Origin: Synechococcales cyanobacterium bin59.metabat.ball.084
Lineage (GTDB): Bacteria > Cyanobacteriota > Cyanobacteriia > Cyanobacteriales > Chamaesiphonaceae
Length of the DNA stretch: 40,926 nucleotides
Assembly: GCA_013297675.1 (NCBI GenBank)
Contig: JAAFHZ010000029.1
Span: forward strand, 1-40,926
Direction: 5' to 3'
In this document: one piece after another, positions 1 through 40,926 of the stretch
Numbering within the stretch: the stretch's first letter is position 1
Layout: each line of letters begins with the position of its first letter
Program-made: the position numbers and the translations under genes
Notes under the pieces: generated by a model
The model's database searches: none
The model's input: only the letters and a program-made list of their open reading frames with translations
What the model was told of the DNA's origin: nothing

Positions 1-1
1 C

Positions 2-721
<720 letters not shown>

Positions 722-744
722 TTTGATTAGTTTCTAGTTAGTAG

Positions 745-772
745 AAAGCTCCTCTGGAAAGAGGAGCTTTTT
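745..772 (+). terminator. Terminator of psbA
   Basis: An 11-bp perfect stem, AAAGCTCCTCT paired with AGAGGAGCTTT, with a GGAA loop. It starts 24 bp after the psbA stop and ends in a T run. It separates psbA from the convergent minus-strand gene that ends at 789. Confidence 0.85.
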
Positions 773-788
773 GCTGTGGATTGGATGT

Positions 789-1427
789 CTATTTTGGTCT
801 CTCCTCCGGCAAGGCACCTCTCCACTTAAACTCGATCCTTTCTTCCGCCTGGATAAATTCGATGTTGAATAAGTCAAAAATCACCTCTCGTCCTAGTAAT
901 AAAGGAGCGTCAGTAATTTCTGTTTGCAGCCAAGCCACTGGAGCCTTAAAACTATGTCCATCGATCGAGAGATCTACCTCACGAGTAACGTACTGGACTT
1001 CACCACCAACGCCTGTGCCCTCCGATAAGATTTCTCTGTCGGCTACCCGAAATCCCAATTGATCGCCAACTTCCCGACTAATTAAACTCAACTCTGCCCC
1101 AGAATCTACCAGCATTAAGGCATCGTGACTAATAGAGCCATTCCCTAATGTGACAAGATATTCTGGCTCCCAAGCGTGTCTAGCCATTCCATAAAATTTA
1201 AACCAAAAAAACTGATATTCGGATGTATTAGCAGGAATCCACTTCACTACATAAGGTTCACCCTCTGCTGCGGCTAGGGCTTCTACCAAATCCCAATCAC
1301 TCCCGGCGGCTAGCAGCCGAGTGGCACTATAGGCAACAAATTGACGACGATATTTCTCTCGCAGCATCTGACGATGTTGATGTCCCCAGTGGATAATTTC
1401 TCGGGTTTGTTCTGGTGTCGGTTTCAT
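789..1427 (-). CDS. Retropepsin-like aspartic protease family protein
   Basis: This 212-residue protein has a C-terminal single-chain retropepsin-like domain, about residues 88-205. The active-site motif is V-D-S-G-A at D108, and the second hallmark L-L-L-G-R-E is near residue 175. Family members act as dimers, with one Asp per chain. The first 85 residues look helical and charged and are not recognised. No signal peptide or membrane segment is seen, so it is probably cytoplasmic. AGGA lies 5 bases before the ATG, supporting this start. It lies 68 bp downstream of cpeZ on the same strand and could be read through from the phycoerythrin operon, but nothing links it to pigment biology. Substrate unknown. 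Asp-protease fold likely; activity not proven. Confidence 0.75.
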   Translation of the reverse strand: MKPTPEQTREIIHWGHQHRQMLREKYRRQFVAYSATRLLAAGSDWDLVEALAAAEGEPYVVKWIPANTSEYQFFWFKFYGMARHAWEPEYLVTLGNGSISHDALMLVDSGAELSLISREVGDQLGFRVADREILSEGTGVGGEVQYVTREVDLSIDGHSFKAPVAWLQTEITDAPLLLGREVIFDLFNIEFIQAEERIEFKWRGALPEERPK

Positions 1428-1495
1428 AAAAATCCTGCTGAATATTAGCCGATCAATTATCTGGTATCGAATATAGGGTAGTCAGCTATGAACGC

Positions 1496-2110
1496 TCATT
1501 CAACTGGCCGCTGATTGCTAGCTACTAGCTCTAGTCTGGATAGAGCGCTAACTGCCGATTCTTTAACGTAGGAATCTGCTGATTCATTGGTAGTCAAATC
1601 AGTTAATATTGCGGCACTCCGTTCATCGCCGATCGCCGCCAAAGCATTCACAATTGATACCGCTAAAGCCGGATTGTCAGTAGTGGTCAAAGCCTCTGCC
1701 AAAAGATCAAATCCCTGAGAACCAATTTGGCCGAGAGTCATCACCGTGGCAATATAGACCACTGGATTTGGGTCATTCATCGAGGCTTTTAATCCATCTA
1801 GGCCAGCTTGGGGAAAAGGTAGTTCGGGATAATTAAGGGCTACTTGGGTGAGCGCTTTCACACAGCTTCCTTTAACCGTAATATTTTCACTGTGGAGCAT
1901 TCCCTCCACCAATTGAGGCACAGTATCGTGGCCAATCATACCCAAAGCTTTGACTGCTGCCCGCCGATAAACTACATCATCATCACCCAAAGCACTCATC
2001 AGCTTATTGATGGTTTCAGCATCACGAGTTTCGGTAATTTCTGCCATTGCCCGATCGCGGAGGTTAGGATTGGGATGTTTGAGTTGAGCAAATAAATAAT
2101 CTTGAGTCAT
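1496..2110 (-). CDS. cpeZ: Phycoerythrin bilin lyase subunit/chaperone CpeZ (HEAT repeats)
   Basis: A 204-residue protein built almost wholly of HEAT/PBS-lyase repeats (A-L-G-D-D-D-V-V-Y-R-R-A-A-V type), the E/F-type bilin lyase fold. In Fremyella, CpeZ works with CpeY, helping attach phycoerythrobilin to Cys82 of alpha-phycoerythrin and stabilising the apoprotein. It starts 23 bp after cpeY, and the order cpeB-cpeA-cpeY-cpeZ matches that described for Fremyella, which is the main reason for CpeZ rather than another HEAT lyase. Length fits CpeZ (about 205). It is soluble with no signal peptide. Probably cotranscribed with cpeBA at a lower level, because a hairpin sits between cpeA and cpeY. 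Confidence 0.88.
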   Translation of the reverse strand: MTQDYLFAQLKHPNPNLRDRAMAEITETRDAETINKLMSALGDDDVVYRRAAVKALGMIGHDTVPQLVEGMLHSENITVKGSCVKALTQVALNYPELPFPQAGLDGLKASMNDPNPVVYIATVMTLGQIGSQGFDLLAEALTTTDNPALAVSIVNALAAIGDERSAAILTDLTTNESADSYVKESAVSALSRLELVASNQRPVE

Positions 2111-2133
2111 AGGGTTTGTTGTTAATTATGTTA

Positions 2134-3405
2134 TTAATTATTTTTTATTGACGCAGCCTTCGCTTTAACTAACCAGTCCGGTTCATCTGGAGCAATTTCT
2201 GCATTATTATCGCCTAATTTTGCCAATGACATTAGAGCTGCATATTTCAAATCCCATAGTCTTTCTTTAAGACTAGCTTGCAGAAGAGGAATAGCACGGG
2301 CATCTCCTAGTTCACCGAGGGCGATCGCGGCAGCCGCCCGAGATTTTTGAAATTGGGGTTGAGTATTATGTAAGGCTTCGACAATTAAATCATAGGCCGG
2401 AGCATGTTGCAGCCAACCAAATAGTTTCACTATATGAAAATGTGCCCCATAATCGCTCCGCCCCTCGGTTTCATAATTAGCAAACAGCGCTGTTGGGGCT
2501 TCGGTAGCATAGTGCTCTAATATCAACTGAATTGCTAAGTAACAGCGGCCAAAATCTACATCATATAAATCTTGAATTAATGTCTCTAGAACAGGTACTT
2601 GGCTATAGCTATGTACTAACTTAAGATCTTGGGGATGGTCACGCAGAACCTGTTCTAGATATGGTTGTACATCGGTAAAACTGAGCTGACCGTCCGCTAA
2701 ACCGGCATCGGCTAACATTCTTATTCCTCGCAGTCGAAAGACGATCGAGACTGGACAATAGGCAATGTGCGAAATGGCCGCGTAATACTTGGCATCGATC
2801 AGATCTTGAATACATAGACGACGTGCTAATACTTGGGAATGCTGTAAGAAAGATAAGACCCGCTCAATTTGACTATAATCTTGGTTAAATCTGCCCACAG
2901 CGGCGATTGCCGCGCTGGCGATCGGGCCATCTTCGCTGGTCGTGAATTTTTGAATTTCGGTAACGGCGGGTCGATAATCGAGTTTGATCAGGGTATGGAT
3001 AATTACTCGATAGCTCTGTTGAGGCTTTTGTAAGAGCTGGGTGATTTCGGCCAAAATTTCTTGATCGGTGGTGCCAATTTCGCCGATCGACCACACCGCA
3101 TTTTCTACGGTATAGCAGTCATCATCGGCTAAGCAGTCTCGAATTACCGGGAGTGCTTTAGCGGCTTGCAGTCGCCCCAGGGTTTCGATCGACTTCCGAC
3201 GGACAATTCGATTATCTAGTTCGGGGCTAGTGTTTTGGACGGCACGGATTAAAGCATCGATCGATGCCTCAGTCGGATAGTTAATCAAATGAGAAGCCGC
3301 AATATACCGCGAATCATCTTCACTAATTTGATCTTGAGGTGTATCAAGCACGGTAATGGCTTGCTCCTCAGTCAAATTAAACATGCTAAAAAAACGTTTA
3401 TCCAT
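2134..3405 (-). CDS. cpeY: Phycoerythrobilin lyase CpeY (HEAT repeats)
   Basis: A 423-residue HEAT-repeat protein of the CpcE/CpeY lyase family. CpeY transfers phycoerythrobilin to Cys82 of alpha-phycoerythrin (CpeA), assisted by CpeZ. It starts with a short N-terminal stretch (M-D-K-R-F-F-S-M-F-N-L-T-E-E-Q) and is then dominated by roughly 30-residue helical repeats; clear ones lie near residues 85-120 and 350-405. The repeats form the alpha-solenoid that holds bilin and apoprotein. Length and order (after cpeBA, before cpeZ) match the Fremyella operon. The start ATG is 13 bp from a terminator-like hairpin downstream of cpeA, so expression probably depends on partial read-through. Confidence 0.9.
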   Translation of the reverse strand: MDKRFFSMFNLTEEQAITVLDTPQDQISEDDSRYIAASHLINYPTEASIDALIRAVQNTSPELDNRIVRRKSIETLGRLQAAKALPVIRDCLADDDCYTVENAVWSIGEIGTTDQEILAEITQLLQKPQQSYRVIIHTLIKLDYRPAVTEIQKFTTSEDGPIASAAIAAVGRFNQDYSQIERVLSFLQHSQVLARRLCIQDLIDAKYYAAISHIAYCPVSIVFRLRGIRMLADAGLADGQLSFTDVQPYLEQVLRDHPQDLKLVHSYSQVPVLETLIQDLYDVDFGRCYLAIQLILEHYATEAPTALFANYETEGRSDYGAHFHIVKLFGWLQHAPAYDLIVEALHNTQPQFQKSRAAAAIALGELGDARAIPLLQASLKERLWDLKYAALMSLAKLGDNNAEIAPDEPDWLVKAKAASIKNN

Positions 3406-3434
3406 GATCTATAAAAATTTGATACATAGGGCAA

Positions 3435-3460
3435 ACCCAGAGATTCTAAAATCTCTGGGT
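3435..3460 (-). terminator. Hairpin between cpeA and cpeY (partial terminator)
   Basis: An 11-bp perfect stem (ACCCAGAGATT paired with AATCTCTGGGT) with a 4-nt CTAA loop, 37 bp after the cpeA stop and just before cpeY. On the minus strand it is followed only by TTTGCCC, a weak U tract. That fits a leaky terminator or a 3' mRNA stabiliser that keeps cpeBA message in excess over cpeYZ. The structure is seen; the role is inferred. Confidence 0.65.
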
Positions 3461-3497
3461 CTGAGGGCTATTACCTTGTATTCAACGCAGTGATGAA

Positions 3498-4031
<534 letters not shown>

Positions 4032-4055
4032 TTACGGAAAGCGCGACTTTTCAGA

Positions 4056-4634
<579 letters not shown>

Positions 4635-4757
4635 TTACATTCCTGAAGATAATTGATTAGCCGCTCACGAGTCTCTATTATGAAGAACAAAGCAATAATC
4701 CGTAACATTTAATACTATTCACTCTCATAACTCCAAATAACTGTCTAGACTTGCGTT

Positions 4758-5354
4758 TTAAGCCCTGGTTTCATTGATGGCCAGCAGCTTGGCTAGCTCA
4801 GCTTCTCCGAGGCAGCGCCGCTCTGAACAATAGGTCATAATATGTACCCCATTGTTGTTGCGGACGGTGCTGACCCGCACTCGAAAATCGGCATTAATAA
4901 ACCAACAGCGCTCCTGGCCTTGATTGCTGTCATAGTCGGTGTCGATGGTCAAAATACCATCACGGCCAAACCAGTAGCGGCTGATCACCGGGATTTTTTC
5001 GACATAGCCCTGATTGCGTAATAGTTTGCCGCTTTGCAAGCTGGCATCATCGGGGATATCGACTAACACCGCCGCCCGATCGGGATCTAACCCCTGACGA
5101 TCTTGGTTGTCTTGCCACAAAAAACTGGCTCCTCCCCGCGCTTTGGCCAGATCAATACCCTGCTGTTGGCAGACGGCTTGGACTTGGGGATGATCGGCAG
5201 CCAGGACTTCGATCGAGATATTAGATTCCCCAGATTGGTCGGCGGTGACTGCTTCAAAGTGGTGGACGGTGCGCTGAGTAAACCAAGTCCCGGCACTTTT
5301 TTGAAAGAACTCCATCATGTTTTGGGGCATGTTTTGGGGAATATCAATATTCAT
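4758..5354 (-). CDS. cpeS: CpeS/CpcS-family chromophore lyase
   Basis: A 198-residue lyase of the CpcS/CpeS (T-type beta-barrel) family. The family signature M-M-E-F-F-x-x-S-A-G-x-W-x-x-Q-R-T lies at residues 13-29, and the C-terminal F-C/Y-C-S-E-R-R motif near 180. CpeS of Fremyella attaches phycoerythrobilin to Cys80/82 of beta-phycoerythrin, and the location immediately upstream of cpeB on the same strand fits that job. The family also contains CpcS, CpcU and CpcV, so sub-family assignment rests on context. Four in-frame Met codons occur in the first 14 residues (1, 9, 13, 14), so the true start could be up to 13 codons later; the core begins at M13/M14. It is divergent from pebA across 158 bp. 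Confidence 0.82.
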   Translation of the reverse strand: MNIDIPQNMPQNMMEFFQKSAGTWFTQRTVHHFEAVTADQSGESNISIEVLAADHPQVQAVCQQQGIDLAKARGGASFLWQDNQDRQGLDPDRAAVLVDIPDDASLQSGKLLRNQGYVEKIPVISRYWFGRDGILTIDTDYDSNQGQERCWFINADFRVRVSTVRNNNGVHIMTYCSERRCLGEAELAKLLAINETRA

Positions 5355-5390
5355 TGCTTGAATCTAAAGTTTGTGGGTGACAAAATATAT

Positions 5391-5405
5391 AGTACCTGCT
5401 GTACT
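5391..5405. promoter_or_regulatory. Palindrome between cpeS and pebA (possible operator)
   Basis: A perfect inverted repeat, AGTAC-CTGCT-GTACT, 36 bp upstream of the cpeS start and 107 bp upstream of pebA in their shared 158-bp intergenic region. It resembles the GTA...TAC layout of NtcA sites, but the spacer is 7, not 8. It could serve a regulator common to both divergent units. Function is inferred from position and symmetry only. Confidence 0.35.
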
Positions 5406-5512
5406 CCAGAATTGTTAAGGAATGTTTCTTTATTGTCTACATCCATGACAGACCCTAATTACATCTCTTATCCTCAAAAGGCTAGGTATTACTCTGCATT
5501 GTTTACGCACTT

Positions 5513-6244
5513 ATGTATAAGCCATTTCTTGAACATTTAGAACAGTCTTTGTCCCAAAGATTTGACCTGACCAGTAGACCGATTCCTGATGGTCTGGCCA
5601 GTCAAGTGAGCGAGAGAGGCCGTAGCCCCGCCACTATTCAAAGCTGGTCTTATCAATGTCCAGAATTCCGCAAAATTCGCTATACCTACATTGATGCGGG
5701 GGCAAGTGCGCAGATTTTTAATAGCGTGATTTACCCTGACCCGAAGTATCGGCTGCCGATGTTGGGGATTGATTTTTTGTCGTTTGGACAGGTGAAAAAT
5801 TTGGTTGTGATGGATTTCCAGCCATTGTTTCAAGATGAAGCTTATCTAGAAAAATATATTAAGCCCCTCAAGATTCTGCATGATAACTATCCTGACTTAG
5901 CGCAGAATCTAGAAATGAAGTTCTATGATGCCAATCAGTATTTTTCTAAATATTTGTTGTTTGCCAAGACTGACCCAGAAACCGTTAAGACCAGAGTGTT
6001 TGAGGCATTTAAAGAATACTTAAACCTGTACTGGCAAATGTTAGATAACGAAATTCCGATGGATGATCCTTCGGATATTCAGTCTGTAATTAAAGCCCAA
6101 AAAGACTACGACCAATACAGCGCCGATCGAGATCCGGCATCTGGTCTTTTTAGTAGCTATTTTGGTCACGAATGGTCAGAGAGGTTCTTGTATGGCTTCT
6201 TGTTTGAAGATGCGGTGCCAATGGCGGTAGGAGCCGCTAAATGA
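5513..6244 (+). CDS. pebA: 15,16-dihydrobiliverdin:ferredoxin oxidoreductase
   Basis: A 243-residue ferredoxin-dependent bilin reductase. PebA reduces biliverdin IX-alpha at the 15,16 double bond to 15,16-dihydrobiliverdin, the first committed step to phycoerythrobilin. The FDBR fold shows as the [13 protein letters not shown] stretch around residue 65, the V-V-M-D-F-Q-P-L-F segment near 105, and the C-terminal [12 protein letters not shown]-x-E-W motif near 210. Its stop overlaps the start of pebB (ATGA), so the two are translationally coupled, matching the direct channelling of dihydrobiliverdin known between the enzymes. PebA rather than PebB is assigned from position and family resemblance. 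Confidence 0.93.
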
Positions 6245-6987
6245 CCCTATATCAACCTTTTTTAGACTATGCGATCGAGCTACTGCACCAGCGATTAGAG
6301 CTACAGCCTTACCCAATTCCAGAGGGTTTTGACTCGAAGTTTGCAGTGGTGGGTAAAGGTGCCCATCAATCGGAGGTATTGACTACCAGCCATGCTTTTC
6401 AGTCTCCGAAGCTGCGCCAGATTCGGGCAGCTCATGTGCAGGGTGGAGCAGCTTTGCAAGTGTTGAATTTCGTAATTTTCCCTCAGCTTAACTATGATTT
6501 ACCGTTTTTCGGCGGTGATCTAGTTACTTTACCCGGTGGCCATCTAATTGCATTAGATATGCAGCCGCTGTTTCGGGATGATTTGGACTATCAGGCCAAA
6601 TTCACTCAGCCGATTTTGCCGATTTTTGAAAAATATCAAAAAGATTTACCCTGGGGTGGTGATTTTCCAGAAGAGGCGCAGCAGTTCTTTTCTCCGGCCT
6701 TTTTGTGGACGCGCTCTAAAGATAATGCGGTGGTAGAAACCCATGTGTTTGCTGCTTTTAAAGAATATTTGCAAGCATACTTAGATTTTGTGGCGCAGGC
6801 CGAGCCAGTGACTAATCCAGAAAAATTACAGTCGATCGAAGATGCTCACTTGCGTTACCTGCGCTATCGAGCCGAGAAAGATCCGGCTAGGGGCATGTTT
6901 AACCGTTTCTATGGTCCGGAATGGACTGAAGAATATATTCACGGCTTTTTGTTCGATTTGGAGCGAAAGATGCCAATTAAAAGCTAA
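6241..6987 (+). CDS. pebB: Phycoerythrobilin:ferredoxin oxidoreductase
   Basis: A 248-residue bilin reductase paralogous to PebA. It reduces the A-ring diene of 15,16-dihydrobiliverdin to 3Z-phycoerythrobilin, the chromophore attached by CpeS, CpeY/Z and CpeF. The FDBR landmarks are present: [14 protein letters not shown] near residue 75, [10 protein letters not shown] near 105, and [15 protein letters not shown] near 220. It overlaps the pebA stop by 4 bp. The next gene starts 58 bp further on without an obvious terminator, so pebAB may be cotranscribed with the small gene and cpeF. Confidence 0.93.
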
Positions 6988-7045
6988 AAACGCATCTCAA
7001 TAAATTAAAATTTTTTAATCATCAATTTTTTCATACTTTTTGATC

Positions 7046-7270
7046 ATGACTGAATCTACTGCCCCCGCCACTCTCCAGGAAATTGACGAAGCGATAGCCG
7101 AAATGGAAACCTATCGGGAACGTTTGGTTAGTGATATGACTAATATGGCTCAAAAAGCCAAGATTTCTAAGTCTCAAATGATGACTAACCTGGAGCCAGA
7201 GCTAAACCAAATTGATCAGGCTCTGCAACAGCTCCGTGAGCAAAAAGCCGCTTTGGTGGGCGCTAATTGA
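7046..7270 (+). CDS. Unrecognised 74-residue protein between pebB and cpeF
   Basis: Not recognised. The product is acidic, helical and coiled-coil-like: two heptad-rich helices (about residues 12-34 and 48-70) flank a short M-A-Q-K-A-K-I-S-K-S linker. There are no Cys residues, no membrane segment and no signal peptide. The ATG at 7046 is chosen over the TTG 6 bases upstream. Its stop is 2 bases before the cpeF ATG, and both genes share the start context TTGATCATGACT. Position suggests a partner of bilin attachment or phycoerythrin assembly, for example a small helper for CpeF. That is inference from gene order only. Confidence 0.7.
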   Translation: MTESTAPATLQEIDEAIAEMETYRERLVSDMTNMAQKAKISKSQMMTNLEPELNQIDQALQQLREQKAALVGAN

Positions 7271-7272
7271 TC

Positions 7273-8169
7273 ATGACTAATAGTAATCCGGCTACTTTAA
7301 CCCCAGCACAACTAGCTACCGATGAGCTGCTGCAATCAGTAAATGATCAGATTACCTTTGATACTTTTGATGCCAGCGATCGGGCTACAATCCAGCAAGT
7401 AATTACGGCTGGTTTGGGTGATACGCGAGGAGTTGTGCGGTTACATGCCGCACAGATTTTGGGCGAGATTGGGGAAGCAGCTACTGACTTGCTAGTAGAG
7501 GCATTGCTCCATAATCAAAATGTCACAATTAGGCGAGCAGCAGCTAAAACCCTGGCTCTAATTGAAGATCCTAATTCAGTGGCCCCACTGCTTCAGGCAT
7601 TTTTAACTGATGAAGACACGGTGGTTCATGGTTCTTCGGTAGGGGCGTTGGCACGGATTGGAAATGTGGCTGTTCCGGCATTGCTCAAAATTGTGGCTGA
7701 CCCAAATAACTCCGAAACTACCAAAGGTCATGCTGGTTGGGCTTTGGCTTTTATTGGTAACGAGGCAGCAGAGCATTTATATCCGGCGTTGAATTCTGAT
7801 TCGATCGATGTGCGCTGTGCGGTGGTGAGTGCGATCGCCCATGTGGCGCAAGAAAAAGGCGATGCTCAAGCTTGTCAAGTATTAGTAAATGCTCTAACTG
7901 ACCCGGCGGCGCTGATTCGCAATGAAGCTGCTGCTGCGCTGAGTCAGATCAATTATCCCCCAGCGATTCCTCATTTAATTCTGGCAACTACAGATGTAGA
8001 TGGAGAAGTGCGGAAAGCGGCGGTGAGTTCTTTGGGGCGGGTGGGAGATGAATCGGCGATCGAACCGCTAAAATTGGCGATGCAGGATGAGTTACAGGTG
8101 GTGAAAGTTTTGGCTAAAGTCGCCTTGCAGCAGCTAGAAAACCGGTTGGCCGACGGTGAAGATTTTTGA
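7273..8169 (+). CDS. cpeF: Phycoerythrobilin lyase CpeF (MpeU-like, HEAT repeats)
   Basis: A roughly 298-residue HEAT-repeat bilin lyase. CpeF of Fremyella attaches the doubly linked phycoerythrobilin to Cys48/Cys59 of beta-phycoerythrin; marine MpeU/MpeV are relatives. After an N-terminal helical stretch (1-45), tandem helical repeats run from about residue 50 to 285, with typical D-x-x-x-x-V-R-x-A-A-A-x-x-L-G units. Assignment as CpeF rests on length (about 300), on its place beside pebAB, and on CpeY and CpeZ already being accounted for. CpcE-type or MpeV-type identity cannot be excluded by eye. It converges on the next gene with an 18-bp gap. The ATG lies 2 bases after the stop of the 74-residue gene. 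Confidence 0.8.
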   Translation: MTNSNPATLTPAQLATDELLQSVNDQITFDTFDASDRATIQQVITAGLGDTRGVVRLHAAQILGEIGEAATDLLVEALLHNQNVTIRRAAAKTLALIEDPNSVAPLLQAFLTDEDTVVHGSSVGALARIGNVAVPALLKIVADPNNSETTKGHAGWALAFIGNEAAEHLYPALNSDSIDVRCAVVSAIAHVAQEKGDAQACQVLVNALTDPAALIRNEAAAALSQINYPPAIPHLILATTDVDGEVRKAAVSSLGRVGDESAIEPLKLAMQDELQVVKVLAKVALQQLENRLADGEDF

Positions 8170-8187
8170 GCAGGATCGATCCAAAAA

Positions 8188-8778
8188 TTATTTCACTGGT
8201 TGAAACTGGCTGAGTGCTTGAATTAGTCGATCGAAGTAAACCCCGAATAACTGCTGCTGATCTTCATCCAGCCGCCGCAAAGCTGCGGATTTAATCCCTT
8301 GTAAACCAACCACCATTGCATCTAAGGGCACTTGTAATTCTTGGTATAGCAAGTTCATATAGTGCAGACCATCTGCGCTCAGATAGTCCGCTTGCTGACC
8401 AGCGATGCCATAGGTAATACAGCGCAAAAACTGCCAAAAATCACGCCAGCAGGCATCTGCCCGATCGGCTGGATACAAGCCGCCCCCCGGTTCTAATATT
8501 TTGGGGAAAGCTGCTAACACGCCCGATCGAGCTTCGTTGACAATATCTACTACCTGTTCCCGCAGCATCGTGACTACAGCGATATTCAGAGCTTGATCTG
8601 GATGACTAGTCGCAATCTGTTGTAACTCTGCATCGGTGAGATACAGGCGCTGATCATCAGCCGTCTGGAAAATTTGCAATACTTCTGAGGTGTAGCGATC
8701 TTGCCAAGTGGCAAAGCTCACAATGCGGGCTTTAGGGATCAGTTCTAGGACAGCAGGGCTGAGAGATGGTCTATTCAT
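8188..8778 (-). CDS. Orphan phycobiliprotein-like (phycobilisome globin family) protein
   Basis: A 196-residue member of the phycobilisome alpha/beta globin family that is neither a normal rod nor a core subunit. The region around C110 (A-D-A-C-W-R-D-F-W-Q-F-L-R-C-I-T-Y-G) aligns with the Cys82/84 bilin site of CpeB (A-A-C-L-R-D...L-R-Y-V-T-Y-A). The bilin Cys and the Arg-Asp pair contacting the chromophore are therefore kept. The protein is longer than a classical subunit, with about 30 extra N-terminal residues, and no second bilin Cys is evident. It may bind one bilin, or act in assembly or signalling like AplA-type relatives. It is convergent with cpeF and encoded alone. Family membership is firm; role unknown. 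Confidence 0.8.
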   Translation of the reverse strand: MNRPSLSPAVLELIPKARIVSFATWQDRYTSEVLQIFQTADDQRLYLTDAELQQIATSHPDQALNIAVVTMLREQVVDIVNEARSGVLAAFPKILEPGGGLYPADRADACWRDFWQFLRCITYGIAGQQADYLSADGLHYMNLLYQELQVPLDAMVVGLQGIKSAALRRLDEDQQQLFGVYFDRLIQALSQFQPVK

Positions 8779-8990
8779 GAGTTTTGATGTTTAATACTAA
8801 TTTTCATTTATTGATAATATTCAACGAATTGAGACTAACCTGCAACACCCAGATTTTCAGTATCGGACAAAAGCAGTCTCGGCTCTTCGCTATTATTATG
8901 TGGAGCAAAATCAAAATAAGTTTGGTGACATTTTGTGGCTTGTCCAAATAGTCTGCGAAAAGTGCGTTAATCTATTGGCAGCATTTAAGA

Positions 8991-9004
8991 CGTGATGAAT
9001 CACG
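8991..9004. promoter_or_regulatory. Inverted repeat upstream of the aminotransferase gene
   Basis: CGTGAT-GA-ATCACG is a perfect dyad 54 bp upstream of the ATG at 9059, within the 280-bp divergent intergenic region 8779-9058. It resembles CRP/FNR half-sites, but its central spacing (2) fits neither the CRP nor the FNR consensus. Apart from this dyad I see nothing else definite in the region. Confidence 0.3.
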
Positions 9005-9058
9005 CCGGTTTTGTGCGAACTATTCCGGTAAAACAACTGTTTTTGACAAGAGGCAACT

Positions 9059-10186
9059 ATGGCTGGCTTACTTCCCAACATCGATCCTGATGGACTTTTA
9101 GAATATTCGGTCGTTTACACCGATCGGGCGTTGAACCACATGTCCCAGTCGTTTCAAAAAACGATGCAAGATATTTCTCGGTCTTTAAAGCAGGTCTATA
9201 GCGCTCAGGCGGTGGTGATTGTACCGGGTAGCGGCACGTTTGGCATGGAGGCGGTGGCACGGCAGTTTGCTACGGGCAAGAATTGTTTGGTAATTCGCAA
9301 TGGCTGGTTTAGCTTCCGCTGGACGCAGATCTTTGAAATGGGCAATATTCCAGCTAAGTCCACGGTAGTAATGGCACGGCCAGTCGATGATAGTCCTCAA
9401 CCGGCCTTTGCTCCAGCGAACATCGAGGAAGTAGTGGCAGCAATTAAAGCAGAAAAACCAGATGTGGTGTTTGCGCCCCATGTGGAGACTTCTGCCGGGT
9501 TGATCTTGTCGGATGATTACATTAAAGCGGTGACAGCGGCAGTCCATGAAGTTGGTGGAATTTTTGTGCTGGACTGTGTAGCTTCGGGGACTATTTGGGT
9601 GGATATGGCTGCCTGTGGGGTGGATGTGTTGATCACTGCGCCGCAGAAGGGCTGGAGTGGTTCGCCTTGCTGTGGTTTAGTAATGTTAAGCGATCGGGCG
9701 TTAGAGCGCTTGGAAACAACCACGAGTACTAGTTTTGCCTGTGATTTGAAGAAGTGGTGGCAGATTATGCAGGCTTATGAAAACGGTGGCCATGCTTATC
9801 ATGCGACGCTGCCTACCGATGCCTTGACTGTTTTTAGAGATTTGATCAATGAAACTGGGGCTTTTGGGTTTGAGCAGGCTCATCGGGCACAGCAGGAACT
9901 GGGCGATCGGGTGCGGGCTATTTTGCGCAGCAAGAACGTAAAGAGTGTGGCGGCGACGGGCTTTGAAGCACCGGGGGTGATCGTGAGCTACACCGATAAT
10001 GCGGAGATTCAGTCTGGCAAGAAGTTTATGATGGCTGGGGTGCAGATTGCTGGTGGGGTGCCGTTGCGCTGTGGCGAGCCAGAGCCTTTCCAAACTTTTC
10101 GGATTGGGTTGTTTGGTTTAGATAAGTTGAAGGATGTCGATCGGGCTGTGGCCAACTTAGAAGCTGTTTTGAACCAGATTTTTTAA
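9059..10186 (+). CDS. Class V aminotransferase, alanine-glyoxylate/serine-glyoxylate type
   Basis: A 375-residue PLP enzyme of the alanine-glyoxylate/serine-pyruvate aminotransferase family. Fold type I landmarks are visible: the phosphate-binding G-S-G-T-F-G-M-E near residues 57-64, H141-V-E-T-S-A-G, the PLP-ring aspartate D172 (F-V-L-D-C-V-A-S) and the Schiff-base lysine K197 (T-A-P-Q-K-G-W-S-G-S-P). It probably transfers the amino group from Ala or Ser to glyoxylate, a photorespiratory role in cyanobacteria; exact substrates cannot be told by eye. AGAGG lies 5 bases before the ATG. It is monocistronic, preceded by a divergent phycobiliprotein-like gene and followed by decayed genes. Confidence 0.85.
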   Translation: MAGLLPNIDPDGLLEYSVVYTDRALNHMSQSFQKTMQDISRSLKQVYSAQAVVIVPGSGTFGMEAVARQFATGKNCLVIRNGWFSFRWTQIFEMGNIPAKSTVVMARPVDDSPQPAFAPANIEEVVAAIKAEKPDVVFAPHVETSAGLILSDDYIKAVTAAVHEVGGIFVLDCVASGTIWVDMAACGVDVLITAPQKGWSGSPCCGLVMLSDRALERLETTTSTSFACDLKKWWQIMQAYENGGHAYHATLPTDALTVFRDLINETGAFGFEQAHRAQQELGDRVRAILRSKNVKSVAATGFEAPGVIVSYTDNAEIQSGKKFMMAGVQIAGGVPLRCGEPEPFQTFRIGLFGLDKLKDVDRAVANLEAVLNQIF

Positions 10187-10195
10187 TTCGGATAA

Positions 10196-10333
10196 CCAAA
10201 ATCACCTGACGCGGAAAGAGCCGATCAGTTACAAGAAAAAGCTCTGCGGTTGGCCGCAAAACTGCAAGAGCTGGGAATTGACCCATATCAGGATAACTGG
10301 TTGGTATTAGAAATTTGCCTGTACAGGATTTAA
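10196..10333 (+). pseudogene. Remnant of a Uma2-family endonuclease C-terminus
   Basis: In the frame ending at the TAA of 10331-10333, the last residues read E-R-A-D-Q-L-Q-E-K-A-L-R-L-A-A-K-L-Q-E-L then G-I-D-P-Y. This is the Ala/Glu/Arg-rich tail ending in L-x-x-L-G-I-D-P typical of cyanobacterial Uma2 (DUF820) endonucleases. The catalytic domain is absent: the frame is closed at 10193-10195, directly after the aminotransferase gene. It is a truncated leftover. Confidence 0.5.
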
Positions 10334-10337
10334 TTCG

Positions 10338-10691
10338 ATGAAGATTTTTTTAAGTTCTACGATTCTCGATCTCGAAGACCTGCGAGATGTTTTGGTGAAT
10401 TGGTTAACAGTGGATCGATATCAGATAATTGCATCAGAAAAAGGTACTCTACCTATTGAACCAGGTAAGCGTAGCTATGAGCAATGCCTAGAAGCTGTAT
10501 CTAATTGCGATTGCTTGATTGCATTGATTGATGGACGTTTTGGCGGTGAATATCCTCAAAAGGGATCAAATTAATCAATTACGGAAGCTGAGATAGAAGT
10601 AGCGAAATTTTACAAGCGATCGATTCATGGAAGATTAGAAATACTCGATAGCTTCGCAACCTGCGATCAGCTAAAATTGTCCTATGGTTAA
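10338..10691 (+). pseudogene. DUF4062-domain gene fragment, interrupted
   Basis: The first 78 codons encode a DUF4062 N-terminus: K-I-F-L-S-S-T-I-L-D-L-E-D-L-R-D, then Y-E-Q-C-L-E-A-V-S-N-C-D and L-I-A-L-I-D-G-R-F-G-G-E-Y-P. Such domains are TIR/STIR-like and sit at the N-terminus of larger NTPase or defence-type proteins. A TAA at 10572-10574 interrupts the domain, but the frame continues with S-I-T-E-A-E-I-E-V-A, the expected next stretch, to a stop at 10689-10691. The rest of a normal protein is missing. A nonsense mutation plus deletion is the simplest reading. Confidence 0.65.
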
Positions 10692-10714
10692 ATTTATCAA
10701 CCCACCAAATATTT

Positions 10715-10936
10715 ATGAATGCCTATAAAACTCGTTCGATCGTGACCGAAGATGGCTCAATTATCTTGAACGGACTACCATTTACCATTGGTAAATCAGT
10801 AGAAGTCATTGTACTGGATGATGTAGCAATTACTCAACCAGATGAACGCTGGAAATCTTTGCAAGGCTCTGTTACCCGCTATGATGATCCGTTCGAGCCA
10901 GCTATTCCACTCGAAGATTGGGACGTATTACAATGA
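10715..10936 (+). CDS. Antitoxin of a VapBC-type toxin-antitoxin pair
   Basis: A 73-residue acidic protein directly preceding a PIN-domain toxin and overlapping it by 4 bases (ATGA), the usual antitoxin-toxin arrangement. The N-terminus (T-E-D-G-S-I-I-L-N-G-L-P-F-x-x-G-K-S-V-E-V-I-V) looks like an AbrB/DUF2281-like DNA-binding half. The acidic C-terminus (D-D-P-F-E-P-A-I-P-L-E-D-W-D) would neutralise the toxin. It should autorepress the pair; no operator was identified. It starts 23 bp after the broken DUF4062 frame. Confidence 0.78.
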   Translation: MNAYKTRSIVTEDGSIILNGLPFTIGKSVEVIVLDDVAITQPDERWKSLQGSVTRYDDPFEPAIPLEDWDVLQ

Positions 10937-11322
10937 TTCTGCTGGATACTCACATTTTGATTTGGTGGATTGATGACAATCCAAAACTATCCCAACGTCA
11001 TCGACAAATTATTCAAGAACGACAAGATGATGGGCTAGGTATTAGTATCTATTCATGTTGGGAAATAGCCAAACTGGTAGAATACGGTAAATTAGAGTTA
11101 AATTTCCCGATCGAAGACTGGATAGAAATCGCACTATCTCACCCAAATTTACAAGTGATCGATCTCACTATCCCAATTATTATTAAATCCACACAATTAC
11201 CAGGCTTTCATAAAGACCCAGCAGATCAAATTATTGTTGCAACCTCGATAATTTTAGGAATTCCTTTATTAACAGCAGATGCAAAAATCATTGCCTACAC
11301 TGATGCCGTAACACTTAGTTAG
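10933..11322 (+). CDS. PIN-domain ribonuclease toxin (VapC-like)
   Basis: A 129-residue PIN-domain RNase of the COG3744 type. The acidic metal site is present: D5 in L-L-D-T-H, E44 in the S-x-W-E-I-A motif, and D90 in K-D-P-A-D-Q-I-I-V-A, with D107 in T-A-D near the end. Such toxins cleave tRNA or rRNA when freed from the antitoxin. The ATG at 10933 overlaps the antitoxin stop; an in-frame TTG 15 bases upstream is an unlikely start. The toxin appears intact although its surroundings are decayed. Confidence 0.85.
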   Translation: MILLDTHILIWWIDDNPKLSQRHRQIIQERQDDGLGISIYSCWEIAKLVEYGKLELNFPIEDWIEIALSHPNLQVIDLTIPIIIKSTQLPGFHKDPADQIIVATSIILGIPLLTADAKIIAYTDAVTLS

Positions 11323-11423
11323 ATCGATCTTCTACCCCAAAACATCCAATATTCGCCGAAACTTAAAGCCGCGCGAAACTAGCAGTGCCCCAGTAACGAG
11401 ATAAAACCATGAGTGTTCAACTC

Positions 11424-11465
11424 GCCAAGTTTTGCAAGCGATCAATCACTCTATGGAAAATTGAG
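11424..11465 (+). repeat. Degenerate direct repeat matching 10602-10638
   Basis: The stretch GCCAAGTTTTGCAAGCGATC and what follows matches 10602-10638 (GCGAAATTTTACAAGCGATC...) with one 4-5 base gap. Both copies can be read as A-K-F-x-K-R-S-I. One lies in the DUF4062 remnant and the other about 100 bp after the PIN toxin, so the two flank the toxin-antitoxin pair. The rest of the 399-bp gap 11323-11721 holds only a hairpin at 11521-11563 and A+T-rich sequence leading to recQ. Confidence 0.5.
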
Positions 11466-11520
11466 CGACGGCAAACTATATAAGGATTGATTTATTTTCC
11501 ACGGAAAACTAGACAATAAA

Positions 11521-11563
11521 AAAGAGAACCGACGACTGGCCGTGTTTCGTCTCGGTTCTCTTT
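11521..11563. terminator. Hairpin, probably bidirectional terminator
   Basis: A 12-bp perfect stem, AAAGAGAACCGA paired with TCGGTTCTCTTT. The 19-nt loop can extend the stem after one bulged C. It is preceded by an A run and followed by T-rich sequence, so it can terminate in either direction. It lies about 200 bp after the toxin and 158 bp before recQ. Confidence 0.6.
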
Positions 11564-11721
11564 CTTATTTACTCCTCACACTCCTTCAATATACCGATAT
11601 GCAACTGGAATGTCAAGCATTTAGAGTAAGAATTTTTAAATATTATTAAAATTGGCGTTAAATATAGACTTCAACCAATTCGGCGAGAAATCTGTCGCAA
11701 GGCTCCCTAAAACCTCATAAT

Positions 11722-13962
11722 ATGAACTTGGTAGCTATGTTCTCACTCATGTCCTCATCTCCCCCCACCGAGTTTGCCACCACCGAGCAAGCCCTCAAAC
11801 ATTTTTTTGGCTACGATCGATTTCGCCTCGCTCAAAAAGACATTATCACCGCCGCCATGGCCAACCAAGACGTGTTGGCAATTATGCCCACTGGCGGGGG
11901 GAAATCGATCTGCTTTCAGTTACCCGCTCTGCTGAAAAATGGCATCACGATCGTCGTTTCACCATTAATCTCTCTGATGCAAGATCAGGTAACGGCCTTA
12001 CAAGATAACGGCATTCCTGCCACCTATCTCAATAGCAGCGTCACTGGCATCGAAGTACAAAATCGCACTCAGCGAGTGCTCAGCGGCGAGATCAAGTTGT
12101 TATACGTGGCTCCAGAACGCTTGATGAGCGATCGATTTTTAGAATTCCTCGATCAGATTCAACACTCGATCGGCATTGCCAACTTCGCGATCGACGAAGC
12201 CCACTGCGTTTCAGAATGGGGTCACGATTTTCGGCCAGAGTATCGCCAGCTCAGCACTATTCGTCAGCGCTACCCCCAGGCTCCCTTTTTGGCCTTGACC
12301 GCGACGGCGACCGATCGAGTGCGTCAAGATATTATTCATCAGCTCCAGCTTCAGCAGCCCAGCGTTTATGTTTCTAGCTTTAACCGCCAGAACCTTTACT
12401 ATGAGATTCGTCCTAAGGGCAAAGACTGTTACAAGCAGCTTATTAAAATTGTCAAACAAAGCAAGGGTGCTGGCATTATTTATTGCCTGAGCCGCAAAAA
12501 AGTTGATGAAATCACCTCCCAGCTCCAACGCGACGGCATCGAGGCGCTGTCCTACCATGCGGGCTTAAACAACAATGTGCGAGAAGCAAACCAGCAGCGC
12601 TTTATTCGGGATGACGTGCGGGTAATTGTGGCCACGGTGGCTTTTGGGATGGGGATTAACAAACTAGATGTGCGGTTTGTGGTGCATTATGACTTGCCCC
12701 GCAACTTAGAGGGCTACTACCAAGAATCGGGGCGGGCGGGACGGGACGGTGAGCCTGCGGACTGTATTTTCTTTTTTGGTTATGGCGATATTAAAACAAT
12801 TGAGTTCTTGATTGCTCAAAAAGCTGACCCAGAAACTGGCGATCCGCTATTAGCTGAGCAGCAGGTGGCCAAGCAACAGCTCCGCCAGGTGATTGACTAT
12901 GCCGAGGGCACCGAATGTCGGCGACGGATTCAGTTGCGCTATTTTGGCGAAGATTTTCCGGGGAACTGTGGCAACTGTGATAATTGTTTAAGGCCAAAAA
13001 ACGAGGCCGATTGGTCGATCGAAGCCCAGAAGTTTCTATCTTGCGTGCATCGCTGCGATCAAAGGTTTGGTACCAAGTACATTATTGATGTGCTGCGGGG
13101 ATCTAAAGATAAAAGAATTCTCGGAAATCGCCATGATCAACTGTCTACCTACGGCATCGGTAAAGACCATACCGCCGAAGAATGGAAAATTTTATCGCGG
13201 GCTTTGCTTCATCAGGGTTTGTTGAGTGAAACCACCGATGGTTATTCGGTTTTACAGTTAAATGCCCTGAGTAAAGAGGTGTTGCTGAAACAGCGAACCG
13301 TAATGGTGGCTTTGCCCAATACGCCCCAGATATTGGATGAAAAATCGGCGATCTCGCGCAGTCAGGCCGAGGAATTATTCGATCGCCTGCGTTCTTTACG
13401 GAAAAGAGTGGCAGATCAGCAGTCGGTGGCTCCTTACATTGTGTTTGCCGATTCCAGTTTGAAACTAATGTCTCAACAGCGTCCTCAAAACTTATCGGAG
13501 TTCGCCGAGATCTCGGGAGTTGGTAGCCGCAAGCTAGCACAGTATGGTCAGCAGTTTGTCACCGAAATTCGGGCTTTTTGTCAGGAGCACGGTTTGGCGC
13601 TGGAACCAGAAGAGCCAGCTTCTGTGCCAGCAGTACAAACCAGGGAGAGAGACACCGCGACTCCTACCCACCTGCAAACCTGTCACTTGTTTCAACAGGG
13701 TCTGAGTCCTACCCAGATTGCCGAGAAGCGACAGATGGCACAGAGTACTGTGATGCAGCATTTGGAGGTGCTGATTGAAGCAAGGCAAATTACTGATATC
13801 GATCGGCTAGTGCCCACCGAAACTCAGGCGGTAATTAAACAGGCGATCGAAGAGATGGGTGATATGTCACTAAAAACTATTCGTGAATATCTCAAAGAAG
13901 CTTTCACCTATGAGGAAATTAAGGTCGTGCGGGCGGCTTGGCGGGCGAAGCAGTATGAATGA
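11722..13962 (+). CDS. recQ: ATP-dependent DNA helicase RecQ
   Basis: A 746-residue RecQ helicase that unwinds DNA 3' to 5' in recombination and fork repair. Walker A is M-P-T-G-G-G-K-S (K61) and Walker B D-E-A-H (158-161), followed by C-V-S-E-W-G-H-D-F-R-P-E-Y. Motif VI is near Q-E-S-G-R-A-G-R-D-G. Four zinc cysteines follow (G-T-E-C, then G-N-C-G-N-C-D-N-C), then an RQC winged helix, an HRDC domain around residues 540-620, and a C-terminal helix-turn-helix extension. Three Met codons (11722, 11737, 11749) precede the conserved part, so the start is uncertain by up to nine codons. Its stop overlaps lipB by 8 bases. Confidence 0.96.
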   Translation: MNLVAMFSLMSSSPPTEFATTEQALKHFFGYDRFRLAQKDIITAAMANQDVLAIMPTGGGKSICFQLPALLKNGITIVVSPLISLMQDQVTALQDNGIPATYLNSSVTGIEVQNRTQRVLSGEIKLLYVAPERLMSDRFLEFLDQIQHSIGIANFAIDEAHCVSEWGHDFRPEYRQLSTIRQRYPQAPFLALTATATDRVRQDIIHQLQLQQPSVYVSSFNRQNLYYEIRPKGKDCYKQLIKIVKQSKGAGIIYCLSRKKVDEITSQLQRDGIEALSYHAGLNNNVREANQQRFIRDDVRVIVATVAFGMGINKLDVRFVVHYDLPRNLEGYYQESGRAGRDGEPADCIFFFGYGDIKTIEFLIAQKADPETGDPLLAEQQVAKQQLRQVIDYAEGTECRRRIQLRYFGEDFPGNCGNCDNCLRPKNEADWSIEAQKFLSCVHRCDQRFGTKYIIDVLRGSKDKRILGNRHDQLSTYGIGKDHTAEEWKILSRALLHQGLLSETTDGYSVLQLNALSKEVLLKQRTVMVALPNTPQILDEKSAISRSQAEELFDRLRSLRKRVADQQSVAPYIVFADSSLKLMSQQRPQNLSEFAEISGVGSRKLAQYGQQFVTEIRAFCQEHGLALEPEEPASVPAVQTRERDTATPTHLQTCHLFQQGLSPTQIAEKRQMAQSTVMQHLEVLIEARQITDIDRLVPTETQAVIKQAIEEMGDMSLKTIREYLKEAFTYEEIKVVRAAWRAKQYE

Positions 13963-14575
13963 AATCCAGGTTTATCGCTTAGGTTTAACTCCCTATCAGA
14001 CAGCTTGGGATTTGCAGAAACAATGGCAGCAAAAACTAATTGCTGATCCGAGTCATCCAGATGTGTTGATGGTCTTAGAGCATCCGCCAGTTTATACATT
14101 AGGTACTGGGTCTAGTCTAGAATTCGTCAAGTTCAGCGCTGATGCTGGTTATGAGCTGCATCGTAGTGAGAGAGGCGGAGAAGTAACCTATCATAATCCA
14201 GGCCAATTAGTAATTTATCCCATCCTCAATCTGCGTCGTCATCAGATGGATTTGCATTGGTATCTGCGCCAGCTAGAAGAGGTCGTAATTAGCTTGCTGG
14301 CAACATATGGACTACAGGCTGAAAGAATTCCTGGTTTGACTGGGGTATGGTTACAAGAAAAGAAAGTGGCAGCGATCGGCATCAAGGTAAGTCGGTGGGT
14401 CACAATGCACGGATTGGCTATCAATGTAAACAACGATCTCAGCGGCTTTGAGCAGATTGTTCCCTGTGGCATTCAGGATCGATCGGTGGGCAATCTATTA
14501 GAATTTTTGCCCACGGTGAGAGTAGAGGATGTGCAAGCGAGATCGATCGAAATTTTCCGCCAAGTATTCAATTGA
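13955..14575 (+). CDS. lipB: Octanoyltransferase (lipoate biosynthesis)
   Basis: LipB moves the octanoyl group from acyl-carrier protein to the lipoyl domains of E2 subunits and GcvH. The 206-residue frame has the R-G-G-E-V-T-Y-H-N-P-G-Q motif at 73-84, catalytic K144 in A-A-I-G-I-K, and catalytic C171 in V-P-C-G-I. The ATG at 13955 overlaps the recQ stop and gives the normal family N-terminus; the open frame extending 24 codons upstream lies inside recQ and is not used. Translational coupling with recQ is likely. Confidence 0.95.
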   Translation: MNEIQVYRLGLTPYQTAWDLQKQWQQKLIADPSHPDVLMVLEHPPVYTLGTGSSLEFVKFSADAGYELHRSERGGEVTYHNPGQLVIYPILNLRRHQMDLHWYLRQLEEVVISLLATYGLQAERIPGLTGVWLQEKKVAAIGIKVSRWVTMHGLAINVNNDLSGFEQIVPCGIQDRSVGNLLEFLPTVRVEDVQARSIEIFRQVFN

Positions 14576-14607
14576 CCCAAGAAAATCACCACCAAAATCA
14601 ATAGCAA

Positions 14608-14669
14608 TGCAGGGGCAGGTTTATCCGTAAACAAAACAAAAAACAACCAAATAAAAACCTGCCCCTACA
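14608..14669. repeat. Short dispersed inverted repeat (cyanobacterial palindromic element)
   Basis: TGCAGGGGCAGGTTT (14608-14622) pairs with AAACCTGCCCCTACA (14655-14669), 14 of 15 positions, around an A-rich 32-nt centre. Elements with T-G-T-A-G-G-G-G-C ends of this kind are scattered through many cyanobacterial genomes. Here it fills the gap between convergent lipB and the lipoprotein gene and could also end both transcripts. Confidence 0.6.
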
Positions 14670-14707
14670 GAATTCATTGTTTTCCATATCCCCAATAAAT
14701 TCATCAT

Positions 14708-15592
14708 TTACCGCTTTTTAAACTGGATACTATCTTCACCCAGAGTAATATCGTAACCTTTATAAACATCGTGACCTAATAATCCATAATTCAGATTATT
14801 GTCGCCCACTGCTACTGATAAATCGGTAACTTTACCTTGCCCAAACTCAACAGAATCGAGTTTAACCGTATCGAATTCAGCGTTGCCATTGGCAGTTTTG
14901 GCTTTGGTTTTGCCGCTAGAAACTAGTTTTAGTCTTTCGGCTACGCCTTTAGTGAGCAACGTTTTGCTAGCACCGGTATCTAACATCATAGGGACGCGAT
15001 CGGTGCCATTAATCACGACTTCGACAATCGGGACATTGTTATTTTTAGAAATAATTGGTAGTGAAAAAGTGCTGCTTTGGGCAATATCAGTAATCACAAC
15101 TGGTGCGTCAGTGGCTTGATCAGCTTTACTGATTTTTTTGGCTGGATCTGATTTTTTTAGATCAGAGATTGGTTGGTCAGCTTTAGGTGCTTTAAAATTT
15201 GTCGCTTTTTGGCGGGCATTGGATAAATTCTGCTGGAACTGAGGCAGAATCTTCATTGCTAATGGATAGTTAATGCTGTTTTTGGGAACGGCCCTGAGCT
15301 TGCCGATCGATTCTTGCCACCGATCGGCTACCAAAGACCAATCTTCTTTAGCCAAGGCGGTTTCACTGACTGCTCGGGCTGCTGCTGCGATATTGAGAGC
15401 CTCTTGGTATCGATCGTTGGCAATACTGGCATTGAGCGCCGCAGTATCAGCGGGGGCGGCAGATGCACTAGCAACGGGAGTAGGAGAGGCGGGAATAGGA
15501 GAGACGCTCACTTCTGGGGTGGGTGCTGTTGTTCCACAAGCGCTCAACAGCATCATGGCTGTGATGATTATTCCAATTCTGTTTGTTTGCAT
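14708..15592 (-). CDS. Lipoprotein with C-terminal retropepsin-like aspartic protease domain
   Basis: A 294-residue predicted lipoprotein. The N-terminal hydrophobic segment ends in the lipobox L-L-S-A-C (C19), followed by a Pro/Ser/Ala-rich linker to about residue 45. A helical region (50-130) resembles a TPR-like segment often seen before this protease in cyanobacteria. The clan AA aspartic protease domain spans about 180-294, with active-site D205-T-G-A-S and the second motif Y-G-L-L-G-H-D-V near the end. It should sit at the outer face of the plasma membrane or in the lumen. An in-frame GTG 9 bases upstream is an alternative start. Substrate unknown. Confidence 0.8.
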   Translation of the reverse strand: MQTNRIGIIITAMMLLSACGTTAPTPEVSVSPIPASPTPVASASAAPADTAALNASIANDRYQEALNIAAAARAVSETALAKEDWSLVADRWQESIGKLRAVPKNSINYPLAMKILPQFQQNLSNARQKATNFKAPKADQPISDLKKSDPAKKISKADQATDAPVVITDIAQSSTFSLPIISKNNNVPIVEVVINGTDRVPMMLDTGASKTLLTKGVAERLKLVSSGKTKAKTANGNAEFDTVKLDSVEFGQGKVTDLSVAVGDNNLNYGLLGHDVYKGYDITLGEDSIQFKKR

Positions 15593-15684
15593 CCCTTTCA
15601 CTGTAGATTCCCCAGGTTATTTTAATCTCAAGTAATTCCTCATCCTTATTCCACGATACCCAGAGTGCATCCGGATATTCACAC

Positions 15685-15713
15685 AAAAAAAGACGGCCAC
15701 CATGACCGTCTTT
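15685..15713 (-). terminator. Terminator of groEL
   Basis: On the minus strand AAAGACGG pairs with CCGTCTTT around a 9-nt loop, and the stem is followed by a run of seven T. It lies 43 bp after the groEL stop and is a standard intrinsic terminator. Confidence 0.9.
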
Positions 15714-15755
15714 ATAAATTGTCTTTTGAAGAAAAAGAATTTATGGGAGCGAGGA

Positions 15756-17435
<1,680 letters not shown>

Positions 17436-17443
17436 TCAAGAAT

Positions 17444-17470
17444 TTAGCACTCTAGGGGCAGGAGTGCTAA
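17444..17470. promoter_or_regulatory. CIRCE operator (HrcA binding site) of groEL
   Basis: TTAGCACTC-N9-GAGTGCTAA, an exact match to the CIRCE consensus in both arms and spacing. It lies 33 bp upstream of the groEL ATG in the leader or promoter. HrcA repression through CIRCE is established for cyanobacterial groEL genes. Confidence 0.97.
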
Positions 17471-17584
17471 ACAGATTTGCCCTCAATTTGGTGCGGTTTC
17501 CCGAACTGTGGGGCTTAGCTGCACGGTTCAGCAAAAATCCATTAGGTAAGCCGATAAAAAATAAGTCTCACCCTCAGGTGGGTT

Positions 17585-18514
17585 TTAGCCTAACTTACAA
17601 TAAGCCTCGCCTCCATGCTCAATCCAGCCCCGAATCAGGCCAGAGGTGGACTGGGCGGAGGCGCAGCGTCCCATAGCATCAATCACAATTACTCCACCAT
17701 CACCGTTGACTTTACGAACGAGATAATCGATGCCAGCTTGGGCGGCGGCGGCTGCATCGAGGTCTTTGAACTGGATCAAATCCGAGATGGTTTTGGCTAG
17801 TACTGTGCGTAAAAACTGTTCACCGTAGCCTGTGGCTGATACTGCACAGGTTTCGTTGTCGGCGAAGACTCCCGCTCCGACGATCGGGGTATCACCTACC
17901 CTACCCCAGCGTTTATTTACCAATCCCCCGGTAGAAGTTGCCGCTGCTAAGTTTCCCTGTAAATCTCGGGCTACTGCTCCGACGGTGCCTAGCTTTTGGG
18001 ATGGCTTAACTCGCTCATGATCGAGAGTCATGCCGCCAGATACCTGCACTGCGGCGAGCTGTTGAATGCGGGCAGCAGTAATAAAATAGCTGGCTGGATA
18101 GATTTCTATTTCACAGAATTTGGCAAACTCTAAGGCTCCATCACCCATTAAAAGGACATGTTCACCATGTTCTAAAACGCGACGGGCTAGGGCGATCGGG
18201 TTTTTAATTTGTTTGATCCCAGCCACTGCCCCCGCTTTTAGATCACGACCATTCATGACCGCTGCATCCATCTCTACTTGGCCATCAGCGTTGAGGACTG
18301 AGCCACAGCCAGCGTTGTAAAGTCGATCGTCTTCTAATAAACTCACACAATATTCGACTACATCTAAGGCTCGATCGCCCTGAGCTAGTCGCTGACGACC
18401 CTGTTCTAAAATCGCGGTGATGCTTTGGTGAAACGTTGATTCACTGGCTTCATGCTTCAGATCTTCTAGGGCGCCAGCACCGCCATGAATCATGAGGGAA
18501 TAGGAGTTGGACAT
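17585..18514 (-). CDS. Isoaspartyl peptidase / L-asparaginase (type III)
   Basis: A 309-residue Ntn-hydrolase (plant-type asparaginase, EcAIII/IaaA family) that hydrolyses isoaspartyl dipeptides and Asn. The precursor self-cleaves before the nucleophile T177 in [12 protein letters not shown] (194-197) and G-D-T-P-I-V-G-A-G line the substrate and oxyanion site, and the N-terminal H-G-G-A-G is present. In cyanobacteria such enzymes also degrade beta-Asp-Arg from cyanophycin; the argC gene just upstream (34-bp gap, same strand) makes a nitrogen/arginine link plausible but unproven. It ends 174 bp upstream of groEL. Confidence 0.92.
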
Positions 18515-18548
18515 GGGGTTTCAGAGAATAAAGACACATGGGAAGACG

Positions 18549-19601
18549 TTAAGGATAGAAAGCTAGGGCTGGCAAGCCCAAAGTCTCCTCCCAGCCCATC
18601 ATCAAATTCAAACACTGCACTGCTTGCCCCGCTTGACCCTTGAGCAAATTATCGATCGCCGACATCACAATCACCCGACCAGTACGGGAATCTACCTCGA
18701 TCGAGATATAGCAAGCATTGGTGCCCAAAGCCCATTTAGTTTGGGGATAAGTACCGCTAGGTAACACCCGCACCCAAGGTGCAGCTCGGTAGGCCGATTG
18801 ATAAATGGTCATCAAGTCTTCTGCCACCAGCCTAGGATCACGCAAATTGGCATAGACCGTAGCCAAAATTCCCCGCACCATCGGCATCAAATGGGGCGTA
18901 AACTGCACCATAATGTCATGGCCAGCTACCTCCCCACAAATCCGCTCAATCTCGGGAGTATGGCGATGACCAGCCACGCTGTAGGCCGAGATCGAGTTAT
19001 CGGCTTCGGCTAACAACAAGTGAGTCTTGGCCTCCCTACCACCTCCAGAAGTACCAGACTTGGCATCAATCACAATGGTATTTTCTTGAATCAGGCCATT
19101 TTTCAGCAATGGGTAAATTGCCAACAAGCTAGCGGTAGGATAACAGCCGGGGCAACCAATCAACTGGGCATCTTTTAACTGGGTGCGATTAATTTCTGGT
19201 AGGCCGTATACTGCGCTCATGGCAATTTCTTTGTCTTGACGGGGTATCTTGTACCAATGGCTATAGATGTCAAGATTGTCAAAACGGTAGTCCGCCGAGA
19301 GATCTAAAACTTTGCAACCTAAAGCTAGTAGCTTGGGAGCTAGGTTACAAGCAATGCCATTTGGCAAAGACAAAAACACCACCTGACATCGACTGGCGAT
19401 GACGGCGGGTTCGATCGGTTCGATTTGTAAATTACAGATGTGCTTGAGATGAGGGTAAATATCCCCAATCATCTTGCCCGCGCTGCTATTTCCACCTAAA
19501 TAGGTGACTTCCACCGCAGGATGATCTTGCAGTAGCCGGATTAACTGCACGCCGCCGTATCCTGAAGCCCCAATAATGCCGATCGAAATGCGCTCACCCA
19601 T
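18549..19601 (-). CDS. argC: N-acetyl-gamma-glutamyl-phosphate reductase
   Basis: ArgC reduces N-acetylglutamyl phosphate to the semialdehyde with NADPH, the third step of arginine synthesis. The 350-residue protein has the N-terminal Rossmann G-A-S-G-Y-G-G (11-17), catalytic C153 in G-C-P-G-C-Y-P-T, and the G-H-R-H-T-P-E-I motif with the active-site histidine. It is first in a likely two-gene unit with the isoaspartyl peptidase. It is divergent from the next gene across 112 bp. Confidence 0.96.
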
Positions 19602-19713
19602 AGTTTTACGCGGCTTAGTAGCCGGGAAATGATGCAGATTGCTATTTATAGCACGGTGAGAGCAATTTATATAGATTAGAATCCTTATTTAAAAGCATCC
19701 ACCGCTACCTGTC

Positions 19714-20253
19714 ATGGACAACCCGCTCACTTCCCCTATCAACTCCCGGCAAATTCCACCGCCACCTAGCCAAATTCATCAAGCTGCTGCCAGCGAAAAA
19801 GGCGGGGCGCTCGTGGCCAAACTCAAAGGGCAATATCATCAACCAAATGCCGGTTTGGTATTGCATATGCTACAAGAATTACAATATTTACTGAATAGCT
19901 GGCAAAAAGAAATTTTAGAATTAGAGCAAAATATTGCGGTGATACGCGGGTCTGGACCGATTGTAGCGGGTTGGTTAGAAGCTGATGTCAATGATCCTAC
20001 TCCTAGCATGGGGGCACTAGAAACAATCCCCGAAATTCTCCAGCAACAAAGCTTAGAATATCAACTCTGTAGCCTCGATGAAAGCGGCGAAATTGCCGCC
20101 CGCGATTGTCCTGAACCCGAAATGTTTGGTATCAGCAAAGCCCTGGCTCGGCATCAACAATTACGCCAACTGATCGATCGAAAGTCTAACCTAGAAGCCA
20201 ACATCAAACATACCTTGGCCACCTTAGTACATTTGCGGATGGAAATTTACTGA
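19714..20253 (+). CDS. Unrecognised 179-residue soluble protein
   Basis: Not recognised. The N-terminal 30 residues are Pro/Ser-rich and probably disordered. The rest is helical, with a likely coiled coil near 45-75 (L-Q-E-L-Q-Y-L-L-N-S-W-Q-K-E-I-L-E-L-E) and another at 140-175. There are two Cys (C118 and C136), no signal peptide and no membrane span. It is divergent from argC with no operon partner upstream; the next gene follows after 91 bp. It resembles the many cyanobacterial conserved proteins of unknown function, but I cannot name a family. Confidence 0.7.
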   Translation: MDNPLTSPINSRQIPPPPSQIHQAAASEKGGALVAKLKGQYHQPNAGLVLHMLQELQYLLNSWQKEILELEQNIAVIRGSGPIVAGWLEADVNDPTPSMGALETIPEILQQQSLEYQLCSLDESGEIAARDCPEPEMFGISKALARHQQLRQLIDRKSNLEANIKHTLATLVHLRMEIY

Positions 20254-20344
20254 AATTTTAGATGGGGCTTTGGGATTGAGCAATGGTAGATATAGAATTA
20301 AGAACGAAATATTTTTTGTCCACCAATAATTCTAGAATCCAGTT

Positions 20345-20884
20345 ATGAAATTCCAAATAGTTAGTTGCGGAATGTTGGCCGCTATATTCTGTAACTTCTT
20401 ATCTGTCTCCCCAGCAGTGGCCGAAAAAAAGAATCCGGTGGTTACAGGCACTTCGGGTAGCGGAGCATTGGCAGAATACAAACGCTGTAGTGTACCAGCC
20501 GCAACTCTACCTAAAGACTGTGATGATACTCGTAAGCAAATCCTGCGGATCAACTCCGTAGTCAAGCTCTATCAAAACGGCAACAAAGCTGTGCTAGCCG
20601 ATTTAATTGCGGGGGCGATCGACAGTGATACTTACCTGGGCGAAACCTATGGAGCCTTCTTTGCCGGGGTAGCGGTTAAAAGTCCTAGTGAGTTTTTACA
20701 AGCTGTAAGTCTCAAGAAAAAACCCGAAGACCGTGAAACTCTTTACCGAATCACCGCCTTATCTTTTTCTGATGGTCAAGTACCTAAAGTAAATAGAAGC
20801 CTGCAAAAAATGGCTGCCCAAAAATCCGATAAACTTAGCACCTTTGCCCAAGAATTTTTGACAGAAATCAAAAATTCTCGCTAG
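20345..20884 (+). CDS. Secreted protein of unknown function
   Basis: A 179-residue protein with a clear signal peptide: M-K-F-Q then a hydrophobic core, with probable cleavage after A-V-A (residue 26). The mature part is hydrophilic and mostly helical; two Cys (about residues 42 and 53) could form a disulfide. The family is not recognised. It is probably periplasmic or lumenal. It is followed by the structured leader of the hybrid kinase. Confidence 0.7.
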   Translation: MKFQIVSCGMLAAIFCNFLSVSPAVAEKKNPVVTGTSGSGALAEYKRCSVPAATLPKDCDDTRKQILRINSVVKLYQNGNKAVLADLIAGAIDSDTYLGETYGAFFAGVAVKSPSEFLQAVSLKKKPEDRETLYRITALSFSDGQVPKVNRSLQKMAAQKSDKLSTFAQEFLTEIKNSR

Positions 20885-20940
20885 CACTGCCTCAATGACG
20901 ACTGTAAGGCTGGTAGTGGTAGTTTCACGGAGTTTGCGCT

Positions 20941-21019
20941 GTTAGATAGCCGCCCAAATTTGGGCACAATACTCTCACGGGGCGAAATATATCTCCACGC
21001 GAATTTACTGCTATCTAAC
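20941..21019 (+). promoter_or_regulatory. Structured leader directly before the hybrid kinase start
   Basis: GTTAGATAGC (20941-20950) and GCTATCTAAC (21010-21019) form a perfect 10-bp inverted repeat whose right arm touches the ATG at 21020. Between the arms lies the 14-base palindrome GCCCAAATTTGGGC (20952-20965), able to fold as a 5-bp stem with a 4-nt loop. As RNA the 79 nt would close into a branched structure covering the ribosome site. No known riboswitch class is recognised. Confidence 0.5.
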
Positions 21020-22858
21020 ATGCTCGAACTCTTTATCGTCATTCCGATCGTGGCGGCTGCCGCACTTTATGGCTTTGTTACCTATAAAAAAGAGCAGTCC
21101 CTCAGATTAAAGCGCGAACAGCTCATCAAAAACTTGCAGGAAGCTGAACGCAGCTTAATGCAAACCAATAAACGTTTAGAAAAAACCATCCAAGAACGAG
21201 TCGATGATGTCCAAAGAGTCAACGATCGACTGTGTGATGAGGTGCGAGAAAGAAAGCTAATGGAAAGTTTGTTAGCTCACAACGTGAAGATTGCCGATGA
21301 AGCTAGAGAGAGAGCAGAAGAAGCCAATCGTACCAAAAGTGAATTTTTGGCCAATATGAGCCACGAATTGCGCACGCCTCTCAATGCGATTATTGGTTAC
21401 AGTGAAATATTAGAAGAAGATGCGATCGATCAAGGGCAAGATTCTCTGATCAATGATATTAAAAAAATCCGTAATGCTGGTAAACATCTGCTGAGTCTAA
21501 TCAATGATGTTTTAGACTTGGCTAAAATAGAATCTGGCAAAGTAGACTTGTATCTTGAGTCTTTTGATATTAATAAGCTGGTGAAAGATGTCGTAGACAC
21601 TCTGCAACCAACTTGCGAAAAAAACAATAATAAAATGGTGGTAAACTGTCCAGAGAATATCGGACTAATGCGCAGTGATTTCACCAAAGTTCGCCAAAGT
21701 TTATTTAACCTTTTGAGTAATGCTAGCAAGTTCACTCACAATGGAGAAGTAAAGCTCACAGTTAAACAAGAAGTATTTAAAGCAAAAACTGGCGAGGCTC
21801 AAAAATTTGTACATTTTCTGGTGCAAGATACTGGAATTGGGATGAAGCCAGAACACTGCAAAAAATTGTTTCAAGCTTTTTCGCAGGCAGATAGTTCCAC
21901 GACTCGCAAGTATGGTGGTACCGGTTTAGGATTAGCGATTACTCAGAACTTTATTAATATGATGGGTGGTGAAGTAGCCGTAGAAAGTGAATATGGAGTT
22001 GGCTCAACTTTTACTTTGAAGCTCCCCCAAATCGCTCGTCAAATTATAAGTAAAGCCGAAGAGTTTGATGAATCAACGGCTACAGTTAGTTCTATTTTAG
22101 TTAATCCATTACATACCAAAACTGTTTTAGTGATTGATGATAATCATCACGATCGAAAGTTCTTACATCGTTATTTAAGTAACGAAGGATACAATGTTGT
22201 CATGGCAGTTAATGGCAAACAGGGTTTACAAATGGCCAAAGAAATTGTGCCAGATATGATTACCCTCGATGTGATGATGCCAGAAATGGACGGCTGGGAA
22301 ACTTTGGTAGCTTTGAAAAATGATCCTTTCTTAGTCAATATTCCAGTGGTAATGAGCAGCATTATTGAAGATCGCCACCTGGCTCAAACACTTGGAGCAG
22401 TGGATTACTTATCTAAACCAGTAGATAAAGAAAGATTACTAAAAGTAGTTGATAAACACATTGCCAGATCAGCTAGGGGGCCAATTTTGGTCATTGAAGA
22501 TGATCCTGATACCCTAGAAATTACTTGTGATTTGTTAGTACAGGCTGGTTGGTTAATTCAGGCTGCTGAAAACTCTACAGAGGCGCTAGAAATCATCGAG
22601 AAATCTCCACCCATGCTAATTTTGCTCGACCTAATGATGCCAGAAATGGATGGATTTGAAGTGATCAAAAAGTTGCGCTATCATCCGCAGTGGCAATTAA
22701 TTCCAATCATTGTAATTACATCAGTAGAGCTATCTACCAGTGAATATGCTCAGTTGTCAAAGCAAGTACAAAATATTTTCCAAAAGGGTAAATATGAATT
22801 GCAAGATCTGTTAAATGAAGTAAATGAAGTCGTCAGTTCTTCGTTGGTTCCTATCTAA
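21020..22858 (+). CDS. Membrane-anchored hybrid histidine kinase with two receiver domains
   Basis: About 612 residues from the ATG at 21020. One N-terminal membrane span (about 5-21) is followed by a long coiled coil (25-108), then HisKA with phospho-acceptor H115 (N-M-S-H-E-L-R-T-P). The HATPase domain shows the N box, G1 (D-T-G-I-G-M) and G2 (G-G-T-G-L-G-L-A-I). Two receivers follow, with phospho-Asp D417 and D537, both in L-D-(V/L)-M-M-P-E-M-D-G. No periplasmic sensor is present, so the signal is probably sensed by partners or the coiled coil. An in-frame TTG 60 bases upstream lies in the structured leader and is less likely. A receiver-only gene follows after 43 bp. Confidence 0.9.
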   Translation: MLELFIVIPIVAAAALYGFVTYKKEQSLRLKREQLIKNLQEAERSLMQTNKRLEKTIQERVDDVQRVNDRLCDEVRERKLMESLLAHNVKIADEARERAEEANRTKSEFLANMSHELRTPLNAIIGYSEILEEDAIDQGQDSLINDIKKIRNAGKHLLSLINDVLDLAKIESGKVDLYLESFDINKLVKDVVDTLQPTCEKNNNKMVVNCPENIGLMRSDFTKVRQSLFNLLSNASKFTHNGEVKLTVKQEVFKAKTGEAQKFVHFLVQDTGIGMKPEHCKKLFQAFSQADSSTTRKYGGTGLGLAITQNFINMMGGEVAVESEYGVGSTFTLKLPQIARQIISKAEEFDESTATVSSILVNPLHTKTVLVIDDNHHDRKFLHRYLSNEGYNVVMAVNGKQGLQMAKEIVPDMITLDVMMPEMDGWETLVALKNDPFLVNIPVVMSSIIEDRHLAQTLGAVDYLSKPVDKERLLKVVDKHIARSARGPILVIEDDPDTLEITCDLLVQAGWLIQAAENSTEALEIIEKSPPMLILLDLMMPEMDGFEVIKKLRYHPQWQLIPIIVITSVELSTSEYAQLSKQVQNIFQKGKYELQDLLNEVNEVVSSSLVPI

Positions 22859-22901
22859 ATTTCACCCAAATTGGATTCTTTTCTCTTAATATTTGCTAGC
22901 C

Positions 22902-23273
22902 ATGACTAAAATTTTAATCGTCGAAGATAATGAAATGAACCTAGATATGCTGTCGCGCCGATTGGCTCGCAAGGGTTATCAGGTGATTACGGCTATGGAT
23001 GGAGCTGAAGGTTTACAGATGGCCAACTATGAGATGCCAGACCTGATTTTGATGGATATGAGTTTGCCCGGAATGGATGGCTGGGAGGCCACTCGTCACC
23101 TCAAGGCTAGCCCCGACACCAACACCATTCCAGTAATTGCTCTTACTGCTCACGCCATGGTGGGTGATCGAGAAAAAGCCATGGAAGCTGGCTGCAATGA
23201 TTACGACACCAAGCCTGTGGAAATCGATCGGCTCATCAGCAAAATGGAAAACTTGCTGAATCCTTACGGCTAA
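22902..23273 (+). CDS. Single-domain response regulator (CheY-like)
   Basis: A 123-residue receiver domain without an output domain. The acidic pocket is E8-D9 (I-V-E-D-N), the phospho-acceptor is D52 (L-M-D-M-S-L-P-G-M-D-G), T82 lies in A-L-T-A-H, and the conserved Lys is in T-K-P-V. The N-terminal E-D-N-E-M-N motif is typical of receivers that act with hybrid kinases. It probably exchanges phosphate with the kinase encoded 43 bp upstream. The ATG at 22902 is preferred over an in-frame TTG 9 bases before it. Confidence 0.92.
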   Translation: MTKILIVEDNEMNLDMLSRRLARKGYQVITAMDGAEGLQMANYEMPDLILMDMSLPGMDGWEATRHLKASPDTNTIPVIALTAHAMVGDREKAMEAGCNDYDTKPVEIDRLISKMENLLNPYG

Positions 23274-23301
23274 GTAACCAATTCAGTTTTTTACTCAATT
23301 A

Positions 23302-23814
23302 CTAGTTGGGCGGTTGTTTTTTAGCTCGATTTTTTTGGTAAATTTCATATAGTCGCTTTCCTACCTCGATCGGGATTCCGGCTACTGGCACCAATATTTT
23401 CACGGCTTCGGAGCTACCGGCAAAGACAATGCTTAATAAATTTTGGCGATGTTGAGTTTTTTGAGAACCTTGAGGTGTAATCTCCGTAAATTCAACGTCA
23501 ATAATTTTATCTATACTAGATCGATCAATATCAGACTGTTTACTTAGTAGATCTGTAATGATTTCTTGCAGTTCTTGGATAGCTGGCTCTTGATTGCTTT
23601 TTTGGTGTATCTTTGCCAATGCATCAAAAGCCAAACTACGAATAACTGGGTCTGAATCTGAGCTACTTACTTTCATCAAATTATCTATGGCATAATCATC
23701 ACCAAGTTCACCTAGTTGAAAGATGATGGTTTTGCGCACGGTGGACGATTGTTCGCGGATAAGCTGGGCACAAAAAAATTCAACAATTTTCTGCTGCTGA
23801 GAATTTGTGGCCAT
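23302..23814 (-). CDS. Small HEAT-repeat protein, last gene of the protease operon
   Basis: A 170-residue protein. Residues about 8-75 form two HEAT repeats (I-F-Q-L-G-E-L-G-D-D-Y-A-I-D-N-L-M-K-V; then D-P-V-I-R-S-L-A-F-D-A-L-A-K-I). A polar linker (75-115) follows, then a hydrophobic/amphipathic segment at 120-160 (L-L-S-I-V-F-A-G and V-K-I-L-V-P-V-A-G-I-P-I-E) and a basic tail. It starts 4 bp after the subtilase stop, with GGAG inside the end of that gene, so the two are translationally coupled. It may be a partner, inhibitor or substrate of the protease; none of these is shown by the sequence. Confidence 0.75.
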   Translation of the reverse strand: MATNSQQQKIVEFFCAQLIREQSSTVRKTIIFQLGELGDDYAIDNLMKVSSSDSDPVIRSLAFDALAKIHQKSNQEPAIQELQEIITDLLSKQSDIDRSSIDKIIDVEFTEITPQGSQKTQHRQNLLSIVFAGSSEAVKILVPVAGIPIEVGKRLYEIYQKNRAKKQPPN

Positions 23815-23818
23815 CCTG

Positions 23819-26800
23819 TTAGTCTCCGGCTGATAAATGAGCGGCGGCTTTACCCAAAGCAGTGACAGCTCCTTCTCTCACGTAGGTATCAGGATCTGTT
23901 TGCACCAACTTCATTAAAGCAGAAATACTATCATCATCAGCTAAGTCCCCTAAAGCTAAAGCACTGTTTCGCCTAATATTGAGATCGACATTATTAACTA
24001 GCTGTAACAGAGGTATTTTTATAGTTGTCGGTGAAATCTTTGCTAGTGCGGTCGCTACGCTAGCACCAACATCTGGATCTGGATCAGCAAGGCTTTCCAA
24101 CAGAGCTGGAATTGAGCTGGTGGTTGGCAGGTTTGCTAAGGCGATCGCCGTAGTTTGACGTACTGTTGCCACGGGGTCTTGAAGTTTAGTAGACAGCGGC
24201 GTAACAGAGTCGGGATCGCCAATATTACCTAGTGCTTCTGAAGCGCATTCTCTCACTTGAGCATTGGAGTCTTCGAGAGCATCCAGCAAAGAATCGATCG
24301 CGCCAATATCACCAATTTTGCCTAGAGATCGAGCAGCATTAGTGCGCACACCTGCATCCGGATTTTTTAGAGCTTTAAGTAATGAAGGTACTGCCATTTT
24401 GCCAAGTTTTGCCAGCGATCGAGCCGCCTCGGCTTGAATTTGAGGATTGGCATCTTCTAAAGCTATTAATAATGTATCCAGAATGGTTGATTGACCTGAC
24501 ATTATTTTTTCGCTGCCCACTATTTTAATTAGATTAATAATTTTCAATCCTCCACCAGAAGCGACAATAGCAAAGTCTTGATTACCTTTTTCTGGCAGTG
24601 GAAGGTCGTATGCAGTTACGGTAATACTCCATATTCCAACTATTGAAGGATTAACAATAATTATTCCTTCGACATTGTTGATCAAGTCATGCTCCTTTCT
24701 ATTGTTAAAATCGTTGCCGAGATAATATTTTCCATCAGGAGCTGTTAATCGAATACAAAGATTGTTAATTAGTGTTTCACCAGGCAAATCAGTATAAGCC
24801 ATAATGATTCTTATGGGCACATCTAATTCGGTGATTTCTACTTTGTACTCATATGCTTCACCTAAAGATAATCCATCTAATTGATCAATAAACTCTACTC
24901 GTGTTGGAAAAACTGGACTTAAAGAATTTGCCAATGTTACTCTACCCCACCCCTGCTCATTATCGACCCAACGAGAGGAGGAGGGATTACGATATCTGTA
25001 CTCTATATACCGAGCAGAATGGATGATGCTAGCTTTTAGTAAAGCTCCACTGGGATTAATATATGCAGTTTTTTCTTTCAGATATTGGCGAACTAATGCG
25101 ACTCCACCAGCAACTAATGGTGTTGCCATAGATGACCCACTCATATACATGTAGTCATTGCTATAAGGTGCGCTGCCAGAAGATTTATCTGAGATTTGTG
25201 AAGATCTTGTCGAAAGCACAAAAGTACCAGGAGCTACAACATCTGGTTTGTAACGTCCATCTTCACATGGACCACGACTGCTGAATGCCGCAATATCATC
25301 GATCGAGTCGGTTGTTATGTCATTACAAAAAGGCTCATAGATAAACCCATGCTTACTACCATAAGTTTCTTGAAACTCTGAGATGCGATAATTTTCAGAA
25401 GCACCAACGGTTAAACAATTTTTGGCTGTTCCTGGAGGACAAATACTCTTCAACGAAATTCCTGTATCGTCTTGAGAATGTTTTCCGCTGTTGCCAGCAG
25501 CAACCACAACTAAAAAATCCTTGTGTTCCCACATGAAATCATCAATGCTATAGCACCTGTCTGTATATTTGGATGCTAGGTCAGTACTTTCATTACCCCA
25601 AGAGTTAGAATGAATTTTTGCTCCAGCTCCATTCTGGTATGCGCAACTAAAAAGATCTTTAAGTTCAGAAGGAATACCATAGTATCCTGATACTTCTTTC
25701 TTACCGAATCTTCTTATTCCTAAGTCGTTGTATCTAAGATTTTGTTCAAGTGCTTGGAAAATCAATTGTGCTTCTGGTGCAATACCACGAATAGATGTGT
25801 TGGTCTCATTTGCGCATACTCCTGTGCCAATGGCGCTACCAACAACATGAGTTCCATGACCAGTTTCTCTGTCTGCTGCCCCACAATCTTCGCCTATATT
25901 ATCTATATACTTCTGATTTCGATTAGTACCCCTGATTGGATAACTCTTGATTTCAAATACTTGCGATCTTAAATCTTGATGTAATGTGTCCTTTTTACCT
26001 GTATCTAATCCACCATCAGCGATCGCAATCAATTCACCGGTTCCTCGCAAATCCAGCAATGGTAACATGTCATAATTTGATAAATCAGGAACTATCCCTT
26101 GCGTAACCACTGGCACGGCTATATTATTGAAAGGAGTAGGAATTGACTCTTCTTCAATTGATTGTAAACCTGCTTGAGTAGTAAGTATCTGTACTGCTTG
26201 CTGGATATTGGAATGTTCAAATAGATCTACTAATAATTTGTTATCACCTGCTTTGTCCAGAACTTCTATCCCATTTTCTTGCAGAGTAACTGCCGCTTGA
26301 TCGCGGTAGTTTTGATTGAAGAATATAGCAATTAAGATACCAAGAGAAGAATTATCTGTACTCTCTGTATTGGCACGTAAAGGAGCAACAAGTTCGTCTG
26401 AAGATAGATGTTTGATTGCTTCTACTACTTCTTTAGGGAGAGAGGGTTTATAATCTTGGATATTATTTACCTCCTCAAATTTCAGGATTTTGTCTGTGCT
26501 ACTACTGTCGGCTGAAATAGCCATGAGACCACCACCCAATGCCCGCACAATTTCTGCACCAACAGCTTGGATCTTCTCTCTAATGGTGTGATCGATCGGT
26601 CTATTAAATTTAACAACCTTAATCATATTTCCCTCACCTCGTTCTACTGATTTTTTGGAGACAGTTTTAGTGTATGAAGAGATCCGAATAATTGGATAGG
26701 ATTCCTTCAGACTAACAGCAAATTTGCTTGATGTCATAATAAGACAAAATGCTGGATATGCTTGGAGTAAAAGTACTTCTGAGCCACAAAAACCAAGCTC

Positions 26801-27385
26801 TCTCTCTTGACAACCAACTTGGTATATACCTAGTGAAATTTCTTGCTCAGCTAATTTTGACATGATATTTTTCTCTGCCAAATCAGCTAAGTCTTGAATA
26901 TCTTCAGAATATCTCATTGCATTTTGTTGGAATTTTTTAACTGCAATTATATCTTCTTCTATTTCTCCTCTTTCTACCATGAATTGTAATGCAGCATAAA
27001 TTTCACTGTCATACTCTGGAATCAACAAGCAAAATCTCTGAAGTTTTCTCCACTCTTGATTTCTTATTTCACGAATATTCTCAGAAATGATTTCTCTTCT
27101 AGGATGATTTCGTAGAAGCAAATCTAGCTCATCAATTAACTCGCAAGATGATTTAAACAATGTTTTATAGCCATTGATATCATCAATACTTATCCTTTCT
27201 TGATTTATTACTGGGTTTAGCTTACTCACATAATCTAGTTCTTTAATAGAAAAATCAACTGTTATTCTCAAATCTTCTTGAATTGACAAATCAAGTTGTT
27301 TCTCTAAACTAGCTTTAATCTTATCTAAGTTAGATTTTGTTTTGAAATAGCTAAGTTGAATCAATGATATTTTGGTGTATCGCAT
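23819..27385 (-). CDS. Subtilisin-like (S8) protease with C-terminal HEAT repeats, no signal peptide
   Basis: 1188 residues. Residues 1-180 are helical and unrecognised. About 254-312 and 347-412 look like two prodomain (I9-like) modules. The S8 catalytic domain spans about 440-800: D457 (A-D-G-G-L-D), H510 (G-H-G-T-H), oxyanion N632 (A-A-G-N-S-G) and S752 (G-S-S-M-A-T-P). A beta-rich domain follows (820-945), like the one after KP-43-type subtilases (L-T-A-P-D-G...G-N-D...N-N-V-E). Residues 968-1183 hold about seven HEAT repeats close in style to the bilin-lyase repeats. There is no signal peptide or membrane span, so it is probably cytoplasmic, which is unusual for S8. It is cotranscribed after the kinase and receiver (24-bp gap). 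Confidence 0.92.
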   Translation of the reverse strand: MRYTKISLIQLSYFKTKSNLDKIKASLEKQLDLSIQEDLRITVDFSIKELDYVSKLNPVINQERISIDDINGYKTLFKSSCELIDELDLLLRNHPRREIISENIREIRNQEWRKLQRFCLLIPEYDSEIYAALQFMVERGEIEEDIIAVKKFQQNAMRYSEDIQDLADLAEKNIMSKLAEQEISLGIYQVGCQERELGFCGSEVLLLQAYPAFCLIMTSSKFAVSLKESYPIIRISSYTKTVSKKSVERGEGNMIKVVKFNRPIDHTIREKIQAVGAEIVRALGGGLMAISADSSSTDKILKFEEVNNIQDYKPSLPKEVVEAIKHLSSDELVAPLRANTESTDNSSLGILIAIFFNQNYRDQAAVTLQENGIEVLDKAGDNKLLVDLFEHSNIQQAVQILTTQAGLQSIEEESIPTPFNNIAVPVVTQGIVPDLSNYDMLPLLDLRGTGELIAIADGGLDTGKKDTLHQDLRSQVFEIKSYPIRGTNRNQKYIDNIGEDCGAADRETGHGTHVVGSAIGTGVCANETNTSIRGIAPEAQLIFQALEQNLRYNDLGIRRFGKKEVSGYYGIPSELKDLFSCAYQNGAGAKIHSNSWGNESTDLASKYTDRCYSIDDFMWEHKDFLVVVAAGNSGKHSQDDTGISLKSICPPGTAKNCLTVGASENYRISEFQETYGSKHGFIYEPFCNDITTDSIDDIAAFSSRGPCEDGRYKPDVVAPGTFVLSTRSSQISDKSSGSAPYSNDYMYMSGSSMATPLVAGGVALVRQYLKEKTAYINPSGALLKASIIHSARYIEYRYRNPSSSRWVDNEQGWGRVTLANSLSPVFPTRVEFIDQLDGLSLGEAYEYKVEITELDVPIRIIMAYTDLPGETLINNLCIRLTAPDGKYYLGNDFNNRKEHDLINNVEGIIIVNPSIVGIWSITVTAYDLPLPEKGNQDFAIVASGGGLKIINLIKIVGSEKIMSGQSTILDTLLIALEDANPQIQAEAARSLAKLGKMAVPSLLKALKNPDAGVRTNAARSLGKIGDIGAIDSLLDALEDSNAQVRECASEALGNIGDPDSVTPLSTKLQDPVATVRQTTAIALANLPTTSSIPALLESLADPDPDVGASVATALAKISPTTIKIPLLQLVNNVDLNIRRNSALALGDLADDDSISALMKLVQTDPDTYVREGAVTALGKAAAHLSAGD

Positions 27386-27409
27386 ACAATTAGTTAATTA
27401 GACTATATA

Positions 27410-27811
27410 TTAATGCTTAGAAATCAGTATTTGCCGAACTTTTTCTACTAAATTATAAGGAGTATACTCTTCTTTTTGTAAAACCAACTCCCTTATTTCA
27501 ATCGGCAAATTATTAGTAGAAACATTAGTGAAAATTACAATTGGAAAAATATGATCAATTGACACCTCTTTGATTTTTTCTAGAAAAAATAATCCTGTTC
27601 TTAGGCCATTGTCGGTATCTTGATTTTCAAATATTTTTCCATATGGCATCATAACGTCTAATATTAACAAATCAATGGATTTCAATCTGTCAAGAATAAA
27701 ATCCATCGCCTTATCTACATTGTCCTGATGAATAACCTCATATCCAAAGTATTTTAGTTCCTCAATATAGGTTTTAACATATCTGCGATCATCATCCACC
27801 AAAAGAATCAT
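27410..27811 (-). CDS. Receiver-only response regulator paired with the GAF kinase
   Basis: A 133-residue receiver domain. The acidic residues are D6-D7-D8, the phospho-acceptor is D52 (L-I-L-D-V-M-M-P-Y-G), and the switch Thr is in I-F-T-N-V-S. The loop after the phospho-acceptor carries an insert of about 15 residues (K-I-F-E-N-Q-D-T-D-N-G-L-R-T-G). The usual K-P-F/Y end motif is replaced by Q-K-E-E-Y-T-P-Y-N-L. It has no output domain. Its ATG overlaps the kinase stop by 4 bases, and the subtilase gene follows after 24 bp, so the protease is the likely output. Confidence 0.88.
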   Translation of the reverse strand: MILLVDDDRRYVKTYIEELKYFGYEVIHQDNVDKAMDFILDRLKSIDLLILDVMMPYGKIFENQDTDNGLRTGLFFLEKIKEVSIDHIFPIVIFTNVSTNNLPIEIRELVLQKEEYTPYNLVEKVRQILISKH

Positions 27812-29616
27812 AAGAACCTCCTATTTGTTGACATGGTATCACATGACATTATGATCTGAAACTCTGTTTGGAAATTATTAGCAGGCTTGTTTCTAGAGAC
27901 AATTAACTCTCCACCAAGCTTTGTTATTAAATCTCTGGAAACACTCAGCCCCATGCCAGAACCAATTACTATCGACTTTACTTTCTCACTTCTATAACCT
28001 CGATGAAATATTTGTTCTTTTTCATGTTCCTCAATACCAATGCCATTGTCTTTTACTTTTATAATCAATTTTCCGTGATTAGTTTTAGTTATCGATATAT
28101 TTACTCGGAATTCATCAGGATCATCCTTAGCATATTTGATTGCATTCATCAAAAGATTGTATATGACTTGATTGAGCTTTGCCCTATCTGTTCTTATTTT
28201 TAGGTACTTAATACTATCAGTTGGGAAGTGGTATTCAATACCATTCAATGGAAAGCCTTTGTCTACCAGTAGCGGTTTGAGCTGTCTTGCTACTTTGGTT
28301 ATTTCGTTCCAAACTACTACGTCTTCAATTTGCAGATATTGAGAGCTACTAGCACCCATCATCACTTCTAATTGCTGAACTTGATAGAATAGAATGTCAC
28401 AATCGGTAAGCATATCATCAAGTTTGGCTTCTATTTCATCTTCCCTCAATCTATCTCTTCTTCTGATTAAGATGTCGAGATGATTTCTAATGCCTACGAT
28501 CGGATTTCTTATTTCATGAGTAACCTGATCTACTAAGCCAGCCTTAATTTTTTCTAATGCTTGAATTGCATGATTTACAAAACTCTCTAAAATCCTCACA
28601 TCTCTTTCATAAATAAATTTTCGATACAGCCTTCGATATCCCGCTTCTAGGGTTCCTATTACTTGATTATTTGACCCTTCAATCATGGGCATAAAAACCC
28701 GAATCAATAAGTCATGGTTGAATTCTTTAGCAAGAATAGGATCTAAACGAATATCATTTCTTTTAGGAACTTCTATATTTCCTTCTCGTACAATACAAGC
28801 TTGAATATCATCACTATCTAAGCGATGCACTGCCTCTTTTATGAATTTTTGTCTTTTCGCTGGTGATATTCCCTCAACATACTTTGTTTCAATGACCCCT
28901 TTGGTGAGGTTAACCAGCGAAATGTTCACGACTTCAAAATCAAGAATTTCAATAATGCTGTTTATAACAGTCTCAATGATTTGGTCAAATTCTTTTCCAC
29001 TCTCTGTAATTTCGTTTTCTTTAACTCTTAATTCAGCTAACTTTTGATCGAATTCAATTGCATCAATCCGGATAGCGGCATAACGTGCCAAAGGCAAAAG
29101 CACCTCCTCGTCTTCTTTAGAGAAAGCATGCAACTTAGAGCTTTCAATATTGAGCACTCCGATACGCTTTACCCCATTATTAGTAATCATCACCCTTTCA
29201 TCATCAGCATCCGACCCACTGTGATATTCAGATTCAATCCTCACTGGGATGTTCTCCAAAACGATCGGTACAGTTATTTCCGACCTCATACTCTCCCAAT
29301 GTTTAATGTAAATATCGCACCACGGTGAACTAGCAATATCCTTAACTATCTGTGGTTGATTGTCTTTCAGCGCCTTGCCCATGACACCTTTACCCCAATC
29401 TATTCCAGAATCAAACGACTCCAGATATGGTTCTGAATGTACAACATTAATTTTGCCGGTACGATAATCGAGTCTGGCAATTGAACCATTGCTTGCCTTA
29501 ACTAACTTTAGCGCACCATCGAGCAAAATCTCCAGGATCGTAGTGGTATCCTGGGCGCTGGCCATATCAATAATGATCTTAACCAAATCTCGAAATGGTT
29601 GACTCTGCTGTTCCAT
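27808..29616 (-). CDS. Cytosolic GAF-domain sensor histidine kinase
   Basis: About 602 residues from the ATG at 29616 (an in-frame GTG at 29655 is possible). Two GAF-like sensor domains lie at about 10-190 and 205-350; the first keeps a G-K-G-V-M-G-K-A segment and V-L-N-I-E-S. HisKA has H367 in T-H-E-I-R-N-P. The ATPase domain has N-Q-V-I-Y-N-L-L-M-N-A-I-K-Y, D-N-G-I-G-I and G-S-G-M-G-L-S-V. No membrane span is seen. No Cys in the GAF domains clearly matches a bilin site, so phytochrome-like light sensing is not supported. It heads the kinase-receiver-protease operon and is divergent from trmB across 196 bp. Confidence 0.9.
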   Translation of the reverse strand: MEQQSQPFRDLVKIIIDMASAQDTTTILEILLDGALKLVKASNGSIARLDYRTGKINVVHSEPYLESFDSGIDWGKGVMGKALKDNQPQIVKDIASSPWCDIYIKHWESMRSEITVPIVLENIPVRIESEYHSGSDADDERVMITNNGVKRIGVLNIESSKLHAFSKEDEEVLLPLARYAAIRIDAIEFDQKLAELRVKENEITESGKEFDQIIETVINSIIEILDFEVVNISLVNLTKGVIETKYVEGISPAKRQKFIKEAVHRLDSDDIQACIVREGNIEVPKRNDIRLDPILAKEFNHDLLIRVFMPMIEGSNNQVIGTLEAGYRRLYRKFIYERDVRILESFVNHAIQALEKIKAGLVDQVTHEIRNPIVGIRNHLDILIRRRDRLREDEIEAKLDDMLTDCDILFYQVQQLEVMMGASSSQYLQIEDVVVWNEITKVARQLKPLLVDKGFPLNGIEYHFPTDSIKYLKIRTDRAKLNQVIYNLLMNAIKYAKDDPDEFRVNISITKTNHGKLIIKVKDNGIGIEEHEKEQIFHRGYRSEKVKSIVIGSGMGLSVSRDLITKLGGELIVSRNKPANNFQTEFQIIMSCDTMSTNRRFL

Positions 29617-29812
29617 GGTTGAGAAATAGAATGAGACTCCTAGAATCCAAGTCACTAGGTCACATTCTAACCTACTCGGCTATCGACAATATGGAGATGT
29701 TAACAAATTGTGAGATCATTGCCGATTATGGCTCTAACACTGAGTATAGATCTCGGTATAATAGGCTCCTCAGTACCATGAGACTGAGCAAGCCCAAAAT
29801 CATCAAATCACC

Positions 29813-30451
29813 TTGGCCAGAATCAAAGTCCGTCAACACGTTAACCCCCTTGCCAACAAGTATCAAGAGTCGATCGATTGGCCAGATTGGTCGCAGATCT
29901 ATGCTGACCTGAGCTTACCTTTACATATCGATATTGGCTGTGCCTGGGGTCGCTTTCCGCTCAAAATGGCGATCGCTCACCCCCACTGGAATTTTTTAGG
30001 CATCGAAATTCGCCAGCCCATTATTGCCGAAGCCAACCGCCTTCGCGATGAGCAAGGTCTTACCAACTTGCACTATGCCTTTGCCAATATCAATGTTTCT
30101 CTGGGTAGCTTGCTGGCCTCCTTGCCTCCACTAGTCTGTGGGCGAGTAAGTATTCAATATCCCGATCCTTGTTTTAAAACCCGTCATGCCAAGCGGCGGG
30201 TGGTGCAGCCGGAGCTAGTCGAGACCTTAGCCACTTATCTGTTGCCAAATACCGAGATATTTTTGCAGTCGGATCTGGAATGGGTGGCGCAGGAAATGGT
30301 CGATCGATTTACCGCCAACCCCGTATTTCAACGTCAAAGCCCCGATTGGTTGCCAGAAAACCCCTTGGGCATTGCTACTGAGCGAGAAGTTGCCACTCTC
30401 AAACGAGGTTTGCCAGTGTATCGGAGTATTTTGCATACTGTTTGTTTGTGA
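29813..30451 (+). CDS. trmB: tRNA (guanine-46-N7)-methyltransferase
   Basis: A 212-residue SAM-dependent methyltransferase that makes m7G46 in tRNA. Motif I is H-I-D-I-G-C-A-W-G-R-F, the acidic SAM contact is G-I-E-I-R, and the catalytic region is Y-P-D-P-C-F-K-T-R-H-A-K-R-R, the cyanobacterial version of the P-D-P-W-x-K-x-R-H motif. The start is a TTG that gives M-A-R-I-K-V-R-Q-H-V-N-P-L, the family's standard N-terminus in cyanobacteria; no ATG fits. The next gene follows after 41 bp. Confidence 0.93.
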   Translation: MARIKVRQHVNPLANKYQESIDWPDWSQIYADLSLPLHIDIGCAWGRFPLKMAIAHPHWNFLGIEIRQPIIAEANRLRDEQGLTNLHYAFANINVSLGSLLASLPPLVCGRVSIQYPDPCFKTRHAKRRVVQPELVETLATYLLPNTEIFLQSDLEWVAQEMVDRFTANPVFQRQSPDWLPENPLGIATEREVATLKRGLPVYRSILHTVCL

Positions 30452-30492
30452 TATCTTGAGCGGAGAACTTTATCATCGGTATCGATCGAACC

Positions 30493-30969
30493 ATGGCTAC
30501 ACTGCGCACAATACTTATCGGAATGCTACTGTGCCTAACAGCATGGGTCACGCCAGCCAGCGCCGCTCTGCAAAACCACAGCCATGCTGATCTCAAAGGC
30601 CAAGATTTTTCTAACACCAATTTAGTAGGGGGAGTATTTCTATCTGCCGAAATGCATGATGCTAACTTTAGCAACACCGATTTAACCGGGGCAATTTTCA
30701 CCAAAGGGGTTTTGCTGCGGGCAAACCTCCAAGGCGCTGATCTCACCAACTCTTTGGTAGACCAAGCAACCTTAGATGAAGCAGATTTAACCAACGCCAT
30801 CTTGACCGGAGCCACCATGACCCGTACCCGCTTTTTTGGTACCAAAGTTACTGGCGCAGATTTTACCGATGCCTTAATCGATCGATCGCAAGTAAAACTA
30901 CTCTGCACCGTAGCCGCAGGCACCAACCCCAAGACCGGCGTAGATACCAAAGAAAGCTTGGGTTGCTAA
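30493..30969 (+). CDS. Secreted (lumenal) pentapeptide-repeat protein
   Basis: 158 residues with a signal peptide ending in T-P-A-S-A (cleavage near residue 25). About 16 pentapeptide repeats of A-(D/N)-L/F-x-x type follow (for example A-D-L-K-G, A-N-F-S-N, A-D-L-T-N), folding as a right-handed quadrilateral beta helix. A short C-terminal piece with two Cys (C-T-V...L-G-C) can cap the helix by a disulfide. Similar proteins occur in the thylakoid lumen; no enzymatic activity is implied. It is first of three tightly spaced genes (1 and 4 bp gaps). Confidence 0.88.
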   Translation: MATLRTILIGMLLCLTAWVTPASAALQNHSHADLKGQDFSNTNLVGGVFLSAEMHDANFSNTDLTGAIFTKGVLLRANLQGADLTNSLVDQATLDEADLTNAILTGATMTRTRFFGTKVTGADFTDALIDRSQVKLLCTVAAGTNPKTGVDTKESLGC

Positions 30970-30970
30970 G

Positions 30971-31189
30971 ATGATCAATACTTTACTGCGTGTCACCATC
31001 ATCTCGGTAGCTTTATCGGTGGCTATTAAGTTTGGAGCACCATTGCTAGAAATTCCCGCCAACAACACAACTGCTACAATTGGAGTGCTTTTGCCAGTTT
31101 TGCTCATTGCAATTGTTCTCGGTTGGCAGCAAAACAAACAAAATGCTGCGGCGGCGCATCTTGAAAAAAGTATCGAAATAGAGGATTAG
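30971..31189 (+). CDS. Small membrane protein, unknown function
   Basis: 72 residues with two hydrophobic segments (about 5-25 and 35-52), with P-A-N-N-T-T-A between them, and a charged, Ala-rich C-terminal tail (A-A-A-A-H-L-E-K-S-I-E-I-E-D). It starts 1 base after the pentapeptide gene and ends 4 bases before the AI-2E-family gene, so it is cotranslated with both. Not recognised. Confidence 0.78.
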   Translation: MINTLLRVTIISVALSVAIKFGAPLLEIPANNTTATIGVLLPVLLIAIVLGWQQNKQNAAAAHLEKSIEIED

Positions 31190-31193
31190 CAAC

Positions 31194-32366
31194 GTGCAGT
31201 TTGGTCAGTGGCTTGGTTTGGCGGTTTTAATCACCAGTATTTATGTGATTTGGCAGATCCGCCAGTTATTATTGATGGCCTTTGCGGCGATCGTTTTAGC
31301 GACGGCTCTTAATCAATTAGCCCGACTGCTGCGCGATCGGTTTAAGCTCTCCCGCCAATGGTCACTGGGCGGATCGCTGCTGATATTTTTAATTACCGTG
31401 GTAGGTTTTGTGTGGTCGATCGTGCCTTCTTTGGTCAAGCAAATGCAAGAAATTGGCACCACCAAGCTACCCAAGGTTTTAGCTTTAGTTCAAAACTCTA
31501 AAGGCGCAATAGAACAGTATCTACCTGGGGTAGATATCCCCGATTTACCGACATTACAAGAGCAAGCCAAGCCGCTCTTAAATTCTTTGTTAGGTCAATC
31601 TCTCTCGATTTTTTCGGGTTCTTTGGGTGCTATCCTCAACCTGCTATTGCTGCTGGTGTTGACTATTATGCTGCTGGTGCAGCCCCACGCCTACCGCAAT
31701 GTTTTTGTGATCATGTTTCCGCAGTTTTATCGGCGCAGAGTGATCGAAATTTTAGATGAGTGCGAAGTGTCTTTGGGCAAATGGATGGTGGGAGCAATCA
31801 TCGGCATGGTGGCCGTAGCGATCATGTCCAGCGCCGGATTGTATGCACTAGGAGTACCAGCGCCGCTAGCACAGGGCGTATTGGCCGGATTGCTGAATTT
31901 CATTCCCAATTTAGGGCCAACTCTCAGTATGGTGCTGCCCATGGGCATTGCTTTGCTCGATAGTCCCTGGAAATCTCTTTGGGTCTTTGTCTTGTACTTT
32001 GTGGTTCAACAAATCGAGAGCAGCTTTTTGACTCCATACATTATGTCAAAGCAAGTCTCGCTGCTGCCAGCGTTGACTCTATTAGCACAGGTGTTTTTTG
32101 CGAGTTTCTTTGGCTTTGCTGGCTTGGTATTGGCTTTACCATTAAGCGTCGTCACCAAGATTTGGATCAATGCGGTGCTGATCGAAGACGTATTAACTCA
32201 CTGGCGCAAGCGCCCCAGCCAAGAGCACCTCACAGAAGAGCCATTAATTCTCGATCCTTGGGACCCGGAGACTGCTTTATTAAACCTAACTCCGGCTCCC
32301 GCTGGTCTACCTCCTACTAGCTTCCCAGATATGCCTCCAGCACCTGAGGATCATTCTGTACCTTAG
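31194..32366 (+). CDS. AI-2E/PerM-family membrane transporter
   Basis: A 390-residue polytopic membrane protein of the AI-2E (UPF0118, PerM) family. There are two or three N-terminal spans, an extracytoplasmic segment (about 75-140), and a C-terminal group of helices with the family's conserved G-x-x-N-x-I-P-N-L-G-P and Q-x-x-x-x-x-x-L-x-P-x-I patterns. The family exports small molecules or exchanges ions; the substrate is not predictable here. The GTG start at 31194 has GAGG 9 bases before it. The last 50 bp overlap the end of the minus-strand livG gene. Confidence 0.88.
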   Translation: MQFGQWLGLAVLITSIYVIWQIRQLLLMAFAAIVLATALNQLARLLRDRFKLSRQWSLGGSLLIFLITVVGFVWSIVPSLVKQMQEIGTTKLPKVLALVQNSKGAIEQYLPGVDIPDLPTLQEQAKPLLNSLLGQSLSIFSGSLGAILNLLLLLVLTIMLLVQPHAYRNVFVIMFPQFYRRRVIEILDECEVSLGKWMVGAIIGMVAVAIMSSAGLYALGVPAPLAQGVLAGLLNFIPNLGPTLSMVLPMGIALLDSPWKSLWVFVLYFVVQQIESSFLTPYIMSKQVSLLPALTLLAQVFFASFFGFAGLVLALPLSVVTKIWINAVLIEDVLTHWRKRPSQEHLTEEPLILDPWDPETALLNLTPAPAGLPPTSFPDMPPAPEDHSVP

Positions 32367-33069
32367 TTGGTGGACCATCTACTAAGTTACTGCCTTCGGC
32401 TAATACCCACACTCGATCGCACAGAGACATAATTACATCCATGTTGTGCTCGATCACCAAAAAAGACATGCCATCTTTACGCCAGCGCTGAATGTGCCCA
32501 CAAATATCATCAATCAACCGAGGGTTAACGCCCGCCGCCGGTTCGTCCAGCAAAATTAGCTTAGGGTCGCTCATCAACGCCCGCCCCATTTCTAGTAACT
32601 TGCGCTGACCACCCGAAAGACCACCGGCAAAGTCGGCAGCTTTATGATCCATGCCAATATCAGTCAAAATGGTCATGGCTTTTTCTTTGAGCAGCTTCTG
32701 ATCTTTGGCCACTTGGGGCATCCAAGCCTGCCACATTTTTTCCCCGGTCTGATCTTGGGCACCCAGCAGCATATTTTCTAGTACAGATAAGCGCGACAGC
32801 GCCTTAGCCACCTGAAATGTCCGCACCATTCCCAAGCGAGCAATACGATGGGGTGGGAGCTTATGAATAGGCTGACCGTTAAATAGGACTTGACCTCGAT
32901 CGGGCACAATAAAGTTAGAAAGCAAGTTAAAAAATGTGGTTTTACCCGCACCGTTAGGGCCAATCAACCCGGTAATGCTACCGGCTGGCACGGTGATACT
33001 AGCTTGATTTACGGCCTTAATGCTGCCAAAGCTTTTACACAAATTTTCTGCTCTTAGAAGATCGGTCAC
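32317..33069 (-). CDS. LivG/NatA-type ABC transporter ATPase (branched-chain/neutral amino acids)
   Basis: A 250-residue ATPase of the LivG class, the nucleotide-binding subunit of high-affinity amino-acid uptake (NatA in cyanobacteria). Walker A is G-P-N-G-A-G-K-T-T (37-45), the signature L-S-G-G-Q (151-155), Walker B L-I-L-L-D-E-P (171-177), and the switch H is in I-E-H-N-M. The LivG-specific M-V-R-T-F-Q-V segment follows Walker A. No permease or binding-protein gene is adjacent, as is usual for scattered cyanobacterial Nat genes. Residues 89-136 are duplicated as DNA at 34362-34505. UrtD (urea) is an alternative but less likely. Confidence 0.88.
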   Translation of the reverse strand: MTDLLRAENLCKSFGSIKAVNQASITVPAGSITGLIGPNGAGKTTFFNLLSNFIVPDRGQVLFNGQPIHKLPPHRIARLGMVRTFQVAKALSRLSVLENMLLGAQDQTGEKMWQAWMPQVAKDQKLLKEKAMTILTDIGMDHKAADFAGGLSGGQRKLLEMGRALMSDPKLILLDEPAAGVNPRLIDDICGHIQRWRKDGMSFLVIEHNMDVIMSLCDRVWVLAEGSNLVDGPPTKVQNDPQVLEAYLGS

Positions 33070-33588
33070 GGATTTTTTACTCCTATTGTTTGCATGGCTG
33101 GCACAGCGACCCGCTAAGACTTTAGGGTATTTTACCTTGGTGGGGAGCTATTGCAGAGCCTGTTGATCAAATAGGGCTTTGCCCCCGAAGCCGAAGTATC
33201 TGAATAGATATTGGGAACAATAGACTGTTAAGTAGGTATGATAAAACGAAAGAAGAATGCATGTATCTATGCACTTTAAGCAGTATTGACTGCAAAGTAT
33301 TGCTGGGAAAGGCTTGAATGCATTAAGCCTCTCTGTGGTTTATTCATATTCTTACCGCTTTTATCCTGTAAGTCTTACTTATCAAGCATTTTGACCTTAA
33401 ATAACGAAACTTAGTCTTAAACAGATGCCTAAGTCCTTAAACTGAGGTTGTATAATGTTGATGGTGTCAAGATGATGTTTATCTATTAGGCAAATGCATC
33501 TATTTAAAAGTGCATAAATAAACGCATCAATCTTTCAAAGTGACTAAATTTATAAAAGCAGCCTTAACCACTAAGGTACCGGTAAAAT
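33070..33588. other. 519-bp non-coding stretch upstream of the small insertion genes
   Basis: No convincing gene. It is A+T-rich, with repeated T-G-C-A-T words (around 33257-33274 and 33493-33525) and a TATAAT at 33451-33456 that could be the -10 of the downstream plus-strand genes; no good -35 precedes it. The left end must hold the livG promoter. It may be the boundary of an inserted segment. Confidence 0.5.
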
Positions 33589-33921
33589 ATGAGAATTAAA
33601 AACAATGTTTTGGATATAGATGTGGAACTTTCATCTTTGTCTAATAGTGAACTTCACCAACTAGAGCATCAGTGTCAGACCATTGCAAGGATGCGAGAAG
33701 ACACTACGTTTCCATCTGAACAAGTGGGACGCTCTTTTCTTGCGGCTACCATCACAAAAATAGTAAATCTAATTTATGGTTCTTCTTGGAACAGAGAGCT
33801 AGAGAATATTTTTGTGTCTTTGGGTGAAGCAGATAGAAGGATTGAGGAAATGCAGAAAGCTATTGAAATCAGTAAAGCTGAGACCAGAGAGCTGCTTAAT
33901 CAACTCCAGGAAAGTATCTAG
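33589..33921 (+). CDS. Unrecognised 110-residue protein
   Basis: Not recognised. The N-terminal part is hydrophilic, with two Cys-free helices around a short L-E-H-Q-C motif, and the C-terminal third (75-108) is a clear coiled coil (E-A-D-R-R-I-E-E-M-Q-K-A-I-E...). There is no signal peptide; a weak hydrophobic patch occurs near 52-64. It is followed after 1 base by another coiled-coil gene, so the two probably form a complex. The pair lies between livG and a partial copy of livG, suggesting acquired DNA. Confidence 0.6.
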   Translation: MRIKNNVLDIDVELSSLSNSELHQLEHQCQTIARMREDTTFPSEQVGRSFLAATITKIVNLIYGSSWNRELENIFVSLGEADRRIEEMQKAIEISKAETRELLNQLQESI

Positions 33922-33922
33922 A

Positions 33923-34282
33923 ATGTTCGATAAGATAGTTGATTTTGGTAGGCAACTGCTATCTCTCAAAAGTCAGATAGAAACGAATGTATCCGACATA
34001 AAAGAATTGAGGGATGATTTAAAAGCACTCTCAAACGCCTTCATGGAGTTGCGTATCTCTAATAATGAGCTTAAAAATCGTTTTGATCATCTTAAAGAGA
34101 TGGAAAAAAACGAGAGAGATAAACTGGCCAGAGAATGGCAAGTATACCAAGATAATTATCAAAAAGACCAAGAAATTGCTTTCTTGAGATTAAAAAGTCT
34201 AATCCAAGACGATAGAATATCCAAGCTGTCACGAAACAATGAAGAGCCAAAGTTATTAGGCGATGGTGAATCAGAGATTTAA
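33923..34282 (+). CDS. Unrecognised 119-residue coiled-coil protein
   Basis: Not recognised. Almost the whole protein (residues 10-95) is predicted coiled coil by heptad pattern (for example L-R-D-D-L-K-A-L-S-N-A-F-M-E-L-R), with a charged tail. There is no membrane span. The ATG at 33923 lies 1 base after the previous stop with AGGA 12 bases upstream; an open frame starting earlier runs inside the previous gene and is not used. Likely partner of the preceding protein. Confidence 0.62.
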   Translation: MFDKIVDFGRQLLSLKSQIETNVSDIKELRDDLKALSNAFMELRISNNELKNRFDHLKEMEKNERDKLAREWQVYQDNYQKDQEIAFLRLKSLIQDDRISKLSRNNEEPKLLGDGESEI

Positions 34283-34361
34283 GGCTAATTGAAAGCCATC
34301 GATCAATAAGAGGCTATGGTCAGGATAAGCCCGCGTCTACCACCAGATGAGCGACTGGCAG

Positions 34362-34505
34362 AGTCAAAATGGTCATGGCTTTTTCTTTGAGCAGCTTCTG
34401 ATCTTTGGCCACCTGAGGCATCCAAGCCTGCCACATTTTTTCCCCAGTCTGATCTTGGGCACCCAGCAGCATATTTTCTAGTAACGATAAGCGCGACAGA
34501 GCCTT
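34362..34505. repeat. Partial duplicate of the livG gene (copy of 32662-32805)
   Basis: These 144 bp match 32662-32805 at 138 positions with no gaps and the same orientation, offset by exactly 1,700 bp. The original encodes LivG residues 89-136, including the start of its helical domain. The copy has no Walker or signature motif and cannot be functional. The six differences show it is a real second copy, not a misread. Flanks on both sides are unrelated. Confidence 0.9.
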
Positions 34506-34613
34506 GGAGAAGAATTATGTGCTGAGCAGTATGAAGGTAAGACAATTGTTGGTTCCATTAACATCAGCAGTGGGCCTGCGGCAACGAAGAAGGTTCGATT
34601 CACAAAGCCTTAA
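34506..34613 (+). pseudogene. C-terminal remnant of an unknown gene
   Basis: Directly after the livG copy a frame reads G-E-E-L-C-A-E-Q-Y-E-G-K-T-I-V-G-S-I-N-I then S-S-G-P-A-A-T-K-K-V-R-F-T-K-P and stops at 34611-34613, followed at once by a terminator. It looks like the end of a real protein whose front was replaced by the duplicated livG segment. The parent family is not recognised. Confidence 0.4.
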
Positions 34614-34625
34614 TTAAGGCTTTTT
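34604..34625 (+). terminator. Terminator after the remnant gene
   Basis: AAAGCCTTAATTAAGGCTTT is a perfect 20-base palindrome followed by TT; it overlaps the stop of the remnant frame. It separates the small insertion genes from the 206-residue gene starting about 40 bp later. Confidence 0.8.
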
Positions 34626-34652
34626 CCTATTTTAGTGAGTCTCTCTGCCACG

Positions 34653-35255
34653 ATGTTTAAAATACTGACGGATTTTAAGGAACACTATCAGCACCAGCAA
34701 ATTCTAGACACACTATTCAATGTAGGATTATTCAACCCGCATACTGTAGTGTTTGCACAGCCAGCGTTTAAGAAAGAATTTGCTTACTACTACTTCTTAA
34801 ACTTTAACGGATGGTTTAACGAAGTCGCTGACTATCAAAAACTCCAGAAATTCATTCAATCCCTGAATGAGCCTGCTTTCTATGGTAGTGCGCCGGTCTT
34901 TTGCCTTTTGAATACTGTAGAATTTTCTGCTGACTGTAATCATACCGACTTTGTGAAGGGCTTTACCTATAGCGTTGAGGCTCAAGAATTTGAGCATACT
35001 GCCAGAAATATTGGCCTGAGGCTGAGCGCCGAAAGCTTCATCTATGGAGAAAGCTTATCTTGGGCGATGGTAAATGATGTGGTCAGCGATCTTGTGATTA
35101 TCGGCTTGGAAGAAAGCGCTTTACCAGCATTCAGAGAGAGCTTTGAGGGAGAATACTTTGATGTCCAAGGAGCTGTAGAGAAGCTGGAATCGGATCATGG
35201 CGGTAAGATGTCAGGAGCCGATCGCGCGATCGCTAACTACGGGCGGCCAAAATAA
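34653..35255 (+). CDS. Unrecognised 200-residue protein
   Basis: Not recognised. The N-terminal half is rich in aromatic residues (Y-Y-Y-F-L-N-F-N-G-W-F), and the middle has three Cys (C-L-L, D-C-N-H). The C-terminal part is acidic and ends in D-R-A-I-A-N-Y-G-R-P-K. No signal peptide, membrane span or known motif is visible. ATG at 34653 is taken as the start; an in-frame GTG lies 18 bases upstream, and neither has a good ribosome site. A terminator follows 50 bp after the stop. It stands alone between two terminators. Confidence 0.6.
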   Translation: MFKILTDFKEHYQHQQILDTLFNVGLFNPHTVVFAQPAFKKEFAYYYFLNFNGWFNEVADYQKLQKFIQSLNEPAFYGSAPVFCLLNTVEFSADCNHTDFVKGFTYSVEAQEFEHTARNIGLRLSAESFIYGESLSWAMVNDVVSDLVIIGLEESALPAFRESFEGEYFDVQGAVEKLESDHGGKMSGADRAIANYGRPK

Positions 35256-35304
35256 CTGCGGCTCCCCAGTACTAGGCAAAAGCTTAAAATGTTTGGCAGA
35301 ATAG

Positions 35305-35341
35305 GGTTTGATGAAAGCTGCTCGATACCATCAAACCTTTT
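35305..35341 (+). terminator. Terminator after the 200-residue gene
   Basis: GGTTTGATG (35305-35313) pairs with CATCAAACC (35329-35337) around a 15-nt loop and is followed by TTTT. It lies 50 bp after the stop and 60 bp before the convergent DUF3084 gene. Confidence 0.75.
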
Positions 35342-35400
35342 CCCCTGCTACAGCAAATTCTGTAAGAGCCATCAGGGAAAAAACCGCAATAAAATTTAAA

Positions 35401-37011
35401 TCAAAAAATAACTTTGCCACCCTGTAAAGCTTGCAGCTTAATCTTGACTGGGCCAGCCGTCTTAATATCAGTAGCCGCCACTGCCTTGATATCGATCGGC
35501 TGATTGTAAGCCCTAATTTGATCTAAAAACAACAACTGTCCACTGGTATCACCATTGGCACCGAGTTCGATCGAGTCACTTAAAATCCCTCCCCGACGTG
35601 CCCGAAACTGGCAAGAAGAAAGCAGCAGCTCCACCTGTTGCCGGAGCTGTTGATCATTCATAGTGGTGGGATCAGCCGAATTAGAAGAGAGAATTTCACC
35701 TTGTTGGAAAACTTTTTGATTGAGAGCCGTATCAGCAAACAGCTCCACGTTTTTGTCTTCTGTTACATAGTTACCAGCAGCTACAAACCTCACTACATAT
35801 TCTTTACCATCTTTGATTTGATCAACAATTTGTTGTTTTTGATAACTACTCATCTGCACAATTTGCTGATTTTTGTTACCTCCATTTGGTTTCATGGCAG
35901 CTAGAGCTGCCTGATTAGCCTGCTGTAATAGCTGAGACACAATTTGTTGAGCAGAACGGTGGGGAGTGACAGTCACCACATTAATGACCATCACCTGGTT
36001 GCGCAAAATTACAATACTGCCCTGGCGGAAGTTTTGATATTCTCGCTCTAGTTCACCAACCTTTTGATCGATAAAGGCCATCCGTCGCTGCCGATCTTTG
36101 AGCTGGCTTTCGAGCTGGTTAAACTGTCGATCTAAATCTTGCTGCTGGTCAATTACCGCCGTCAGCTCTTGATCTAATTGTTCAAACTGCCGCTCTTTTT
36201 CCTGTAACTGTGCCTTGCGCATTTCTAGTTTTTGTTCTAGCTGCCGTCGCTGGCTCTCAATTTTTTGCAGCTTGACAGCCTGAGCTTGAAGCTGGGTTTT
36301 TAGATCTTGGACTTTACTTTGGTTCAGCTTAATATCGGCAAAGAGGTTGGGGTTAACCGGATTGGAATCGATCGAATCAAGATTAATACTTTGTTCAATC
36401 AGCTTGTTTAATTTGGCGTTTGACCGATCGATCTCTTTGGTCAGAGTAGATTTTTGTTTTTTGAGGACTCCTTGCTGAGTAATTAAATCCTCAATTTTTC
36501 TGGTGGTTTCACCCACTTCTTTTTTTAAATTGTTTTTTTCGGTACCTACTGCTTCGAGCTGTTGGCGAAGAGTGGTGAGCTGTTGAGCCGTGGTCGATCG
36601 CTTAGTTAGTTCATCCCGCACTGATTGATTTACTCCCGAGAGCGCATCTTTGGCTTCGGATTGTTCAATGCGCAGAGTTTCTAGATCCCGTTGAAAGTTA
36701 TTTTTTTGGCTAATGGCCTGAGCTAGTTCGGCACTGGTGTTGCGCAGCTTGATTTGCAGCTTCTGCAAATCAAAAATGCCGGTGCGCAGTTGTTCGCTAG
36801 AAGCAAACAAAACAGTAAGCACCGAAGCGGAAAGTAGGGTTCCAGCCGCAACGGTGACGAGAGTAGCCGTTTGGCGGGGACGGAGTTTGAAAAGAGAGAG
36901 GCGAGCCTTGCCTACTTTGGTGCCTATGCGGTCGCCAGACACCGCAATGATGCCGCCCAAGAATAAGACTACCCCAATTAATATGTAACCGCTGACCATA
37001 GCTAACACCAT
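35401..37011 (-). CDS. DUF3084 membrane-anchored coiled-coil protein
   Basis: A 536-residue cyanobacterial DUF3084 protein. Two N-terminal membrane spans (about 5-25 and 50-68) flank a basic loop (K-A-R-L-S-L-F-K-L-R-P-R-Q). A very long coiled coil (about 75-310) follows, then a globular beta-rich domain (about 315-536). Such proteins are widespread in cyanobacteria, but their function is not established; the form suggests a membrane-tethered scaffold. ATG at 37011 is preferred over a TTG 6 bases upstream. Confidence 0.88.
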   Translation of the reverse strand: MVLAMVSGYILIGVVLFLGGIIAVSGDRIGTKVGKARLSLFKLRPRQTATLVTVAAGTLLSASVLTVLFASSEQLRTGIFDLQKLQIKLRNTSAELAQAISQKNNFQRDLETLRIEQSEAKDALSGVNQSVRDELTKRSTTAQQLTTLRQQLEAVGTEKNNLKKEVGETTRKIEDLITQQGVLKKQKSTLTKEIDRSNAKLNKLIEQSINLDSIDSNPVNPNLFADIKLNQSKVQDLKTQLQAQAVKLQKIESQRRQLEQKLEMRKAQLQEKERQFEQLDQELTAVIDQQQDLDRQFNQLESQLKDRQRRMAFIDQKVGELEREYQNFRQGSIVILRNQVMVINVVTVTPHRSAQQIVSQLLQQANQAALAAMKPNGGNKNQQIVQMSSYQKQQIVDQIKDGKEYVVRFVAAGNYVTEDKNVELFADTALNQKVFQQGEILSSNSADPTTMNDQQLRQQVELLLSSCQFRARRGGILSDSIELGANGDTSGQLLFLDQIRAYNQPIDIKAVAATDIKTAGPVKIKLQALQGGKVIF

Positions 37012-37261
37012 GTTCAACTCTCGGCCATCTTAAACCCATGATTTACTGCGGCCACAGCAAGAAGCGTGAGAAGAAGGCGATCGAATTGAACTGAAAAAAT
37101 AATATATTAAGCTGTGAGAAGCAGATTTCTCTTAAATGTTAACATGCAGTTTGGGTGAGAAAGCCGATCTAGCTAATGATTTCTTGGGTAATTATTTACA
37201 GTAGGGAACATTGCGTGATCGTCTCAGACTAAAAATACTGATCAAATATGGAAGTGCATTT

Positions 37262-37672
37262 ATGAGCTGGAGCAATAACTTTACCGTAGTCGATCGCTTT
37301 TATGGCTGCTTGGCCTACTTGCTGCCGCTGTGGGGTGTTTTGGGTCGATTCCCTATAAATATGCCACCGATGTTAAAACTTGTTTATGGCATTAGTCCCT
37401 TGGCGATTGTGATTGCCTTATATTTTTTTGTTTTGAAGAACCGGAAAATTTCTCGATCGATTCGCTTTAATGTGTTGCAAGCCATGTTGTTGGGAGCGGT
37501 ACATTCCCTCTGTCAAATTGTGATTGGCGCGATTAGTCAGCCGCTGTTGATAATGGCCTCGCTGGCGATCGGTGGGGTTTGTGTCTACAGCATGGTGATC
37601 ACTGCCCAGGGGAAATATGCCGAAATTAAAGAACTTTCTAAGAACACCCATTTGTGGGTCGATAATATTTAG
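37262..37672 (+). CDS. Tic20-like membrane protein
   Basis: 136 residues from the ATG at 37262, with four hydrophobic segments. The N-terminal V-V-D-R-F-Y-G-C-L-A-Y-L-L-P-L-W and the middle I-R-F-N-V-L-Q-A-M-L-L-G motif resemble the cyanobacterial Tic20 family, homologues of the chloroplast inner-envelope translocon subunit. The role in cyanobacteria is unsettled. An open frame 17 codons longer exists but adds a non-conserved basic stretch. It precedes rpsF by 80 bp. Confidence 0.75.
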   Translation: MSWSNNFTVVDRFYGCLAYLLPLWGVLGRFPINMPPMLKLVYGISPLAIVIALYFFVLKNRKISRSIRFNVLQAMLLGAVHSLCQIVIGAISQPLLIMASLAIGGVCVYSMVITAQGKYAEIKELSKNTHLWVDNI

Positions 37673-37700
37673 GAAAAACAGCCTGTTTCTGATATAGTGA

Positions 37701-37733
37701 GAGATCCTTGCTTCTGCGAACCAGAAGCCGTCT
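37701..37733 (+). promoter_or_regulatory. rpsF leader hairpin, possible S6:S18 binding site
   Basis: In the rpsF leader GCTTCTG pairs with CAGAAGC around CGAAC. The hairpin is followed by CCG inside an internal loop closed by GAGA (37701-37704) and TCT (37731-37733). A stem with an unpaired CCG beside it is the form of the S6:S18 autoregulatory element found before rpsF in several phyla. The match is by form, not by alignment. Confidence 0.4.
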
Positions 37734-37752
37734 AGCCCAAAAGGAGATCCCT

Positions 37753-38073
37753 GTGAGCAATAATTACGAATTGATGTACATTCTGCGCCCCGATTTAAAC
37801 GAGGAACAGATAACTGGTGCAGTAGAAAAATACAAGCAGTTGCTAGAAGCCAATGGTGCTAGCGAAATCGAAATTCAAACCAAAGGCAAAAAGCGTCTGG
37901 CTTACCCGATCAAAAAGAACCGCGATGGTTACTATGTACAGGTAAACTATGTTAGTGCTGGTAAAGAAGTAGCGGTAGTAGAAAGAGCCATGCGCTTGAG
38001 CGAAGAAGTGATTCGTTACTTGACTATCAAAATGGATACCCCTAAAGCAGTGGCAGAAGAAGTAGAAGCTTAA
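37753..38073 (+). CDS. rpsF: 30S ribosomal protein S6
   Basis: 106 residues, a complete S6 ([11 protein letters not shown] at the N-terminus, then [15 protein letters not shown] and R-Y-L-T-I-K). It binds the 16S rRNA central domain together with S18. The GTG at 37753 is the start: AAGGAG lies 6 bases before it and it gives the normal S6 N-terminus; upstream codons in frame are leader. No rpsR is adjacent, as is common in cyanobacteria. Confidence 0.97.
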
Positions 38074-38093
38074 ATTTTTTTGGTGTTTTTGTA

Positions 38094-38216
38094 ATGGATT
38101 TCTATCAGATCTCCAATAGTCAAGAAACTTGGCAGGAATGGGCGATGGCAGGCGGCTATCTCCTGTTCCTGTTTTTTGTGATTGGTGCAGTGTTTCTGGG
38201 CGGCTCTAAATCTTAA
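38094..38216 (+). CDS. 40-residue single-span membrane protein
   Basis: A short frame starting 20 bp after rpsF: a polar N-terminus with three Trp/Tyr positions (M-D-F-Y-Q-I...W-Q-E-W), one hydrophobic span (about 20-36, G-G-Y-L-L-F-L-F-F-V-I-G-A-V-F-L-G) and a G-S-K-S end. Size and form are like small thylakoid subunits (Psb, Pet, Ndh types), but it matches none that I recognise. Its stop overlaps the convergent protease gene by 4 bases. Confidence 0.55.
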   Translation: MDFYQISNSQETWQEWAMAGGYLLFLFFVIGAVFLGGSKS

Positions 38217-38836
38217 AAGCCCCTGAATCCGCCAAAAAATCCCATCATCCAGCGCACAATGATAAAAGCACCGGCAGTCAGAAACTTGCCACCCACAATA
38301 AAGAGCAGCATCAGTAAACCTTGAGAATACTGCTGTCCAGAAGAGCTATTAAAAAACTGTAAACCTGGGAAGAACTTACTAAATACATTGAATCCATCCA
38401 ATGGTGGAATCGGAATCATGTTCAATAAAAATAAAGTGGCGTTGATAATCGCACCGTAAATCAAAAAATCTGGCTTCAGAAACGGAATTTTTGCCATCAT
38501 AGCAGCCACAAACAAAGCAGTTAGGGCGAGGTTAGTTAATGGCCCGGCGATCGATACCAAAAAATCTCCCCACTGACGCGATTTAAAGCGGGCAGGGTTC
38601 ACCGGCATCTGTCCCCAAGCAATACCAATGACCATCAACAGCACCAGGGAAGGCACGCCCATATGTACCACCGGATTCATGGTGATATGTCCAGAGCGAC
38701 TGGGGGTATCATCACCCTGGCTCAATGCCGCAAACCCATGACCCAACTCATGCAAACAAATTGATAAAATTGTGACCACCACCGCCTGGACATAAAAGAC
38801 CGGGTTGGTGAATGCCTGCATGATGAAAAGATTCAT
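38213..38836 (-). CDS. Site-2 protease (M50) family membrane metalloprotease
   Basis: A 207-residue intramembrane metalloprotease homologue. The zinc motif H-E-L-G-H (H29, E30, H33) lies in the first or second span, and the third ligand is D147 in N-M-I-P-I-P-P-L-D-G. About five membrane spans are visible. It lacks a PDZ domain, so it belongs to the compact (Rv/SpoIVFB-like group 3) members whose substrates are mostly unknown. Convergent with rpsF and the 40-residue gene. Confidence 0.9.
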   Translation of the reverse strand: MNLFIMQAFTNPVFYVQAVVVTILSICLHELGHGFAALSQGDDTPSRSGHITMNPVVHMGVPSLVLLMVIGIAWGQMPVNPARFKSRQWGDFLVSIAGPLTNLALTALFVAAMMAKIPFLKPDFLIYGAIINATLFLLNMIPIPPLDGFNVFSKFFPGLQFFNSSSGQQYSQGLLMLLFIVGGKFLTAGAFIIVRWMMGFFGGFRGF

Positions 38837-38921
38837 GGGTTTTAGCTCTTAGTAAAGTTGGGTATCAAGGAAATATCGTGAGCATAGAGCAGATCACCAT
38901 CTCCTGCGACTTACATCATAT

Positions 38922-38954
38922 ATCTAGAAATCAGTGAGTAGATCTAGAAATCAG
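38922..38954. repeat. Two 13-bp direct repeats, 20 bp apart
   Basis: ATCTAGAAATCAG occurs at 38922-38934 and 38942-38954, a spacing of two helical turns, and a weaker CTCTAGAAATATTG follows near 39027. They lie in the 304-bp region 38837-39140 between divergent genes, 190-220 bp upstream of the lipoprotein gene. They could be operator half-sites. I see nothing else definite in the region. Confidence 0.45.
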
Positions 38955-39140
38955 CAATTTTGCAGGTGAATATTGCTGGAATGGTCTATCTGGGTACATT
39001 ACTGCACATCAGGATGCCCTAAATTGCTCTAGAAATATTGTAGAAATTCTTATCAAAACCTGTTGTCAATCGATATTTTTCTGTTAATTTGATGCAAGGG
39101 CATACTAGATTGTCTCTTTACCCAATAAACTTTTGGATCT

Positions 39141-39491
39141 ATGCAGCTAAAACCAACAGCCTTTAAGCTAGCCGTACTCTGGGCTACTGCCTCGGCAATG
39201 ACCGCCTGTAGCAGTCTGAATGTGAGCTGTGACGATCCCAGCACTTCCGGCTCAGAAGTTTGTGGTACCGTTGCTAATAACCCCAACGCTAATCCAGTCA
39301 CCAATCCAGGAGACACTACTAGTACCACCACTCGTACCAGCAATGGGGTATTTATTTATCGCAGCGGGTTCTATCGATCGGCGGGCAGCACTTACGTTGG
39401 TGGCAACGGTGGCAGCTCCGTAGGAGCCAAAGGTTTTAGTGGTCGCAGCGGCTTTGGCAGCACTGGTGGCGGTCGATCGGGTTTCGGTTAA
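39141..39491 (+). CDS. Small Gly/Ser-rich lipoprotein
   Basis: 116 residues with a signal sequence ending in the lipobox M-T-A-C (C23). A Ser/Thr/Asn-rich linker follows, then a low-complexity Gly/Ser tail (R-S-G-F-G-S-T-G-G-G-R-S-G-F-G) rich in R-S-G-F/Y units. It is followed after 3 bases by the glutathionylspermidine-synthase-family gene. In other bacteria short lipoproteins or DUF1190-type proteins often sit beside that enzyme family, so the pairing is probably functional. Function unknown. Confidence 0.78.
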   Translation: MQLKPTAFKLAVLWATASAMTACSSLNVSCDDPSTSGSEVCGTVANNPNANPVTNPGDTTSTTTRTSNGVFIYRSGFYRSAGSTYVGGNGGSSVGAKGFSGRSGFGSTGGGRSGFG

Positions 39492-39494
39492 ATT

Positions 39495-40751
39495 ATGGCA
39501 GCAGATATTTTCAACTCACCCGATCGAGATCGGTTTTTTAAGTCGATCGACTTTCGTTGGTATGACCTCCCACCTACCAGTAATCCTGATGGGATTCCTA
39601 CCCCTTATGCTCTTTACCATTGCCAGGAGGTAGCACAAGAGGTGGTGGCCGAGCTACGGGCTGCTTCGGCGGCTGTAGGCCAAGTGCTGTTAGAAACCTG
39701 GCAGATCTTGCGGGAAATGGAAGATGAAGACTTGGAGTACTACGGCTTTCCGGAATCTACCTGGAACATCATTCGTTGGGATGCCATGCCCCCTTGGTGT
39801 ATGAGGTTGGATTGGTGCTGGAATGAGCAGACGGAGACTTACAAGGTGATTGAGGTTAATTCTCAGACTCCTAGCTTTTGGTATGAGCCAACGATCGGCA
39901 ATGGTTTGGTCGCTCAGCATTTTGGTTTGCAGTCGGTGGATGCTGAGCCGGGAGCGCTGCTGGCGAAAACTCTGCAAGTACAGTTACAGCAGGCTGCGCA
40001 ACAGTTGGGTAAACCTTTGAGTCAATGTCAGGTGGGTTTTACCGCGCTCAATAACCCAGAAGATTTGAACACGATGAACTGGTTGAGCAGCTATCATGCT
40101 GGCAGTAAGGCTTTCCCCTTGGAACAGATGCGCTTAGATAATCGGCGACGGGTCTATGACAGCGCGGACGATCGGCAGATCGATATTTTGATTATGTGGT
40201 ATCCGCTGGAATGGTTGATTTTGGATACTGATAGTCAGGGAGAAGAGCTATGGCCAGAGCTGGAAAGATTAATTTTAGATAAAAAAGTGGTGCTGATTAA
40301 CTTTGGCTCGGCTTTTTCTCTGCAATCAAAAGGAGTTTTTGCTCTGATTCGAGATATGGGTCTAGGCGAATTCAGCCCTGCCGCAGCGGCGACTATCCAA
40401 AGATATTTTCCTAAAACTGCGGTAGATGAAATTGAAATTGGAGACAGCTATTTTGCCAAACCAATTTTTGGTCGCCAAGGCGAGGGCGCAGTGGCAGTTA
40501 TTGATGGGAAAGAAGCTTTTGCTGGCAACTGCGCTGATCCTTTTTATACCGAGCAGCCCTATGTTTACCAAGAGCTGCTGGAATTCCCGACTACTTCGGT
40601 AGCTGGGGCAGAAATGACTGAGCTGTGGGGAGTCTGGTTATATCATGACGATGGCAAAATGGTCGCGGATGCTTTAGGTAAGCGGTTGTCTAAGAGCAAA
40701 GTGACCGATGATGGAGCCTATTGGTGCCCGATCGGCTTTGCCGCAAGCTGA
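39495..40751 (+). CDS. Glutathionylspermidine synthase family (ATP-grasp) protein
   Basis: A 418-residue ATP-grasp ligase of the COG0754 family (YgiC/YjfC/GSP-synthase C domain). Family features: R-W-D-A-M-P-P-W-C-M-R-L-D near residue 95, V-I-E-V-N-S-Q-T-P near 118, the nucleotide-binding K-P-I-F-G-R-Q-G-E-G-A near 320 and Y-V-Y-Q-E-L near 355. It should form an amide bond using ATP; whether it makes glutathionylspermidine is unknown, since most stand-alone members have no proven substrate. Coupled to the upstream lipoprotein (3-bp gap). The last six codons and the stop lie in a 26-bp tandem repeat, so the natural C-terminus may have been altered. Confidence 0.88.
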   Translation: MAADIFNSPDRDRFFKSIDFRWYDLPPTSNPDGIPTPYALYHCQEVAQEVVAELRAASAAVGQVLLETWQILREMEDEDLEYYGFPESTWNIIRWDAMPPWCMRLDWCWNEQTETYKVIEVNSQTPSFWYEPTIGNGLVAQHFGLQSVDAEPGALLAKTLQVQLQQAAQQLGKPLSQCQVGFTALNNPEDLNTMNWLSSYHAGSKAFPLEQMRLDNRRRVYDSADDRQIDILIMWYPLEWLILDTDSQGEELWPELERLILDKKVVLINFGSAFSLQSKGVFALIRDMGLGEFSPAAAATIQRYFPKTAVDEIEIGDSYFAKPIFGRQGEGAVAVIDGKEAFAGNCADPFYTEQPYVYQELLEFPTTSVAGAEMTELWGVWLYHDDGKMVADALGKRLSKSKVTDDGAYWCPIGFAAS

Positions 40752-40802
40752 AGGCTATCGGCTTTGCCGCAAGCTGAAGGCTATCGGCTTTGCCGCAAGC
40801 TG
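40731..40802. repeat. 26-bp tandem repeat (2.8 copies) across a gene's stop codon
   Basis: Units at 40731-40756 and 40757-40782 are identical, and a third partial unit of 20 bases runs to 40802. The core GGCTTTGCCGCAAGCTGAAG carries the TGA stop of the upstream gene. This is the form of cyanobacterial short tandemly repeated elements. The remaining bases to 40926 are purine-rich, and no gene was found there. Confidence 0.85.
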
Positions 40803-40926
40803 CCTGTTCGCTCATTTTAGAAAGGGGAGGAGAATTAAAACATTGAAGGGTCAAGGGTGGAGCAATTATGTGGCCTATCAGGAGGGTGTGCTGTTCCAAG
40901 GTAGGCTAAAGAGCAGTTTTTGAAAT

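Follow-up and report, generated by a model that had tools for sequence, protein, structure and literature searches.

A histidine kinase–receiver–subtilase operon of cyanobacteria and a candidate phosphorelay switch for its exchangeable effectors

A four-gene operon with intact kinase, receiver and subtilase

On the minus strand of the window, by which we mean the whole stretch of 40,926 nucleotides that was analysed, four open reading frames encode a soluble GAF-containing histidine kinase, a stand-alone receiver, a large subtilase and a small HEAT protein (Table 1). The reading of the open reading frames and Pfam searches confirmed the four-gene operon that had been proposed in a preliminary description of this DNA, in its gene content, strand, coordinates and spacings: the kinase and receiver genes overlap by 4 bp, 24 bp separate the receiver from the subtilase gene, and 4 bp separate the latter from the gene of the small HEAT protein. 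For the kinase, there is an alternative GTG start 39 bp 5' of the ATG, up to which the frame is also open. The operon is not a chance arrangement, as a diverged whole copy exists in the same genome and the kinase–receiver–subtilase order recurs in other genera.

Table 1. Features of the operon, with positions in the window and the basis of each assignment
Feature	Position	Strand	Size or residues	Details and basis
GAF-containing histidine kinase, soluble	27808..29616	-	602 aa from ATG	Pfam, alignment
Stand-alone receiver	27410..27811	-	133 aa	phospho-acceptor D52; Pfam, alignment
Adaptor + pro-region + S8 subtilase + C-terminal domain + HEAT array	23819..27385	-	1188 aa	
N-terminal adaptor region	26840..27385	-	residues 1-182	HMM, AlphaFold model
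Pro-region	26111..26848	-	residues 180-425	hhalign, family alignment
Peptidase_S8 catalytic domain	24944..26044	-	residues 448-814	D457, H510, N632, S752; Pfam
C-terminal domain, 1wmd/SubHal type	24551..24943	-	residues 815-945	phmmer to 1wmd_A
HEAT array	23822..24517	-	residues 957-1188	HEAT_2
Small HEAT protein	23302..23814	-	170 aa	HEAT_2
6.5-kb presence/absence unit, exactly the four genes and the kinase gene leader	23274..29784	-		blastn against G001

In the kinase, Pfam recognised GAF_2 and HATPase_c, and HisKA stayed below threshold (22.7 bits, cut-off 26.9); the receiver matched Response_reg with 29.2 bits, just below the cut-off of 30.2. The residues that characterise a two-component system, namely the H-box, the ATP motifs and the D-D-D-T/S-K set, are present in the two proteins. 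H367 and the ATP-site motifs of the kinase are intact and conserved in all 11 aligned kinases, and D6, D7, D52, T95 and K113 of the receiver are intact, with D-D-D-T/S-K found in 11 of 11 aligned receivers. In these alignments, as in that of nine proteases, the locus L038 was omitted as a duplicate of L036, and the genome G013, which has two receivers, contributed only its first.

The large protein matched Peptidase_S8 (8e-43) and HEAT_2 (3.5e-41). Its D-H-S triad and oxyanion N, which define family S8, are intact, and the catalytic residues are kept in nine of nine aligned operon subtilases; residues 445–935 match 1wmd_A (E 5.6e-63, phmmer against solved structures). About 45 residues of the catalytic domain are missing between conserved blocks in the protease of Nostoc NMS9, which keeps the triad. 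The subtilase had been described as apparently cytoplasmic, and this is likely, given that a Kyte–Doolittle scan, the one method applied here, revealed no hydrophobic N-terminus in any of the nine operon subtilases (19-residue maximum of at most 1.0 within the first 70 residues), and thus no leader of the kind expected for a secreted subtilase. The pro-region precedes the S8 domain also in stand-alone relatives, as seen in the family alignment. In hhalign, its unit 2 (residues 252–318) proved to be related to unit 3 (residues 344–425) with a probability of 81 (E 1.3e-5), and residues 180–238, considered as a further repeat that would come first, found no support. By eye, the units are inhibitor-like, and no inhibitor family of Pfam matched the pro-region of the window subtilase. 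By analogy with other subtilases, the pro-region probably blocks the active site of the protease.

Recurrence of the operon and a region shared by different effectors

The genome of the window contains a second, diverged operon on contig C191. Its kinase (581 aa), receiver (136 aa), subtilase (1006 aa) and small HEAT protein (168 aa) are 50%, 45%, 46% and 45% identical to their respective counterparts in the window, and a further gene encodes a separate HEAT protein of 245 aa. A scan of a genome collection described as covering 84,980 species, carried out with a sub-alignment of the kinase GAF domain and two short peptide patterns, matched 132 stretches, four of which, one from a Nostoc MAG and three from Crocosphaera MAGs, are relatives; this number is a floor because few patterns were used. 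All four show the order kinase–receiver–subtilase, and the proteins of L036 and L038 are identical. A receiver profile then gave matches in three of the 53 genomes that share a genus with the Nostoc MAG and in six of the 50 from the family to which one Crocosphaera MAG belongs, counts that include the four MAGs already known; the five new loci comprise four subtilase operons (G461, G480, G483 and G494) and one variant (G505). Within the class of the window the receiver is rare, being found at E ≤ 1e-12 in two of 388 genomes, its own and G013, and in the same two among 60 relatives at 1e-8, and the kinase GAF profile was found in two of 368 genomes, its own and G316. Plasmids yielded no kinase match at 1e-20, S8 matches in two records, and partial receiver matches to annotated response regulators or CheB in four records; in the one of the two S8 records that was read, from Azospirillum, the neighbouring genes are those of an oxidoreductase, a phosphodiesterase, an amidohydrolase, a transposase and siderophore functions, with no kinase or receiver there. 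Four scans of viral contigs gave two partial receiver matches and nothing else.

Twelve loci were read, all of them found via kinase or receiver queries and two of them contributed by the window genome. The subtilase gene is positioned 3' of the pair in ten (nine distinct sequences from nine genomes), and at these ten of 12 loci the pair is tied to the subtilase and not to a DNA-binding output, as had been claimed. The other two carry different effectors: in G013, an nSTAND1 NTPase (Pfam nSTAND1 1.8e-97) follows two receivers, and in G505 the receiver is followed by a free adaptor protein of 270 aa and then by CHAT (3.5e-15) and Pepco (2.6e-16) proteins. The expectation that the pair would not usually stand beside another output thus holds for most of the loci read, with the amendment that another output, which is adaptor-bearing too, is sometimes used. 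Of the four-gene order, kinase–receiver–subtilase recurs across genera, and among these operons the HEAT genes are found only in the two that belong to the window genome. In all 12 loci, the kinase gene adjoins the receiver gene, and each of the 11 aligned sequences keeps an intact H-box and D52. Both observations speak against the receiver being a kinase-independent, nucleotide-responsive switch with an incidental kinase, a function that is proposed in PMC8195603 for receivers that occur without histidine kinases; we regard it as highly improbable for this operon.

As the 12 loci were found through the kinase or the receiver, their counts say nothing about how often the protease occurs alone. 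When the 388 genomes of the class were searched with the subtilase, no more than two candidates being scored in each, six places were found at E ≤ 1e-40, namely both operons of the window genome and four stand-alone genes. The stand-alone subtilases have no N-terminal adaptor, and no kinase–receiver pair was recognised in the lists of open reading frames around them; the two of the six that have the adaptor both lie beside kinase and receiver. That homologues would not normally occur alone, as the preliminary description had required, was therefore not borne out for the adaptor-less protease (four of the six places), and it stood for the adaptor-bearing form: every adaptor-bearing subtilase found follows a kinase–receiver pair, in a biased sample, as all but the two of the window genome were found via the pair.

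The adaptor is what the effectors have in common. An HMM of nine operon-subtilase N-termini matched the G505 adaptor protein with 64.1 bits and the N-terminus of the G013 nSTAND1 protein with 36.2 bits, against 10.8 bits for the best of 500 shuffles of these two proteins; one shuffle came inside the HMMER inclusion threshold (E 0.0078), and the biases of the two matches are 6.2 and 9.8 bits, the latter for the nSTAND1 match, which includes coiled-coil sequence. With an earlier HMM of five subtilases, the nSTAND1 protein had reached 28.9 bits and the best of 200 shuffles 4.3 bits. By these scores relative to the shuffles, three different effectors behind one pair share one region, and the link between subtilase and nSTAND1 is one made by profile only, as BLASTP against the G013 protein gave no significant match with either the window subtilase (E 1.5) or its paralog (E 0.075). 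The alignment is centred on a W-x4-G motif, in which the window protein has F for W. The AlphaFold model of the adaptor is all helical with a mean pLDDT of 71, the 10-residue means being 81–95 over residues 121–182 and 50–72 before residue 111, and a Foldseek comparison of this model with the PDB gave 657 matches at E ≤ 10 and none at E ≤ 0.001. In four adaptor-bearing proteins (P0003, P0010, P0023 and P0026), Pfam detected nothing above cut-off at the adaptor, with sub-threshold matches near it such as Exonuc_VII_L in P0023 (16.6 bits, cut-off 35.9), and PADLOC did not match the adaptor. The persistence of both the shared adaptor and the receiver–effector adjacency over three effector types also bears on whether the receiver addresses the effector at all. 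Stand-alone receivers can serve as phosphate sinks, and the receiver might never touch the effector, acting as such a sink or on some other output, with the operon merely ensuring co-expression; in view of this persistence, we consider such a role unlikely.

HEAT parts, flanking genes and gain or loss of the operon

In the preliminary description, the HEAT parts were defining components of the system, and this had to be abandoned. Among the ten subtilase operons, HEAT parts are confined to the two of the window genome, and the other eight have no HEAT gene; HEAT as a core component was consequently rejected. In the window, protease and array form one fused protein; in the second copy, the array has a separate open reading frame of 245 aa (L012:8183-8920). 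The small HEAT protein of the window matches HEAT_2 with 5.5e-11. The window genome also holds a NACHT-HEAT protein (NACHT 26.0 bits, cut-off 26.7) adjoining a small HEAT protein. An HMM of the small HEAT C-terminus (window and paralog) matched the C-terminal stretch of this neighbouring small HEAT protein with 21.6 bits, the best of 300 shuffles reaching 8.8 bits, and the HEAT array of the window subtilase shares 41% identity with a portion of the array in the NACHT-HEAT protein. We read the HEAT parts as a module apparently borrowed within this lineage, and it is our guess that they bind a target or a partner.

An ordinary stress-response operon, in which the pair would trigger the turnover of host proteins, for example of phycobilisomes via HEAT, and in which no conflict role would exist, is a reading that we consider rather doubtful. 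It would agree with the general observation that GAF kinases often respond to metabolic cues, with matches of the HEAT part to the models of CpcE (74.8 bits), CpcF (58.1 bits) and NblB (52 bits), and with the flanking genes, which are housekeeping-like by eye. These model scores are generic HEAT similarity, as they are far below the cut-offs (330, 220 and 300, respectively) and as designed alphaRep HEAT proteins are also strong matches to the HEAT part; phycobilisome targeting was set aside on this ground. Moreover, eight of the ten subtilase operons do without a HEAT gene, and both the patchy distribution (3/53 and 6/50 genomes) and the replacement of the protease by nSTAND1 or CHAT are a poor fit to housekeeping turnover.

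The flanking genes, which enter the same argument, did not support the suggested closeness to defence islands. PADLOC, applied to ten genes flanking the operon in the window, gave only generic matches, one to SduA over the receiver domain of a hybrid kinase and one of an ABC ATPase to mad3, with no convincing defence match among the ten, and the flanks of the other loci, judged by eye, gave no support for a defence island either. For the operon proteins themselves, the PADLOC matches were weak or partial, leading from the receiver to SduA and candidate families, from the kinase to candidate M43B, and from the protease to the IetS and 'subtilase' models. The SduA match of the operon receiver is generic, because the unrelated neighbouring hybrid kinase also matches SduA over its receiver domain.

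The operon behaves as a single unit of gain or loss, since in a blastn comparison with the sister species G001 both flanks align (18544–23273 with 87.8% and 29785–33086 with 87.6% identity) and G001 has only 37 bp where the window has 6,511 bp. No direct or inverted repeat of 7–14 bp is common to the 71-bp stretches at the insertion ends, and for that reason we do not claim a transposon-like mechanism. The third-position GC of the window operon genes is 0.26–0.33, compared with 0.36–0.54 in eight flanking genes. Values in the second operon are 0.20–0.37 for the genes of the kinase, receiver, subtilase and separate HEAT protein, and the small HEAT gene is host-like with 0.485, three measured neighbours having 0.46–0.51; as only the right flank of this site matches the G001 contig, we claim no clean empty site for the second operon. 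In the Nostoc MAG, a short open reading frame of the integrase family is located 116 bp upstream of the kinase gene.

A candidate post-translational switch and its relation to known systems

We lean towards a post-translational switch as the function of the operon. The soluble GAF histidine kinase would sense a cytosolic cue and phosphorylate the stand-alone receiver at D52, and the receiver would address the effector at its N-terminal, helical adaptor region, which we infer to be the receiver's site of action. In the window, the effector would be an intracellular subtilase that is held inactive by its own pro-region and is released by the receiver–adaptor contact to cut cytosolic proteins, with the HEAT array and the small HEAT protein as a local add-on, perhaps for the recognition of targets or partners. 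In related loci, the same pair would drive an nSTAND1 NTPase or a CHAT peptidase via the same adaptor.

The swapped effectors, although nSTAND1 and CHAT/Pepco are represented by one locus each, suggest a role in conflict, dormancy or cell death, and Pepco has been linked to conflict systems. More tentatively than for the switch itself, and with slightly less than even confidence, we propose a phosphorelay-gated conflict or cell-death family, in which one kinase–receiver pair and one helical adaptor would arm a subtilase, an nSTAND1 NTPase or a CHAT caspase-like peptidase. If this is true, the output of a two-component system would be an immune-type effector protein and not transcription or motility, which suggests an unfamiliar way to trigger a drastic bacterial response without a change in gene expression, and two mostly separate fields, two-component signalling and modular bacterial conflict systems, would be joined. 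It would also provide a small, testable three-gene system, in which phosphorylation of the free receiver should switch on a dedicated protease, and in which the same receiver contact is predicted to arm a STAND NTPase and a caspase-like peptidase. The adaptor can serve as a search handle for further effectors.

No histidine kinase–receiver–subtilase system is described among the matches listed in a search of titles and abstracts of the open literature, and the operon is not a member of any of the known systems tested, as the PADLOC and Pfam matches are weak, partial or generic. The anti-phage system IetAS, which consists of a subtilase and an AAA ATPase, resembles the operon in having an S8 protease as putative effector, and the IetS model matches the S8 part of the subtilase with 45.1 bits. 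However, the match is limited to about 100–200 residues of the catalytic domain, the score of 38.9 compares with an IteS equivalog cut-off of 900, and no IetA-like ATPase was found in the four genes by Pfam, the ten flanking genes containing, by PADLOC, only the ABC ATPase with the mad3 match. Alkaline subtilases of the KP-43/SubHal type are secreted. Their catalytic and C-terminal domains (PDB 1wmd, 5fax) are like residues 445–935 of the operon subtilase, which differs from them by the lack of a hydrophobic leader, by its N-terminal adaptor and pro-region, by the C-terminal HEAT array of the window protein, and by its association with a kinase and a receiver. CpdR and RssB are response regulators that act as ClpXP adaptors and thus control proteolysis post-translationally without DNA binding, which is what we propose for the operon receiver; ClpXP is a general machine, whereas the operon protease is dedicated, shares an operon with its receiver, and can be exchanged for other effectors.

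A further likeness is to the NTP-dependent VMAP/iSTAND/EAD conflict systems of multicellular prokaryotes (PMC7159879, PMC8195603). Like the operon family, these systems have small adaptor regions and modular effectors, among them peptidases and NTPases of the nSTAND1 type (PMC8195603 names nSTAND1), and they are present in cyanobacteria. The switch is what differs, as it is a histidine kinase–receiver pair in the operon, and PMC7159879 reports no histidine kinase among the vWA-associated effectors. Conversely, MoxR ATPase, vWA and VMAP/iSTAND were absent from the four window genes in Pfam searches, and none was recognised by eye in the lists of open reading frames of the relatives. Any relation of the operon adaptor to the ten published EADs was approached through the Pfam and PADLOC models, which may not include every EAD. 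Judged from its genes, the operon has the make-up of a modular conflict system that is governed by a putative phosphorelay switch, and its alternative effectors are domains of described conflict systems.

Genes facing the operon and its flanks elsewhere

Two genes in the window are convergent with the operon, one for a hybrid histidine kinase and one for a DivK-like receiver, and both are kept in the sister species (G001), where the operon is absent. In the Nostoc MAG (L035), an ORF of the phage-integrase family is located 116 bp upstream of the kinase and may be left over from the element that carried the operon in. For the Crocosphaera MAG loci (L036–L038), an insertion site in common is possible. 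By eye, a calcium ATPase-like gene was seen beyond the operon in these MAGs, adjoining it in L037 and farther away in L036, while the call in L038 is based on ORF size only. L037 also contains, as judged by eye, an aminopeptidase-like gene with terminal HEAT-like repeats 264 bp upstream of the kinase.

Features in and outside the window
Feature	Location	Strand	Remark
Hybrid histidine kinase and DivK-like receiver	window 20960-23273	+	
NACHT-HEAT protein (1183 aa) and adjoining small HEAT protein	L014 (G000 contig C177) 7480-12405		
Stand-alone subtilase relative and surrounding genes	L025 (G208) 3920-15847		neighbours judged by eye
Two tandem receivers behind one kinase, G013	L013:9584-10449		
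Multi-GAF protein, G316	L034:3477-4733		cut by contig end
Phage-integrase-family ORF (136 aa)	L035:7755-8165		Pfam 1.7e-11

Receiver and GAF-protein variants

The first G013 receiver is shorter (126 aa) and stops early in comparison with the second. The G316 protein, incomplete at the contig end, shares its DIQA-containing GAF type with the operon kinase.

Conflict-type genes with HEAT or subtilase relatives

On visual inspection, the genes around the stand-alone subtilase relative of G208 resemble those for TIR-domain, TIR-WD40 and caspase-like proteins, and on these by-eye identities the surroundings look like a conflict-type neighbourhood. In the window's own genome, the NACHT-HEAT and small HEAT proteins of L014 have HEAT and C-terminal stretches in common with the HEAT parts of the operon, and they are a conflict-type pair separate from it.
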